Below, in pieces: positions 1 to 55,916 of a stretch of DNA of 55,916 nt. Every line of letters starts with the position of its first letter. The stretch's first letter is position 1. The notes beneath the pieces were generated by a model. It saw only the letters and a list, made by a program, of their open reading frames with translations, did no database searches and was not told the origin of the DNA. The stretch comes from Sphingomonadales bacterium (GTDB lineage: Bacteria > Pseudomonadota > Alphaproteobacteria > Sphingomonadales > Sphingomonadaceae). The stretch spans positions 1 to 55,916 of the forward strand of contig JANXVZ010000020.1 in assembly GCA_025351405.1 (NCBI GenBank), written 5' to 3'. The translations under genes were made by a program, and so were the position numbers.

Positions 1-1
1 T

Positions 2-238
2 GCCGACCCGCCGTTGATCCTTTCCGGCGCGCCGGCGGGCAGCAAGTATTTCTTCATGGGCGACGAGCATGGCGCCGTCCTGTCGGGCGGCGGCGACCTG
101 CCCGGCCTGTCGGGCATCATCACCCTGGCGGCGCCGCATTGTGACCCCACCGTCAATCTTTACGACACCTATCACGTCGTCGAAGGCAACACCTTGCAGG
201 CACTGTGGCCGGTCGCCGCGCGCGGCCGCTCACGCTAG
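2..238 (+). CDS. D-threonine aldolase / DSD1-family PLP enzyme, C-terminal fragment
   Basis: Only the last 78 codons lie in the window; the gene begins upstream. The tail carries a His-Cys-Asp-Pro motif (codons 137-148), a GDEHG motif and a terminal WPVAARG segment. These are typical of the C-terminal beta domain of D-threonine aldolase/D-serine dehydratase-like fold-III PLP enzymes, where the His and Asp of the HCDP region bind the activating divalent metal. Enzymes of this family cleave D-beta-hydroxy amino acids to glycine and an aldehyde, or dehydrate D-serine. Substrate cannot be told from this fragment. The TAG stop overlaps by two bases the stop of the convergent membrane protein gene next to it. 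Confidence 0.75.
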   Translation, partial: ADPPLILSGAPAGSKYFFMGDEHGAVLSGGGDLPGLSGIITLAAPHCDPTVNLYDTYHVVEGNTLQALWPVAARGRSR

Positions 239-1506
239 GTCGGCATCGAACGCGTCGCATCGGGCGCGACCGCGTCGCGGCGCAGGATGTGGAACAGCAG
301 TGCAAACGCCGCAGCCAGGAGCGGTCCGGCCAGCGTCAAGCGCAGGTCACGCACACCGTCGGATGACGGCACCAATCCCAGCCTCAACCAGATCGTCGAT
401 TGGACCAGGCCGAAAGCCCCTGCCACGAAAATGGCGCCATACAGGGCCCCACGTTCGTACCGGCTGGCGAGGCGCAGCACGTCCGGCAGCACCAGTGCCA
501 GCCCGATGCCGATGACCGGCAGGTCGTAGTCATAGCCATAGGGGCTGGTCAGCAGCGATGCGATAACGGCGAGGCCAAGGCAGTTGCGCGCGCTCAGCCG
601 CAAGCCGGCCGCGACCACCGCCCCGACGATGACCAGCGCCGACACGCCCTGCACCGCCATCGCCACGGAGGCGGCAAGGCCGGCGCTGCGCAGCGCCGCA
701 TAGAGCGAGACCATGCGATACAGCGGATAACGCCCTTGGGCGAGGAAGCCTTGCGATTGCTCCAGCGCCAGGCGAAACGCCGCCCAGATGCCGCCGCCAA
801 AGGCCAGCGTCGCGACGCCGCAAAGTGCAGCCGCAACAGCCAGCGCCATCAGCGCCACATCCCAGCGGCGACGCACCACGAGATAAATGCCGATACCCAG
901 CACCAGATGCGGCTTGATGATCATCAGCCCGAGCGGCACCCCCGCCCATGCTGGCCCCACCCATGCCGGCCCCGCCCGCCGGCGAACCAGCCCGAGGCAG
1001 CCCAGCCCGACCAGGAGCCCGGTCAGAAAACCATTTTGTCCACATTTTATGGTGACGAGGATCGGGGCATAGAGCAGCAGCATGACGAGGGTCGCCCGCC
1101 CCGCCGCCAGGGCGCGCAAGACGATAAGGAAGCCGGCCAGCGAGACGCCGGTGAATGCCGCATACGACCATCCCCGCGCCGGTATCGCCAGCCCTGCCGC
1201 CAGCAGCGCAAAGGGCGGCGGATAGGTCCACGGCAAGAAATTGGTCGTGCCGAAGGTGTGTTGCATCGCCGAGACGAAGCTGGCGTAATCGTAAGCGCGG
1301 CCGGCCTCCCCCGCCCATGCCAGCTTGCCGGCGAGGTAGAATGCATCGAAATCGACAACGACGTGCTGGCCCGACGCCACCGCCGAGCCGAAATCGGTGA
1401 TATCGACCCCGAACAAGACCAGCGCGAACAGGACAAGACAGATGTGAAACAGCGCCAGCGGGCGCCGCGCCGCTGCCGCCGGCGTTTCCAGAAGCCGCAA
1501 CAGCAT
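235..1506 (-). CDS. GT87-type (DUF2029) membrane glycosyltransferase, copy 2
   Basis: A 423-residue polytopic inner-membrane protein with about ten hydrophobic segments. It has an N-terminal DFDAFY motif after the first membrane segment (residues 52-57) and a WTYPPPF motif (residues 93-99). These fit GT87/DUF2029 polyprenyl-phosphate-mannose-type glycosyltransferases of the GT-C fold, which place an early acidic residue in the first periplasmic loop. Sugar and acceptor are unknown. It lies one base downstream of a paralogue with the same layout (matching DFDAIY and YPPQF motifs), so the two are almost certainly co-transcribed and arose by tandem duplication. Confidence 0.7.
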   Translation of the reverse strand: MLLRLLETPAAAARRPLALFHICLVLFALVLFGVDITDFGSAVASGQHVVVDFDAFYLAGKLAWAGEAGRAYDYASFVSAMQHTFGTTNFLPWTYPPPFALLAAGLAIPARGWSYAAFTGVSLAGFLIVLRALAAGRATLVMLLLYAPILVTIKCGQNGFLTGLLVGLGCLGLVRRRAGPAWVGPAWAGVPLGLMIIKPHLVLGIGIYLVVRRRWDVALMALAVAAALCGVATLAFGGGIWAAFRLALEQSQGFLAQGRYPLYRMVSLYAALRSAGLAASVAMAVQGVSALVIVGAVVAAGLRLSARNCLGLAVIASLLTSPYGYDYDLPVIGIGLALVLPDVLRLASRYERGALYGAIFVAGAFGLVQSTIWLRLGLVPSSDGVRDLRLTLAGPLLAAAFALLFHILRRDAVAPDATRSMPT

Positions 1507-1507
1507 G

Positions 1508-2734
1508 TTACCGCGGCGTCATGCGCGCAACGATACGGACTATCAGCAACAGCGCGGCCAGCAGGCACACGCCGGCGAGCGTGACGCGGGTATCGGCAAC
1601 GCCGGCCGACAGTGATTGCAACGGCGACCGCAGCACGAACTGGACATAACCGAAGCCGCTCGCTGCGAATACCAGCAGGTACACCGACGATCGCTCGAAC
1701 GGCCGGCCGAGGCGGACGAGGTCGGGCAACAGCAGCGCCAGCCCGAACGCCGCCAGCACCATGTCGTAATCATAGAGGTAGGGGCTGAACAACAGCGTCG
1801 CGAGGATCGCCACCCCCAACGCGGCGCGCGGCGGCAGGCAAAGTGCCGCCCAGACGATCGCCACGGTCGCCAGCAAGGCCGAACCGACCTGCACAGCCAG
1901 CGACACCGCCGCAGAAGCGCCGAAGCTGCGCACCGCTGCATAGGGCGAGACCATGCGGAACAGCAGGAAATGGCTTTCGGCAAGTTCGGCCGACGACGTC
2001 TTGATGCCGCCGAGAAACGCTACCCAGACGCCGGGACCGAGCAGCAGCGTCGCCGCCAGCGCCGTCAACGCGACGGTGCCGGCCGCCACGACCGCCGTGC
2101 CCCAGCGGCGACTGGCGAGCACATAGACCGCAAGGCCGATCGCCAGGTGCGGCTTGATCACCAGCAAGCCCAGCGGCACACCGGCCCAGCGCCTGCCGCC
2201 AAGCAGCCCGACACAGGCGATCCCCACCAGCGACGCGGTGAGAAAGCCGTTCTGCCCGCCGAGCAGGACGACCAGCACCGGCATATAGACCAGCACTGCG
2301 ATGCCCAAGGCGTGCTGCCCGGCGATGCGCCACAGCAGCGCGAAAAACGCGGCGAGCCCCCCGCCGACAAACACCGCATAGGCGATGCCGCGCGGCATCA
2401 GCGCCAGCGCGGCCGCCACCAGGTCGAACTGCGGCGGGTAACTCCATGGCAGGTTGCTGCCCTGGCCAAAAATCGCCCGTTGCGCCGCCATGAAGGGCGC
2501 GATGGCATAGGCACGGTCGACATTGCCCGACAACGCCAGCGTCCCGGCGGTATAGATCGCGTCGAAATCCTGCACGACATGATCGGGCGATGTCAGCGGC
2601 TGGCCATAATACAGGACATTCGCCCCGAACAGCAGGATGACATATGTCGCCAGCGCCACATAGACGGCAGCAAGCAGCCGTGGAGCACCGCCGGCCGGCG
2701 TTTCCACCAGCCCGAGCGGCAACATCATGGCCAT
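1508..2734 (-). CDS. GT87-type (DUF2029) membrane glycosyltransferase, copy 1
   Basis: A 408-residue polytopic membrane protein, paralogous to the next gene. DFDAIY is at residues 56-61, YPPQF at 99-103, and a KPHLAIGLAVY-type segment has a counterpart (KPHLVLGIGIY) in the paralogue. The proposed role is transfer of a sugar from a lipid carrier onto a periplasmic acceptor; the substrate is not predictable. Three ATG codons (2734, 2728, 2725) are possible starts and no strong Shine-Dalgarno sequence separates them, so the longest is given. The stop lies one base before the ATG of the second copy, which suggests translational coupling. Confidence 0.7.
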   Translation of the reverse strand: MAMMLPLGLVETPAGGAPRLLAAVYVALATYVILLFGANVLYYGQPLTSPDHVVQDFDAIYTAGTLALSGNVDRAYAIAPFMAAQRAIFGQGSNLPWSYPPQFDLVAAALALMPRGIAYAVFVGGGLAAFFALLWRIAGQHALGIAVLVYMPVLVVLLGGQNGFLTASLVGIACVGLLGGRRWAGVPLGLLVIKPHLAIGLAVYVLASRRWGTAVVAAGTVALTALAATLLLGPGVWVAFLGGIKTSSAELAESHFLLFRMVSPYAAVRSFGASAAVSLAVQVGSALLATVAIVWAALCLPPRAALGVAILATLLFSPYLYDYDMVLAAFGLALLLPDLVRLGRPFERSSVYLLVFAASGFGYVQFVLRSPLQSLSAGVADTRVTLAGVCLLAALLLIVRIVARMTPR

Positions 2735-2849
2735 CGCCGGCCGGCTGGACTGCGCGAATTCACCGCCGCAGCATTGGCGGCTGTGCCGTACATGGTCAAC
2801 AACGACGCCAGGGCTGGCTTTTCAGCGCAATGCGGCAGCGATCGCGGAA

Positions 2850-2915
2850 TGGTGCACCCGGAAAAAGTCGAACCCCCGAGCCCTGCCTCCCTGGGGCCAG
2901 TTTTCGGGTGCACAA
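2850..2915 (-). pseudogene. Decayed tRNA-Arg-like element
   Basis: Read on the minus strand, the last ~41 bases match the 3' half of the intact tRNA-Arg(CCG) at 20243-20319 at about 35 positions, including the GGTTCGA T-loop core and the CCA end. Most differences are transitions that weaken the T stem to G-U pairs. The D arm and most of the anticodon arm are gone. The 5' end nevertheless forms a perfect 9-bp match with the 3' acceptor strand (CGGGTGCAC at 2907-2915 against GTGCACCCG at 2853-2861). It may be a tRNA relic left by an integrating element, or a folded tRNA-like RNA that has been kept. It cannot be a working arginine tRNA. Confidence 0.55.
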
Positions 2916-3041
2916 CTTGTATCGACTTGGCGCGAATTCTTGCATATTTCCCGATTTGTTACAGCGTGATCAGACTCGCAGATCGAAATGGTTCTGTCGC
3001 CTTGAGCCTTTTGTGATCGAGCGCGGAGCCGTCGCCGCCCA

Positions 3042-3128
3042 ATGTACCGCCGGATTGTTATTGATGGGATTTGCTGGATTGCGCGGACGGGCGTTGCCTG
3101 GCGCGATCTGCATGCGCAATTCAGCAAA
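3042..3128 (+). pseudogene. IS5-family transposase N-terminal fragment
   Basis: The frame from 3042 reads a stretch ending in WIARTGVAWRDL, closely matching the conserved WI.RTG.PWRDLP block near the N-terminus of IS5/IS427-type DDE transposases. Nothing of the DDE catalytic core follows; similarity ends at about 3128, just before the MFS gene ends at 3143. This is a short dead remnant. No terminal inverted repeats or target duplication could be recognised. Confidence 0.55.
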
Positions 3129-3142
3129 AGCCCTGGTCCGGC

Positions 3143-4723
3143 CTATGCCGACCCATCCAATGTCCTTAGATCGAGACCGCGCGTTTCATTGCAGAACCGT
3201 ATCACCAGTATTAGCGCGAGCATCAACGGCAATATGATCATCAGCGCCGCCGCCCCGAGCAGTGGTACCAGCGCCAATATGCTCAGCAATTGGGCGAACA
3301 GGCCGCCAAGCTTGCTGCACGCCGCGACCCAGCCGGTGCCGCGCCCGCGGATATTGAGCGGATAGGTTTCGGCCGCATAGGGCAGCAGGATCGCCAGAAC
3401 GCCGTTGCTGCCAATGATCAGCAGCGCAATCGGCAGAACCGGGTTGCTACCTGGATCTTGATCGAGCAGCAGCACGCCGACCAGCCCGCCCAGCGTCACC
3501 ATGATCATGCTCGCCAGCGACCATTTCGTGCTCCAGCGACTGAATAGCAGCGCGACGACGAACACCGTGGGGAAGGCGATCAGCGCCGATTGCGCCAGAA
3601 GTTTCGACGACACCGCCATCGAATAGCCCCGGGCAATCAGGCTGGTTGGCAGCCAAAGCAACAGCCCGAAGTTGATCAGCCCCCAGGAGACGGCGACGAC
3701 GCTCAGCGCGATGGTCTTGCCGGCGAAACGCGCGCTGACCAAATTGCCGCGGGGCTTTTGGGCGCTGTGATGCGGGATGAAATCGAGATCCTCCTCGTCA
3801 TCGACCATGATGTGGCTGGTCGTGCCGAACCTTGCCATCACCGCCTGGGCTTCGGCCGTTCGGCCATGCGCCAGCAGGAACTTGGCCGATTCGGGGATCA
3901 GGCCGCCCATCAGGACCAGCGCCAGCCCGGTCGGCAGGTTGAGCAGCCACAGGATCCGCCAGCCGAACAGCGGCTGCAATACTGCCGAACAGCCGCTTGC
4001 GGCAAAATAGCCGCCGACGGCGCCCAGCCCCCCGACCAGCACCAGCGCCCAGCCGCGGTCGCGCGACGGCATCGTTTCCGCCAGCAACGCATAGGTGACG
4101 GGCAGCATTCCGCCTGCCGCCGCGCCCATCAGGAAGCACATCGCGATGTTCCAGTTCAGCGACGGCATCGCCCCGCAGATCGACGTGCCGACGAACATGA
4201 TCGCCGACAGCATGATCGACGCCTTGCGCCCATAGACGTCGGCGACCATGCCCCACACCACCGAACCGACCACCGTTCCCATCAACGCAAAGAAGGGCAC
4301 CAGCGCGGCGTGCGCTTTGCTGACGGCATATTCGGCAACCATGCCCGGCATGACAAAGCCGAGTGATGCCGGTTTCATCACGTCGATGCTGAGCGCCACC
4401 ACCAGCACCGCCATCAACCCCCAGTGCGCCGGCGACAAGGGCGCATCTTCGGGGGCGGCGACCGCGAGTCGGGGCACGCCGGCAAGGTGCGCGCCAACCG
4501 ATTTGGGGACCAGCCCGTAACCCGCCAGCGCAATTCCGGCGACAATCAGCAGCATGCCGAACATCATGCTGTTGTCCATCGCCATCCCGGCGAGATGAAA
4601 ATCCATGTCGCGCGCAACCCAGAGCATTGGCAAATGCAGCAAGACGCCGATCGTGACGGCGACGCAGCCTGCCGCAAACGCGGCCAGACTTGCCCTGCCG
4701 CGCAAGTCAATCACCCTGGTCAT
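3143..4723 (-). CDS. MFS transporter (sugar/metabolite type)
   Basis: A 526-residue major facilitator superfamily protein. Two extra hydrophobic segments precede a short hydrophilic linker (about residues 75-100); a 12-segment MFS core follows. The loop after the second core segment has the MFS signature VADVYGRK, and a later AETMPSRDRG segment resembles the sugar/SV2-type branch. It is divergent from the TonB-receptor gene across a 403-bp intergenic region with a LacI-type operator, so it could share regulation with the glucan locus, but the operator sits at the far (receptor) side. Substrate is unknown. Confidence 0.8.
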   Translation of the reverse strand: MTRVIDLRGRASLAAFAAGCVAVTIGVLLHLPMLWVARDMDFHLAGMAMDNSMMFGMLLIVAGIALAGYGLVPKSVGAHLAGVPRLAVAAPEDAPLSPAHWGLMAVLVVALSIDVMKPASLGFVMPGMVAEYAVSKAHAALVPFFALMGTVVGSVVWGMVADVYGRKASIMLSAIMFVGTSICGAMPSLNWNIAMCFLMGAAAGGMLPVTYALLAETMPSRDRGWALVLVGGLGAVGGYFAASGCSAVLQPLFGWRILWLLNLPTGLALVLMGGLIPESAKFLLAHGRTAEAQAVMARFGTTSHIMVDDEEDLDFIPHHSAQKPRGNLVSARFAGKTIALSVVAVSWGLINFGLLLWLPTSLIARGYSMAVSSKLLAQSALIAFPTVFVVALLFSRWSTKWSLASMIMVTLGGLVGVLLLDQDPGSNPVLPIALLIIGSNGVLAILLPYAAETYPLNIRGRGTGWVAACSKLGGLFAQLLSILALVPLLGAAALMIILPLMLALILVIRFCNETRGLDLRTLDGSA

Positions 4724-5033
4724 GAGTCCCTTCCCCTTGTTCCCACGTTCCCCGAGGCGGGAAATTCGGCCCGATCGTTCCCGGACAGCTGATGCACGGG
4801 CTCCGTCATGTCGACGACGCGGTCATCGATAGAAAATGCGCCACAAGCATGGCGAGGAAGGTTTGCGTTCCGCAGACCGCGTGAGGCTCACGGCGATGAA
4901 GCGCCTGCATTCACACCCACGCGATCAACCCACCGGTCGCGGCGCTTGCACGTCGCGCAGCTTCGGGGTGTCGAACGCCAGTGTAACAAAATTAGCACAG
5001 TTCCCGGCATTCTCCTGGTTGGTTCCAGTCTAC

Positions 5034-5061
5034 TTGACAATCAAACTCAACTGCATACTGT
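5034..5061 (+). promoter_or_regulatory. Predicted sigma70-type promoter of TonB receptor gene
   Basis: A perfect TTGACA -35 box (5034-5039) and a TACTGT -10-like box (5056-5061) are separated by 16 bases. Transcription would begin near 5067, inside the palindrome described next. The receptor ATG at 5127 is preceded by a strong GGGGGAGGATAT Shine-Dalgarno stretch. Confidence 0.55.
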
Positions 5062-5072
5062 GAACGTTCACA
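5059..5072. promoter_or_regulatory. LacI-type operator palindrome (receptor promoter)
   Basis: TGTGAACGTTCACA is a perfect 14-bp palindrome with a central CG, the form usual for LacI/GalR-family operators. It overlaps the predicted -10 box and start point, a classic repressing position. A related site (11 of 14 identical) lies at 16308-16321 upstream of the GH3 gene, and a LacI-family regulator is encoded between them at 14004, so that protein is the obvious ligand. Confidence 0.7.
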
Positions 5073-5126
5073 TTAAATAGCAAGCCTGTATAAACGGGCG
5101 CTCGCAGGTGGCTTGGGGGAGGATAT

Positions 5127-8102
5127 ATGTACCGTCAAAACGACCGTCGTTCGGCGACTCTTTTGGTAAGTGCATCGATGATTGCGCTGGCCGGGGTGTC
5201 TAGCGGCGCCTTGGCGCAGGAAAAGCCGATGGCCGCGCCCGTCGGCGCGGACAGCGAAGAAATCGTCATCACAGGCATTCGCGCCAGTCTGCTGGCATCG
5301 ATGGATGTCAAGCGTAGCGCTATCGGTGTCGTTGATGCCATCTCGGCGCTCGATATCGGCAAGTTCCCCGATACCAACCTCGCCGAATCGCTGCAGCGCA
5401 TCACGGGCGTCTCGATCGACCGCAGCAACGGTGAAGGTTCGAGCGTCACCGTCCGCGGCTTCGGCCCCGAATTCAACCTGGTGCTGCTCAACGGCCGCCA
5501 AATGCCGACCTCGACCCTGGGCGACGGCGCGAGCCCACCGGCTTCGCGCAGCTTCGATTTCGGCAACCTCGCATCCGAAGGCATTGCCGGCGTCGAGGTC
5601 TACAAGTCGGGCCGCGCCACGCTCGCCACCGGCGGCATCGGCTCGCTGATCAACATCAAGACCGCCAAGCCGTTGGATCGGCCCGGCCTCCACGGCAGCA
5701 TCGGCGCCAAGGGCGTCTATGACACCTCGCGCTTCGAGGGCAAGGGCGTCACCCCCGAAGTCTCGGGCATCATCAGCGACACCTTTGCCGACAACCGCAT
5801 CGGCATCCTCGTCAGCGGCTCGTACCAGGACCGCAAGGGCAGCCAGGCGGGCTTCAACGCCGGTTGGCGCGAAGGCTATCAGGGCAACGAAAACAACTGG
5901 GGCTCGCTCGCGCCCGCCGGCACCCCCGGCGCGGCCAAGATCACCAACCGCCCCGGCCCGGGCGATGTCTACCAGGTGACCCAGAACGCTGGTTACGATT
6001 TCACCAGCTTCGAGCGCAAGCGCATCAACGGCCAGGCCGTGCTGCAGGTCAAGCCGACCGACACGCTCGTCGCGACGGTCGACTACACGTTCTCGCAGAA
6101 CACCGTGGAATCGCGCACCAACAGCATCGGCGTCTGGTTCAACCACGGCGACACCTCGAGCAGCTGGACCAACGGCCCCGCCGCCGGCCCCAACTTCTAT
6201 GCCGAGGACTTCACCGCCGCTTCGGGCAAGGACCTCGCCATCACCGGCGCGGTCGCGGCGAACCGCACCATCAACCGCTCGATCGGCGGCAACCTCAAAT
6301 GGGATGGCCCCGGCGGTCTGCGCCTCGAGCTCGACGGCCACCACTCGACGGCGGAAAGCAAGCCCACCTCGCCCTACGGCAGCAATATCGCCGTCGGCAG
6401 CGCAATCTACGGCGTGGTCAGCCAGAAGGTCGACTACACGCACCAGATTCCGGTGATTTCGGCGACGCTTGCGCCCGGCATCGACCTGACGGCCGCGAAC
6501 ATCCGCCCCGCCGGCAACGCCTTCCGCAATGCCTATTTTCGCGACGAGATCAACGAAGTGGCGTTCAAGGGCGGCTATGATTTCGACAGCTCATTCATCG
6601 ACAGCCTCGATTTCGGCGTCACCTATACCCAGAACAAGGTCCGCTCGGCCTTCGGCGTGATCCAGAACGACACCTGGGGCGGCACGCTCTCGGCGGCCGA
6701 TACGCCTGACAGCCTCTACACGCTCACCAGCCTGCCGAACGATCTCAAGGGCGCCGAAGGCTATAATGCCAGCGGGATCATTCCGAACTACTTCAAGGTC
6801 GACACCACCGCGCTGATCAAGCTGCTCGACAGCCGGCTCGGGATCTGCGCCAAGTCGCCGACTGCTGGCAGCTGCCTCGCCACCTTCTCGGCCGATCGCA
6901 CGATCAACGAGAAGACCTGGGCACCGTACCTCCAGACGTCGCACGCGTTCGACCTGGGTGAGAACCCGGCGCATCTGCGTCTTGGCCTGCGCTATGAGAC
7001 AACCAAGATCTTCTCGCCTTCGCAGGTTCCGATCCCGCAGCGCACGATCTGGTCGGGCGGCAACGAGACCTCGATCGATTATGGCGATCCGCAGGTTATT
7101 TCGGCAACATCCTTGAGCGGAAAGTATCACAACTGGCTGCCTGCCATCGACTTCGACATGGCACCGATCAAGAACGTCAAGCTGCGCGCGTCCTACAGCG
7201 TGACGATCACCCGGCCTGACTACAACAGCCTGCAAGGCGGGCTGACGCTTGCGTCGCCGATCCGCATCGGCGGCAGCACCGCCTCCAACGGCAACGCGGG
7301 ACTCCTGCCCTTCAAATCGGACAACGTCGATCTCTCGGCCGAATGGTACTACGCGCCGACCAGCTACATTTCGGTCGGTTACTTCCACAAGGTCGTGAAG
7401 AACTTCATCGCGCAGACGCAGGTCAACCAGTCCGCGTTCGGGCTGACCAACGCCGCTGCCGGTGCCCGCGCTGCCGAAGCTCGCACCGCGCTCGGCCAGG
7501 ATGCAACCGCGCAGCAGTTGATCGATTTCATCGCGGCCAAGTATCCGGCCACAGCGGTGAAGGACGGGAGCGGCAACGTGGTCGGTATCGTCGGCCAGCC
7601 CGATGATCCGCTGGTCAACTTCGTGACCAACTTCCCGATCAATTCCGAGCAGAAGGACACCATCCACGGCTGGGAATTCGCGGTGCAGCACAGTTTCTGG
7701 GAAACCGGCTTCGGCACGATCCTGAACTACACCGTGGTCAAGAGCGATCATAACTACAACAATACGCTCAACCACACGATCACGCAGTTCGCCGTGCCCG
7801 GTGCCAGCAACAGCGCCAACGCCGTGATTTACTATGACAAGCATGGTCTGCAGGCCCGCGTGGCCTACAACTGGCGCGCCGGGTTCCTCGCCGGCTACGG
7901 TGTCGATCCCGCCTACGTCGATTCGTACGGCCAGTACGACGTGAGCGCGAGCTACGAGATCAGGAAGGGCATCACGATCTTCGGCGAAGGTATCAACATA
8001 ACCAGCGCCGATCGCCGCGGACACCAGCGCAACAGCCAGACCGTGACCTTCTCGCAACCCGGCTATGCCCGCTGGGCCGCGGGGGCTCGCTTCACCTTCT
8101 GA
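5127..8102 (+). CDS. TonB-dependent receptor (beta-glucan locus)
   Basis: A 991-residue outer-membrane receptor of the TonB-Xanth-Caul type. It has a signal peptide ending at ALA (residue 30), a TonB box EEIVITG (44-50), a plug domain including RITGVS and VRGFGPEFN motifs, and a long beta-barrel ending ARFTF with the C-terminal Phe needed for outer-membrane assembly. It should import oligosaccharides too large for porins using TonB/ExbB/ExbD energy. The following genes encode GH16 and GH3 enzymes, so a beta-glucan fragment is the most likely ligand. Its promoter carries a LacI-type operator and the gene is followed by a hairpin terminator, so it may be made in excess over the downstream proteins. 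Confidence 0.92.
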   Translation: MYRQNDRRSATLLVSASMIALAGVSSGALAQEKPMAAPVGADSEEIVITGIRASLLASMDVKRSAIGVVDAISALDIGKFPDTNLAESLQRITGVSIDRSNGEGSSVTVRGFGPEFNLVLLNGRQMPTSTLGDGASPPASRSFDFGNLASEGIAGVEVYKSGRATLATGGIGSLINIKTAKPLDRPGLHGSIGAKGVYDTSRFEGKGVTPEVSGIISDTFADNRIGILVSGSYQDRKGSQAGFNAGWREGYQGNENNWGSLAPAGTPGAAKITNRPGPGDVYQVTQNAGYDFTSFERKRINGQAVLQVKPTDTLVATVDYTFSQNTVESRTNSIGVWFNHGDTSSSWTNGPAAGPNFYAEDFTAASGKDLAITGAVAANRTINRSIGGNLKWDGPGGLRLELDGHHSTAESKPTSPYGSNIAVGSAIYGVVSQKVDYTHQIPVISATLAPGIDLTAANIRPAGNAFRNAYFRDEINEVAFKGGYDFDSSFIDSLDFGVTYTQNKVRSAFGVIQNDTWGGTLSAADTPDSLYTLTSLPNDLKGAEGYNASGIIPNYFKVDTTALIKLLDSRLGICAKSPTAGSCLATFSADRTINEKTWAPYLQTSHAFDLGENPAHLRLGLRYETTKIFSPSQVPIPQRTIWSGGNETSIDYGDPQVISATSLSGKYHNWLPAIDFDMAPIKNVKLRASYSVTITRPDYNSLQGGLTLASPIRIGGSTASNGNAGLLPFKSDNVDLSAEWYYAPTSYISVGYFHKVVKNFIAQTQVNQSAFGLTNAAAGARAAEARTALGQDATAQQLIDFIAAKYPATAVKDGSGNVVGIVGQPDDPLVNFVTNFPINSEQKDTIHGWEFAVQHSFWETGFGTILNYTVVKSDHNYNNTLNHTITQFAVPGASNSANAVIYYDKHGLQARVAYNWRAGFLAGYGVDPAYVDSYGQYDVSASYEIRKGITIFGEGINITSADRRGHQRNSQTVTFSQPGYARWAAGARFTF

Positions 8103-8137
8103 CGCCTTTACAACACCCTTGAGGGTCGCATGATCGA

Positions 8138-8172
8138 GAGCCGCACTGCCCCGCAATGCGGCTCTCTTTTTT
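8138..8172 (+). terminator. Rho-independent terminator/attenuator after TonB receptor
   Basis: A perfect 8-bp stem GAGCCGCA (8138-8145) / TGCGGCTC (8157-8164) with an 11-base loop is followed by TCTTTTTT. It sits between the receptor stop (8102) and the halogenase ATG (8210). No separate promoter for the halogenase is evident in the remaining 38 bases, so partial read-through is the simplest way to express the downstream genes. Confidence 0.8.
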
Positions 8173-8209
8173 GCTCAGACGGACAAATGTTCGGTATGGT
8201 CGCGCGGTC

Positions 8210-9760
8210 ATGAGCAAATCGGTCCAGCAGATTGTCATCGTCGGCGGCGGCACGGCCGGGTGGCTGGCCGCGTGCCTGCTGGCGGCAAAACTTCCGGGCC
8301 ATTCCGTCACGCTGGTGGAAGCGCCCGATATCCCGACCATCGGCGTCGGCGAAGGCACCTGGCCGACGATGCGCGAAACGCTCGCCACCATCGGCATTCC
8401 CGAAGCGGAATTCCTGCGCGAAGCCAGTGCCGCGTTCAAACAGGGCTCGCGCTTCGATGGCTGGGCCGATGGCGCTGCCACCGACAGCTACCTCCATCCC
8501 TTTACTGCGCCGCTCCCGGCCGAAATGCGCGAGCTTGCCGCAGCGTGGCAGGCTGGCGGGCGCGCCATGCCGTTTGCTGCGGCCATCACACCGCAACATG
8601 CCATATGCGTGCAAAATCTTGCGCCCCGCCAACGCGCCATGCCCGACTATGCGGGGGCGCTGAACTATGGCTATCACCTCGATGCCGGGAAGTTTGCAGC
8701 ACTGCTCATGCGCCATGCCACGGGCCGCCTTGGCGTCACCCGGATTGCCGCGGAAGTCACCGGCGTTGTCGCAGCACAAAACGGCGATATTGCGGCGCTG
8801 GAATTGCGCGATCGCCCCCCGGTTGCGGGCGATCTGTTCCTCGATTGCTCGGGCCAGTCCGCGATCCTGATCGGCGGGCATTGCGGCGCTGGCTGGGTCG
8901 ACCGCTCAGACGTCTCGTTCAATGACCGCGCGCTCGCGGTGCAAGTGCCCGTCGCGCCCGGCAGCCCGCTTGCCTCGCAAACCATCGGCACCGCGCACGA
9001 AGCGGGCTGGCTTTGGGACATTGGCCTGCCCACCCGGCGCGGCATCGGCTGCGTCTATAGCGCGCGCTTCCTCAGCGACGAGCGCGCCGCCGAAATCCTG
9101 CGCGCTTACGTGGCCGCCAAAGTGCCCGGCACTGATCCTGCCAGCCTGAAGCCGCGCAAGCTGGCCTTCGCCACCGGACACCGTGACCGCTTCTGGGTTG
9201 GCAACTGCCTCGCCGTCGGGCTCTCGGCCGGGTTCATCGAACCGCTCGAAGCCTCGGCCATCGTGCTGATCGAATTGTCGCTGAAAGCGCTTGCGGAAAA
9301 CTTCCCGCAAACGCGCGAGAGCATGGCCATTCATGCCGCGCGCTTCAACGAGGTGTTCCGCTACCGGTGGGACCGGATCGTCGAATTCCTCAAACTGCAC
9401 TATGTACTGAGCACGCGCACCGAGCCCTACTGGTTGGCGCAGCGCGCGCCCGCAAGCATTCCGCCGCGCCTTACCGAATGCCTCGCGCTGTGGCAGGATC
9501 AGGCCCCGTCCGCATGGGATTTGCCCCGGGTGGACGAGATGTTTCCCGCTGCCAGCCAGCAATATGTGCTGTATGGCATGGGTTTTCCCGTGCCGCTGGC
9601 GGGGGCCTCGCCCGCCACTGCCGCATCGCCATCCGGCACCGCGCGGCTGGGCGATATCAGCGCAAAGGCGCGCGCGCTCGCGGCAGCACTGCCCGCGAAC
9701 CGCGATTATTTCACCGCTCTGGCCGCGCAGGATGCGCCCCGCGCGGCGCAAGGAGCATAA
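8210..9760 (+). CDS. Tryptophan-halogenase-like flavoprotein 1 (divergent motifs)
   Basis: A 516-residue member of the flavin-dependent tryptophan halogenase family. The GxGxxG FAD motif (GGGTAGW, residues 12-18) and the lysine equivalent to the catalytic Lys of PrnA (K77, in AAFKQGS) are present. Two positions depart from the family: WxWxIP reads W267-L-W-D-I-G, so the proline is lost, and the PLES segment reads PLEAS, so the serine after the key glutamate (E347) is alanine. ATG 8210 is chosen because the FAD motif then lies at the usual distance from the N-terminus; an upstream in-frame ATG at 8156 falls inside the terminator. It may act on something other than free tryptophan, or not halogenate at all. 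Confidence 0.85.
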
Positions 9761-9766
9761 GGCCAG

Positions 9767-10486
9767 TTGAGCAACCACCAGATCCTCAATCCGGCCGATC
9801 ACGGCGGGCTGCGCGTCCATACCGGCGCAGGCGCAGCTTACGGCGACAACGTCATGGCCTGCCTGACGATGCCGGCCGAATTCCGCGAAGTGCAGGCGCA
9901 TTTTCCCATCGTGTTTCGCCGCGATGCCGAAACCGGCAAGTTCGCAGCGTTGGCGCTGTTCGGTTTTGAAGCGGGCGAAAACCTGTTTCTGAACGGCGGC
10001 ACGTGGGATGCGCGCTACCGCCCGATGGCGCTGGCGGTGCAGCCCTTCCTGATCGGCCGCCCATCTGCAGACGATGCTGCGCCGCAGGTCCATGTCGATA
10101 TGGACCATCCCCGGATTTCCGCCACCGGCGAAGGCATGCGCGTGTTCGATGAAGCTGGCGTGCCAACGCCGTGGCTCGAAGCCATCGCCACCAGACTTGG
10201 CGATCTCGACCATGCCTGGCGCGAAAGCACGGCGTTTTTTGCGGCGCTCGAAGCCTATGAGCTGGTCGAGCCGTTCAGCCTTGAAGTCACGCTCGATAGC
10301 GGCTCGATCCAATCGCTGGTCGGCTTCCAGACGATCCACGAAGGCCGGTTTGCCGCGCTTGACGGCGATGCTTTGCACACGTTGATGGCCGAAGGACACT
10401 TGCTGCGCATCACCATGGTGCTGGCCTCGCTCTCTCAGTTTGGTTCGCTGGTTGCCCGCAAGAATGCCAGGGAAGCCGGTGGCTGA
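9767..10486 (+). CDS. SapC family protein
   Basis: A 239-residue protein matching the SapC family, with N-terminal LNPADHGGLRV and a MALAVQPFLIG segment typical of the group. The name comes from a Campylobacter S-layer locus, but the biochemical function is unknown. In Sphingomonads, Caulobacter relatives and Xanthomonads SapC genes are regularly next to TonB receptors and halogenase-like genes, as here. The start is TTG (9767), six bases after the halogenase stop, with AAGGAG at 9749-9754 upstream. It overlaps the next gene, which supports one transcription unit. Confidence 0.85.
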   Translation: MSNHQILNPADHGGLRVHTGAGAAYGDNVMACLTMPAEFREVQAHFPIVFRRDAETGKFAALALFGFEAGENLFLNGGTWDARYRPMALAVQPFLIGRPSADDAAPQVHVDMDHPRISATGEGMRVFDEAGVPTPWLEAIATRLGDLDHAWRESTAFFAALEAYELVEPFSLEVTLDSGSIQSLVGFQTIHEGRFAALDGDALHTLMAEGHLLRITMVLASLSQFGSLVARKNAREAGG

Positions 10487-11510
10487 GGCCGATACCTCGA
10501 TTTTTGCCGCCATGCCTGCGGTGATCGAGCGCGAGGCTGCGGATGCGGCCGCGCTCGATGCGCTGCTGCAAGGCGCGCGTGCGCCGTTCGTGATCCGCGG
10601 GATCGCGGCAAACTGGCCGCTGGTGCAAGCCGGACTCATCTCCCCACGCGCCGCGCGTGACTATCTCGTCCAGCATGCGCGCAACGTACCGTTTGCCGTC
10701 TCGATCGGGCGGCCGGGGCAGGACGGCCGCCTGTTTTATGACGCGGCTATGGACATGAATTTCCATGAGGCGCGCGGCAAGCTTGCCGATATCCTCGGCG
10801 GCATCGATGCCAATGAAACCCGCGCCGATCCGCCAACCATCTACCTCGGCTCGATCGACGTGCCGACCCATTTCGAGGGAGTCGATGCGGAAAACCACCT
10901 CGATCTCGGCGCACGCAGTCCCATTGTCAGCCTGTGGATCGGCACGCAGACGCGCATTGCCGCGCACAATGATTTTCCGGACAATCTTGCCTGCTGCGTG
11001 GCCGGGCGCCGCCGCTTCACGCTGTTCCCGCCCGATCAGTTTGCCAACCTCTACCTCGGCCCGATCGACAACACGCCCGCAGGCCGCGCGGTGAGCATGG
11101 TCGATTTCCGCGCGCCTGATTTTGCCGCGCACCCGCGCTTTGCCGATGCGCTGGCCCATGCCGAGGTGGCGGAGCTGGAACCGGGCGACGCGCTGTTCAT
11201 ACCCTCGATGTGGTGGCACCATGTCGAAGGTCTCGCGCCTTTCAACATCCTGCTCAACTATTGGTGGCGCGATACCCCGCGCTTCCTCGGCCAGCCCCAG
11301 GACGCGCTGAACCACGCGATCCTTTCGATCCGCGATCTGCCCGCAGCGGACAGGGCGATCTGGCGCGCGCTGTTCGACCATTATGTGTTTGCGAACAGCC
11401 CCGCGATGATCGAGCACATCCCGGAAAGCGGCCGCGGCGTGCTGGCGCCGCTTGACGCCGAGGCCGCGGGTCGGCTGCGGTCCTTTCTCCTCAGGACATT
11501 GAGCCGATGA
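10464..11510 (+). CDS. JmjC/cupin-like Fe(II)/2-oxoglutarate-type oxygenase
   Basis: A 348-residue cupin-like (cupin_8/JmjC) protein. The facial triad is visible: H168 and D170 in AAHNDFPDN and a distal His in MWWHHVEG, with a conserved GRRRFTLFPPDQ strand between them. That suggests a working iron/2-oxoglutarate oxygenase such as a protein or small-molecule hydroxylase. The start overlaps the end of sapC by 23 bases; ATG 10464 is preferred over an upstream in-frame start at 10440 and a GTG at 10479. It ends with an ATGA overlap with the second halogenase, so the two are translationally coupled. The substrate is unknown; linkage to a TonB receptor hints at modification of an envelope protein or an imported glycan. 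Confidence 0.82.
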   Translation: MPGKPVAEADTSIFAAMPAVIEREAADAAALDALLQGARAPFVIRGIAANWPLVQAGLISPRAARDYLVQHARNVPFAVSIGRPGQDGRLFYDAAMDMNFHEARGKLADILGGIDANETRADPPTIYLGSIDVPTHFEGVDAENHLDLGARSPIVSLWIGTQTRIAAHNDFPDNLACCVAGRRRFTLFPPDQFANLYLGPIDNTPAGRAVSMVDFRAPDFAAHPRFADALAHAEVAELEPGDALFIPSMWWHHVEGLAPFNILLNYWWRDTPRFLGQPQDALNHAILSIRDLPAADRAIWRALFDHYVFANSPAMIEHIPESGRGVLAPLDAEAAGRLRSFLLRTLSR

Positions 11511-12997
11511 CGAACGAATATAAAAAGCGCCGTGTCGTGATCGCCGGCGGCGGCACCGCGGGCTGGATGGCCGCCGCGGCCTTGGCGCGCACCATGGGCG
11601 GCTCCATCGAACTGACCCTGGTCGAATCCGATGCCATCGGCACGATTGGCGTGGGCGAAAGCACGATTCCGCCGCTAGTCACCTACAACCGCCTGCTCGG
11701 CATCGGTGAGGCCGAATTCATGCGAGCGACGCAGGCGACCTTCAAGCTGGGCATCGAATTCGAGAACTGGAAAGCTGAGGGCGAGCGGTATTTCCACTCG
11801 TTCGGCACCACCGGCCGCGACCATTGGTCGGCGGGCTTCCAGCATTTCTGGCTGCACGGCCTCGACAATGGACATGGGCATAGCTTTGACGACTATTGCA
11901 TCGAATTGCAGGCCGCGCGCCAGAGCAAGTTCGCGCACCTGCCCGATGACCGCATCAACTATGCTTACCAGCTCGATTCAAGCCTGTATGGCGCCTATTT
12001 GCGCAGACTCGCCGAGGCCGATGGCGCGCGCCGGGTCGAAGGCAAGATTGCAGAAGTGCAGCTCCATGCCGAGACCGGCCATATCGCCAGCCTGCTGCTG
12101 GAGTCCGGCCAACGCATCGCAGGGGACCTGTTCCTCGATTGCACCGGCTTCCGTGCGCTGCTCATGGAAGGCGCGCTCCATGTCGGTTACGATGACTGGA
12201 CGCACTACCTCCCCTGCGATTCAGCGATTGCGGTGCAGACCGCCAGTGTCCGCCCGCCCGTGCCCTATACCCGCGCCATCGCGCACGACGCAGGCTGGCA
12301 GTGGCGCATCCCGCTCCAGCACCGGCAGGGCAACGGCATCGTCTATTGCAGCCGCTATCTCGATCGCGACCGCGCGCTCGACCGGCTTTTTTCCAGCATC
12401 GAAGGCGAACGACTGACCGAGCCGAACGTCATCCGCTTCACCACCGGCGCGCGGCGCAAGCAATGGCACCGCAACTGCATCGCGGTCGGCCTGTCGGGCG
12501 GGTTCATGGAGCCGCTCGAATCAACCAGTATCCACCTGATCCAGCGCGCCATCTTGCGGCTGATCCGCATGCTGCCGATGGGCGAGGTAAGCGAACGCGA
12601 CGTGGCAGAGTTCAACGATCAGCAAATGACCGACATGGAGCAGATCCGCGATTTCCTGATCCTCCACTACAAAGCCACCGAGCGGCGCGACAGTCCGTTC
12701 TGGCGCCAGTGCGCCGCTATGGAAATCCCCGAAAGCCTGACCCAAAAGATCGAACTGTTCCGCGAAACGGGTCGCGTGTTCCGCAAGAATGAGGAATTGT
12801 TCGTCGAGAACAGCTGGGTGCAGGTGATGATGGGCCAGGGCATCATCCCGCGCAGCTATCACCCGGTTGCAACCAAACTTTCCGGCGCTGAGCTTGACCA
12901 TCTGCTGGGCAGCCTCCGCACGAATGTCGCCAAGACCGTTGCCGGACTGCCCGATCATCATGCCTATGTTGCCCGTTACTGCGGTGCCGAGCGCTGA
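11507..12997 (+). CDS. Tryptophan-halogenase-like flavoprotein 2 (intact motifs)
   Basis: A 496-residue flavin-dependent halogenase family member with all the hallmark residues: GGGTAGW (residues 14-20), catalytic-type lysine K80 (ATFKLG), W264-Q-W-R-I-P (the WxWxIP signature) and PLESTS with E338/S339. It should therefore be able to make hypohalous acid from FADH2, O2 and halide, passed through a tunnel to the lysine. A flavin reductase is not encoded nearby. It overlaps the JmjC gene by 4 bases. It shares family but not motif detail with the first halogenase, so the pair has diverged in role. Confidence 0.88.
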   Translation: MTNEYKKRRVVIAGGGTAGWMAAAALARTMGGSIELTLVESDAIGTIGVGESTIPPLVTYNRLLGIGEAEFMRATQATFKLGIEFENWKAEGERYFHSFGTTGRDHWSAGFQHFWLHGLDNGHGHSFDDYCIELQAARQSKFAHLPDDRINYAYQLDSSLYGAYLRRLAEADGARRVEGKIAEVQLHAETGHIASLLLESGQRIAGDLFLDCTGFRALLMEGALHVGYDDWTHYLPCDSAIAVQTASVRPPVPYTRAIAHDAGWQWRIPLQHRQGNGIVYCSRYLDRDRALDRLFSSIEGERLTEPNVIRFTTGARRKQWHRNCIAVGLSGGFMEPLESTSIHLIQRAILRLIRMLPMGEVSERDVAEFNDQQMTDMEQIRDFLILHYKATERRDSPFWRQCAAMEIPESLTQKIELFRETGRVFRKNEELFVENSWVQVMMGQGIIPRSYHPVATKLSGAELDHLLGSLRTNVAKTVAGLPDHHAYVARYCGAER

Positions 12998-13014
12998 TTG
13001 CGCGCCTGCTTGGA

Positions 13015-13944
13015 TTGGCGCTGGCGCTTGCACCGGCGAGCGCGGCGGTGGCGGTCGCCGACAACGGCTGGGCGCTGGTCTGGTCGGACGAATTCGATGG
13101 CAACCGGATCGATGCCGCAAAGTGGAGCCTTGCCGTCGATTGCTGGGGCGGCGGCAACAACGAACGCCAATGCTATACCGCGAGCGGTGCCAATGCCGCC
13201 GTCAGCGACGGGATGCTGACGATCACCGCCCTGCACCAGACGGTACGCGGTCCGGCGCTGCCAGAGTCGCTGCGGGAGGGTAAGGCAGGTTCCGCCGCCA
13301 TGGCCAGCAAGCCCTATAGTTCGGCGCGGTTGAGCACGCGCGGCAAGGCCGATTGGCGTTACGGTCGCATCGAGGTCCGGGCGAAACTGCCCGAGGGGCA
13401 AGGCACCTGGCCAGCGATCTGGATGTTGCCGCGCGACGACCATTACGGCCGCTGGGCGGCATCGGGCGAAATCGACATCATGGAGGCGGTCAATCTGGGG
13501 GTGCCGGTGGCGACCTGCGGCGATTGCCGTGAAGATCACATCCTCGGGACGCTGCATTTCGGCGGGGAAGCGCCGCACAACACGCATCGGGGAGCCGAAA
13601 CCAACTTGCCACCCAGCGTTGACGGTTTTCACGTGTTCGGCATCGAATGGCGCGCCGGTCAGATCAGCTGGTCGGTCGATGGGCAGGTCTATCAGACGCA
13701 GACCAGCACGGACTGGAAGACGCTTTCCGCGCTTGCCGCACCCGGCAGTGGCGCGCCGTTCGACCGGCCATTCTATCTGGTGCTCAATCTCGCCATCGGC
13801 GGCGGCCTGCCCGAGGGGCGCAATTCGGGCGGCGTGGCCACCAGCGGCTTTCCCAAGCGGCTGCTGATCGACTGGGCGCGAGTTTACCGCTGCACGGCGG
13901 ATCCCGAAACCGGCCTGGGCTGCGCGGCACCCCCCGTCAGATGA
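13015..13944 (+). CDS. Secreted GH16 endo-beta-glucanase (laminarinase type)
   Basis: A glycoside hydrolase family 16 protein with the catalytic GEIDIMEAV motif (E152 nucleophile, E157 acid/base, numbering from TTG 13015). The extra Met in ExDxME is the beta-bulge form typical of laminarinases rather than lichenases, so endo-1,3-beta-glucan cleavage is favoured. The start is uncertain. From TTG 13015 the signal peptide lacks its basic n-region; reading upstream in frame restores Ala-Arg-Leu-Leu-Gly, but only CTG 12994 or ATT 12997 is available, at the halogenase stop. Secretion, to periplasm or outside, is expected either way. Confidence 0.88.
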   Translation: MALALAPASAAVAVADNGWALVWSDEFDGNRIDAAKWSLAVDCWGGGNNERQCYTASGANAAVSDGMLTITALHQTVRGPALPESLREGKAGSAAMASKPYSSARLSTRGKADWRYGRIEVRAKLPEGQGTWPAIWMLPRDDHYGRWAASGEIDIMEAVNLGVPVATCGDCREDHILGTLHFGGEAPHNTHRGAETNLPPSVDGFHVFGIEWRAGQISWSVDGQVYQTQTSTDWKTLSALAAPGSGAPFDRPFYLVLNLAIGGGLPEGRNSGGVATSGFPKRLLIDWARVYRCTADPETGLGCAAPPVR

Positions 13945-14003
13945 TCGGTTGAGCGCGAATGCTGCCACCGCTAAGACCCGCGCGTGACATGGAGGAGTAG
14001 ACG

Positions 14004-15068
14004 ATGGCACGACGCCGTCAGGCAGTAACCATCAAGCATGTCGCGGCAGAAGCGGGGGTGTCGCTGCAGACGGTCAGCCGCGTCATCCACAATGGCCCAA
14101 ATGTGCGGGAAGCAGTGGCGGGGCGGGTCAAGGCGGCGATCGATCGGCTGGGGTATGTGCCGTCGATTGCAGCGCAGCGCATGGGCGGCTCGCGATCCTA
14201 TCTGATCCTTGCGCTGAACGACCGTGACCGCACCATCGAGGATTGGCGGCAGCGTCAGGGCACCGATTGGGTCGATCAGATGCTGCTGGGCGGGATGCTG
14301 AAATGCGCCGAGCGCGGCTATCGCCTGATTTTCGAGCTCGTCGACACGCACAGCGACCATGTCGAGCGCGAAATCATGGCAGCGTTGGCGGCACTGCAAC
14401 CCGATGGCGTGATCCTGACGCCACCGCATTCGGACAATGGCATCATCACCAGATTATTGGCGGAACAGGAGATTCCGTTTGCCCGGATCGGCTCGCTGCA
14501 ACCCGGCCCCGGCATGGCGCTGTCGATGGATGATGAAGGTGCAGCGCGATTGGCGACGACGCGGCTGATCGAATTGGGGCATCGGCGGATCGGGCTGATC
14601 GCTGGTTCGCCCGAATATGCGATCAGCGGCTTGCGCGTCGCCGGGTGGCGTCAGGCGATGGCGACCGCCGGGCTGCCCACCGATGGCCTGCTGGCCGAAG
14701 GTGATTTCAGCTATGCCTCTGGCCGCAGCGCCGCCGAGATGTTGCTGCGCGCGCCGATTATCCCGACAGCGATCATTGCCAGCAACGACCAGATGGCGCT
14801 GGCGACGCTCGAGTACGCGCGTCACCAGGGGCTGAATATTCCCGACGATCTGTCACTGATCAGTTTCGATAACACGCCAATCGTGCGCTTCACCCATCCG
14901 CCACTGACCGCCGTTGACCAGCCAATCGCCGAAGTTACATCGCGCGCAGTGGCGCAGATCATCGATGCACAGTCCGGGCTGGCGGTTCTCGACACCGCCA
15001 CGGTCGTCCCGGCCGGGTTGATCGAGCGCGGGTCGACCGCACCGCCCCGGCCCGGTTCACCCGAGTGA
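14004..15068 (+). CDS. LacI-family transcriptional regulator
   Basis: A 354-residue LacI/GalR-family repressor. The N-terminal helix-turn-helix (VTIKHVAAEAGVSLQTVSRVI, residues 7-27) is followed by the hinge VPSIAAQRMG and a periplasmic-binding-protein-like effector domain containing TAIIASNDQMA and FDNTP segments. It is the only DNA-binding regulator in the locus and probably binds the two TGNNAACGTTNNCA palindromes at 5059 and 16308, released by glucose or a glucan oligosaccharide. A GGAG ribosome-binding site (ATGGAGGAGTAGACG) lies just upstream. It overlaps the following MFS gene by 4 bases (GTGA). Confidence 0.9.
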   Translation: MARRRQAVTIKHVAAEAGVSLQTVSRVIHNGPNVREAVAGRVKAAIDRLGYVPSIAAQRMGGSRSYLILALNDRDRTIEDWRQRQGTDWVDQMLLGGMLKCAERGYRLIFELVDTHSDHVEREIMAALAALQPDGVILTPPHSDNGIITRLLAEQEIPFARIGSLQPGPGMALSMDDEGAARLATTRLIELGHRRIGLIAGSPEYAISGLRVAGWRQAMATAGLPTDGLLAEGDFSYASGRSAAEMLLRAPIIPTAIIASNDQMALATLEYARHQGLNIPDDLSLISFDNTPIVRFTHPPLTAVDQPIAEVTSRAVAQIIDAQSGLAVLDTATVVPAGLIERGSTAPPRPGSPE

Positions 15069-16267
15069 CCGACGCGGCACCGGGGGGCACCGTGCCGTCC
15101 CGGCAACACTGGCGGTTCCTGTTGTTGTTTGCGCTGGCATGGGCCGGAGGCGCGATTGCCTATGTGCCGTTGCTGACCCTGCTACTGCCGCTGCGGCTGA
15201 CGCTGCTGACCGGCAACCAGGATATTCGCTGGCTGGCTTATGCGACCTTTGCCGGGGCGGTGACGGCCAGCCTTGCCAATATCGGCTTTGGCTGGCTCAG
15301 CGATCTGACGCGGAACCGCCGCGGCTGGATTGCCGCCGGCCTGGTGCTGACGCTGGCGGCGTTGCTGCCGATTGCGCGGATTGCCGATCCGGTCGGGCTG
15401 ATCGTGGCGCTGGTGATGTGGCAGGCGGCGCTCAACATGATGCTCGCGCCACTCGCGGGGTGGGCGGCTGACAGCGTGCCCGATGCGCAAAAGGGCGTGC
15501 TCGGCGGGCTGCTCGCCTTTGCCCCGGCTACCGGTGCGCTGGCTGGGGCGCTGGTGACGATCCCCGGGCTGGCGGCGGCCGGGGACCGCATTGCCATGGT
15601 CGCCGTGATGGTTGCTGTGGCGGTGCTACCCGTGCTGCTGATCGGACGTCCCGTTGCCATCGCGCCGCCGGTGGCCGAGCGTCGGGAGGTGTTGACCCCA
15701 GGCGATCGGCAGCGGCGCGTGTTGGTGACGATGTGGGTCGCGCGTCTGGCGATCCAGACCGCAGAGGCGGCGCTGTTTGCTTACCTGCTATTCTATTTTC
15801 GCGCCGTCGATCCGGGGTTCCGCGATGCCGATGTTGCGCGGGTCTTCAGTCTGGTGCTGCTGGTTGCGGCCCCGCTGGCGCTGCTGACCGGGCGTTGGGC
15901 GGACCGTCATGCCCGTCCGGTGGCACCGTTGATCGCCTGCGCCGGACTAGCCACTGCGGGACTGGCGGTGATGGCGAGCGCCGATGGGATTGCCCCGGCC
16001 CTGGCCGGTTACGTGGTATTCGGGCTCAGCTCGACGGTGTTCCTCGGCCTGCATGCCAGCCAGACGATGCGGGTACTGCCGCGCCGCGACAGGGCGGGTC
16101 GCGATCTTGGGGTTTTCAACCTGACCAACACCCTGCCATCGCTGGTGGTGCCATCGTTTGCGCTGATGATCGTGCCGACGATGGGTTATGCGCCGCTGAT
16201 TTGGGGGCTGGCCGGATTGGCGCTGGTGGCGTGCGTGTTGCTGGGCAGCCTGGTGCGGCGGACATAG
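15065..16267 (+). CDS. MFS transporter (glucan locus)
   Basis: A 400-residue, 12-segment major facilitator. The N-terminal half carries GFGWLSDLTRNRRG, an MFS motif-A-like loop, and the second half GRWADRHARP. It is distinct from the GluP/FucP-type porter at the end of the locus. It starts with GTG in a 4-base overlap with the LacI gene, so its expression is tied to the repressor's. The likely substrate is an oligosaccharide or a sugar released by the GH enzymes, with no sequence evidence to choose. A sugar:cation symporter of the GPH type is an alternative. Confidence 0.75.
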   Translation: MTDAAPGGTVPSRQHWRFLLLFALAWAGGAIAYVPLLTLLLPLRLTLLTGNQDIRWLAYATFAGAVTASLANIGFGWLSDLTRNRRGWIAAGLVLTLAALLPIARIADPVGLIVALVMWQAALNMMLAPLAGWAADSVPDAQKGVLGGLLAFAPATGALAGALVTIPGLAAAGDRIAMVAVMVAVAVLPVLLIGRPVAIAPPVAERREVLTPGDRQRRVLVTMWVARLAIQTAEAALFAYLLFYFRAVDPGFRDADVARVFSLVLLVAAPLALLTGRWADRHARPVAPLIACAGLATAGLAVMASADGIAPALAGYVVFGLSSTVFLGLHASQTMRVLPRRDRAGRDLGVFNLTNTLPSLVVPSFALMIVPTMGYAPLIWGLAGLALVACVLLGSLVRRT

Positions 16268-16307
16268 CCTCTTGCCATCGTACCGCTAAGGTGCGACGAC
16301 CGGCCGC

Positions 16308-16321
16308 TGATAACGTTCTCA
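16308..16321. promoter_or_regulatory. LacI-type operator palindrome (GH3 gene)
   Basis: TGATAACGTTCTCA shares the TGNNAACGTTNNCA frame and 11 of 14 bases with the palindrome at the receptor promoter. It sits 14 bases before the GH3 ATG, between the MFS stop and the GH3 start. That implies a separate regulated promoter for the GH3-MFS pair, although I could not pick out convincing -35/-10 boxes. Confidence 0.6.
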
Positions 16322-16335
16322 AAAAGGGTTGGGGC

Positions 16336-18846
16336 ATGGGGCCGGTTTTTCGGGGCATCGTGCTGGGCACGGCGGCATTGCTTGCTGGTTCGGCGCTGGC
16401 GCGAACCGCTATCACCCCTCAGCCGACGCTTGGCGCCGTGGCAAATAGCGCCAATTGGCCACGCGCACACAGCCCGGCAGCGTTGACCGACCCCGCCACC
16501 GAAGCGCGGATCAGCGCCTTGATGGCCCGGATGACGATTGAACAAAAGGTCGGCCAGACGATTCAGGCCGATATCAGCACGTTCAAGCCGCACGATCTCG
16601 CCGCCTATCCACTTGGCTCGGTCCTCGCCGGTGGCAACAGCGGACCGTACGGCAATGAACGCGCCAGCGTCGCCGATTGGGATCGGATGGTCGGGGAATA
16701 CCGCGCGGCGTCGCTCGTCCCGCAGGCCAATGGCGTGGCGATTCCGATCATTTTCGGGGTGGATGCCGTGCACGGCCACAACAACATCCCCGGTGCCACG
16801 TTGTTTCCGCACAACATCGGCTTGGGCGCGGCGCACGATGCCGATCTGGTCCGGCGCATCGGCCAGGCGACAGCGTCGGAAGTGTCGGCGAGTGGCATCG
16901 AATGGACCTTTGCGCCGACCCTGGCGGTGCCGCAGGATTTGCGGTGGGGGCGTAGCTATGAAGGCTATTCGGCCGATCCGGCGCAGGTGGCGGACTATGC
17001 CCGGGCGATGACGCTGGGTCTGCAGGGCGCGTTGGTGGCGGGTGAGCCGCTCGCCACCGACCGGGTGGCGGGCACCGCCAAGCATTTCATTGCCGATGGC
17101 GGCACGCTGGGCGGCAAGGACCAGGGCGATGCACAGGTATCCGAGGCGGCGCTGATCCATACCCATGCGCCGGGCTATCCGGCAGCGATCGATGCCGGGG
17201 TGCTGACCGTCATGGCCAGTTTCTCGAGCTGGAACGGGGCCAAGAACCATGGCAACCGCTCGCTGCTCACCGACGTGCTGAAGGGTGCGATGGGTTTCGA
17301 GGGCCTGCTGGTCGGCGACTGGAATGGCCATGCGCAGATCGCCGGATGTTCGGTCACCGATTGCCCCGCCGCGCTCAATGCCGGCCTCGACATGTATATG
17401 GCTCCCGATAGCTGGAAGGGGTTGTTCAACAATCTGCTCCGCGAAGTCCGCACGGGCGAAGTGCCGATGGCGCGGCTCGATGATGCGGTGCGCCGGGTTC
17501 TGCGGGTCAAGGCCAAGCTCGGGATGCTCGATGCTGCCCGGCCCACGCTGCACAATTATGACGCGCTGGGCGCACCGGCGCATCTCGCATTGGCGCGGGA
17601 AGCCGCCGCCAAATCGCTTGTCCTGCTCAAGAACAACGGCACGCACCTGCCGATCCGTCCGGGTGCGAAGGTGCTCGTCGCCGGAGACGGGGCGGACAAT
17701 CTCGGTATGCAGTCGGGCGGCTGGACCATCACCTGGCAGGGCACCAATCTGACCCGCGCCGATTTTCCCAATGGCCGCTCGATCTGGGACGGAATCAACG
17801 CGGCCGTCCTGCAAGCCGGCGGCACAGCCAGGCTGTCACCCGACGGCACGTTTACCAGCAAGCCCGATATCGCGATCGTCGTGTACGGCGAACTGCCCTA
17901 TGCCGAATTCCAGGGCGATATTCCCACACTCGACTATCAGCCGGTGTTGGCCACCAACCTCGCGCTGATCAAGCGGCTGAAGGCCGCAGGTATCCCGGTC
18001 GTATCCGTGTTCCTGTCGGGCCGGCCACTCTTTACCAGCCCCGAAATCAATGCGTCCGATGCGTTTGTTGCAGCATGGCTGCCGGGTAGCCAGGGCGACG
18101 GCCTTGCGGATGTGCTGATCGCCGGGCGCGACGGCTTGCCGAAGCGTACCTTCAGCGGCCGCCTGAGCTTCCCATGGCCCGCCGACGCGCGCTCGCCGCT
18201 TGCAGGCGCGCTGTTTCCGGCGGGCTACGGCCTGCATTATGGCGATTCGAGGCGCGTTCCGGTGCTGGACGAAACGCTCAGGGTGGATCTTGCCGCGGCA
18301 CTCAATGTCGAAACCTACTTCGCGGCCGGGCGCGCCCGGTCACCATGGACGATGACGGTCATCGATGACGGCGGTTCGCGCACGGTCGAATCGGCCGCTG
18401 TGACCAGTCCGCTCGGCCATGTTGCCGCTCGCGGCGTGGACATCGCAGCGCAGGAAGACGCCAAGGCGCTGGTTTGGACCGGCCCTGGCCGCGTCAGCAT
18501 CGATGGCCCGCCGGCAGATCTGGGACGTCAATTGACAGGGGCCTTCGCGCTGCGCCTCGACTGGCGGATCGACGCAAGGGGAACGGGACGGACGACCCTC
18601 GCGTTCGGTGACCGGCCGCTCGACATTACGACGATGATCGCCGGCATGCCCGTCGGCACCTTGACCAGCGTGCGCATACCCTTGCGCTGCTTTGTCGACG
18701 CCGGCGCCGACATTGCCCGGATCGGCAATGCGATGCGGATGTCGGCCGATGCCGGTCTTGCCTTGATCCTGCTTTCGGCGAAGGTCGAACCCGTGGGCGA
18801 CAATCCGCCCTGTCCGCCACCGGCACTGGTACCGGCACCAAAATAA
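16336..18846 (+). CDS. Secreted GH3 exo-beta-glucosidase (ExoP-like)
   Basis: An 836-residue glycoside hydrolase family 3 enzyme with a signal peptide (cleavage near ALA, about residue 23), the GH3 (alpha/beta)8 domain with the nucleophile in GDWNGH (D328), the C-terminal alpha/beta sandwich, and an extra beta-rich C-terminal domain from about residue 640. This layout fits exo-1,3/1,4-beta-glucan glucohydrolases such as ExoP. It would trim oligosaccharides from the GH16 enzyme to glucose in the periplasm. A frame open back to 15733 is spurious; ATG 16336 follows an operator and an AAAGGG site and begins the signal peptide. The sugar porter gene is 49 bases downstream. Confidence 0.9.
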   Translation: MGPVFRGIVLGTAALLAGSALARTAITPQPTLGAVANSANWPRAHSPAALTDPATEARISALMARMTIEQKVGQTIQADISTFKPHDLAAYPLGSVLAGGNSGPYGNERASVADWDRMVGEYRAASLVPQANGVAIPIIFGVDAVHGHNNIPGATLFPHNIGLGAAHDADLVRRIGQATASEVSASGIEWTFAPTLAVPQDLRWGRSYEGYSADPAQVADYARAMTLGLQGALVAGEPLATDRVAGTAKHFIADGGTLGGKDQGDAQVSEAALIHTHAPGYPAAIDAGVLTVMASFSSWNGAKNHGNRSLLTDVLKGAMGFEGLLVGDWNGHAQIAGCSVTDCPAALNAGLDMYMAPDSWKGLFNNLLREVRTGEVPMARLDDAVRRVLRVKAKLGMLDAARPTLHNYDALGAPAHLALAREAAAKSLVLLKNNGTHLPIRPGAKVLVAGDGADNLGMQSGGWTITWQGTNLTRADFPNGRSIWDGINAAVLQAGGTARLSPDGTFTSKPDIAIVVYGELPYAEFQGDIPTLDYQPVLATNLALIKRLKAAGIPVVSVFLSGRPLFTSPEINASDAFVAAWLPGSQGDGLADVLIAGRDGLPKRTFSGRLSFPWPADARSPLAGALFPAGYGLHYGDSRRVPVLDETLRVDLAAALNVETYFAAGRARSPWTMTVIDDGGSRTVESAAVTSPLGHVAARGVDIAAQEDAKALVWTGPGRVSIDGPPADLGRQLTGAFALRLDWRIDARGTGRTTLAFGDRPLDITTMIAGMPVGTLTSVRIPLRCFVDAGADIARIGNAMRMSADAGLALILLSAKVEPVGDNPPCPPPALVPAPK

Positions 18847-18895
18847 GCTCACGCATCTGACGGGGCACACATCTGATCTGTGGGGAGACCAACCG

Positions 18896-20191
18896 ATGGC
18901 ATTGCAACCCGGCGCGACAAGCAGCACCGACCCATATCCCGACACCGGCGACGGAGCGCATATCGATGCGCCCGACCTGCGGTTGTTCGTCATGGCGCTG
19001 TTCTTCATTTTCGGCGGCATCACCAGTCTCAACGACGTGATCATTCCGAAGTTGAAGGAGCTGTTCACGCTCAACTACGCGCAAGCCATGTTGGTTCAGT
19101 CTGCGTTTTTCGGTGCCTATCTGGTCGTCTCCATTCCCGGTTCGGCGCTGGTCCGCAAGGTGGGCTATATGCGCGGCGCTGTGGTCGGGCTGCTGACGAT
19201 GATGGCCGGCTGCCTGCTGTTCATTCCCGCATCTTCGAGCGCCACCTTCGGAATGTTCCTGCTGGCGCTGTTCGTGCTCGCCAGCGGCATCACCATCGTC
19301 CAGGTCGTGTCCAATCCGCTGATCTCGCTTCTGGGCCCGGCGCGCACCACCCACAGCCGATTGACCTTTGCCCAGGCGTTCAACTCGCTCGGCACCACCT
19401 TGTTTCCCTATGTCGGATCGGTGCTGATCCTTGGCGGCCTCGCAACCGTCAACACAGCCGACTTGTCCGGGGCCGCGCGTGACGCCTATCGCGTCGCCGA
19501 AACCCAAGTCGTGGTGCACACTTATCTCGTGCTTGCAGCGGCGTTGGCACTGGTTGCGGGGGCGGTGTGGCTGCGGCGCAACCGCCTGTCAGGCGAAGTG
19601 CATGACGAAGGCTCGGTCCTCAAGAGCTTCGATCTGCTCAAACGGCCGCGCTTCGGTTTCGGTGCGGCATGCATATTCCTGTATGTCGGGGCCGAAGTGG
19701 CCATCGGCTCGTTGATCGTCAGCTACCTGATGCAGCCCGCCGTCCTGGGGCTGACCCAGCAGGCCGCCGGCAAGCTGATACCGATTTATTGGGGCGGCGC
19801 ATTGGTCGGGCGGTTCATCGGCTCGGCAGTGTTGCGGCTTGCCAGCCCGGGCAAGGTTCTGGCTGCCGCAGCCATCGGGGCGATCACATTGATTCTCGTG
19901 TCTGCCAACGCCACGGGCCAGCTCGCGGGATACAGCTTGCTGGGTATCGGGCTGATGAACGCGATCATGTTCCCGACAATATTCAGTCTCGCTTGCGAAG
20001 GCCTGGGGCGGCGAGCGGCGGAGGGCTCCGGACTGATTTGCGTTGCCATCGTCGGCGGGGCGGTGATTCCACCGCTGACCGGTCAGCTTGCCGATTCGAG
20101 CGGCAGCCTGGCGCTCGCACTTATGGTGCCCGCAGCTTGCTACGCAGCCATCGCCAACTACGGGATCTTCTTTCGGCGACCTGCACAGTAG
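18896..20191 (+). CDS. GluP/FucP-type glucose/galactose MFS porter
   Basis: A 431-residue, 12-segment MFS porter of the FucP/GluP group. It shows FIFGGITSLNDVIIPKLK in the first segment, QSAFFGAYLVVSIPG in the second, QVVSNPLI in the fourth and TFAQAFNSLGTT in the fifth, all conserved in hexose:H+ symporters of this family. It would carry the glucose made by GH3 across the inner membrane. GGGGAGA precedes ATG 18896. It ends the locus and is followed by the opposed tRNA-Arg gene. Confidence 0.87.
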   Translation: MALQPGATSSTDPYPDTGDGAHIDAPDLRLFVMALFFIFGGITSLNDVIIPKLKELFTLNYAQAMLVQSAFFGAYLVVSIPGSALVRKVGYMRGAVVGLLTMMAGCLLFIPASSSATFGMFLLALFVLASGITIVQVVSNPLISLLGPARTTHSRLTFAQAFNSLGTTLFPYVGSVLILGGLATVNTADLSGAARDAYRVAETQVVVHTYLVLAAALALVAGAVWLRRNRLSGEVHDEGSVLKSFDLLKRPRFGFGAACIFLYVGAEVAIGSLIVSYLMQPAVLGLTQQAAGKLIPIYWGGALVGRFIGSAVLRLASPGKVLAAAAIGAITLILVSANATGQLAGYSLLGIGLMNAIMFPTIFSLACEGLGRRAAEGSGLICVAIVGGAVIPPLTGQLADSSGSLALALMVPAACYAAIANYGIFFRRPAQ

Positions 20192-20242
20192 CTCGCGTCT
20201 CAACCGGGTGCGAGCGGGTGCTCGAAGCCAACTTGTTGAAAA

Positions 20243-20319
20243 TGGTGCACTCGGAGAGATTCGAACCCCCGACCCCTGCCTTCGGAGGGCAGTGCTCTAT
20301 CCAGCTGAGCTACGAGTGC
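20243..20319 (-). tRNA. tRNA-Arg (anticodon CCG)
   Basis: The minus strand folds into a full cloverleaf: acceptor GCACTCG/CGAGTGC, D arm with AGCTCAGCTGGATAGAGC, anticodon stem CTGCC/GGCAG with loop CTCCGAA (anticodon CCG at 20283-20285), variable loop, T arm GGGGG-TTCGAAT-CTCTC, discriminator A and encoded CCA. It reads CGG arginine codons. tRNA genes are common integration targets; a decayed copy of its 3' half lies at 2850-2915. Confidence 0.95.
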
Positions 20320-20381
20320 ATGATGCGGCTGTTAGCAGCGCAGGCGGTCCAGCGCCAGTACCAGCTTTGCCTGAACGGATG

Positions 20382-20783
20382 CTACTTTGCCGCCGGTGCC
20401 ACGGGAACGAACGTGCCGAGGCCGCAGCTCGCCCCGGTGCGGATGCCGGCGCCGTTGTTGATGACGGTGATGATATCGACCGAGCAAAGCTGGCTTATCG
20501 AGGTCTTGTAGCTAAAGGCGCGCTCGAAACCGAGGCTGGGGCAGGAATAGGGCAGCGTATTGCGCAGGATACGGCCGTCGCGCATGACGAAATCGATGGT
20601 GCGATCGTCGATGACCTTCGATTCGCGGATGTTCTGCAGGTTGACGCAATTCACCGGCGCGGCCCCCGGGATAGGTGTCGCCATCGCGCTGCTGGCCGGA
20701 CGCGGCCCGCCTGCGGTACAGCCCGACAGAACGGCGCCCGCCATCACCAGCGCGGCGGTGGCAGGACCCGATATGGCACGCAT
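20382..20783 (-). CDS. DUF6491-type small lipoprotein
   Basis: A 133-residue predicted lipoprotein. The start at 20783 gives a short signal peptide and lipobox LSGC (Cys at about residue 22). The rest carries a NCVNLQNIRES segment, a DGRILRN hairpin and several cysteines (CPSLGF, LCSVD, SCGLGTF), matching the DUF6491 pattern common in Sphingomonadales. Function is unknown; cysteines may form disulfides in the periplasm. The frame is open 99 bases further upstream, but that extension is arginine-rich and would block lipoprotein export. Confidence 0.7.
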   Translation of the reverse strand: MRAISGPATAALVMAGAVLSGCTAGGPRPASSAMATPIPGAAPVNCVNLQNIRESKVIDDRTIDFVMRDGRILRNTLPYSCPSLGFERAFSYKTSISQLCSVDIITVINNGAGIRTGASCGLGTFVPVAPAAK

Positions 20784-20947
20784 TATCTCTCTCCAACGAA
20801 ATGCGGGGCCCGCCCGCTTTTTCGCGCTGCCCCTTGGTGGGCCGTCTCGGCGCCGCAAACAACAACGCGGCAAGCTACGCAACTGATACTGAATGCGTAA
20901 CTAGACGCGATTTGGTGAACGCGGGCTGAACCCAGAGGTGCATCAGG

Positions 20948-21586
20948 TCACATCGCCGGCGTCTTGGGGGAAAAATCGCAAAGGTCGGCTACCACACAGG
21001 CAAAGCAACGTGGTTTTCGCGCAATGCAGGTGTAGCGGCCGTGCAGGATCAACCAGTTATGGGCATGGCGGCGATAGCGTTGCGGGGTGCGCGCCAAGAT
21101 GCCGTTTTCCACCGCCAGCACGGTTTTCCCCGGCGCCAACCCGGTGCGATTGGCGACGCGAAAGATATGGGTGTCGACCGCGCAGGTCTCGGCGCCGAAC
21201 GCCACGTTGAGGACGACATTGGCTGTCTTGCGGCCGACGCCGGGCAGCGCTTCCAGTGCATCGCGGTCGTTCGGCACCGCCCCGCCGTGCCGGGCCACCA
21301 GCATTTCGGACAGCGCGATGACGTTTTTCGCCTTGGTGTTGAACAGCCCGATGGTGCGGATATGGCGGCGCAGCGCGTCCTCGCCGAGCGCCACCATCTG
21401 CGCCGGGGTGGTGACCTGTTCGAACAGCGCCCGTGTCGCCTTGTTGACGCCGATGTCGGTCGATTGCGCCGACAGCACGACCGCCACCAGCAAGGTGTAC
21501 GGGTTGACATAGGCCAGTTCGGTTTCCGGTGCGGCGACCGCCTCGCTCAGCCGGGCATAGAATTGTTCGATCTGGTCGGGCGTCAT
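20948..21586 (-). CDS. nth: Endonuclease III
   Basis: A 212-residue DNA glycosylase/AP lyase for oxidised pyrimidines in base excision repair. It shows the helix-hairpin-helix LPGVGRKTANVVL with the catalytic Lys, the VDTHIFRV motif with the catalytic Asp, and the C-terminal [4Fe-4S] ligand set C-x6-C-x2-C-x5-C. The start at 21586 (MTPDQIEQFY) matches the family N-terminus; the frame continues upstream through antisense of the neighbouring DUF2244 gene and is not real. The divergent DUF2244 gene starts 61 bases away. Confidence 0.95.
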   Translation of the reverse strand: MTPDQIEQFYARLSEAVAAPETELAYVNPYTLLVAVVLSAQSTDIGVNKATRALFEQVTTPAQMVALGEDALRRHIRTIGLFNTKAKNVIALSEMLVARHGGAVPNDRDALEALPGVGRKTANVVLNVAFGAETCAVDTHIFRVANRTGLAPGKTVLAVENGILARTPQRYRRHAHNWLILHGRYTCIARKPRCFACVVADLCDFSPKTPAM

Positions 21587-21646
21587 GGCGGTGATGTGGC
21601 GTCGTGGCGGCTGGAAAGTCCAGCGCCGATGGCTATTCATCCTCCC

Positions 21647-22132
21647 ATGACGGCAACGCTCGACCTGACCCTGACGCCGAATCGCTCGCTTGGCCGCGAC
21701 CAGGCGCGCTGGCTGGTCGGCGGCATCGGCGCGATATTCTTCCTTGGTGGCTTGCGCTTCCTCGCGCTCGGGGCCTGGCCGATCCTGCCGTTCATGGCCG
21801 CCGACCTGGTGCTGTTGTGGTGGGCCTTCCGCGCCAACACCGCCGCGGGGCGCGGCCATGAACGGCTGGTGCTTGCCGGCGACGCACTGACGCTGAGCCG
21901 GGTCAGCGCCCATGGCGTCGAGCGACGCTGGGGGTTCGAGGCCTATTGGACGCGGGTGCAGGTCGAGGAAACCCCGCTTGGCGATGCCCATGTCTGGCTG
22001 GCGGCGCGCGGGCGGCGGGTCCGCGTCGGCAGTTTCCTGTCCGCCCCCGAACGCCGCGAAATCGGCGTGGTCATCGCCTCGGCGCTGGCCAACTATCGCG
22101 CCGGCAGCCCCAGCACATCGTCCATGACATAA
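21647..22132 (+). CDS. DUF2244 membrane protein
   Basis: A 161-residue protein with the DUF2244 pattern: an N-terminal LTPNRSLG motif, two adjacent hydrophobic segments (about residues 22-58) and a hydrophilic C-terminal part with WVQVEE-like and RVRVGSFL stretches. Function is not known; in alphaproteobacteria it is often beside nth, as here. An alternative ATG lies at 21629. Its last 40 bases overlap the convergent dapB gene. Confidence 0.8.
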   Translation: MTATLDLTLTPNRSLGRDQARWLVGGIGAIFFLGGLRFLALGAWPILPFMAADLVLLWWAFRANTAAGRGHERLVLAGDALTLSRVSAHGVERRWGFEAYWTRVQVEETPLGDAHVWLAARGRRVRVGSFLSAPERREIGVVIASALANYRAGSPSTSSMT

Positions 22133-22905
22133 CGCCCGGCTGGCCGGCCGGCGAGCCATGCCGCCGCCTGCAGGGCCCCGCGCGCAAAGATATCGCGGCT
22201 TTCGACCCGGTGGCCCAGTTCTATCCGCTCCCCCTCGCCGGCGAACATGACGAGGTGGTCCCCCGGCGCCGAGCCGCCGCGCAGCGAGCCAAAGCCGATA
22301 TGGCCGGGCACGCGTTCCCCGGTGATGCCGTCGCGGCCACGATCGCTGACCCGCGCCAGGTCGACCCCGCGCCCGCGGGCGGCAGCGGCCCCCAGCGCCA
22401 GGGCGGTGCCGGATGGCGCATCGACCTTGTGGCGGTGGTGAAGTTCGGCAATCTCGATGTCCCATTCGGGGCCGAGCGCGCGCGCCGCATCCTCCACCAG
22501 TCGCGCCAGCAGGGTGACACCAAGGCTGGTGTTGGCGGCCTGCAACACCGCGATGGACTTTGCCGCCCGGTCGATCATGGCATGGTGGCGCGGCTCCAGC
22601 CCCGTCGTGCCGATGACGATCGCCGCCTTGCCGTCGCACGCCGCATCAAGGGTCGCCTCCAGCGCCGCCGGCGCGGTGAAATCGACCAGCACGTCGCTGG
22701 CGATGGCGAGCGGGCCGTGGTTCGAACAGATGCTCATCGACGCCGGCCATGGCGGCCCGAGCCGCCGGCCAACCGCTTCATGCCCGGCGCGTTCGATGGC
22801 ACCCGCCAGCGCCAGGCGCGGATCGTCGGAGATGGCGGCAAGGATCGCCTGCCCCATGCGCCCACCCGCGCCCAGCACGCCTATCTTGACCTTTGAATTT
22901 GCCAT
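22093..22905 (-). CDS. dapB: 4-hydroxy-tetrahydrodipicolinate reductase
   Basis: A 270-residue DapB of the lysine/diaminopimelate pathway, reducing hydroxy-tetrahydrodipicolinate with NAD(P)H. It has the N-terminal nucleotide-binding GVLGAGGRMGQ, GTTGL at the mid-domain junction, and the catalytic/substrate motif HHRHKVDAPSGTAL. ATG 22905 gives the standard N-terminus; the frame upstream runs through a heptamer repeat and is not coding. Length is normal for the family. Confidence 0.95.
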   Translation of the reverse strand: MANSKVKIGVLGAGGRMGQAILAAISDDPRLALAGAIERAGHEAVGRRLGPPWPASMSICSNHGPLAIASDVLVDFTAPAALEATLDAACDGKAAIVIGTTGLEPRHHAMIDRAAKSIAVLQAANTSLGVTLLARLVEDAARALGPEWDIEIAELHHRHKVDAPSGTALALGAAAARGRGVDLARVSDRGRDGITGERVPGHIGFGSLRGGSAPGDHLVMFAGEGERIELGHRVESRDIFARGALQAAAWLAGRPAGRYVMDDVLGLPAR

Positions 22906-22987
22906 CTGGGCGTTGTGAACCTGTTGGGGGGCAAGAGGCAATATCGCAGCGCCGCGAGTGCGCAAGACAGTGTGCAGGGCTGAGTGC

Positions 22988-23050
22988 GCAGGACGCAGGA
23001 CGCAGGGCGCAGGACGCAGGACGCAGGGCGCAGGGCGCAGGGCGCAGGGC
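22988..23050. repeat. Heptamer tandem repeat, nine copies of GCAGGRC
   Basis: Nine back-to-back 7-mers, four GCAGGAC and five GCAGGGC in the order A A G A A G G G G, lie in the 203-bp divergent space between dapB and the sirtuin gene. There are no imperfect units within the run. It reads through in both strands without stops, which creates false ORFs. A length-variable promoter or leader element is possible; it could also be neutral slippage sequence. Confidence 0.95.
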
Positions 23051-23108
23051 ACCGACAGGCGCCAGCACAGGCTTTGCCCGTGCCCGCCCATGTTGTTATT
23101 GCATCCCC

Positions 23109-23834
23109 ATGTCCGCCCGCAACGTCGCCCCCCGCAATATCGTCATCCTCACCGGCGCCGGCGTTTCCGCCGAATCCGGCGTCCCCACCTTTCGCGGTCC
23201 CGATGGCCTGTGGGAGGGCCACCGTGTCGAGGATGTCGCCACCCCCGAAGCCTTTGCGCGCAACCCGGCGCTGGTGCAGCGTTTCTACGACGATCGCCGC
23301 GCCGCGCTTTCCCGGGTGGAGCCGAACGCCGCGCACCGCGCGCTGGCGCGCCTCGATACCGAATGGGCAGCGGCATCGCGCGGCGACCTGCTGCTCATCA
23401 CCCAGAATGTCGATAACCTCCACGAGCGCGCCGGCTCGACCCGCCTGCTCCATATGCACGGCGAATTGCAGCGCGCGCTGTGCACCGGCTGCGGCGCCGC
23501 GCCGGGGTGGCAGGGCGCGCTGTCGGGCGGCCCGCCCTGCCCATGCTGCGGCGCCGCGAAATTGCGGCCCGACATCGTCTGGTTCGGCGAAATGCCCTAT
23601 CACATGGATGCCATCGCCGCGGCGATCGACGCCTGCGACCTGTTCGTTTCCATCGGCACCTCGGGCGCGGTCTATCCGGCGGCGGGGTTCGTCGCCTGGG
23701 CCCGCGACGCCGGGGCGCGCACGCTCGAAATCAACCTCGACCCATCGGCCGGCACGGCAATGTTCGACGAAGCCCGCCACGGCCCGGCAGGCACGCTGGT
23801 GCCGCTGTGGGTGGACGAGGTGTTGGGGCGATAG
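23109..23834 (+). CDS. cobB: Sirtuin NAD+-dependent protein deacylase
   Basis: A 241-residue class III sirtuin. It shows GAGVSAESGVPTFRG (NAD binding), TQNVDNLH, the catalytic HG in MHGELQ, and four zinc-type cysteines (CTGC and CPCC). Y60-D-D-R63 corresponds to the Tyr-x-x-Arg pair of SIRT5/CobB-type enzymes that bind acidic acyl groups, so desuccinylase or demalonylase activity is likely besides deacetylation. ATG 23109 gives the usual N-terminus; the frame open upstream to 22893 passes through the heptamer repeat. Confidence 0.92.
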   Translation: MSARNVAPRNIVILTGAGVSAESGVPTFRGPDGLWEGHRVEDVATPEAFARNPALVQRFYDDRRAALSRVEPNAAHRALARLDTEWAAASRGDLLLITQNVDNLHERAGSTRLLHMHGELQRALCTGCGAAPGWQGALSGGPPCPCCGAAKLRPDIVWFGEMPYHMDAIAAAIDACDLFVSIGTSGAVYPAAGFVAWARDAGARTLEINLDPSAGTAMFDEARHGPAGTLVPLWVDEVLGR

Positions 23835-23972
23835 GGTGCGGGCGCGGCGCGCCGTATCGCGGCTGCCGGACCTTGCTGTCCTACACCCGCCGAAACCGCT
23901 ACCCTCGCGCCGGTTTCGCTCTTTCTCATCGCCGCATGATCATCCCGCCGGGGCGAATGGCCGGCAGGATCT

Positions 23973-24009
23973 GGAAGGTCAGGAAAACGCCTCCCGGGGC
24001 TGACCTTCC
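23973..24009. terminator. Perfect 10-bp inverted repeat between convergent genes
   Basis: GGAAGGTCAG (23973-23982) and CTGACCTTCC (24000-24009) form a 10-bp stem with a 17-base loop between the convergent sirtuin and MFS genes. The position fits a two-way transcription terminator, but neither side has a T tract, so it may instead be a Rho-assisted or RNA-stabilising hairpin. The remaining ~200 bases of this gap show nothing else. Confidence 0.45.
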
Positions 24010-24071
24010 GAGGCAAAGTCCAATGAAATCAACGACAGTGGAAGGTCGGCAATTCGGATATCTCCGCCCGC

Positions 24072-25292
24072 TCAACCATGCGCCGGGCGGATCACCGGCA
24101 GCACCAGTTGCACCAGCAGCAGCGCCGCCAGATAGCCCGTCGCGGCGATGGCGAACATCGGCCAATAGCCGACACCGTGGTCAAGGCTCCAGCCGGTCAG
24201 CTCGTTCATGCCCAGCCCGGTAAGGTTGCCCGCCACCGCGCCCGCCGCCATCACGCTGGCGACACGGGCGCTCGGCACGCTGTCGGCCGCCATGCCGAAG
24301 ATGTTGGTGGAAAACCCCTGGTGGGCAAACAGCGCCAGCCCGATCAGCAGTGCCGCCGCCAAGGGCGTGCCGGCGTTCAGCGCCAGCGGAATGGGCACGA
24401 TGAGCAGCGCATAGAACAGCATCGACGCCTTCCTCGCGCCGTTGACCGACATGCCCCGGTCCAGCAGCCGCGGGAACAGCGCCCCGGATGACAGCGCCCC
24501 CAGCGCCGCCATGGTGAAGATGATGGCGATCGGCCAGCCGAGCGAGGCCTGGTTCATGTGGAAAACGCGGACGAACAGGTCCGGCGTCCAGAACAGCAGG
24601 AACCACCAGACGCAATCGGTCAGCGCCTTGGCGCCGATCACCGCCCAGCTCCGCCGGTCGCGCAGCAATTCGCCCCAGTTGCTGTCCAGCTTCGACGGCG
24701 GCGGCGCATCGACCGGCTGCAGCCGCGCCGTGCCGAGCCACCAGAACACCAGCCAGACAAAGCCCAGCCCGCCGGTAAGCAGGAACGCCGATTTCCAGCC
24801 GAATGCCAGCGCCAGCGGCGGGATCAGCAACGGCGTCAGGATGGCGCCGATGTTGGGCGCGGTGTTGACAAGCCCGAGCCCGAACGACCGCTCCTTCAAC
24901 GGCAGGTACACCGCCGCCGCCTTGACCGCCGCCGGGGTGTTGACCGATTCCGCCACCGCCAGCGTGGCACGCGCCGCAACGAACTGCGCCACCGACCCTG
25001 CCGCCGCATGGCCCATGCCGGCCAGGCTCCACACCGCGACGGCAACGCCATAGGCGATGCGAACGCCGAAGCGATCGACGAACCAGCCGACGAACAACAG
25101 CGCAAAGATCGTCGCCAGGTTCACCGCCGAACCGAAATGGGCGAAATCCTCGTTGCTCCAGTGGAACTGTGCGGACAATGTCGGCTTCAGCAACGCCAGC
25201 ACTTGCCGGTCGACATAGTTGAGCGCCGTACCGACGAACAGCAGCGCCACCAGCAGCCGCCGCGTGCTCGCCCCCGCATCATGCGCTGCCAT
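24072..25292 (-). CDS. MFS transporter, hexuronate/ACS (ExuT-like) type
   Basis: A 406-residue, 12-segment major facilitator of the anion:cation symporter group. LNYVDRQVLALLKP in the first segment, WFVDRFGVR as motif A, AESVNTPAAVKA in the fourth segment and a FGMAADSVPS-like segment in the second half are typical of ExuT/GudP/DgoT relatives. Sugar acids such as hexuronates are the expected substrates, but nothing nearby metabolises them. The gene stands alone, convergent with the sirtuin gene. Confidence 0.8.
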   Translation of the reverse strand: MAAHDAGASTRRLLVALLFVGTALNYVDRQVLALLKPTLSAQFHWSNEDFAHFGSAVNLATIFALLFVGWFVDRFGVRIAYGVAVAVWSLAGMGHAAAGSVAQFVAARATLAVAESVNTPAAVKAAAVYLPLKERSFGLGLVNTAPNIGAILTPLLIPPLALAFGWKSAFLLTGGLGFVWLVFWWLGTARLQPVDAPPPSKLDSNWGELLRDRRSWAVIGAKALTDCVWWFLLFWTPDLFVRVFHMNQASLGWPIAIIFTMAALGALSSGALFPRLLDRGMSVNGARKASMLFYALLIVPIPLALNAGTPLAAALLIGLALFAHQGFSTNIFGMAADSVPSARVASVMAAGAVAGNLTGLGMNELTGWSLDHGVGYWPMFAIAATGYLAALLLVQLVLPVIRPAHG

Positions 25293-25485
25293 TCCGCCTC
25301 CCCACTATCGTGCCTGCCGCGTTCCCGGCCGTTGTCGCGGACAGTGGCGCAGCGTCCTGCGAAGTCAACCACGGCTGCGTCGGTGACAGGGCCGGCAACC
25401 GCCTGCGGGCGCCAGACGGCTGCGCGTGCGTTTACCCCTTGGGCGATATGTCGTGACGCTCGCAACGAGCAAGGGAGAACCCGCA

Positions 25486-26088
25486 GTGGATGCAACGGCC
25501 CAGTGGCTTGCGCCTGTTGCAACGATGGCGGCGGCGTTGATGACCGCGGCCAACCTTGGCGCCAGGGTAACCGGCTGGGGCTTTGTGGTGTTCACCCTGG
25601 GCTCGATTTGCTGGGTCATCGTCGGCCTGCAGGGGCACCAGGACAACCTGATGATAACCAACGGCCTTCTGACCCTTGTCAACGCCGTCGGCGTGTGGCG
25701 GTGGCTGGGCCGGCAAGCCCGCTATGAATCGGTCGGTGCCTCGGCAGAAGCCGCCGGTGTTTCGCCGCGGTTGCCATCGGTATTCGCCGCAACGGCAATC
25801 GCCGGCCGCGATATCGTCGATGACGCCGGTGCGACATTAGGGGAAGCCGTGGAAGCCATCATCGATTGCCGAACCGGGACCATTCGGCACATCGTCGTAC
25901 GGTTCGGCGGTGTCGGCGGTGTCGGCGAACAGATTGTGGCAATTCCGCTCGCCGACGTCCGTCTGGGGGTGAAATCGATGCGTACGCACTTGTCACCCCG
26001 AGCGCTGGCAGCCCTGCCGCGCCTCGATGAAGACCAGTGGCCCCGGCTGCTCAGGGCGCCCGAAAGCCCTGGGCCGCCGCAGCGCTGA
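25486..26088 (+). CDS. PRC-barrel domain membrane protein
   Basis: A 200-residue protein with three hydrophobic segments in the first ~80 residues followed by a PRC-barrel-like domain (DIVDDAGATLGEAVEAIID ... IRHIVVRFG). PRC barrels occur in RNA-maturation proteins, photosynthetic reaction centres and many stress-linked envelope proteins. The role here is unknown. GTG 25486 is preferred as start because AAGGGAGAA lies just upstream; the frame is open to 25426. It is convergent with the flavoprotein that follows, 6 bases apart. Confidence 0.65.
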   Translation: MDATAQWLAPVATMAAALMTAANLGARVTGWGFVVFTLGSICWVIVGLQGHQDNLMITNGLLTLVNAVGVWRWLGRQARYESVGASAEAAGVSPRLPSVFAATAIAGRDIVDDAGATLGEAVEAIIDCRTGTIRHIVVRFGGVGGVGEQIVAIPLADVRLGVKSMRTHLSPRALAALPRLDEDQWPRLLRAPESPGPPQR

Positions 26089-26094
26089 ACGACG

Positions 26095-27000
26095 TCAGCG
26101 GCGCAGCGGGCGTATCTGCGCCAGATCGTTGCGGATGGTGGTCGCGGCCACGCCGCCCGCGCCCATCGCATGGCTGATCTGGTCAAGCCCGAGCACGACA
26201 TCGCCGGCGGCGTAAAGCCCCGCCACGCTGGTGCGCTGGTGCGCATCGACCAGGATGGAGCCGTCCTGACCGACGCGGGCACCAAGCGCTGTGGCAAGCG
26301 CTGAATGCACATCCGAACCGAGGGCCGGGTAAAGGCTGTCGAAGGTCAGCGTTGCGCCGCCGGCGGTCAGTTCCAGCCCCTCGTTCGAAAGTCGATACCC
26401 GGTCGTGGGGCCATCGACGGCGGCAATTCCGCCTGCGGCCAGCTTGGCCCGCTGGTCGGCATCAAGGACATGAGGACCATCGGGCGCAACAAGCGTGACA
26501 TCGCGCGAATAGCTGCGCAGGAACAGCGCCTCCCGCGTGCCGTGCTCGCCGCTGCCGACGACGGCAATGCGCTTGTCGGTGACTTCGTAGCCGTCGCAGA
26601 CCGGGCAATAGCGCAAACGGCCCGTGGTCAAGGCCTCGTCGTGCAAGGTGTCGTCCATGGCGGGGCGGCGGTTGCGAACGCCGGTGGCCAGCACCACGGC
26701 GCGTGCCTCGATGCTGGTGCCGGCGTCGACGACAAAGGCATCCTGCCCGCCCGAAATCGCCGTTACGGTGTCATCTGACAGCAGGGTGCCATAGCGCAAC
26801 GCCTGTTCCCGCATCCGGTCCACCAGCGAACGTCCGGAAATGCCCTGCGGATAGCCGGCGTGGTTGTGCGACAGCGGGATCATCAGGGCGCGGCTGCGGC
26901 GATTGTCGATGACCAGCGTGCGCAAATGGTACCGCGACAGGTAAATCGCAGCCGTCAGCCCGGCGGGGCCGCCGCCGACGACGACATCGTAGTTGGCCAC
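26095..27000 (-). CDS. Thioredoxin-reductase-like FAD/NAD(P)H oxidoreductase
   Basis: A 301-residue two-dinucleotide-binding flavoprotein of the thioredoxin reductase class. It has GGGPAGLTAA at the N-terminus, VVGSGEHG in the second Rossmann fold, and GLYAAGDVV near the C-terminus. A CPVCDGYE motif holds a CxxC pair at the site of the TrxR redox disulfide. Start is either GTG 27000, preceded by GAGGGCGGGGG, or TTG 27015, whose TTGA overlaps the catalase stop; I prefer GTG. Lying directly after katE it may supply reducing power in peroxide defence, but its partner is unknown. Confidence 0.8.
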   Translation of the reverse strand: MANYDVVVGGGPAGLTAAIYLSRYHLRTLVIDNRRSRALMIPLSHNHAGYPQGISGRSLVDRMREQALRYGTLLSDDTVTAISGGQDAFVVDAGTSIEARAVVLATGVRNRRPAMDDTLHDEALTTGRLRYCPVCDGYEVTDKRIAVVGSGEHGTREALFLRSYSRDVTLVAPDGPHVLDADQRAKLAAGGIAAVDGPTTGYRLSNEGLELTAGGATLTFDSLYPALGSDVHSALATALGARVGQDGSILVDAHQRTSVAGLYAAGDVVLGLDQISHAMGAGGVAATTIRNDLAQIRPLRR

Positions 27001-27011
27001 GGCCCCCGCCC

Positions 27012-29165
27012 TCAATAGACGGTTCGCACGTCCGGCTCGCGGGCCCAGATGCGGCCCGCGGCGGCGGCGGTGATAAAGGCGGCGGCATCCTTGCCGATGC
27101 CGACGACTCCCTCATCGGGCTCGACGCCTGCCGCATCGAGCAGCGGACCGGCTTGCGCCGTCGCGCCGATGACCTTCAAATGGGCGAAGGCATCGTGAAC
27201 CCAGGCCACGGCGGCGGATTCGGCGAGCAGGGCGCCGGCACCATTGTCCGAGGCGATGACCGCGACGGCGTCGAACAGCACCGAAGGCCCGCCCGCGAGC
27301 TGGTGATCGGCCTTCAGCTTGCTGCCGTCGTCAAGGGTGACGCCGCCGACCGTGGGGCAGACGATCTTGAGCATGGCGCTCACGCCGGCGACGGCCTTTT
27401 TCAGCGATGCCACCGCGGCTGCGCTGGCGCCGTCGGTCACCAGGGCGCCAACCTGGCGGCCGGTGAAGGGCGGCACCCCGCGCGCCAGCATCGACAGGCT
27501 GGGCGCCAGCGGCAGGTTGGCACGCGTCGGCACAGCCGGGGTCGCCGGGACGATCGCGCCGTCATGGCCAAGCCCCGCCGCGACACGCTCGCCAAGGTCC
27601 TCGTCGATGACGACGAGATGGCCGAGCATGGTCTCGCGGACGATCGCAGCCTCCACCTTCGAAAGCTCGAAGATCAGCGCTGCAACGATATGGTCCTGCT
27701 CGGGTTCGGTCTGGCTGAGGAAGAATTGCCGCGCCTGGCTATAATGGTCGGCAAAGGTTGGCGACCGGTCACGCTGCTTGGTGCCTTCAAGCGGCGTCCG
27801 GAAGCTGCGGAACCCGGCGTCATGGCTTTCACGCGGCCCGGCCGGATCGAGCAGGCTGGGGGTATAGGTAACGCGCTGCGGTTGCACGAGCGTCTGCATA
27901 TGCCCGTCGCGCTGCATGTTGGCGAACGGGCATTTCGGCGCGTTGATCGGGATCTGGTTGAAGTTGGTCGAGCCAAGGCGGCTGAGCTGCGTATCGAGAT
28001 ACGAGAAATTGCGGCCCTGCAGTAGCGGATCATCCGAAAAGTCGATGCCGGGAACGAGGTTCTGCGTGCAGAACGCCACCTGCTCGGTCTCGGCATGGAC
28101 GTTGGCCGGGTTGCGATCGAGCACCATGCGACCGATGACGCGTAGCGGCACGACTTCCTCGGGGATCAGCTTGGTGGCATCGAGGTGATCGAAATCGAAG
28201 CCGGCGGCATCCTCCTCGCTGAACAACTGCACCGCGAGCTCCCATTCGGGGAAATCACCCGCCTCGATCGCATTATAAAGGTCGCGGCGGTGATAATCGG
28301 CATCGGCGCCGTTGATCTTGACCGCTTCATCCCAGCACACCGACTGCAGGCCCAACTTGGGCATCCAGTGGAATTTGACGAACGTCGATTTGCCGGCGGC
28401 ATCGACCAGCCTGAAGCTGTGGACGCCAAAACCCTGCATCATGCGCACGGAGCGCGGGATCGTGCGATCCGACATCTGCCACATGACCATGTGCATCGCC
28501 TCCGGCGTCATGGCGATCCAGTCCCAAAAGGTGTCGTGCGCCGAAGCGGCCTGGGGGAAGCCCCGGTCGGGCTCCTCCTTTACCGCGTGGACAAGATCGG
28601 GGAACTTCATCGCGTCCTGGATGAAGAAGACCGGGATATTGTTGCCGACAAGGTCCCAATTGCCCTGCTTTGTGTAGAATTTGACGGCAAAGCCGCGCAC
28701 ATCGCGCGCCAGATCGGCCGAACCCTTGTTGCCGGCGACGGTGGAAAAGCGCGCGAACACCGGGGTTTTTTCGCCGACCTCGCCAAGCACAAGCGCGGTC
28801 GTCAGGTCCGCCAGTGAATCGGTCAGTTCGAAATAGCCATGGGCAGCAAGGCCACGGGCATGGACGACGCGTTCCGGAATACGCTCATGGTCGAAGTGGA
28901 ATATCTTTTCACGCAGCACGAAGTCCTCGAGCAGCAGACCGCCACGTGGACCGGCGCGCAGGCTGTTATGGTCGTCCGAAATCGGCGTGCCGGCGTTGGT
29001 GGTCAGGACCGGACCTCCCGGCGCGGCAACCTGGTGGCGCTCACCGCCGGTGCCGACGAAGACCTGCGTCGGGTCGCCCGTCGCGGCCTTGCCCGAACCG
29101 CCGGAGCGGTCGGAGCCGGCTTGCTTTCCGGTTGCATTGCTGTCGGATTTGGTTGTGCGCGCCAT
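27012..29165 (-). CDS. katE: Large-subunit catalase (HPII/KatE type)
   Basis: A 717-residue clade-2 haem catalase. Catalytic His102 sits in RVVHARG, the Asn follows in DLVGNN (about residue 175), [19 protein letters not shown] is the catalase signature and RNFSYLDTQ carries the proximal haem Tyr. After about residue 560 there is the extra flavodoxin/class-I-amidotransferase-like C-terminal domain that marks large-subunit catalases. It breaks down H2O2, usually in stationary phase or general stress. ATG 29165 has AGGAGCAAGCC before it; the frame upstream (to 29309) is not coding. It is the fifth gene of a minus-strand run beginning at 33851. Confidence 0.95.
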
Positions 29166-29187
29166 GGCTTGCTCCTGCATTCGTGTT

Positions 29188-29206
29188 GACAGGCAAAACG
29201 CCTGTC
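29188..29206 (-). promoter_or_regulatory. Leader hairpin/palindrome upstream of katE
   Basis: GACAGGC and GCCTGTC form a perfect 7-bp inverted repeat around AAAAC, 22 bases before the katE ATG and inside the 125-bp gap after the transporter gene. It could be a repressor site or a 5'-UTR hairpin that sets expression or stability of the katE part of the message. No T run follows, so it is not an ordinary terminator. Confidence 0.35.
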
Positions 29207-29290
29207 GTTCGAATTGGAGCCCGGGTTTTTTGCCGGAACGCCGTTTTTTGAGGCCGGGCGGCGATTTTCCCGAACGGGATAGGGCGTCGA

Positions 29291-30274
29291 TCAGATCCAG
29301 CGCCGCCACTTCGCAATCGCCAGCGAAAGCACGGAAAAGCCGGCGAGGAAGGCCGTGACGATCTCGAAACCGCGTGTCCCCGTCTTGAACAGGGGCAGGT
29401 CGAAGTTCATTCCCAACAGGCCCGCCACCGCCGCGCAGAACCCGATGATGGCGGTGATGAAGGTCAGCATCTTGACGAGGTCGTTGGTCTGCTGGGTCGT
29501 CATCGATGTGAACAGCTCGAAGCTGCCGACCACGACATCGCGCGTCCGTTCCACCTCGTCGATGGCGCGATTGAATCGATCGGCGAGGCGTGCAAACGCG
29601 GCATGGTCGTCCGGGTCGAAATTCAGCGCGAAATCGGGGCGGGAAAAGCCATAGAAGATAGGCCGTTGCGTGGCGAGCTGGCCGCGCAGCCGGGAGACAC
29701 GGGCGCGGATCTGGACGATGCGGTCGAGCACCTGGCGCTGTGCGCCATCGGCCAGTATCATCTCATCGAGCGTATCGACCGACGCCTCGATCTGCGCGAC
29801 CTCGGCAAAATATTCGGTCAGATGCCAGTCGAGCAGCGACGCCGCCAGCGATGCCGGGCTGAGACTGCCGATCGCCGTCTCGCCCTTGTCCTGGGCCCTG
29901 AAGTCCGAAAGATAGCGGACGGGCCCGTTGTGCAGTGTCACCAGCCACTGCGCGCTGACGATGAACCCCAGTTGCACGCCCGCCGTCCGGTCGCTGGCCG
30001 AACCGCCATGATCGCAATCCGGCGCATCGACGGCAAAGGCAAAGCAGGTGTCATAATTGTCGAGATAGGGCGGTCGCGACAGGTCGGTGACCCGGCGTAT
30101 CATCGATGGCGTGATCTGCAGCGCTTCGGTCAGCGCGGCGGTTGAACCCGCGTCTGCCTCTTCGATGTCGATCCAGAGCAGTTGGCTCTTGGACAAGCCG
30201 GTGACAAGATCGGGCGTTACCTCGACCCGGCGGTCCTCGTGCTTGGCGTCGTATAGCAATCCGGATAGCGCCAT
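29291..30274 (-). CDS. CorA/ZntB family divalent-metal transporter
   Basis: A 327-residue CorA-superfamily protein: a large cytoplasmic alpha/beta and coiled region, then two C-terminal transmembrane helices. The GMN motif ends the first helix ([11 protein letters not shown]) and a basic KWRRWI tail ends the protein. The loop after GMN lacks the MPE[LF] of Mg-type CorA, favouring the ZntB branch, which moves Zn2+ (proton-coupled uptake in ZntB). It begins 4 bases after the preceding GH1-like gene, so it shares its transcript, and leads into katE. A link between metal balance and oxidative stress is reasonable but inferred. Confidence 0.85.
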
Positions 30275-30278
30275 GCCG

Positions 30279-31469
30279 TCATAATGCGTGCGTCACGACT
30301 TGGCTCCCACTCGCGCGCGACATCGATGCGCGGCGCGGCGGCGATTGCGCCTCGCCGGCAAAACGCATCGCCTGAACACGCGCTTCGTCGGCAAGGCCGG
30401 GGTGCGGACGGCGGGGGCAATCGGCGGAATAGCCGTCGAACAGGCCATTTTCGCACTTGCGATCATCATCCCAGCCGAGATGGCTGAGGATCGGATACAG
30501 GCATATTCCCGCGATGCCGACGCCGCGGCGGCGCGTTTCGCGCACCTCGTCGCAGACATAGCGCAACCAGCCAGGCCGAAAGACGCCCTCCGTCCCGGTT
30601 TCCGCAAGATAGAGCGGCTGGTCATAGCGGCTGCCGACATCGACCAGCAGGTCTGACAGCGGCCGATGCAGCCAATCGCCGAGGAAAATCGTCCGGCCTT
30701 CGTCAATCCACTGGTTGTTGTAATAATAGTTGAGGCCGACCAGATCGATGGCGCCCGCATGACCGCCAAGCTCGGGTGCCTGGCGGCCAAGCAGCATGTC
30801 GAGCGTTTCGAACTGCGCCTCGTTGTGCCGATGCGCGCGCTCGATGGCCGCATGGTCGGTGCCGTTGGGCAGGATGCGGATCAAGGGTTCGGCGCAGGCA
30901 ATGCGGGCGCGCGGGTCGACGCCGCGGATGGCAGCAGTCGCCGCCAGCGCCGCGCGCACGAGTTGCCGTTTCAACGCACCGCCGCGATCGCGCGCAAAGG
31001 GATTGAGCCCGCCGGTATCGCCTCCGCACCACGCCCAGAAGCTGATCTCGTTGATCGGCGTGAACCATGCCGGCTGGTCGCTGTGGTCTTTCACCTGCTG
31101 CGCCGCAGCGCCTGCAAAGGTGGCAAAGCGGGTGACGAAGTCTGCCGACCAGATGTCGAGGCCGTTCGGAATGCCATAGTGCAGCAGGTCCCAGATCACC
31201 TCCATCCCGGTGGCCCGGGCGGCCTCCAGCATCGGCACGACTTCGGACCAGTCGTATCGCCTTGGCCGTGCCTCGATGCGGTGCCAGCGCAGTCCGTCCC
31301 GGCACGCCATCATGCCATGCGCCTGCAACAGGCCATAGTCGCCTGCGGTGCGGCGATCGTGCCCGGTCGAGGCCTGGATATCGAGGCGGATGCCATCGCG
31401 GCGTTTCTGGGCCGCACATTCGAAGCCGCCGAGCAGATCGCTCGCCAGCAGGCGCGGCCCGTCTATCAT
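30279..31469 (-). CDS. GH1/clan-A glycosidase-like protein
   Basis: A 396-residue TIM-barrel protein resembling family 1 glycosidases. FTPINEISFW carries the TxNE acid/base motif and LYLAETGTEG resembles the nucleophile strand TENG; a LNYYYNNQW segment lies between. It is shorter than classical GH1 (about 450) and diverges strongly elsewhere. No signal peptide is seen, so it is probably cytoplasmic. The ATG overlaps the glf stop (ATGA), tying it to UDP-galactofuranose production. A role as a transglycosylase or trimming enzyme for a galactofuranose-containing glycan is an inference. A distant homologue is encoded at 41733. Confidence 0.7.
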   Translation of the reverse strand: MIDGPRLLASDLLGGFECAAQKRRDGIRLDIQASTGHDRRTAGDYGLLQAHGMMACRDGLRWHRIEARPRRYDWSEVVPMLEAARATGMEVIWDLLHYGIPNGLDIWSADFVTRFATFAGAAAQQVKDHSDQPAWFTPINEISFWAWCGGDTGGLNPFARDRGGALKRQLVRAALAATAAIRGVDPRARIACAEPLIRILPNGTDHAAIERAHRHNEAQFETLDMLLGRQAPELGGHAGAIDLVGLNYYYNNQWIDEGRTIFLGDWLHRPLSDLLVDVGSRYDQPLYLAETGTEGVFRPGWLRYVCDEVRETRRRGVGIAGICLYPILSHLGWDDDRKCENGLFDGYSADCPRRPHPGLADEARVQAMRFAGEAQSPPRRASMSRASGSQVVTHAL

Positions 31470-32632
31470 GCGGCGCTGGCTTCCAGCCTCGACCGGTCGA
31501 TATCGCCCGCCGGCCGCATATCCTCCCGGCGCGGCAGTTGCGCTTCGATCCGCTCGAATGTTGCCAGCGCCTGACCGGTCACCTGGTCCATGTTGTAATA
31601 GCGATAGGTGGCAAGCCGACCCACGAACCACACATCGGGGGTGGCCTGCGCCAAAGCTTCGTATTTCTTGTACAGCACCGCATTTTCCGGCCGCAGGATG
31701 GGATAATAGGGGTCGCCCTCGGCCGAGGGATATTCATAGGTGATCGCCGTCTTGGGGTGCACCTGCCCGGTCATGTGCTTGTATTCACTGACCCGCGTGT
31801 AATCCTCGCTTTGCGGATAGTTGACCGTGCCCGTCGGCAGCGCCTGTTCGGTATCGAGGGTTTCGTGCTGGAATTGCAGCGACCGGTAAGGCAGCTTGCC
31901 GTGGCGGTATTCGAAATATTCGTCGATCGGGCCGGTGAAGATGACACGGCGATGCGGCACGAAATCCCGGATGGCGCGATATTCGGTGTTGGTCATCACC
32001 GAGATGCCGGGGTGATCGAGCATGCGTTCGAACATCCGGGTGTAACCGTCGCGCGGCATGAACTGGTGGCTGTCGGTGAAATAGCGATCGTCGCGGTTGG
32101 TGCGGATCGGCACCCGCGCGGTAATAGACTTGTCGAGCTGCGACGGATCCAGCCCCCATTGCTTGCGCGTGTAGCCCTGGAAAAACTTCTCGTACAATTC
32201 CCGCCCGACCACCGAGACCACGACATCTTCGGATGTCTTGACGACCTCGACAGGCTCGGCGCGCGCCGCGAACCAGGCTGGCAATTCCTCGCTCGTCAGA
32301 TCAAGGCCGTACAGCCTGTTGACGGTATCGAGGTTGATGGGAATGGGCACCAGCATGCCATCGACGGAAGCCAGCACCCTGTGCTCATAGGCTCGCCAGG
32401 CGGTGAACTGCGAAAGATGGTCGAAGATTCGCTGTGAGTTGGTGTGGAAGATGTGGGGGCCGTATTGGTGCACCAGCAGGCCATGCTCGTTGTACCGGTC
32501 AAAGGCGTTGCCGCCGATATGGGGGCGGCGGTCGATGACCAGAACTTTTTCACCGCGCTGCGAAGCCAGTCGCTCCGCCAGCACGGAGCCGGCGAACCCG
32601 GCGCCGACGATCAGCCAGTCAAACACCTTCAT
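31466..32632 (-). CDS. glf: UDP-galactopyranose mutase
   Basis: A 388-residue FAD enzyme that converts UDP-galactopyranose to UDP-galactofuranose, the donor for furanosyl residues in surface polysaccharides. It shows LIVGAGFAGSVLAERLA at the N-terminus, RRPHIGGNAFD, HQYGPHIFHTN, a central GYTRKQWGLDPSQL and a C-terminal VGRLATYRYYNMDQ, all diagnostic. ATG 32632 follows GGAGT and overlaps the upstream glycosyltransferase gene by 14 bases. Length is normal. Confidence 0.95.
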   Translation of the reverse strand: MKVFDWLIVGAGFAGSVLAERLASQRGEKVLVIDRRPHIGGNAFDRYNEHGLLVHQYGPHIFHTNSQRIFDHLSQFTAWRAYEHRVLASVDGMLVPIPINLDTVNRLYGLDLTSEELPAWFAARAEPVEVVKTSEDVVVSVVGRELYEKFFQGYTRKQWGLDPSQLDKSITARVPIRTNRDDRYFTDSHQFMPRDGYTRMFERMLDHPGISVMTNTEYRAIRDFVPHRRVIFTGPIDEYFEYRHGKLPYRSLQFQHETLDTEQALPTGTVNYPQSEDYTRVSEYKHMTGQVHPKTAITYEYPSAEGDPYYPILRPENAVLYKKYEALAQATPDVWFVGRLATYRYYNMDQVTGQALATFERIEAQLPRREDMRPAGDIDRSRLEASAA

Positions 32633-33851
32633 ACTCCGTTGCAAAGGCGGCTACAGGCTGCGGCACGGCGGCGCCGGACTTCGCCTTGGCCGCGCCCATT
32701 GCGCGGATGTGCGCGTACATTTCGGCCCATGTCTGGTCCCATGACCCGGCGGCGAGAAAGCTGTCGGCCGTGGCAAGGCGTGCTGCCTCCTGCACCGGGT
32801 CGGCGCGGCGGGCGAGCACACTGTCGCCGGCGCTGACCATCTGGGCGGCGGTCGCGGCAATCTCGACAAGGCCCATCGTGCCATACGGTTCGACGACATC
32901 ATGGATCGGCGTCGAAAGCACCGGCAGCCCCGCGGCGAGGAACTCGGGAGTCTTTGTCGGCGAGATGAAACGTGTCGCTTCATTCAGCGCAAACGGCATG
33001 AAGCCGATGTCCCAATGCGCCAGATAGCGCGGCAGGTCGGCATAGCTCTTGCCGCCCAGCCAATGCAGGTTCGGCGCTTGCGGAAGGTCCGACGCTTCGA
33101 TCTTGGCGATGGGGCCGACCATGACGAAATGCCAGTCGGGCCGCGCCGCCGCCATGTCGGCGACCATGCCAAGGTTCAGCCGCTCGTCGATGACGCCGAA
33201 ATAGCCGATGCGGGGGTGCGCGATACCGGCCTGGTCCTCGGGATCGCGCAGCCGCCCCCGGCGTGCCGTGCCGAAATGGCCGACGTCGATGCTGGAGGGG
33301 AAGCAGCGGATGTTGGAATGGCGATGTTCGGCGGCCCGCTGCAGCGACGCCCCGCCGGTAAACACCACATCGGCACGGTCCAGCAGCAGCGATTCCAGCA
33401 CGGCAAGCTGCGGCGGCGCGAATTTGAACGCCGATAGTTCGTCCATCTTGTCGAAGACCACCACATCGGCTTCGATCCGGTGGCCGAACGCGTGCGCCAT
33501 CGGCGTGTAATACCAGAGGTACAACGGCCGGCCGCGCGCCGAATCGGCAATGGCTTCGGCGATATCGCCCTGATGGAAGATGATGTCGGCTTCTGCCGTC
33601 CCATGCGGCACCAGCGGCTGGATGACATTGACGCCGTTCTCGCGCTTGAGAACGCGATGCGTGAGCGTGTCGCCCTCGAACACGGGTTCCTCGATATAGA
33701 AGACATCGCAGGACTTTGCGGCACGGGTCAGCAGGTGCTGCGGGCGTTGAAAGACAAAATCCCAACGCAAATGGGATAATACCAACAGGACCGGACGAAG
33801 CGAAGACGCTTCCCCCGCCGGAAGGTCGAACGGGGATATTGCGCGGCGCAT
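32619..33851 (-). CDS. Glycosyltransferase (GT4/GT1-like) linked to glf
   Basis: A 410-residue GT-B-type glycosyltransferase. The N-terminal half has HLRWDFVFQRPQHLL, often seen in this group, and the C-terminal half has IGYFGVIDERLN, HFVMVGP, LHWLGGKSYADLP and a SPTKTPEFLAAGLPV segment like the EX7E-type nucleotide-sugar-binding region of GT4 enzymes. It overlaps glf, so a galactofuranosyl or related transfer is plausible; the acceptor is unknown. It is the first gene of the minus-strand run that ends with the flavoprotein after katE, and an EcfG-like promoter motif lies 74 bases upstream. Confidence 0.8.
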   Translation of the reverse strand: MRRAISPFDLPAGEASSLRPVLLVLSHLRWDFVFQRPQHLLTRAAKSCDVFYIEEPVFEGDTLTHRVLKRENGVNVIQPLVPHGTAEADIIFHQGDIAEAIADSARGRPLYLWYYTPMAHAFGHRIEADVVVFDKMDELSAFKFAPPQLAVLESLLLDRADVVFTGGASLQRAAEHRHSNIRCFPSSIDVGHFGTARRGRLRDPEDQAGIAHPRIGYFGVIDERLNLGMVADMAAARPDWHFVMVGPIAKIEASDLPQAPNLHWLGGKSYADLPRYLAHWDIGFMPFALNEATRFISPTKTPEFLAAGLPVLSTPIHDVVEPYGTMGLVEIAATAAQMVSAGDSVLARRADPVQEAARLATADSFLAAGSWDQTWAEMYAHIRAMGAAKAKSGAAVPQPVAAFATEYEGV

Positions 33852-33924
33852 ATCATCAATCCCTTACAAACACACAAACAGAAGCTACGATGGCTGGCCA
33901 GAGTCGCCAGACGACCTGGACAAT

Positions 33925-33949
33925 AATGCTGTGGAGTTCTTCGGGTTCC
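33925..33949 (-). promoter_or_regulatory. EcfG-like promoter motif upstream of GT-glf-katE run
   Basis: On the minus strand GGAAC is followed after exactly 16 bases by CATT. The alphaproteobacterial general-stress sigma factor EcfG usually reads GGAAC-N16/17-CGTT, so this has one mismatch in the -10 part. The same GGAAC-N16-CATT form lies upstream of ku. The downstream catalase fits general-stress control. Confidence 0.4.
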
Positions 33950-33950
33950 C

Positions 33951-34670
33951 TCATCCACCGCGACTTTGGGCGAAGCTGTTCGTTGCGACACTGTAGCGTT
34001 CGGGCTCGTTGATGAATTGCCCGAGGTTTTGGCTCGACAATCGAAAGCCTTGGGGCGCGTCGCTGATATAATCGCCAAGCTGGCTGCGGTGAGCCGCCGC
34101 AGCCCTTGCCTTTGCCGGCAGATGACGATCATAGCCGCGGCGGCCAATCGCGCCGGCCAGTCGCGACCAGACCGCATAGTGCACCAGGGGCACGCCAAGG
34201 CGCCGTGACACCTCCATCCCGATACGGGCACAGGCCTGATGATCGGGGTGATGATCGCGGGCGGAGCTTGCCAATATCAGGCCCGCATCGATGGCGTGAC
34301 ACAGCGCGCCGATCCGCAGCGCCCGGCCTTCGTCCTGCAGCCGCCCGTCGTGCCAGCCCATGAACCGCACGATGGCGCCGCCTGCACCCAGACGCTGGAT
34401 CGCGCGGCGCATCTCGCCCTGGCGCAGCCTGGCAAGCGCGGCGGGTGGCCAGCGACGCGAGCCGGGGTGCGACGCGTCGCCGCTGGTCATCGCCACGATC
34501 GCGACGCGCACCCCGGCACGCACCAGCCGCGCGATGAGCAGGCCACAACCCAGCGTCTCGTCGTCGGGGTGCGGCGCCAGCACCACCACGCAGCGGTGCG
34601 CCGCCAATCGAACGGAGATGCGGCGTGTGAGCTGGACGTTGCGGAACGGCGGGAGCGGACGCGGGTTCAT
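33951..34670 (-). CDS. PIG-L/LmbE family N-acetylglucosamine deacetylase-like
   Basis: A 239-residue PIG-L-type zinc deacetylase. The metal-binding APHPDDETLGCG motif is near residue 33 and the second site ARDHHPDHQAC near residue 155. Family members remove acetyl groups from GlcNAc in GlcNAc-inositol or antibiotic precursors. ATG 34670 is only 5 bases from the ATG of the divergent acyl-CoA dehydrogenase gene, so promoters for both must lie inside the opposite gene. Neighbours (methyltransferase, GT2) suggest modification of an amino sugar. Confidence 0.8.
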   Translation of the reverse strand: MNPRPLPPFRNVQLTRRISVRLAAHRCVVVLAPHPDDETLGCGLLIARLVRAGVRVAIVAMTSGDASHPGSRRWPPAALARLRQGEMRRAIQRLGAGGAIVRFMGWHDGRLQDEGRALRIGALCHAIDAGLILASSARDHHPDHQACARIGMEVSRRLGVPLVHYAVWSRLAGAIGRRGYDRHLPAKARAAAAHRSQLGDYISDAPQGFRLSSQNLGQFINEPERYSVATNSFAQSRGG

Positions 34671-34675
34671 CGTGG

Positions 34676-35803
34676 ATGACAAATACGCAACCGATACCCT
34701 TTGTTCCGCCGTTCGATCCGGTGGCCGGCATGGCACGCTGCGCCGAGGCGATTTTTGCGCTGGACGAGCGCGTCGATGCGGAAGGCGGCTTTCCGGCCGG
34801 GAGCATCGCCCTGCTCGCCGAAGCGGGATTGCTTGTTGCACCCTTTCCACCTGGGCTTGGCGGCGGCGGCCTTGGTTCGCACCCCGCTACCATCGATACG
34901 CTGCGAACCGTGCTGACCATGCTGGGCAAAGCCAGCCAGGCGGTCGGCCGGCTTTTCGAAGGCCATGTCAATGCCATCGTGCTGGCCACCCGCCACGGGG
35001 CCGACATCGTACTGACGGATCTTGCCGGCGAAGCACGGGCCGGCCGCATTTCAGGCGTGTGGAATGCCGAGGGCGAGACCGGGTTGCGGATGACGCGAGG
35101 CGACGGGGGCTGGCGCCTCGATGGCGAAAAAATCTATTGTTCCGGGGCGGGCGCGATACGCAGGCCGGTGGTCACCGCGGCAACCGCGCCCGGTGCGCCG
35201 CCGCTCATGCTGGTGCCGGACATGACCGCTGCAGGTGCCGGCACGGACCTGGCGGCCTGGCGAGCGGCGGGCATGCATGGCAGCGTCACCGGGCGCGCAA
35301 CCTTCGATGGGGTTTTCGTCGGCGACGAGGCCGTTATCGGCAACCCCGGCGATTACTATGCCGCACCGGATTTTGCCGCCGGGGCCTGGCGGGTGCTGGC
35401 GGTCCAACTGGGCGCGATCGAGCAGGTCATCGCGCTCCACGCCGCATTCCTGCGCGACACCGGGCGCGAGCGCGAACCGGTCCTGCGCAGCCGCTTCGCC
35501 GACGCCGCCGCCGATGCCGAACTGGCGCGGTTGCTGGTGGCGGCGGCAGCGACGCAAGGCGAAGACCGTACCGCCGCTGCGGCCGATGCCAAAAACTATG
35601 TCAACATGGCGCGAACGGCGTTCGAACGGCTGGCCCTTGCCGTCATCGCCGCCACGCGGCGCAATGTCGGCCTGTCGAGCTTCCTTGCGCCCAACCCTAT
35701 CGACCGGGTGCTGCGCGATCTCGAAACCTACCTCCGCCAACCCTTTCTCGATGCCTCGCGCGACAGCTTTGCGCGGCACGTTCTTGCCCGGAAAGGCCCG
35801 TGA
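34676..35803 (+). CDS. Acyl-CoA dehydrogenase-like flavoprotein
   Basis: A 375-residue member of the acyl-CoA dehydrogenase superfamily: N-terminal helical domain (LLAEAGLLVAPFPPGLGG), a middle beta domain with GEKIYCSGAGA in place of the usual GxKxWITNA, and a C-terminal helical domain. The recognition of fatty-acyl-CoA is not certain because the active-site Glu could not be placed. It begins the plus-strand pair with the NodS-like methyltransferase one base downstream of its stop. The pairing with PIG-L, NodS-like and GT2 genes suggests it acts on an acylated or aminated sugar intermediate rather than in beta-oxidation. Confidence 0.75.
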   Translation: MTNTQPIPFVPPFDPVAGMARCAEAIFALDERVDAEGGFPAGSIALLAEAGLLVAPFPPGLGGGGLGSHPATIDTLRTVLTMLGKASQAVGRLFEGHVNAIVLATRHGADIVLTDLAGEARAGRISGVWNAEGETGLRMTRGDGGWRLDGEKIYCSGAGAIRRPVVTAATAPGAPPLMLVPDMTAAGAGTDLAAWRAAGMHGSVTGRATFDGVFVGDEAVIGNPGDYYAAPDFAAGAWRVLAVQLGAIEQVIALHAAFLRDTGREREPVLRSRFADAAADAELARLLVAAAATQGEDRTAAAADAKNYVNMARTAFERLALAVIAATRRNVGLSSFLAPNPIDRVLRDLETYLRQPFLDASRDSFARHVLARKGP

Positions 35804-35804
35804 C

Positions 35805-36386
35805 ATGACCGCCCCCTCCCTCGATACCGGCTATTTCGACCGGCTCTATGCCGCGGATCCCGATCCGTGGAAGTTCGAGACCAGCGCTTATGAACAGGCC
35901 AAATATGCCGACACCCTCGCTGCGCTGCCGCGCCAGCGCTACACCCATGGCGTCGAAATCGGCTGTTCGATCGGCGTGCTGACCGAACAGCTCGCGGCCC
36001 GCTGCGACCATCTGCTCGGCGTCGATGTGGCAGCGTCGGCCCTGGCCAGCGCGCGCCGGCGCTGCGCCCGCCTGGACAATGTCGATTTTGCGCTGTTGCC
36101 GTTGCCTTCGCAAAAGCCCGACGGCCAGTTCGACCTGATCATGCTGTCGGAAGTGCTGTATTATTTCAACCCGCCGACGATCGCGGCGGTCGCCGATGCA
36201 GTCATCGCCATGGCGGCACCGGGCGCCGACATCGTCCTTGTCCACTGGCTTGGGCCAACGCCGGACTATCCGATGACCGGCGATGCCGCCGTCGCCGCCT
36301 TTCTCGCCGCAATCGGCCCGCGAGCCGATATCATGATGCAGCATCGCCACGCGGAATATCGCCTCGATCGCCTGTGCTGCGCCTGA
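35805..36386 (+). CDS. NodS-like SAM-dependent methyltransferase
   Basis: A 193-residue class I methyltransferase. It opens YFDRLYAADPDPWKFETSAYEQAKY, shared with the nodulation protein S group, then GVEIGCSIGVLTEQLA (SAM motif I), LLGVDVA and LIMLSEVLYYF. NodS methylates the deacetylated amino group of chito-oligosaccharide Nod factors. Here it sits beside a deacetylase and a GT2, so N-methylation of a glucosamine-type sugar is a fair guess. The frame is open further upstream but ATG 35805 gives the family N-terminus. The 3' end overlaps the convergent GT2 gene by 56 bases. Confidence 0.85.
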   Translation: MTAPSLDTGYFDRLYAADPDPWKFETSAYEQAKYADTLAALPRQRYTHGVEIGCSIGVLTEQLAARCDHLLGVDVAASALASARRRCARLDNVDFALLPLPSQKPDGQFDLIMLSEVLYYFNPPTIAAVADAVIAMAAPGADIVLVHWLGPTPDYPMTGDAAVAAFLAAIGPRADIMMQHRHAEYRLDRLCCA

Positions 36387-37491
36387 GCCCGAGCCTCGGC
36401 CTCAGCGTTGCGAGCGCACGCGTGGCGGACCGCAATTCCCGTTCGAGCTGACCGGGATAGACCCGCCGACGTTCCAGCAACGGCGCGGCCTGTTCGATCG
36501 CCGCCCATGTCGCGCCGAAATAGGGGCTGTCCCAAAGCGGGCAGGCGTGCGGGAGCAGCGGTTGCGCGGCCGCAATCGCAGCGTCGCGGCCGTCTGTCCG
36601 GAAAATGGCACGCAACCGCGCCCGCCAGCGCAGGCGCAGGATGAAGCTGGCGACCGGCTCCAGCGCGGCGTCGCACGGCAGTTCGCTGTCATCGGCAAAG
36701 CCGCGGATAAGGTCCGCAAAACCGCCGGGCGCGCGGCCGCTGACCCGCGCCGAGGTATAGACCAGCGGCGCCGTACTGCGGCGCAAGCGCAGATCATGGC
36801 ACAACAGCCGGTCCGCCAGCGCCCGGTCTTCGGCAAGCGGCACCGCCGGCAGGCCGCCGACCTGCCGATAGGCCGGCAGCGTCAGCGCCAGGTTTGCGCC
36901 CCAGGCCCAGATGTGCCGCGGTGCAGGATCGTGCGGGCGCGGATCGAGACGATCTTCCAGCGCGGCGAGCAAGCCGGCCAGTCGCCATTCGGCGTCACGG
37001 CCCGCGAGTGCCGGCAGCCGCCGCCGTTCGCCATCATCGAGCGTGATGGCCCCGGCGACTGCATCGGCGCCTTGTGCAAACTCGCCCAGCAACGCCTCCA
37101 GCCAGTCGTGTGCAACGGTGCTGTCGGCATCGGTGGTCGCCAATATGCCATCGCCTGGCAGCAAGCGGGCGGCGCATTCGAGGGCGGCACGCCGCGCCCC
37201 CCCGGCATGGGCCTCGGCGGGATCGAGCTGGACACTGTGGACCTGCAGGGTGATCCGTGCGGCCGGGAAAGCCGCTGCAACGGCAGCCGTATCATCCGAG
37301 CAATTGTTGGCCGAGACGACGACGGTGAGCGAGGCCAGCCACGGTGCTGCGCGCGCCGCCGCGACTTCGATCGCCGCAAGGCAGCCGCCGATCGAGCCCG
37401 CCTCGTCGCGGGCCGGAATGGCGATTGCGACGTGGAACGGCGTCGGCGCCCCGATGAACGGCGGCGCGGGATCAGGCGGGGCGAGCCACAT
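36331..37491 (-). CDS. Glycosyltransferase family 2 protein
   Basis: A 386-residue GT-A-fold family 2 enzyme: HVAIAIPARDEAGSIGGCL, a VSANNCSDDT segment and TTDADSTVAHDW with the DxD that binds the metal and nucleotide sugar. An AWGANLAL segment and an AEDRALADRL stretch (ED acid/base region) follow. There are no clear membrane helices, unlike NodC, so it is a soluble or peripheral enzyme. Start ATG 37491 is chosen since sequence before it is low-complexity. It belongs with the PIG-L, acyl-CoA dehydrogenase and NodS-like genes as a four-gene set. Confidence 0.82.
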   Translation of the reverse strand: MWLAPPDPAPPFIGAPTPFHVAIAIPARDEAGSIGGCLAAIEVAAARAAPWLASLTVVVSANNCSDDTAAVAAAFPAARITLQVHSVQLDPAEAHAGGARRAALECAARLLPGDGILATTDADSTVAHDWLEALLGEFAQGADAVAGAITLDDGERRRLPALAGRDAEWRLAGLLAALEDRLDPRPHDPAPRHIWAWGANLALTLPAYRQVGGLPAVPLAEDRALADRLLCHDLRLRRSTAPLVYTSARVSGRAPGGFADLIRGFADDSELPCDAALEPVASFILRLRWRARLRAIFRTDGRDAAIAAAQPLLPHACPLWDSPYFGATWAAIEQAAPLLERRRVYPGQLERELRSATRALATLRPRLGLRRSTGDRGDIPRGDAAS

Positions 37492-37567
37492 CCCGCAGAA
37501 ACGAGGTGGAACCCGCAAGGTTGCGCGGTGTCGCCGGCCCGCCGCTGCCCGATTGCCGCGCCTCGCC

Positions 37568-37592
37568 GGAACGAACACGCCGGGTGCGCATT
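37568..37592 (+). promoter_or_regulatory. EcfG-like promoter motif upstream of ku
   Basis: GGAAC (37568-37572), 16 bases, then CATT (37589-37592), ending 31 bases before the ku ATG. It is identical in form to the motif at 33925-33949 and one mismatch from the EcfG consensus GGAAC-N16/17-CGTT. Confidence 0.4.
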
Positions 37593-37623
37593 GGATGCGC
37601 GAGGCTGATCAAGGGAACGCCAT

Positions 37624-38505
37624 ATGCCCGCACGCGCCTATTGGACCGGACAGTTGCGCCTGGCGCTGGTTTCGATCCCCGTCGAGATTTACGCGGCAAC
37701 CCGCAGCAACGCCGGCATCGCGCTCAACCAGATCCACAAGCCAAGCGGCAAGCGCATCAAGCTGGAAAAGACCGTGCCCGGTATCGGCGAAGTGGCCGCC
37801 GAGGATATTTCCAAGGGGTATGAGGTCGAAAAGGGTGAATATGTGCTGTTGAGCGACGCCGAGCTCGACGAGGTCAAGCTGGAAAGCCGGCAGACCTTCG
37901 AGCTGGTCCAGTTCGTCGACGCCAGCGAAATCGATGCGATCTATTTCGAAAAGCCCTATTATGTGGTGCCCAAGGACGACCTTGCCGAGGAAGCCTTTGG
38001 CGTGATCCGGGACGCGCTGAAGGCGGCCAAAAAGGTCGGGCTGGGGCAGTTGGCGATGCGTGGCCATGAATATCTGTGCAGCCTCAAGCCCTGCGGGCGC
38101 GGCATGGTGATGGAAACCCTGCGCTATGCCGACGAGGTCAACAAGGCGCAGCAATTCTTCCGCGACATCCCCGATGCCAAGCCGCCGGCGGAATTGCTCG
38201 AACTGGCGACCGCGCTGATCGACAAGCGCACGGCGGCGTTCGACCCCGAGAAATTCCATGACCGCTATGACGAAGCCCTGCGCGCCTTGATCGACACCAA
38301 GCGCGGCAAGAAGCCGGCCCGTGCCGAAACCCAGAGCGTCAAGCCGTCCAATGTCATCGACCTGATGGCCGCACTGAAGCAGTCGATCGAAAAAGGCGCC
38401 AAGGAGCCCGCCAAAGCCTCGGGATCGGCCGCTGCCAAGCCCGTTGCCAAAGCCGTTGCCAAGCCCGTTGCCAAGGCGCCCCGGCCGGCGCGCAAACGTG
38501 CATGA
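37624..38505 (+). CDS. ku: Ku protein (non-homologous end joining)
   Basis: A 293-residue prokaryotic Ku. The beta-barrel core begins YWTGQLRLALVSIPVEIY and includes KPYYVVPKDD and LGQLAMRGHEYL. A lysine/alanine-rich tail (AKPVAKAVAKPVAKAP) follows, of the kind that binds DNA or LigD. Homodimers thread onto broken DNA ends and recruit LigD. The stop overlaps the ligD ATG by 4 bases, so the two are made together. Confidence 0.96.
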   Translation: MPARAYWTGQLRLALVSIPVEIYAATRSNAGIALNQIHKPSGKRIKLEKTVPGIGEVAAEDISKGYEVEKGEYVLLSDAELDEVKLESRQTFELVQFVDASEIDAIYFEKPYYVVPKDDLAEEAFGVIRDALKAAKKVGLGQLAMRGHEYLCSLKPCGRGMVMETLRYADEVNKAQQFFRDIPDAKPPAELLELATALIDKRTAAFDPEKFHDRYDEALRALIDTKRGKKPARAETQSVKPSNVIDLMAALKQSIEKGAKEPAKASGSAAAKPVAKAVAKPVAKAPRPARKRA

Positions 38506-41027
38506 CGGCCGACCCGCTCGCCACCTACAACGCCAGGCGCGATTTCGCGCAGACGGCGGAGCCGGCCGGAAAACGCGGGCCGAAGACGCGCTCGAAAGGC
38601 CTTTCGTTCGTTGTCCAGAAACACAGCGCCACGCGCCTGCATTGGGACTTCCGCCTGGAGCTTGACGGCGTGTTGTTGTCATGGGCCGTGACGCGCGGCC
38701 CCAGCACCGACACAAAGGTTCGCCGGCTGGCCGTCCGCACCGAGGATCATCCGATCGATTACGGCAATTTCGAAGGTATTATTCCCAAGGGCCAATATGG
38801 CGGCGGCACCGTGATGCTATGGGATCGCGGCACTTGGGACCCGATCGACGACCCCCGCGCCGGCGTAAAGGCCGGCAAGTTCCATTTCATCCTGCATGGC
38901 GAACGGATGAAGGGCGAATGGGTGCTGATAGGCCTGAAGCCCGATGCGCAGAAGCCGGGCAGCAGCGCCAGGACCGGGCGCGAAAACTGGCTGCTGTTCA
39001 AGATTGCCGACGAACATGCCGGTGGCGACGACCTCGTGGCGACACATCTGACCAGCGTCGCGACCGGACGCAGCATGGACGACAATGCCAGTGGCGTGCA
39101 GGGCGGCGAAACGCGGGTCTGGGCAAAAACCAGACGCCCGCAAGCGCCCGCCCCAAAGGCCGGGCGTGCAAGGACCGCAGGCTCGGACCAGGCGCGCCGG
39201 GAGATCGCGCCACCGGCATTTCGCCCGCCCCAGTTGGCGACGCTTGTCGAGACGCCGCCCACCGGCAACGACTGGCTGCACGAGACCAAATACGACGGCT
39301 ATCGCGCCTTGATCGCCGTCGGTGGCGGCAGGGCGGTCGCCCATACGCGCAGCGGCCTCGACTGGACCGAACGATTTGCCGGCATTGCCGACGCTGCCGC
39401 CGCTCTGCCCTGCACTTCGGCGCTGATCGACATGGAGATCTGCGCGCTCGATGCGGATGGTCGCCCGCATTTCGGCGCGCTGCAGGCGGCGCTGAAAGAT
39501 GGCGGTCCGCTGGTCGGCTTTGCTTTCGACCTGCTCGAGCGCGATGGCATCGACCTGGCGAAACGGCCCTTGACCGAGCGCAAGGCTGCACTGGCCGAAT
39601 TGCTGGCATCGGCGCCGCCACCGCTGTTCTATGCCGAGCACGTCCGCGGCGGCGGCGAACGGATGTTCGCGGCGCTGTGCGATGCCGGCTATGAGGGTGT
39701 TGTCAGCAAGCGCGCCAACGCCCCGTATCGCGGCGGTCGCACCAAGGACTGGCGCAAATCGAAATGCACCCGGCGGCAGGAGTTCGTCATCGGCGGCTGG
39801 TCAACCTCCGACAAGGGCCGCGGATTTGCGTCGTTGCTGCTCGGCGTCCAGGAAAAAGCGGGCCTGCGCTATGCCGGCCGGGTCGGCACGGGGTTCGATG
39901 ACCGGATGCTGGCGGCACTGTCCGAACGGCTGGCAGGCCTCGCTGCCGATACCGCGCCCTTTGCCGGCACCTTGAGCGCCGATGCGCGGCGTCGCGCCCA
40001 TTGGGTCCGGCCCGAGCTTGTCGCCGAAATCGCCTTTGCCGAGTTCACCCCGGATGGAAACGTGCGCCACGCCAGTTTTATCGGCCTGCGCGAGGACAAG
40101 CCGGCGGCAGACGTTGTCGCCGAAACGCCTGTTTCAAAGCCCGCAAAGCCCGCGCTGTCCGGAGGCAAGACGCTCGAAAAGCTCGGTGTCGCCATCAGTT
40201 CCCCCGACCGCATCGTCTTTCCCGAACTTGGCCTCACCAAACAGGCGCTGGCCGAATATTATGCGTTGCTGGGCGACGCGATGCTCGCCGACATGGCGGG
40301 TCGTCCGATCAGCCTCGTGCGTTGTCCACAGGGGCGCGGCAAGGCGTGTTTTTTCCAGAAGCACGACAGCGGCATGTTTCCCGAAAGCGTCCACCATGTC
40401 CCGATTGCCGAGACAGACGGCAAGCAGGAGGATTACCTTTACGTCGAGGACACGGCAGGCATCGTCGCCTGTGTCCAGATGGGGACGATCGAATTCCATG
40501 GCTGGGGTTCGCGCGTCGTCGATCTGGAGCGCCCCGACAGGCTGGTCTTCGACCTCGATCCCGACGAGGGGCTGGGCTTTGCCACCGTCAAGTCCGCCGC
40601 CCTGCTGGTCCGCGACCGGCTCAAGGCGGCCGGCCTCGCGTCATTGCCCATGCTGACCGGCGGCAAGGGTATTCACGTTGTTGCGCCGCTGACCCCCGCT
40701 GCCGAATGGCCGGAGGCGAAGGCCTGGGCGCGGCAGTTCGCCGAAGCGATAGCCGAGGCACAGCCCGATGCTTTCACGGCGACGATGAGCAAGGCGAGGC
40801 GCAAGGGGCGGATCTTCATCGACTGGCTGCGCAACCAACGCGGCGCAACCGCCGTGATGCCCTATTCCGTTCGCGCCCGCGACGGCGCCGGCGTGGCCGT
40901 CCCCCTGACATGGCGCCAACTGGCCGACGCAGGCAGCGGCAACACATTCAGTGCTGCCGACCCGGCCGCCGTGCTGGCGATGGCAAGGGCACGAACCCGG
41001 GTCAGGCCATCCGCCCTGCCGGGCTGA
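38502..41027 (+). CDS. ligD: Multifunctional DNA ligase D
   Basis: An 841-residue LigD with all three domains in the order phosphoesterase (about 20-180, with HSATRLHWDFRLE), ATP-dependent ligase (about 235-540, adenylation lysine K263 in ETKYDGYRAL) and primase/polymerase (about 555-830, metal-binding D684-L-D686 in FDLDPDEG). It processes, fills and seals broken DNA ends with Ku. The last 26 bases overlap the convergent alpha/beta hydrolase gene. Confidence 0.96.
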   Translation: MTADPLATYNARRDFAQTAEPAGKRGPKTRSKGLSFVVQKHSATRLHWDFRLELDGVLLSWAVTRGPSTDTKVRRLAVRTEDHPIDYGNFEGIIPKGQYGGGTVMLWDRGTWDPIDDPRAGVKAGKFHFILHGERMKGEWVLIGLKPDAQKPGSSARTGRENWLLFKIADEHAGGDDLVATHLTSVATGRSMDDNASGVQGGETRVWAKTRRPQAPAPKAGRARTAGSDQARREIAPPAFRPPQLATLVETPPTGNDWLHETKYDGYRALIAVGGGRAVAHTRSGLDWTERFAGIADAAAALPCTSALIDMEICALDADGRPHFGALQAALKDGGPLVGFAFDLLERDGIDLAKRPLTERKAALAELLASAPPPLFYAEHVRGGGERMFAALCDAGYEGVVSKRANAPYRGGRTKDWRKSKCTRRQEFVIGGWSTSDKGRGFASLLLGVQEKAGLRYAGRVGTGFDDRMLAALSERLAGLAADTAPFAGTLSADARRRAHWVRPELVAEIAFAEFTPDGNVRHASFIGLREDKPAADVVAETPVSKPAKPALSGGKTLEKLGVAISSPDRIVFPELGLTKQALAEYYALLGDAMLADMAGRPISLVRCPQGRGKACFFQKHDSGMFPESVHHVPIAETDGKQEDYLYVEDTAGIVACVQMGTIEFHGWGSRVVDLERPDRLVFDLDPDEGLGFATVKSAALLVRDRLKAAGLASLPMLTGGKGIHVVAPLTPAAEWPEAKAWARQFAEAIAEAQPDAFTATMSKARRKGRIFIDWLRNQRGATAVMPYSVRARDGAGVAVPLTWRQLADAGSGNTFSAADPAAVLAMARARTRVRPSALPG

Positions 41028-41736
41028 TCCCGGCACGGATGGCGGCGGCGACCGCATCCGGCGCTTCCAGCGGCAACAGGTGGCCGGCGTCGGGTATTTC
41101 GACAACCGTGGCATTGCGCAGCCGCGATGCCACCTCACGCCGCTGGACGTTGCATGGGATGACGCAGTCGTTGCCGCCGCACAGGATGACCGCCGGGATC
41201 GCGATGTGCGGCATGAGCGCCGATATGTCCTCGCGGCTGCCGGCCTCGAGCCAGGCTCGCCATGCGGCGTGGCCGGTTCGCAGCATGTCATCAAGTGCCA
41301 GCGCGCGGGCATGGCTGCCCAGCGGCACCGCGGTGATGCGGGCCAGCGTCGCCTCCGCATGGGCGAGGCTGCCCCAGCCCGCCAGCGCGGCGTCGCGATC
41401 CCCGGGCGCCATCGGCTCCGCCGTCGGCGGCGAAGGCGCCAGCAGCACCAGCCCGCCGACACGATACGGCTGGCGTGCCGCCAGCGCCAGGGCGATCTTG
41501 CCCCCCATCGAATGTCCGACGATCCACAATCGATCACTCGCCATCAAGCGCAGGGCGGCCGACGCGATATCGGCGCAGGCGGCGACGTCGAACGGCCCCG
41601 CGGACGCGGCTGCAGCGCCGAATCCCGGCAGATCGATCGCTATGGTCTCGATGCCGTCCATTCGGGCGATGACCGCGTCCCAGCTCCGTGCCGAGCCGCC
41701 GAAATGATGGAGGAACAGCACGCCGTCGCTGCTCAT
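41002..41736 (-). CDS. Alpha/beta hydrolase
   Basis: A 244-residue alpha/beta-fold hydrolase. HHFGGSARSWD forms the oxyanion region, GHSMGG the nucleophile elbow, CGGNDCVIP carries the acid and DAGHLLPLE the catalytic His. It may be an esterase, lactonase or C-C hydrolase. The ATG overlaps the GH1-like stop (ATGA); it is the last gene of a five-gene overlapping run, so a lactone made by the GMC enzyme is one candidate substrate. Confidence 0.82.
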   Translation of the reverse strand: MSSDGVLFLHHFGGSARSWDAVIARMDGIETIAIDLPGFGAAAASAGPFDVAACADIASAALRLMASDRLWIVGHSMGGKIALALAARQPYRVGGLVLLAPSPPTAEPMAPGDRDAALAGWGSLAHAEATLARITAVPLGSHARALALDDMLRTGHAAWRAWLEAGSREDISALMPHIAIPAVILCGGNDCVIPCNVQRREVASRLRNATVVEIPDAGHLLPLEAPDAVAAAIRAGISPAGRMA

Positions 41737-43070
41737 ATCTCGATCTTCAGCTTTGCCGGCGCGCTGGTGACTTCGAACATTTCGCCATGCGGGACCACGG
41801 TGATCTGCCCGAATTCGGCCAGCAGCGCGCGATAGGCAGCGGCCACCGGGCGCGGCTTGCGATCGAGATCGTACAGCCCGCAAGGGTTCACATGGCCACG
41901 CTTTTCCCGCAGGCCGATATCCCAATCGACCTGGTCGATGAGGCTGTACCAGGTGAAGCCGAGCACCGGCACGCCATCGCGGCGCATGCGCAACACGTTC
42001 ATCCACTGCTTCCACAGCCAGCCCGGCGCTGCATCCGAATCCGCCACATTGGTTTCGGTGTGCATCACCGGTTTGCGATAGCGCGCGTAATATTCATGGG
42101 TGATCTGGTACCAGCCGAGCACATCCTCGGCCGGGCACTGGCTGCCATCGGGGAGCAGAATGCGTTCGTTGCGGCCATAATAATCATTGCCCATGACTTG
42201 ATACCCCGGCGGTTCGCCGGCCATGAACCAGGCATATTCATCGCGTGTCAGCCCGTGATCGCGCAGCCAATAGGCAACATCGCTGTCGAATGGTCGCGCA
42301 TACAGCAGGTCGAGCGCGATGAAGCGCTGCTTGTTGGCCAGCACCACCTCGGCCGACTGCGTGGCCTTGGCCTCGTGAAGATATTCGGCGCTTTCGGACT
42401 GGACGATGATGCAGTCGGGCCGGCGTGCCGCAATGGCCTGGTTGCCAAGAATGCTGGCGGCGACAAGATGCTTGAGTGCGGTGACAAACGCCCGTTCGGA
42501 TTTGCACTGTTCGTTCCATACGCCATCGAGCGCCGACATGCGGGCCGTGACGTATATCTCGTTGATGGGGGTGTAGTAACGCACCCAGGGGTAGCGCCTG
42601 GCTACCGCACCGCAATAGGCGGCAAAATGCATCGGCAGCTCGGGGTTCTGGAAATTGCCGAGCCAGTCGGGCACGCCGAAATGCAGCAGGTCGAGGATGG
42701 GCGTGATGCCGAGCCGCTTCATTTCGGCCATCGCCAGGTCGGCGAACTCCCAATCATATTTGCCGGGGCCAAGGAAGATGCGGTGGATCGGCAGGCCATA
42801 GCGCAGCACCTTGAGGCCCAAATCATGGGTCAGCCGCAAATCGTCCTGCCAGCGGTCGTAATGCCCGCATTCGTCCAGCAGGTCGCGCCGGGTGCGGCCG
42901 TGGTCGATGGTCGGGTTGGAACATTCGATGCCGGTGGCGAACATGAAATTGCCGGCGCTGCCCGTGGGCAGCCCACTGCCATCGGTGCCACCGGCGCCGC
43001 CGTGCCGGTCCCCGGCGTAGTTGCCGCCGCCGTGCATCGATTCGATGATTTTGAGGAATCCGCCGGTCAT
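41733..43070 (-). CDS. GH1-like clan-A glycosidase
   Basis: A 445-residue protein with the GH1-like acid/base motif YYTPINEIYV and a later HTETNVAD strand in place of the nucleophile TENG. FTWYSLIDQVDWD near the C-terminus matches the family 1 end (WSLxDxxEW). It shares TPINEI and overall layout with the GH1-like protein at 30279, but the two are distant. No signal peptide is seen. ATG 43070 overlaps the GMC stop by 4 bases. Joined to a GMC oxidoreductase and its small subunit, it may hydrolyse an oxidised or plain glycoside in the cytoplasm. Confidence 0.75.
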   Translation of the reverse strand: MTGGFLKIIESMHGGGNYAGDRHGGAGGTDGSGLPTGSAGNFMFATGIECSNPTIDHGRTRRDLLDECGHYDRWQDDLRLTHDLGLKVLRYGLPIHRIFLGPGKYDWEFADLAMAEMKRLGITPILDLLHFGVPDWLGNFQNPELPMHFAAYCGAVARRYPWVRYYTPINEIYVTARMSALDGVWNEQCKSERAFVTALKHLVAASILGNQAIAARRPDCIIVQSESAEYLHEAKATQSAEVVLANKQRFIALDLLYARPFDSDVAYWLRDHGLTRDEYAWFMAGEPPGYQVMGNDYYGRNERILLPDGSQCPAEDVLGWYQITHEYYARYRKPVMHTETNVADSDAAPGWLWKQWMNVLRMRRDGVPVLGFTWYSLIDQVDWDIGLREKRGHVNPCGLYDLDRKPRPVAAAYRALLAEFGQITVVPHGEMFEVTSAPAKLKIEI

Positions 43071-44611
43071 TGCACATCCCTTCCGAGAAAACGGTCGGCG
43101 GCGCGCAAGGCGACCGCCATGATGGTAAGTGCCGGGTTGACCGACAGCGCGCTGGGAAAAACCGAATTGTCGCAAATCAGCAGGTTGGGGATTTCGAAAC
43201 TGCGGCAATCGCCATCGACGACCGCGGTTTGCGCCGATGCGCCCATGCGGCAGGTGCCGATAACATGGGCAAAACGATCATAGGCCCAGACGTCGCTCGC
43301 GCCCGCCGCCGCCCATATCTCCCGCATCACCCGCTCGGCGTGGGTGTGCAGGCGTTTTTCGTTTTCGCCGGCGGAAAAGTGGCTGCGCGGCTTCGGCAGG
43401 CCGCGACGGTCGATTTCGTCCGAAAGTTCGATGTAATTGGTGGGCGATGGCAGGCATTCCCCAAGGATGTTGATGCCGGCGACATGGTTGTAGCCGCGCA
43501 TGTGGCGGCGCAGCGCCTCGCCCCACAGGCCGCGCCCGCGCGCCACCTGGCCGGCATAGGTCAACGGCATGACACCGATGCTCTGCAACAGGTAACCCCC
43601 GGCAAAATCGACATCGGCGGGCCGGTGCATGTCCTCCGAAATCAAGCCGCCGGGGATGCCTTTGTAGGGGCGCACCATCTCGTCAAAACGGCCCCACAAC
43701 TGCCGGCCGGTGTGCGCCATCAGGTTGCGCCCCACCTGCCCGCTGCCGTTGGCGAGGCCGTTGATCAGCAGCAGGCGCGGCGTTTCGACAGCGCCGGCGC
43801 ACAGGAAGACAGCCCGGCAACGCTGGCGTTCGGTACGGCCATCGCGGTCATAGACGACGCCGGTGATGGCGCCGCCGGCGTTGCGCTCGAACCCGGTGAC
43901 GAAGCAGCCGGCGCGGATTTCGGCACCGTGATGACGCGCCAGCGGCAGGAACGTCACGTCCATGCTGGCCTTGGCACCCGTTGAACACCCCGCCTGGCAA
44001 AAGCCGCGGTTGCTGCACGCCGGGCGATGGCCAAAGCCGGTCTGGTGGCGCGGCGCCGAAAGCGCGGCGTTGGCGGCGGGGGCGGTTCTGATCCCAAGGC
44101 TGGCACAGCCGCGCTGCATCAACTGGGCAGCACCATTGAGTGGCAGCGGCGGCAGGTCATAGGCGCGGCGTGGCGGCCCCCATGGATAGGGCGAGGGGCC
44201 GGATACGCCAAGGAAGCGCTCGAGCTCGTCATAATAGGGCGCCAGCTCGGCATGGCCGATGGGCCAGTCGAAACCGACGCCGAAATCACGGTTGAGATGG
44301 AAATCGTCCGGTTGCGCGCGCGGCACATAGGCGGTGTAGTGCAACGTCGACCCGCCGACACCGGTACCGGAATTGTTCCTGCCGAAGGCGAGGGGGTCGC
44401 TGCCCGCACTCAGCCGTTCGTCGGTCCAGAACAGCCCCTCCTGCGCCGCTTCATCGGTGGCGAAGTCTTCACCCGCACGCCATTCGCGCCCGGCCTCCAG
44501 TGCCACCACCGAAAGCCCGGCGGCAGCCAGCCGCGCCAGTACCGGAGCGCCGCCGGCCCCGGTGCCGACAACGACCGCGTCGACAGCATCGCGGCTGCCG
44601 GGGGCTGTCAA
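43067..44611 (-). CDS. GMC-family FAD oxidoreductase
   Basis: A 514-residue glucose-methanol-choline oxidoreductase. AVVVGTGAGGAPVLARLA binds FAD, GGSTLHYTAYV is the second GMC block, and VIGTCRMG plus SVNPALTIMAVALRAAD form the C-terminal FAD and active-site region. Its small-subunit-like partner is encoded directly upstream with an overlap, an arrangement known for gluconate 2-dehydrogenase and glucoside 3-dehydrogenase. No Tat or Sec signal is seen in this subunit. The substrate is probably a sugar or sugar-like alcohol. Confidence 0.88.
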   Translation of the reverse strand: MTAPGSRDAVDAVVVGTGAGGAPVLARLAAAGLSVVALEAGREWRAGEDFATDEAAQEGLFWTDERLSAGSDPLAFGRNNSGTGVGGSTLHYTAYVPRAQPDDFHLNRDFGVGFDWPIGHAELAPYYDELERFLGVSGPSPYPWGPPRRAYDLPPLPLNGAAQLMQRGCASLGIRTAPAANAALSAPRHQTGFGHRPACSNRGFCQAGCSTGAKASMDVTFLPLARHHGAEIRAGCFVTGFERNAGGAITGVVYDRDGRTERQRCRAVFLCAGAVETPRLLLINGLANGSGQVGRNLMAHTGRQLWGRFDEMVRPYKGIPGGLISEDMHRPADVDFAGGYLLQSIGVMPLTYAGQVARGRGLWGEALRRHMRGYNHVAGINILGECLPSPTNYIELSDEIDRRGLPKPRSHFSAGENEKRLHTHAERVMREIWAAAGASDVWAYDRFAHVIGTCRMGASAQTAVVDGDCRSFEIPNLLICDNSVFPSALSVNPALTIMAVALRAADRFLGRDVQ

Positions 44612-45222
44612 AGCGGCTCCGGTTCATGCGGCGCGCGCGCCCCAAGACCAACCTCGGTCCAGCCCTTGGCATCGGCCATCCCGAGATAGCCTATCTCCTC
44701 CTGCGCGATCGGGTGGGCGTAGTAAGCCTCGGTAACGGCGGCCAGCAGTTCCTCGAAAAACCGCCGCGGATCGAGGCCGGCCCAAGCTTGGGCTTCGACA
44801 TCGCCGCGTTGGACCGCCGCCAGCACCGCGTCGCGCGAAAGCATGTCCAGTTGCGCAAAGCCGAGGCCATGACGCGCGTGAGCCGTCGCGTCGATCGCGG
44901 CGACACCGCGTTGCATTGCCACGGCGTCGCAGGGCAGCACGTCATGGCGCCAGCCGTCACCGACACCGCTCGCCAGCCGGTCTTCGACAATGCCGGCAAG
45001 ATCGATCGGCGCGCTGCGATCGGCTTGCGGCAACAGCCGGTCGCACGCCGCCACGAGGACGGTCCGCCCCGCTGCGTCGAACACCCCCTGGCCTGCGGGC
45101 GGCAGCAGACGGGCCCGCAGCGCGCGCGCCGTGGCCGGCGTTACCAGGTCGGTATCGACCGCCGCCCGCACCGTGCCGGGCGGATAGTGTTGATCGCGCT
45201 TCAAGGGATCACGCTGCCGCAA
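44608..45222 (-). CDS. Gluconate 2-dehydrogenase subunit 3-like protein
   Basis: A 204-residue protein of the gluconate 2-dehydrogenase subunit 3 family: ACDRLLPQADRS near residue 60 and FFEELLAAVTEAYYAHP with GYLGMADAKGW near the end, the usual landmarks. The small subunit supports folding, export and activity of the GMC partner. Unlike many homologues it has no Tat signal, so the pair is likely cytoplasmic. Start is TTG 45222, overlapping the SDR gene by 14 bases; a second TTG is at 45204. It overlaps the GMC gene by 4 bases. Confidence 0.8.
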   Translation of the reverse strand: MRQRDPLKRDQHYPPGTVRAAVDTDLVTPATARALRARLLPPAGQGVFDAAGRTVLVAACDRLLPQADRSAPIDLAGIVEDRLASGVGDGWRHDVLPCDAVAMQRGVAAIDATAHARHGLGFAQLDMLSRDAVLAAVQRGDVEAQAWAGLDPRRFFEELLAAVTEAYYAHPIAQEEIGYLGMADAKGWTEVGLGARAPHEPEPL

Positions 45223-46078
45223 GCCGGCCGCCGGTCACCTCGATACACGCGCCGGTCATGAAGCTGCCATCGCTCGACGCCAGCAGCACATAGGCCGGTG
45301 CCAGTTCTTCGGGTTGTCCCGGGCGGCCGAGCGCCACCTCATGACCGAAATGTTCGACCTCGGCGGCCGGCATCGTACCGGGGATGTTGGGCGTCCACAC
45401 CGGGCCGGGCACCACGCAGTTGACCCTGATCCCGCGCTCGCCAAGGCTCAGCGCCAGGCTTTTCGTGAAAGTGTGGATGGCGCCCTTGGTGACCGTGTAG
45501 GGCAGCAGCAGCGCCAGCCCCGTCATCCCGACGATGCTGCCGGTGTTGACGATGGCATCGCCGCGCGACAGGTGCGGCACTGCGGCCTGCGCCATGAAGA
45601 AATATCCATAGATGTTGGTTTCGAAGGCGCGGCGCCAATCGGCTTCCCTGATGTCCTCGAACCGCTGCTCGGCGCGCTGGAAGGCAGCATTGTTGACAAG
45701 GATGTTGAGCCTGCCGAAGCGCCCCACCGTGGCTGCAACTGCGGCCCGGCATTCGTCCGATGACCGGACATCGTGGCGGAGCACCAGGCATTCGCCGCCC
45801 TTTGCTGCCACCATCGCCGCCGTGTCCGCGGCATCACCGTCGTTTTCGTTGTAGAGGATCGCCACCTTGGCGCCTTCCATCGCAAAGGCGATGGCAACCG
45901 CGCGGCCGATACCGGAATCGCCACCGGTAATCAGCGCGACCTTGCCCGCCAGCTTGCCGGCAGCGCGATAATTCGACAGGTCGCTGTCGGGCTGTTGCGC
46001 CATGTCGGACTGTCTTGCCGGATAGGGCAGTTGTTCGGCGCGGATGTCACTGGCCATCGGGCGGGTTTCGTCGGTCAT
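45209..46078 (-). CDS. Short-chain dehydrogenase (YdaD/YhxD type)
   Basis: A 289-residue classical SDR with a ~40-residue N-terminal extension. It carries ITGGDSGIGRAVAIAFA (cofactor), LVNNAAFQ, and the catalytic Ser...YTVTK set. The extension and the WTPNIPGTMP region fit the general-stress YdaD/YhxD/YghA subgroup, NAD(P)-dependent dehydrogenases of broad or unknown substrate. ATG 46078 has GGGAGAACGACG before it. First gene of the five-gene overlapping operon, starting 62 bases after the paoC stop. Confidence 0.88.
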   Translation of the reverse strand: MTDETRPMASDIRAEQLPYPARQSDMAQQPDSDLSNYRAAGKLAGKVALITGGDSGIGRAVAIAFAMEGAKVAILYNENDGDAADTAAMVAAKGGECLVLRHDVRSSDECRAAVAATVGRFGRLNILVNNAAFQRAEQRFEDIREADWRRAFETNIYGYFFMAQAAVPHLSRGDAIVNTGSIVGMTGLALLLPYTVTKGAIHTFTKSLALSLGERGIRVNCVVPGPVWTPNIPGTMPAAEVEHFGHEVALGRPGQPEELAPAYVLLASSDGSFMTGACIEVTGGRLAAA

Positions 46079-46140
46079 CGTCGTTCTCCCAACTGTCGTG
46101 ATGCTTCGATCCTGCCGGGGCAAGGCGGTCCCGCCCGCGC

Positions 46141-48393
46141 CTAGGCCACCGCCGGCACGGTGATTTTCGCCATGATCCTGTCGAGTGTCAGCGGATAGTC
46201 GCGGATGCGCGCGCCGGTGGCATTATGGACGGCGTTGGCCACGGCTGCGCCCACGCCGCAGATCCCGAGCTCGCCGACCCCCTTCGCCTTGATCGGCGAC
46301 GATTTATCGTCAAGCTCATCGAGGAAAATCACCTCCATGTCCGGAATGTCGGCGTGGACCGGCACATGATATTCGGCGAGGTCGTGGTTGACGAAATAGC
46401 CAAAGCGCGTGTCGACGATCTGGTCCTCCATCAAGGCGGCACCAATGCCCATGGCCATGCCGCCAAGACATTGGCTGCGCGCCGTCTGCGGGTTGATGAT
46501 GCGTCCCGCGGCGCAGACGCTGAGCATGCGCCGCACGCGGACTTCGCAGGTGATGCTGTCGACCGCCACTTCGGCAAAATGCGCGCCGAACGCCGCCTGG
46601 GCATATTGTTTGGTCAGGTCGCCGAATTCGACCTTGCCCTCGGCGGCGATGCCGTCGTGACCGGCGATTTCGGCCAGGCTGCGGCTATGGCCGTTGGCGC
46701 TGATCCGGCCATCGGCAAACTGCACATCGGTCGAATTGTAACCAGCCTTGGCAGCGATGGCGTCGCGCAGGTTCCGGCAGGCATAGAACAGCCCCGCGCC
46801 GCTGCTGTTGGCGCCCCATGATCCGCCCGATCCGGCAGCTTGCGGAAAGCTGCTGTCGCCCAGCTCGACCCGCACCTTGTCGATCGGCAGCCCCAGCATT
46901 TCCGCGCCGATCTGGGCGAGGATGGTGTAGCTGCCGGTGCCGATATCGGTCATCTGGGTCTGGATGGTGAGCACGCCGTCGCCGCCGAGACGGACGCGCG
47001 CGCCGGATGCCACTGTAAGGTTGTTGCGGATTGCCGCCGCGACGCCATAGCCGATCAGCCAGCGCCCGTCGCGGACCTTGCCCGGCACGGGGTCGCGGCG
47101 CGACCAGCCGAACCTTTCTGCGCCGGTGCGCAGGCATTCCACCAGCTGACGGGTGGAAAACGGGCGTTCGGGCCCCTTTTCCGGGTCGTACCGGGTATCG
47201 TTGCGAATGCGCAATTCAATGGGGTCGATGCCAAGCTTTTCGGCCAGCTCGTCCATCGCGCATTCGAGCGCCAGCAACCCAACCGCCTCGCCCGGCGCCC
47301 GCATGGACGCCCCCAATGGCAGGTCGAGCAGCGTCTGCCGCGTCCGCAACAGGCGATTGGCACCGGCATAAAGCAGCTTCGTCTGGTCGGCGGCCTTTTC
47401 CGGTTCGCCGCCCGGCTGGTTGCCACACCAGACGTCATGGCCGATGGCAAGCAGCTTGCCGTTGCTGTCGGCGCCCAGCCGCAAGCGCTGGATCGTCGCC
47501 GGGCGATGGCTGGTGTGGTTGTAGATCTGCGGCCGGGTCAACGCCACCTTGACCGGCCGGCCAAGCTGGCGCGCCGCCAGCGCCGCGAGGATCGGATCGC
47601 CATAAATCATCAATTTGGAGCCGAAGCCGCCGCCGACATAAGCGGAAATGACGCGCACCTTATCGGTAGGGATACCCAGCGTTCCGGCAACGCCATCGAC
47701 CGCCCAGTGGACGATCTGGTGCGACGTCCACAAGGTCAGCGTGTCGCCATCCCAGCGCGCCATGCTGGCCTGGGGCTCCATCATCGAATGCGCCTGGTCC
47801 GGCGTGGTGTAGGTGACATCCACCGTCGTCGGGGCGGCGGCAAAGGCAGCATCGAAATCGCCGACGACACTGTCGGGCGCATCTTCGGGCACGGTGCCGT
47901 GCTGCTTTTCGGCGGCAAGGTCGAACTTGCCGGGCGCTGCCGCATAGCTGACATGGACAAGCTGCGCCGCGGCGCGCGCCTGTTCAAAACTTTCGGCAAC
48001 GACAAGGGCCACCGACTGGTCGAAATGCTTGATCGCCGGCCCCTGAAGCTGCGGGGCGTTGTGCCTTCCGGGCTTTTCACCCTTTTTCGGTGCCGGCGAC
48101 CCCGGCGGTGCATGGCCGATGTCGAACTGCCTCGGTGCATTCTTGTAGGTCAGCACCAGCAGCACGCCGGGGGCCGCCTCGGCCGCACTGGTATCGATTG
48201 CCGTGATGCGGCCCTTGCCGATGCCGGCACCCAGCATGACGCCATAGGCAACACCCGGGGCTTCGGCGTGATATTCGTGGGAATAGGGCGCCAGGCCCGA
48301 AACCTTGAGCGGGCCATCGATGCGCGGCTGGGCCACGCCGACGACACGGCCCTGGTCGATGGGATTGCGTCCTGCCGGGCTTTCGAACTTCAT
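46141..48393 (-). CDS. paoC: Periplasmic aldehyde oxidoreductase, molybdenum subunit
   Basis: A 750-residue xanthine-dehydrogenase-family molybdopterin subunit. GGGFGSKLMIY, ASMRAPGEAVGLLALE, GSGGSWGANSSG and the C-terminal KGVGELGICGVGAAVANAVHNATG with the conserved catalytic Glu are present. With the two upstream subunits it forms a PaoABC-type enzyme that oxidises aldehydes to acids in the periplasm, carried across as a folded complex on the Tat signal of the iron-sulfur subunit. ATG 48393 is chosen for its GGAGGT site six bases upstream. No PaoD/XdhC cofactor-inserting chaperone is in the window. Confidence 0.92.
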   Translation of the reverse strand: MKFESPAGRNPIDQGRVVGVAQPRIDGPLKVSGLAPYSHEYHAEAPGVAYGVMLGAGIGKGRITAIDTSAAEAAPGVLLVLTYKNAPRQFDIGHAPPGSPAPKKGEKPGRHNAPQLQGPAIKHFDQSVALVVAESFEQARAAAQLVHVSYAAAPGKFDLAAEKQHGTVPEDAPDSVVGDFDAAFAAAPTTVDVTYTTPDQAHSMMEPQASMARWDGDTLTLWTSHQIVHWAVDGVAGTLGIPTDKVRVISAYVGGGFGSKLMIYGDPILAALAARQLGRPVKVALTRPQIYNHTSHRPATIQRLRLGADSNGKLLAIGHDVWCGNQPGGEPEKAADQTKLLYAGANRLLRTRQTLLDLPLGASMRAPGEAVGLLALECAMDELAEKLGIDPIELRIRNDTRYDPEKGPERPFSTRQLVECLRTGAERFGWSRRDPVPGKVRDGRWLIGYGVAAAIRNNLTVASGARVRLGGDGVLTIQTQMTDIGTGSYTILAQIGAEMLGLPIDKVRVELGDSSFPQAAGSGGSWGANSSGAGLFYACRNLRDAIAAKAGYNSTDVQFADGRISANGHSRSLAEIAGHDGIAAEGKVEFGDLTKQYAQAAFGAHFAEVAVDSITCEVRVRRMLSVCAAGRIINPQTARSQCLGGMAMGIGAALMEDQIVDTRFGYFVNHDLAEYHVPVHADIPDMEVIFLDELDDKSSPIKAKGVGELGICGVGAAVANAVHNATGARIRDYPLTLDRIMAKITVPAVA

Positions 48394-48424
48394 CGCCATA
48401 CCTCCATCAGGGCCACGCGCGCCC

Positions 48425-49366
48425 TCATCCGCGGGCGTCGGCGAGCACCGACGCAAGCAGCCGCTTCGACAGCGGCAGTTTGAATGCATTTTGCCGGGTG
48501 GTTCGCGCGCCGGCGAAAGCCGCATCGGCAATGGCGTCGGCGCCGGCCCGCGTCTCGGCGGCCTCGACCCGCCACGGCTTTGGCGCCAGCCCGCCGAACG
48601 CGACGCGCAGCGTGCCGGGGGCGACCACCGCCGCCACCGAAACCACGGCAAAGGCATAGGACGCCCTGTCGCGGACCTTGCGATAGACATGGGTGCCGCC
48701 GAGCGGGGGCGGCAACGCGACGCCGGTGATCAGCTCGCCCGGCTGCAGCACGGTTTCGACCTGCGGGGTCGCGCCGGGGAGGACATGGAAATCGACGATC
48801 GGTATTGCACGCGCCGTGCCGTCCGGTGCCGTGGTTTCGACAATGGCATCGAGGGCGCGCATCGCCACCGCCATGTCGGACGGGTGCGTGGCGATGCACT
48901 GGTCACTGGTGCCCAGCACCGCGAGGTTTCGGTTGCTGCCGCCCAGCGCCGCGCAGCCGCTGCCGGGCACCCGCTTGTTGCAGGGCTTTGTGGTGTCATA
49001 AAAATAATGACAGCGGGTTCGCTGCAGCAGATTGCCGGCGGTTGTCGCCTTGTTGCGCAACTGGGCCGATGCGCCGGCGAGCAGCGCGCGGCTGAGCACA
49101 GCATAGTCGCGCCGGACGCGATGGTCCGCGGCAAGGTCGGTGTTGCGCACCAACGCCCCGATGCGCAGACCGCCGCCAGCGGTCGGTTCGATGCGATCGA
49201 GCCCGAGATGGTTGATGTCGACGAGGTGACCGGGGGTTTCGATCTGCAGCTTCATCAGGTCGAGCAGATTGGTGCCGCCGGCGATGAAGCGCGCGCCGTG
49301 GTGGCCGGCAACAGCAGCCGCCGCCTCCGCCGGCGACGTGGCGCGCTGATAGGTGAAGGCCTTCAC
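48425..49366 (-). CDS. paoB: Periplasmic aldehyde oxidoreductase, FAD subunit
   Basis: A 313-residue FAD-binding subunit (CO-dehydrogenase/xanthine-dehydrogenase M type). [14 protein letters not shown] binds FAD, LGSNR-type [25 protein letters not shown] follows, and Cys residues in [16 protein letters not shown] match the extra [4Fe-4S] site typical of PaoB. It relays electrons from molybdenum and iron-sulfur subunits. It starts in a 4-base overlap with paoA. Confidence 0.92.
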
Positions 49367-49971
49367 GCCCCGGCCTCCTGCACGTCACGGATGGCCGCGA
49401 CGATGTTGGGATAGGCGGCGCAGCGGCAGATGTTGCCGCTCATGCGTTCCCGCACCTCGGCATCCGAAAATGCCACCTGCATCAGGTCGTCGGTGACATG
49501 GCTGGGGATGCCGGCCCTTATCTCCGCCAGCATGGCAACGGCCGAACAGATCTGCCCCGGCGTGCAATATCCGCACTGGAACCCGTCATGGGCAACGAAC
49601 GCCGCCTGCATCGGGTGCAGCGCGCCCGGCCGTCCCAACCCTTCGATCGTGCCGATGGCATCGCCGTGGTGCATCACCGCCAGGCTGAGACAGGAATTGA
49701 TGCGGCGGCCCTCGACGGTCACGGTGCAGGCGCCGCACTGGCCATGGTCGCAGCCCTTCTTGGTGCCGGTGAGGTGAAGATGTTCACGCAGGGCATCCAG
49801 CAGCGTCACGCGCGGATCGATGCTGAGCCGCCGCGCCTTGCCGTTGACCCTCAGCGTGATGGCAACAGGCGCAGGGGGCTGATGCGGCACGGCTGCATTG
49901 CCGCCCGTCGCCGCGGCCGCGACCGCAGCACCGCCAATCATCATCGCATCTCGACGCGTCACCGGCATCAT
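49363..49971 (-). CDS. paoA: Periplasmic aldehyde oxidoreductase, 2Fe-2S subunit with Tat signal
   Basis: A 202-residue [2Fe-2S] subunit. The N-terminus [18 protein letters not shown] is a twin-arginine signal; the ferredoxin-like cluster ligands are in [14 protein letters not shown] and the second cluster in QCGYCTPGQ and NICRCAAY. It is first in the paoABC order, as in other PaoABC operons. The 279 bases before it, up to the amidase gene, hold no recognisable feature. Confidence 0.93.
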
Positions 49972-50228
49972 CCTCTCCCGGACCTTGCTGAATCGCCGCC
50001 ATCGGCAATGGCGATGTCAGCACAACGCCCGGCGGGTGATTTGGCTCAATGGTATTTGCGCGGCGCGATGTGGCAGGCGTGATCGCGGCTGCGGCGCGCC
50101 GAGCACGCAGGTGGCAGGGGGGCGCGGTGGTGCGCGCGCCGCACGCTGGAGACGCGGGTGTACCCGTGGCACCCGCCTCCGGTGATGCGGGTCGGCGTCC
50201 GGGCTGCTTTGGGACCGCGACCGCGACA

Positions 50229-50249
50229 ACGGGCCGCGCCCCGGCCCGT
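50229..50249 (-). terminator. Hairpin directly after amidase gene
   Basis: ACGGGCC and GGCCCGT form a perfect GC-rich 7-bp stem with a 7-base loop immediately 3' of the amidase stop codon. There is no T tract, so any terminating role would need Rho or be partial. Confidence 0.3.
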
Positions 50250-50250
50250 G

Positions 50251-51672
50251 TCAGGCCGGCGGACGCAGCGTGCCGAGCATCGCTTCGATGGCGAGGCCGA
50301 TGGCAAGCAGTTGCCGGTCGCTTCCGGCCGGACCGTCGAGTTCGATCGCCACCGGCAAGCCATCTGCAAGCCCGGCGGGCAGCACAAGCCCCGGCAAGCC
50401 GGCGGTGCTGCCAGGGGCAATGTTGCGCCCCATCACCGTGGCAAATGTGACATCCTCGTCGCCGATGCGCACCGTCCGGTCATCGCCGATCGGCGTTGCC
50501 GTGGCCATGGTTGCGGGCAACAGCATCGCATCGACGCGGTGGGCGGCAAACCAGCCCGCGAGCGATGCCCGCAGCGCCGGCAAGCGCACGTCGCGCGCGG
50601 CGGCGTAATAATCCTCGGGAATGGCGCGCGGCGCACCGGGCAGCGCGAATTGTTGCAGGGTGCCGAGCACATCCGGGCTGACTGCGGCGAGCACCTCGTC
50701 AAGGCCCATGGCTGCACCTGACGATGCAAGCCAGGCCGACAGCGATGGCACGACGTCGTGAAGCTGTATCGGCAGCGTGATGGTGTCGACGAGCGTGCCC
50801 AGCCCCGGCAAATCGGTCTCGATGATCGCGACCCCGGCATCGGCAAGGCGCCGCAGTGTTTCCTCGACAACCGCCGCTACTGCCGGATCGACGCCGGAAA
50901 AGTAGAATTCGCGGACGATGCCCAGCCGCAACCCCGCCAGCTTCGGCACGACCAGCGGCGCATCGTCGCCTGTCATCACCGCATCGAACAACGCCAGGTC
51001 GGCGACGCATCGCGCCACCGGTCCGATCTGGTCGAAAAGCCCGCTGATCGGCGCACAGCCATCGTTCGGATATCGCCCGGTCGTGGGCCGGAACCCGGCG
51101 ATGCCGCACAGCGCCGCCGGGACCCGTATCGAACCCTGGGTGTCCTCGGCCACCCCCAGCGGTGCCATGCCTGAGGCAACCGCCGCCGCGGTGCCGCCGC
51201 TGCTGCCACCCGGGATGCGCGCCAGGTTCCACGGGTTGCGAACCGCGCCATAGGCCATGTTGCTGCTCGTCCAGCCCAGCGACAGCTCGTGCAGGTTGGT
51301 CTTGCCGAGCACGATCGCCCCCGCGCCGCGAAGCCGCGCCACGACGCTCGCATCCGCCGCAGGACGGAAACCACGGAGTGCCGCCGTGCCCGCTGTCGTT
51401 GGCAGGTCGGCGGTGTTGATGCTGTCCTTCACCGGTATCGGCAGGCCATGAAGCGGCCCCAGCGGCTCGCCCGCGCCGCGGCGCGCGTCGGCGACGCGGG
51501 CCGCGGCGCGCACCGAATTGGCATCGAGGGTGATGAAGGCATTGAGATCCGCCCCGGCGGCGCAGCGGGCCAGCAAGGCCTCGGCATAGGCAAGTGCGGT
51601 AAAACGCCCGCCACGCATCGCCGCGACCGCCTCGGTCGCCGAAAGCGCGGTCATCTCATCGGCTGTCGTCAC
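50251..51672 (-). CDS. Amidase-signature family hydrolase
   Basis: A 473-residue amidase with the Ser-cisSer-Lys triad: Lys in PIPVKDSI, cis-Ser and the region IPGGSSGGTAAAVASG, and the nucleophile in DTQGSIRVPA. The family cleaves amides or, in GatA-like forms, moves ammonia. It lacks GatB/C partners here, so a metabolic amidase is likely, acting on an unknown amide. GTG 51672 is preferred since GGGGAGA lies just upstream; the frame is open another 98 codons but is unlike the family. The divergent MetX-like gene begins 141 bases away. Confidence 0.87.
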   Translation of the reverse strand: MTTADEMTALSATEAVAAMRGGRFTALAYAEALLARCAAGADLNAFITLDANSVRAAARVADARRGAGEPLGPLHGLPIPVKDSINTADLPTTAGTAALRGFRPAADASVVARLRGAGAIVLGKTNLHELSLGWTSSNMAYGAVRNPWNLARIPGGSSGGTAAAVASGMAPLGVAEDTQGSIRVPAALCGIAGFRPTTGRYPNDGCAPISGLFDQIGPVARCVADLALFDAVMTGDDAPLVVPKLAGLRLGIVREFYFSGVDPAVAAVVEETLRRLADAGVAIIETDLPGLGTLVDTITLPIQLHDVVPSLSAWLASSGAAMGLDEVLAAVSPDVLGTLQQFALPGAPRAIPEDYYAAARDVRLPALRASLAGWFAAHRVDAMLLPATMATATPIGDDRTVRIGDEDVTFATVMGRNIAPGSTAGLPGLVLPAGLADGLPVAIELDGPAGSDRQLLAIGLAIEAMLGTLRPPA

Positions 51673-51813
51673 GCATGCGTCTCCCCTTGCCACCACCTGT
51701 CTAGCGCCTGCCACGCCGCGATGAAATCCCGCGGTACGGGGGCCCTGCCCATCGCTATGCTTGAGCGCAGATGGCACCACAGCACACGACGCAACCCGGG
51801 GAAAAAACGGCAG

Positions 51814-52827
51814 ATGGCAAACCACGAGATTTTCGATTGTGGCGACGTGACATTGCAGTCCGGCAAGGTCCTGCCCGCCGCCCGGCTGGCCTATCGCACC
51901 CATGGCCGGCTGGATGCCGCCCGCGCCAATGCCATCGTCTATCCCACCCATTATTCGGGCACCCATGACAGCAATGCCTGGGCGATCGGACCCGGCATGG
52001 CGCTGGACCCGGAAAAATACTTCATCATCATCCCCAACATGCTCGGCAATGGCCTGTCGTCATCACCCAGCAACACGCCGGCACCCGATGCTGGCCCGGC
52101 GTTTCCGGCGGTCACGGTGCGCGACAACGTGCTGCTGCAGCACCGGCTGGTGACGGAACTGTTCGGCATCACCACGCTGCAGCTTGTGACCGGCCATTCG
52201 ATGGGGGCGCAGCAGGCCTATCAATGGGCGGCCCTGTTCCCCGACATGGTGCAGCGGGTCGCGCCCTTTTGCGGTTCGGCGCGGACGTCGCGACACAATT
52301 GGCTCTTCCTCGAAGGCTGCAAATCGGCGCTTGTCGCCGATGCCGGCTTTGCGGACGGCCGCTACACCGTGCCGCCCGTCCGCGGGATCCGGGCCTTTGC
52401 GCGCGTCTATGCCGGCTGGGCGTGGTCGCAGACGTTCTTTCGGCAGCGGCTGGATATCGAGAAGCTTGGCCTTGCCTCCATGGAGGCTTTCCTGACCCAG
52501 GCGTGGGAGCCGTCCTTCCTCGCCCATGACGCCAACGACCTGCTGGCAATGCTGGCCACCTGGCAAGCGGCCGATATCAGCGCCGATCCGCGCTTCGGTG
52601 GGGATCTTGCAGCAGCGCTGGCGGCAATCACGGCCAAGGCCATCGTCATGCCGTGTCGCACCGACCTGTATTTCCCGCCCGAGGACAGCGAGATCGAGGT
52701 GTCGCACATGCGCGATGCCGAATTGCGCGTCATCCCATCGGTCTGGGGCCACATGGCCGGCGGCGGCATCAACCCGGAGGACGCGATGTTCATCGACGCA
52801 GCACTCAAGGCGCTGCTGGCACGCTGA
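51814..52827 (+). CDS. MetX-like alpha/beta hydrolase
   Basis: A 337-residue alpha/beta hydrolase of the homoserine O-acetyltransferase-like group. S129 sits in TGHSMGAQQ, Asp in CRTDLYFPPED and His in WGHMAGGG. True MetX has GGSMGGMQ and longer acyltransferase features; GHSMGA and the missing lid features point to a hydrolase relative of unknown substrate. ATG 51814 is used because the sequence before it (an open frame from 51289) is antisense to the amidase gene. Confidence 0.8.
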   Translation: MANHEIFDCGDVTLQSGKVLPAARLAYRTHGRLDAARANAIVYPTHYSGTHDSNAWAIGPGMALDPEKYFIIIPNMLGNGLSSSPSNTPAPDAGPAFPAVTVRDNVLLQHRLVTELFGITTLQLVTGHSMGAQQAYQWAALFPDMVQRVAPFCGSARTSRHNWLFLEGCKSALVADAGFADGRYTVPPVRGIRAFARVYAGWAWSQTFFRQRLDIEKLGLASMEAFLTQAWEPSFLAHDANDLLAMLATWQAADISADPRFGGDLAAALAAITAKAIVMPCRTDLYFPPEDSEIEVSHMRDAELRVIPSVWGHMAGGGINPEDAMFIDAALKALLAR

Positions 52828-53041
52828 CGCGGCGCCGGCGAGCGTCTGTTCGACCCGCAGTGCCTGAACGGGGACAGGATGTGCGATGGCCGCACTTCTG
52901 GGCCGCCTCAGTCGGCGTGCTTGCCCGAATGGTGTCGTCTCCGCAAGGCGGGTGCCTTGAATCAGGTCCATGCGGGTCGGCGCCTTAACGGAGGGTGACG
53001 CCCGTGTCGCGGATACCGAAGCTTACCCCGGCGAGGGCGGT

Positions 53042-53755
53042 CTATGCGCTGAATGCACCGCCGGCATATCTGCTCCGCAGCGCCTCGGCGACAATCCAGC
53101 AAGCACCTGCCCACGCCGAACCGATGGCCCAACCCGCCAGCACATCGGTCGGCCAGTGGACGCCGAGATAGACGCGCGAGATGCCGACGATCAGTGTCAG
53201 CAGCACCCCTACCCACAGCACATAGATTTTCAGGAGCCGGTCAGGCACCGCGCGTGCCAGCAGCACGCCGAGGGTCAGATAGGTGATTGCCGAGTTCATC
53301 GCGTGGCCGCTCGGGAAGCTCGATGAAGTGACTTCGACCAGATGCGCGACCAGTTCAGGTCGCGGTCTCGCATAGCCCATTTTCAAAAGCGCGCTGAGGG
53401 CCCCGCCACCGCCGACCGCGACGGCGATGAACAACGCCTCTGCGCGTTTGCGCAGGGCAAGCAGCGACCCGATCGCCATTAACGTGACCAGCGCCAGGAC
53501 GGTACCCCCACCGAGCGCGGTGAGGTCGAGCATCGCCGATTGCAGCCAGTGCGGCCCGACCGGCTGCGCAAGATCGCCGGGCTGCCGCAGGGCGAGGAGG
53601 ATCCGGCTGTCGAAACGCCGGGTTTCACCTTCGCCGACCTCCGACCCGAGCCAGACGAACAGCAGTGCGATCAGCGATATCGTGCCGAGCGCCGCCGGGC
53701 CGCCAACTTCGACCGCGGCGGCATAGACGTTCCGGGGCAATGATCGTTTCAACAT
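53042..53755 (-). CDS. PAP2-family membrane phosphatase
   Basis: A 237-residue membrane protein with about six helices and the acid-phosphatase motif set KMGYARPRP, SSFPSGHAMNS and SRVYLGVHWPTDVLAG. The group dephosphorylates lipid phosphates such as phosphatidate or undecaprenyl pyrophosphate on the periplasmic face. The specific lipid is not predictable. The ~210 bases between it and the MetX-like gene hold nothing clear. Confidence 0.9.
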   Translation of the reverse strand: MLKRSLPRNVYAAAVEVGGPAALGTISLIALLFVWLGSEVGEGETRRFDSRILLALRQPGDLAQPVGPHWLQSAMLDLTALGGGTVLALVTLMAIGSLLALRKRAEALFIAVAVGGGGALSALLKMGYARPRPELVAHLVEVTSSSFPSGHAMNSAITYLTLGVLLARAVPDRLLKIYVLWVGVLLTLIVGISRVYLGVHWPTDVLAGWAIGSAWAGACWIVAEALRSRYAGGAFSA

Positions 53756-53938
53756 CTGGAACCTTGCACACGAAAAATGAGAGCGAACGGTCTCTCGTCA
53801 ACCCGGCGGCACCGGGGTTCCGCACCATCGCCAAGGCCACAACACATCAACATGCGCGCCGGCTCCTGCGCCGAGTGTGACCGCGGCCGGCAGGCGTCGA
53901 CAGGTTCGCGAAGGCGGCGCCGACAGCGGGCGTGCGGA

Positions 53939-55240
53939 TTATCGCGCTGTGACCCTCGGCGCTCCGGCGGCGGGCGCGGCGGGCGCTTTCTCCGGCGGCG
54001 GCAGCTCCATCCAGTCCTTCTGCGGCAAACCATACAAGAGGTCGAAAAATTCGAGCTGCAGGGCTGCAGCGTTGGAATAGTTGCTGTTCCACAACATCAC
54101 GATGCCGCTCCGTTCCTCCGGGTCGAACAGGATGAGTGAACCATAGCCATCGACCGCGCCGCGATGCCCGACGAGGGTATGCCCGGCGTAGGTGTAGGTC
54201 CGCCAGCCGAGCCCGTACGCTGCATGGTCGAGGGCGCGATCCATCGGGCGGCGCCGTCGATGGGGCGGCGTCGACACGATGGCGCGATGCATCGTCGCAA
54301 TCGCCGCCGCTGACACGACGCCCGGTGCATTGCCCATTTGCGCATCCATCCAGCGGAGCAGGTCGCGGATCGACGAGTTCACCCCGCCCGCCGCCGGAAT
54401 GCGATAATAGGCGTCGCCGACGGTCACCGGCATTTTGCCGCGATGGTGGGGACGGGCCCAGCTGGCGGCGCTTTCCAGCCCCACCCGACCGATTGTGGCG
54501 CTGGCCATGCCCAGGGGTGCAAATAGCCGTGCACGGGCAACGCTCGCATAGCCCTTGCCCGTCACATGCTCGACGATCTCGCTTGCGGTGTCGAAAGCGA
54601 TGTTCTGATACGCGTAGCAGCTTGCCGGCGGACACAGCGCCGGCAAGCTGCCCAGCGCGGCGCGCAGTACCCGGGGATCTTCCCCCGCTTCAAGGCGTCC
54701 ATCCCAGGCGTTGCGCTCGAGGCCGACCCGCTGCGAGAGCACGTCCGCCACCGTGACGTTCCTTGTGCCGCCGGGCAACGTCAGCGTTGTCCCCATTGAT
54801 GCCACCGGCGCATCGAGCGACAGTTTTCGGTCCTGGGCGAGCCCCACGACGAGAGCGGAGGCCACGCCCTTGGACAGCGACGCCCATCGGAACACCGTGT
54901 CCGGCGTCACGGGATCGCCGGAGTTTGCCAGTGTCTCGCCGTAGCCGCGGACAAAGCGTACCTTGCCGTCTTCGATCGTGCCGACCGCCAGCCCGACCAT
55001 ATCCGGCTGCTGCATGAGCTGTGCAATGCGTTCTTCCAGCCGGCCATAATCGACAGCCGGCCCGCGATGCCGGGTGGCCGGGGCAGCGGTCGCACCCGTC
55101 GCTGCCGATGGCGCGGCGTCGCGATGCGGGACACGCACCAACCTGGCGATCACCAGTCCAGCGATAACGGCCGTGACGATAGCCAGCCCCACCAGCGCGA
55201 CCGGTCGCCATTTGCGCTGCATCGTCCGCAATTCGTCCAT
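53939..55240 (-). CDS. Membrane-anchored serine hydrolase (class C beta-lactamase family)
   Basis: A 433-residue protein with an N-terminal membrane segment (about residues 14-33) and a beta-lactamase/penicillin-binding-fold domain. The three active-site motifs are visible: SLSK (SxxK), YAYQN (YxN) and GHRGAVDGY (HxG). Family members include D-amino-acid peptidases, esterases and AmpC. With a HxG rather than KTG motif, an esterase or peptidase role is as likely as beta-lactam hydrolysis. A proline/alanine-rich tail ends the protein. Confidence 0.87.
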   Translation of the reverse strand: MDELRTMQRKWRPVALVGLAIVTAVIAGLVIARLVRVPHRDAAPSAATGATAAPATRHRGPAVDYGRLEERIAQLMQQPDMVGLAVGTIEDGKVRFVRGYGETLANSGDPVTPDTVFRWASLSKGVASALVVGLAQDRKLSLDAPVASMGTTLTLPGGTRNVTVADVLSQRVGLERNAWDGRLEAGEDPRVLRAALGSLPALCPPASCYAYQNIAFDTASEIVEHVTGKGYASVARARLFAPLGMASATIGRVGLESAASWARPHHRGKMPVTVGDAYYRIPAAGGVNSSIRDLLRWMDAQMGNAPGVVSAAAIATMHRAIVSTPPHRRRRPMDRALDHAAYGLGWRTYTYAGHTLVGHRGAVDGYGSLILFDPEERSGIVMLWNSNYSNAAALQLEFFDLLYGLPQKDWMELPPPEKAPAAPAAGAPRVTAR

Positions 55241-55663
55241 TCGCACTCCACCACTCCGGCCCGACGCGTGATCATGCACATCGGCGTTCGCCCAACCGGC
55301 GGCAAACACGCACAAAAGCCGGCGCAGTGAAAGTCACCACCCCGGCCTGTGTGTCACGTTGAAATGCGTGGTGCGCCACGTAGTCCGAGACATACCGGTC
55401 TCGGCGACATATTCCCTGTAAACAGGGAAAAATGCAAATTTTGCAGGCGAAATCCGATCAGATTTCACCATATAATAGCGCTAGACCAGTGAGTTACGAA
55501 GAAATTTCCTGTAAGAATAACAGGGAATTTAAATGCGCGTAACAGGGAACGAACACGCCCATATCAGGGAAGGAAAGTAAGCGTGCAGGGATTGCACACT
55601 TGCAGGCCGGCTTGGCGGTTCTGACCTTGGGTTCACGGATATTGCCGTGGACGGAGGTCAACG
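55241..55663. other. AT-rich left end of a mobile element
   Basis: The first ~140 bases show nothing. From about 55390 the sequence is notably AT-richer than the rest of the window and carries a palindrome, TTCCCTGT-AA-ACAGGGAA (55412-55429), and a phased set of CAGGGA repeats, leading up to a transposase-accessory-like gene. I take it as the end of an insertion sequence that runs past the window edge. Confidence 0.5.
55519..55592 (+). repeat. CAGGGA repeats phased at ~22 bp
   Basis: AACAGGGAA begins at 55519 and 55541, ATCAGGGAA at 55563 and TGCAGGGAT at 55584. Spacing is 22, 22 and 21 bases, two helical turns, so all copies face the same side of the DNA. That is how cooperative protein-binding sites, such as subterminal transposase sites or iterons, are arranged. 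Confidence 0.75.
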
Positions 55664-55916
55664 ATGGACCGTGCGAGACGGGGTAAGGGTCGGGAATTGG
55701 GGGCGTTTTGGCGCTTTCATGATGACGCATGGGTGCGCGGGCGGCTCAACCAGCGGGAATATTGCGAGTTGTACGACCTGCCGCTGAAGCGATTTGGCAA
55801 CTGGCGGGTATTGTTCAAGGACGACGCGAAGCCCGCCAAGCCGGGGCTTTTGCATCGCCGCGGGGGGCTTGGACATATGGCTAGCCATGTGGCTGGCAGG
55901 GAAATCAATCCGATGT
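55664..55916 (+). CDS. IS66 TnpA-like accessory protein, N-terminal part
   Basis: The frame from ATG 55664 (preceded by GGAGGTCAACG) runs open to the window edge for 84 codons. It contains FWRFHDDAWVRG, LNQREYCELYDLPLKRFGNWR and a LLHRRGG segment, matching the helix-turn-helix accessory proteins (TnpA/OrfA) of IS66-type elements. The transposase itself would lie to the right of the window. Lower GC and linkage to the repeat-rich end support a mobile origin. Confidence 0.6.
   Translation, partial: MDRARRGKGRELGAFWRFHDDAWVRGRLNQREYCELYDLPLKRFGNWRVLFKDDAKPAKPGLLHRRGGLGHMASHVAGREINPM

Follow-up and report, generated by a model that had tools for sequence, protein, structure and literature searches.

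A recurrent gene unit joining a TonB-dependent receptor to SapC, a predicted FIH-like oxygenase and a flavin-dependent halogenase, with a possible role in receptor modification

Flavin-dependent halogenases of the type represented by BrvH and Xcc4156 are described as having an open active site and as accepting indoles while free Trp is not accepted, and peptides have been proposed as their substrates (PMC7336383, PMC5945002). Bromination of free indole has been shown for them in vitro (PMC5945002, PMC7336383); the activity is low, and its authors question whether indole is their substrate in nature (PMC7336383, PMC5945002), the native substrates of BrvH and Xcc4156 being reported as not known (PMC7336383). 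The BrvH gene adjoins a second halogenase gene (PMC5945002), and MibH is presented as a flavoenzyme acting on Trp inside peptides (PMC7336383, PMC5945002). TonB and SapC are both absent from the main text of the two papers. An open-access literature search returned no paper joining SapC, a halogenase and a TonB-dependent receptor (TBDR), and no printed statement was found that SapC and halogenase neighbourhoods of TBDRs are established, as the initial annotation of this DNA had held.

The locus described here lies in a window of 55,916 nt, the whole stretch analysed, from contig JANXVZ010000020.1 (GCA_025351405.1, Sphingomonadales bacterium, a sphingomonad of Sandarakinorhabdus type), and all coordinates are window positions. 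Genes were called with a home-made ORF scorer rather than a published gene finder, and TBDR labels are lower bounds. Downstream of a perfect palindrome, the gene order is TBDR, HAL1, SapC, FIH-like Cupin_8, HAL2, GH16, LacI, MFS, GH3 and MFS, the four genes from HAL1 to HAL2 being referred to as the cassette:

3143..4723, minus strand: MFS transporter, divergent (PF07690 94 bits, PF00083 72 bits)
5059..5072, no strand: perfect palindrome TGTGAACGTTCACA, 54 bp ahead of the receptor start, probably an operator of the LacI family
5127..8102, plus strand: TonB-dependent receptor (TIGR01782, 575 bits)
8136..8174, plus strand: terminator-like hairpin in the receptor-HAL1 gap (stem of 14 bp containing a single mismatch, CCC loop, T6 run)
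8210..9760, plus strand: HAL1, flavin-dependent halogenase-like protein (PF04820, 388 bits)
9767..10486, plus strand: SapC family protein, TTG start (PF07277, 206 bits)
10464..11510, plus strand: Cupin_8/JmjC 2OG-Fe(II) oxygenase, FIH-like (PF13621, 228 bits, scored on the translation from the 10440 start, not 10464)
11507..12997, plus strand: HAL2, flavin-dependent halogenase of the Xcc4156 type (PF04820, 626 bits)
13015..13944, plus strand: GH16 glycoside hydrolase (PF00722, 58 bits)
14004..15068, plus strand: LacI-family regulator (PF00356, PF13377)
15065..16267, plus strand: MFS transporter (PF07690, 60 bits)
16308..16321, no strand: second operator-like site TGATAACGTTCTCA ahead of GH3 (3 mismatches; at chance level taken alone)
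16336..18846, plus strand: GH3-type beta-glucosidase, by homology to positions 5556-7778 of locus L028 (GH3 by Pfam); conserved in relatives
18896..20191, plus strand: MFS transporter (PF07690, 62 bits)

Profile matches (TIGR01782, PF04820 twice, PF07277 and PF13621) bear out the gene and family assignments made initially. The locus has the make-up of a TBDR carbohydrate utilisation locus, with a receptor containing plug and barrel, GH16 and LacI in the same operon, and GH3 by homology. Gaps from the receptor to GH16 amount to 107, 6, -23, -4 and 17 bp with HAL1 starting at 8210 (the first being 53 bp with the 8156 start), and include overlaps of 23 bp between SapC and Cupin_8 (10464 start) and of 4 bp between Cupin_8 and HAL2. 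ATG 8210 is the most likely HAL1 start, since the one at 8156 falls inside the terminator-like hairpin. These gap sizes rule out a hidden small peptide gene within the cassette, while a known anti-phage defence system was rejected on 0 PADLOC-DB matches for all four cassette proteins.

The LacI protein would bind the palindrome at 5059-5072, a putative operator; the 10-mer AACGTTCACA occurs upstream of the receptor in 62/70 relatives, and TGNNAACGTTNNCA ahead of GH3 in 51/54 loci. A hairpin at the receptor/HAL1 junction appears in 46/79 loci versus 1/79 shuffled stretches, with such hairpins following HAL1 in 1/68, SapC in 0/81, Cupin_8 in 0/76 and HAL2 in 0/74 cases. A stricter terminator scan did not place 8136-8174 among its 13 sites (9.9 in shuffles). 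The kept gene order, together with an operator-like palindrome before the receptor and none found before any of the four cassette genes, agrees with the original view of these genes as one set tied to the receptor.

Around each of the 80 best SapC relatives in named genomes, among them Novosphingobium and Sphingopyxis, the same cassette was found, up to contig limits, and 78 of these loci include a receptor in the stretch, arranged as TBDR-HAL1-SapC in 67 and as TBDR-SapC in 11. The co-occurrence survey that the initial annotation had asked for gave TBDR, SapC, Cupin_8 and HAL2 together in 16 of the 20 HAL2 loci read in a phylum sample, 19 of them outside the class of the window, and HAL1 was also present in 10 of those 16. 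Co-occurrence is thus confirmed to be wider than had been supposed, and the idea of a cassette inserted locally is excluded by an arrangement that is usual both in the 80-locus set and in the phylum sample. TBDR, SapC, FIH-like 2OG oxygenase and complete HAL2 make up a single compact unit of genes, to which the flavoenzyme HAL1 is an optional addition; the unit is found in more than one bacterial class, with carbohydrate enzymes that differ between loci (GH32, GH97/GH13, GH39, GH67 or GH3/GH16) beside a constant receptor; GH16 and GH3 are missing from many cassette loci. A TBDR lies within 500 bp of 56/119 halogenases (rough expectation 4.8%, same-cluster genes not being independent), and 8/119 have none in the stretch read. 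In the same genome, HAL2-type relatives (47-50% identical) adjoin receptors accompanied by enzymes for fructan (GH32) and for starch (GH97/GH13). A class-wide search with a starch receptor gave 2/142 genomes. Plug matches were used as per-genome counts only. Cupin_8 genes away from SapC have a TBDR nearby in only 1-2/8 cases, by a home-made HMM that may miss some, and a second SapC clade shows the TBDR link in the genome of the window and none near most copies elsewhere.

HAL2 displays, as initially annotated, all catalytic motifs, namely GGGTAG (GxGxxG), the catalytic Lys, WQWRIPL (WxWxIP) and EPLESTS (PLES loop). WxWxIP is kept in 68/68 HAL2s of the module, and the Ser of PLES is not diagnostic because 11/68 carry EPLEATT, with Ala in its place. 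The closest PDB chain is the open-site indole brominase Xcc4156 (6Y1W, E 2e-194), followed by 9LUQ and then by BrvH (6FRL, E 1e-129), also an open-site indole brominase, and HAL2 is of the same type. Among weak NCBIfam matches, QhpG (a "flavin-dependent monooxygenase" there) was obtained for both HAL proteins and the maturase LodB for HAL1.

HAL1 keeps the FAD motif (GGGTAG), the Lys and the Glu and, in agreement with the first description, has lost the Pro of WxWxIP and the Ser of PLES (WLWDIGL, EPLEASA); it does not match the Pro-containing WxWxIP of flavin-dependent halogenases and is classed here only as a halogenase-like flavoprotein (PF04820). WxWDI[GA]L and EPLEASA are fixed in 64/67 module HAL1s. 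The closest PDB chains, both named tryptophan halogenases and matched near full length, are 9LTB (E 1e-219), for which the literature search found no accompanying paper, and 2PYX (E 1e-131), referred to as an unnamed, unpublished halogenase (PMC7336383); both have W.WDI.LP and EPLEASA in common with HAL1. Judged from these sequences, absence of the Pro and Ser is a clade signature common to solved structures and not decay. HAL1 is an optional add-on, because on the receptor tree it switches between present and absent 8-9 times, SapC and Cupin_8 being constant and HAL2 kept in most HAL1-less loci; Sphingobium lactosutens DS20 (L096) is without HAL1 and S. algorifonticola (L101) carries it. In L028, L031 and L036 a HAL1-labelled gene is the sole halogenase in the stretch and is accompanied by a TBDR.

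The Cupin_8 triad H168-x-D170...H252, already noted as kept in the initial reading, is invariant in 83/83 relatives. The best PDB match is the JmjC protein hydroxylase FIH (E 2e-19), aligned over 121 residues that include the HxD, WWHH and N-x-W region, with no alignment outside them, and the residue facing what we take to be the Lys of the FIH 2OG site is Arg; the protein is likened to FIH, an Asn hydroxylase, and is a predicted hydroxylase. SapC matches PF07277 over 220/220 profile positions and its AF2 model is confident (pLDDT 94.4), with no fold match below E 0.3 in a Foldseek search against the PDB (best E 0.32), and no solved relative was found. SapC and Cupin_8 are retained in the absence of both halogenases in L014, L114 (probably the same as L307) and L308, and in 11/13 loci read for another SapC clade the neighbour is an FAD-linked oxidase.

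The receptor AF2 model (pLDDT 84) gave TonB-dependent receptors for 50/50 PDB matches listed. W517 lies in a long, presumably extracellular loop. This residue is present in 41/41 receptors with SapC and Cupin_8 in the locus, which span more than one class and reach 33% identity at the lowest; in 39/41 of them, position -1 or -2 is N or D. W517 is present in 0/19 other TIGR01782-matching receptors, a control set differing in subfamily (18 of 30 control loci, after 7 were dropped for frame length and 5 by the HMM test, plus L178). A WG count (51/62 versus 5/30) is confounded by receptor type, with some control frames short or wrong. W642 is likewise 41/41 in cassette receptors, yet below 90% in alignment A3 and 83-91% in the HAL1-presence comparison, and no weight is placed on it. 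W517 is also kept in the halogenase-less loci named above and in L319, a locus in which the reading showed none of the cassette genes, and its function may be plain sugar binding. The matching Trp of starch receptors is no proof of a target, because it is kept in four halogenase-less loci (L213, from a genome without any PF04820 match, and L217, L218 and L231, with no halogenase nearby) and absent in L156, which has one; it is also absent in 6 remoter halogenase-less loci (26-33% identity). No receptor residue tracked HAL1 in a comparison of 65 receptors with and 11 without it (best column difference 0.57), W849 being the most uneven Trp (68% versus 36%). In another receptor type (n = 22), those with Thr at -1 come in 4/4 cases from genomes without a strong Cupin_8 match, versus 4/18 of those with Asn (two-sided Fisher p 0.0096, for a hand-made, post hoc table counting some genomes twice); the four Thr receptors look closely related, and the pattern may be one event.

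The explanation that we tentatively prefer, at less than even confidence, is that of a conserved receptor-linked oxidative cassette modifying the receptor polypeptide before or during export. Sugar would relieve LacI, the receptor would be made in excess given the terminator-like hairpin often following its gene, and read-through would yield small amounts of the four cassette proteins, which most likely would act in the cytosol. SapC would present or hold the polypeptide, with HAL2 halogenating (probably brominating) a Trp and the FIH-like enzyme hydroxylating Asn, Asp or His; a second oxidation would come from HAL1, which lacks the Pro credited with preventing monooxygenation. The outcome would be an extracellular loop tuned for sugar binding or for concealment from phages or bacteriocins. 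Such a modification would not be required for uptake, because both halogenases can be absent. Cassette conservation, TBDR adjacency, varying cargo enzymes, kept catalytic residues, the palindrome with the hairpin, the open active site and proposed peptide substrates of HAL2-type enzymes, the weak QhpG and LodB matches, and W517 argue for this explanation; the lack of a HAL1-tracking residue, W517 and the starch-receptor Trp occurring without halogenases, the eight halogenases with no TBDR in the stretch, and Cupin_8 and the second SapC clade mostly lacking a nearby TBDR argue against it. Its most specific form, a double mark of halo-Trp and hydroxylated Asn/Asp placed before export on the short extracellular-loop motif [N/D]-(x)-W-G around W517, which would retune sugar binding or mask the receptor against phages or bacteriocins, is unlikely.

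Persistence of SapC and Cupin_8 without both halogenases, Lys-less paralogues in multi-halogenase clusters (9/253), and the other SapC clade beside an FAD-linked oxidase, as if SapC accompanied flavoproteins, would fit halogenases and an oxygenase that modify nothing and act as flavin-, O2- or 2OG-bound sensors or chaperones for assembly of a very large TBDR, with SapC as adaptor. This is possible but doubtful, considering that (i) WxWxIP is kept in the 68 module HAL2s, even if the Ser of PLES is not, (ii) the Lys-less set includes no module halogenase, and (iii) the Cupin_8 HxD...H, needless for a scaffold, is invariant. A small aromatic molecule of indole or phenol type, made or modified in the cytosol and, in the presence of glucan, serving as a signal or being exported, the receptor link being shared regulation only, would accord with in vitro bromination of free indole (PMC5945002, PMC7336383), with the cytosolic look of the four proteins (N-termini, crude hydrophobicity) and with MFS genes on both operon flanks; it is unlikely, as no aromatic biosynthesis genes occur among the operon genes scanned, the indole activity is low and doubted as natural by its authors, and the receptor is the constant partner across loci.

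A cassette within a glucan operon would suit modification of the cargo being imported, taken as a lignin-like or aromatic-linked glycan. Such a target is nevertheless very improbable, because the location of the proteins seems to be cytosolic and because same-family halogenases also adjoin receptors for fructan and starch, glycans without an aromatic group. No clear signal peptide is seen in any of the four, versus hydrophobic N-termini in 95% of 39 GH16 enzymes (a crude, weak test that flags 49% of 81 receptors), and the many cassette loci without GH16 and GH3 point the same way. Of the oxidative tailoring system originally suggested, the oxidative chemistry thus stays plausible, given the kept catalytic residues, and the aromatic-linked glycan as target is disfavoured. 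The accompanying suggestion of HAL1 as a degenerate, non-halogenating structural partner of HAL2 draws on the missing Pro and Ser. It is highly improbable, and a decayed gene is ruled out, in view of the fixed signature shared with 9LTB and 2PYX, the gains and losses on the receptor tree with HAL2 staying in most HAL1-less loci, and the loci where a HAL1-labelled gene is the only halogenase in the stretch.

If the receptor is the target, a protein of the bacterial surface would be halogenated enzymatically. For SapC, the analysis supplies a confident model together with partners. QhpG, which modifies Trp of a protein, belongs to the same flavoprotein superfamily as both HAL proteins, its match (about 40 of the 240-bit cut-off) being far below threshold; MibH (5UAO), a structure match for both, belongs there as well. 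Unlike the MibH and QhpG systems, the cassette has no space for a gene encoding a peptide precursor. Xanthomonas CUT loci and other TBDR polysaccharide loci likewise bring together TBDR, regulator, glycoside hydrolases and transporter, but differ in that halogenase, SapC and cupin are absent from the main text describing them (PMC1790865). The survey makes enzymes of the BrvH/Xcc4156 type members of one conserved unit, alongside a TonB receptor, SapC and a hydroxylase-like protein, and so narrows down where to look for their substrate.

The set of halogenase, SapC and JmjC genes that the initial annotation had linked to a TonB-dependent receptor (TBDR) is confirmed by gene order, protein families and motifs. 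On this contig, number 25 of a 3.02 Mb genome, the operon runs TBDR, HAL1, SapC, Cupin_8 (the JmjC protein), HAL2, GH16, LacI, MFS, GH3 and MFS, with successive gaps of 53, 6, -23, -4, 17, 59, -4, 68 and 49 bp when HAL1 is started at 8156. Since that start falls within a terminator-like hairpin, the one at 8210 is preferred, making the first gap 107 bp.

Features of the window (strand where recorded)
235-1506, - strand, membrane protein, GT87
1508-2734, - strand, adjacent membrane protein, alike by eye
5127-8102, TBDR
8210-9760, HAL1, PF04820 halogenase-like protein
9767-10486, SapC, PF07277
10464-11510, Cupin_8, FIH-like JmjC oxygenase, PF13621
11507-12997, HAL2, PF04820 halogenase-like protein
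27012-29180, - strand, large catalase
38502-41027, + strand, LigD-type DNA ligase
46141-48399, - strand, molybdopterin-binding oxidoreductase

Within the family, 59 genomes were surveyed: SapC occurs in 58, PF04820 in 43 (40 above cut-off) and Cupin_8 in 40 (37 above cut-off). The order TBDR-HAL1-SapC-Cupin_8-HAL2 is shared by the window and loci L005-L009 (L numbers denote surveyed genomic stretches), while L010-L013 keep it without HAL1 and L014 lacks both halogenases. The best 80 of 534 confirmed SapC relatives, which, being retrieved with the module SapC, show the constancy of the module and not its frequency, belong mostly to Novosphingobium, Sphingopyxis, Sphingomonas, Sphingobium and Erythrobacteraceae, with one Caulobacter (L060). 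In these 80 loci a receptor lies within the stretch in 78, Cupin_8 is absent solely at contig ends, and HAL2 is absent despite ample contig room at L114 only. HAL1 is present in 67 of the 78 and absent from 11, where 49-272 bp remain between receptor and SapC. Its presence requires nine changes on a quickly built receptor tree of 77 rows (four being the distant receptors L011-L014), at least eight changes being forced by well-supported branches; we read them mostly as losses, the count itself not separating gain from loss. In Sphingomonas sediminicola (L112:7443-12239), HAL1 and HAL2 are each split into two ORFs, by either decay or sequencing error, and SapC and Cupin_8 are whole.

Across the phylum, 349 genomes were searched with HAL2, and 44 of them hold a match. 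Neighbourhoods were read at high-scoring places of 20 genomes, 19 of them from other classes and one (L299) from the same class, a choice that makes the sample lean toward close relatives. TBDR, SapC, Cupin_8 and HAL2 occur together in 16 of these 20 loci: nine show the full order, one has all five genes in a different order (L289), and six miss HAL1 alone (the receptor being two ORFs in L295). Two loci hold TBDR and HAL2 only (L301, L302) and one HAL2 alone (L286); in L297, a 6-kb contig, two HAL2-type ORFs flank SapC, with neither Cupin_8 nor TBDR seen. GH16 or GH3 relatives accompany just eight of the 20, and thus receptor and cassette constitute the more constant part. Such conservation across classes, tied to the receptor rather than to cargo enzymes, is surprising.

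Proximity to receptors extends to halogenases in general. Of 119 distinct genes of at least 380 aa from 36 genomes, taken from stretches around PF04820 hits with some fragmentary hits left out, 56 have a labelled TBDR no more than 500 bp away, 78 have one inside 3 kb and 106 have one anywhere in the stretch; five of the other 13 adjoin Pfam TBDR-barrel proteins (L027, L028, L031, L036, L153). Chance would place a TBDR within 500 bp in ~4.8% of cases (28.7 Plug hits per genome, 20 genomes), genes of one cluster not being independent. In the loci scanned for them, enzymes neighbouring the halogenases include GH32 (L022) and GH97 with GH13 (L023), both in the window's own genome, GH97 with GH13 again in L025, GH39 (L026), GH67 (L011) and an alpha-galactosidase (L017). 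The window's genome has three receptors above the cut-off of the TIGR01782 receptor profile; two of them adjoin halogenases and L178 does not. Starch-type loci (L025, L029, L030, L033, L039-L042) display a TBDR, a HAL2-type gene, enzymes (GH13, GH13 and GH97 in L025) and, ~5-8 kb from the receptor, a terminal second halogenase of intermediate profile score (~395-441 bits).

Alignment of 253 halogenase-type proteins bears out the motifs first reported: HAL2 is complete (GGGTAG, Lys, WQWRIPL, EPLESTS), and HAL1 keeps GGGTAG and Lys without the Pro (WLWDIGL) and the Ser (EPLEASA). WxWDI[GA]L together with EPLEASA characterizes 64 of 67 module HAL1s from the best-80 SapC loci, and of 68 module HAL2s, 67 carry WQWRIPL and one WRWRIPL, the former with EPLESTS (50), EPLEATT (11), EPLESTA (5) or EPLEPTS (1). 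The 11 EPLEATT proteins indicate that Ser loss is not peculiar to HAL1, which weakens the proposal that this odd halogenase is a non-halogenating partner. Better candidates for that role are the nine of 253 proteins that lost the catalytic Lys (L018:5994, L019:10035, L020:9856, L043:5198, L044:9035, L141:7375, L166:10105, L169:7071, L176:5165), each one strongly diverged paralogue in a cluster of two to four halogenase genes, mostly adjoining a large TBDR, although L169 has none labelled. As the BrvH paper (PMC5945002) mentions a suggestion that WxWxIP serves to prevent monooxygenase activity, HAL1 could be a monooxygenase.

Modification of the receptor by the cassette is the leading but unproven interpretation. 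By eye, the N-termini of the window's HAL1, SapC, Cupin_8 and HAL2 show no evident signal peptide. Across the loci, a crude score of N-terminal hydrophobicity is positive for 16% of HAL1, 22% of SapC, 5% of Cupin_8 and 0% of HAL2 proteins, against 95% of GH16 (n=39); as it picks out just 49% of receptors (n=81), it lends weak support to a cytosolic location, which would make the substrate either a small molecule or a protein not yet exported. W517 of the window receptor, within the stretch IQNDTWGG, is present in every one of 71 aligned receptors and in all 41 with SapC and Cupin_8 at the locus, including other classes at 35-43% identity. It is the sole Trp invariant in both alignments (W916, 71/71 and 40/41; W642, 41/41 but below 90% among the 71), and strand lengths in the receptor model place it just past a long strand, in a long, presumably extracellular loop. 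No Trp lies within four columns of it in 19 verified TIGR01782-matching receptors without halogenase (18 from genomes with a best PF04820 hit below 33 bits, two of them below the TIGR01782 cut-off, and L178). Nonetheless, W517 is retained at the halogenase-less loci L014, L114/L307 and L308, and in L319, without cassette genes in the stretch, though the same genome has a cassette at L312. It is therefore a candidate for modification, but could just as well simply bind sugar. Starch receptors have a WG motif in a different loop: L213 (whose genome has no PF04820 hit), L217, L218 and L231 retain it, and six remoter receptors without halogenase lack it. No receptor alignment column was found to track HAL1 presence. 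The initial interpretation is partly supported, the tie to the receptor being conserved across classes.

Regarding regulation, the perfect palindrome TGTGAACGTTCACA at 5059-5072 is of the type bound by LacI-family proteins and is a putative operator. Of 70 relatives, 62 have AACGTTCACA ahead of the receptor gene, and TGNNAACGTTNNCA precedes the receptor in 24/72 and GH3 in 51/54, with none ahead of HAL1 (0/68), SapC (0/81), Cupin_8 (0/76) or HAL2 (0/74). Just downstream of the receptor, 46 of 79 loci (43/68 with HAL1, 3/11 without) carry a terminator-like hairpin, versus one of 79 singly shuffled stretches; such a hairpin comes after HAL1 once, and after SapC, Cupin_8 and HAL2 never. A general scan gave 13 terminator sites against a shuffled mean of 9.9, the window's hairpin being unlisted, probably because loops of 3-8 were allowed and a mismatch splits its stem. 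We read the receptor-HAL1 hairpin as attenuation, keeping the receptor abundant and the enzymes scarce.

Sphingomonads also have a second, widespread SapC clade, whose genes sit immediately after an FAD-linked oxidase (PF01565/PF02913) at 11 of the 13 loci read (L021, L024, L241-L248, L250-L252; exceptions L245 and L252); the next genes in the window's genome are cytochrome b561 and a TBDR. Both SapC clades thus accompany flavoproteins, perhaps the best clue to what SapC does. In the open-access literature, no paper was found joining SapC with a halogenase, 'SapC family' with 'TonB-dependent', or SapC, halogenase and TBDR together, so that within the open literature and terms covered the cassette appears undescribed. 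Two open papers do mention both 'tryptophan halogenase' and 'TonB-dependent receptor', and one names halogenase, TonB-dependent and Caulobacter. Compared with known structures, the SapC AF2 model (80 sequences; mean pLDDT 94.4, pTM 0.89) matches no PDB fold by Foldseek (best E 0.32), and no PDB relative emerged by sequence search (best E 0.68). The HAL1-type motif letters recur in its two nearest PDB chains, 9LTB and 2PYX. Cupin_8 has H168, D170, H252, N265 and W267 in 83 of 83 proteins, which upholds the reported H-x-D...H triad, and its best PDB matches are the structures of FIH.
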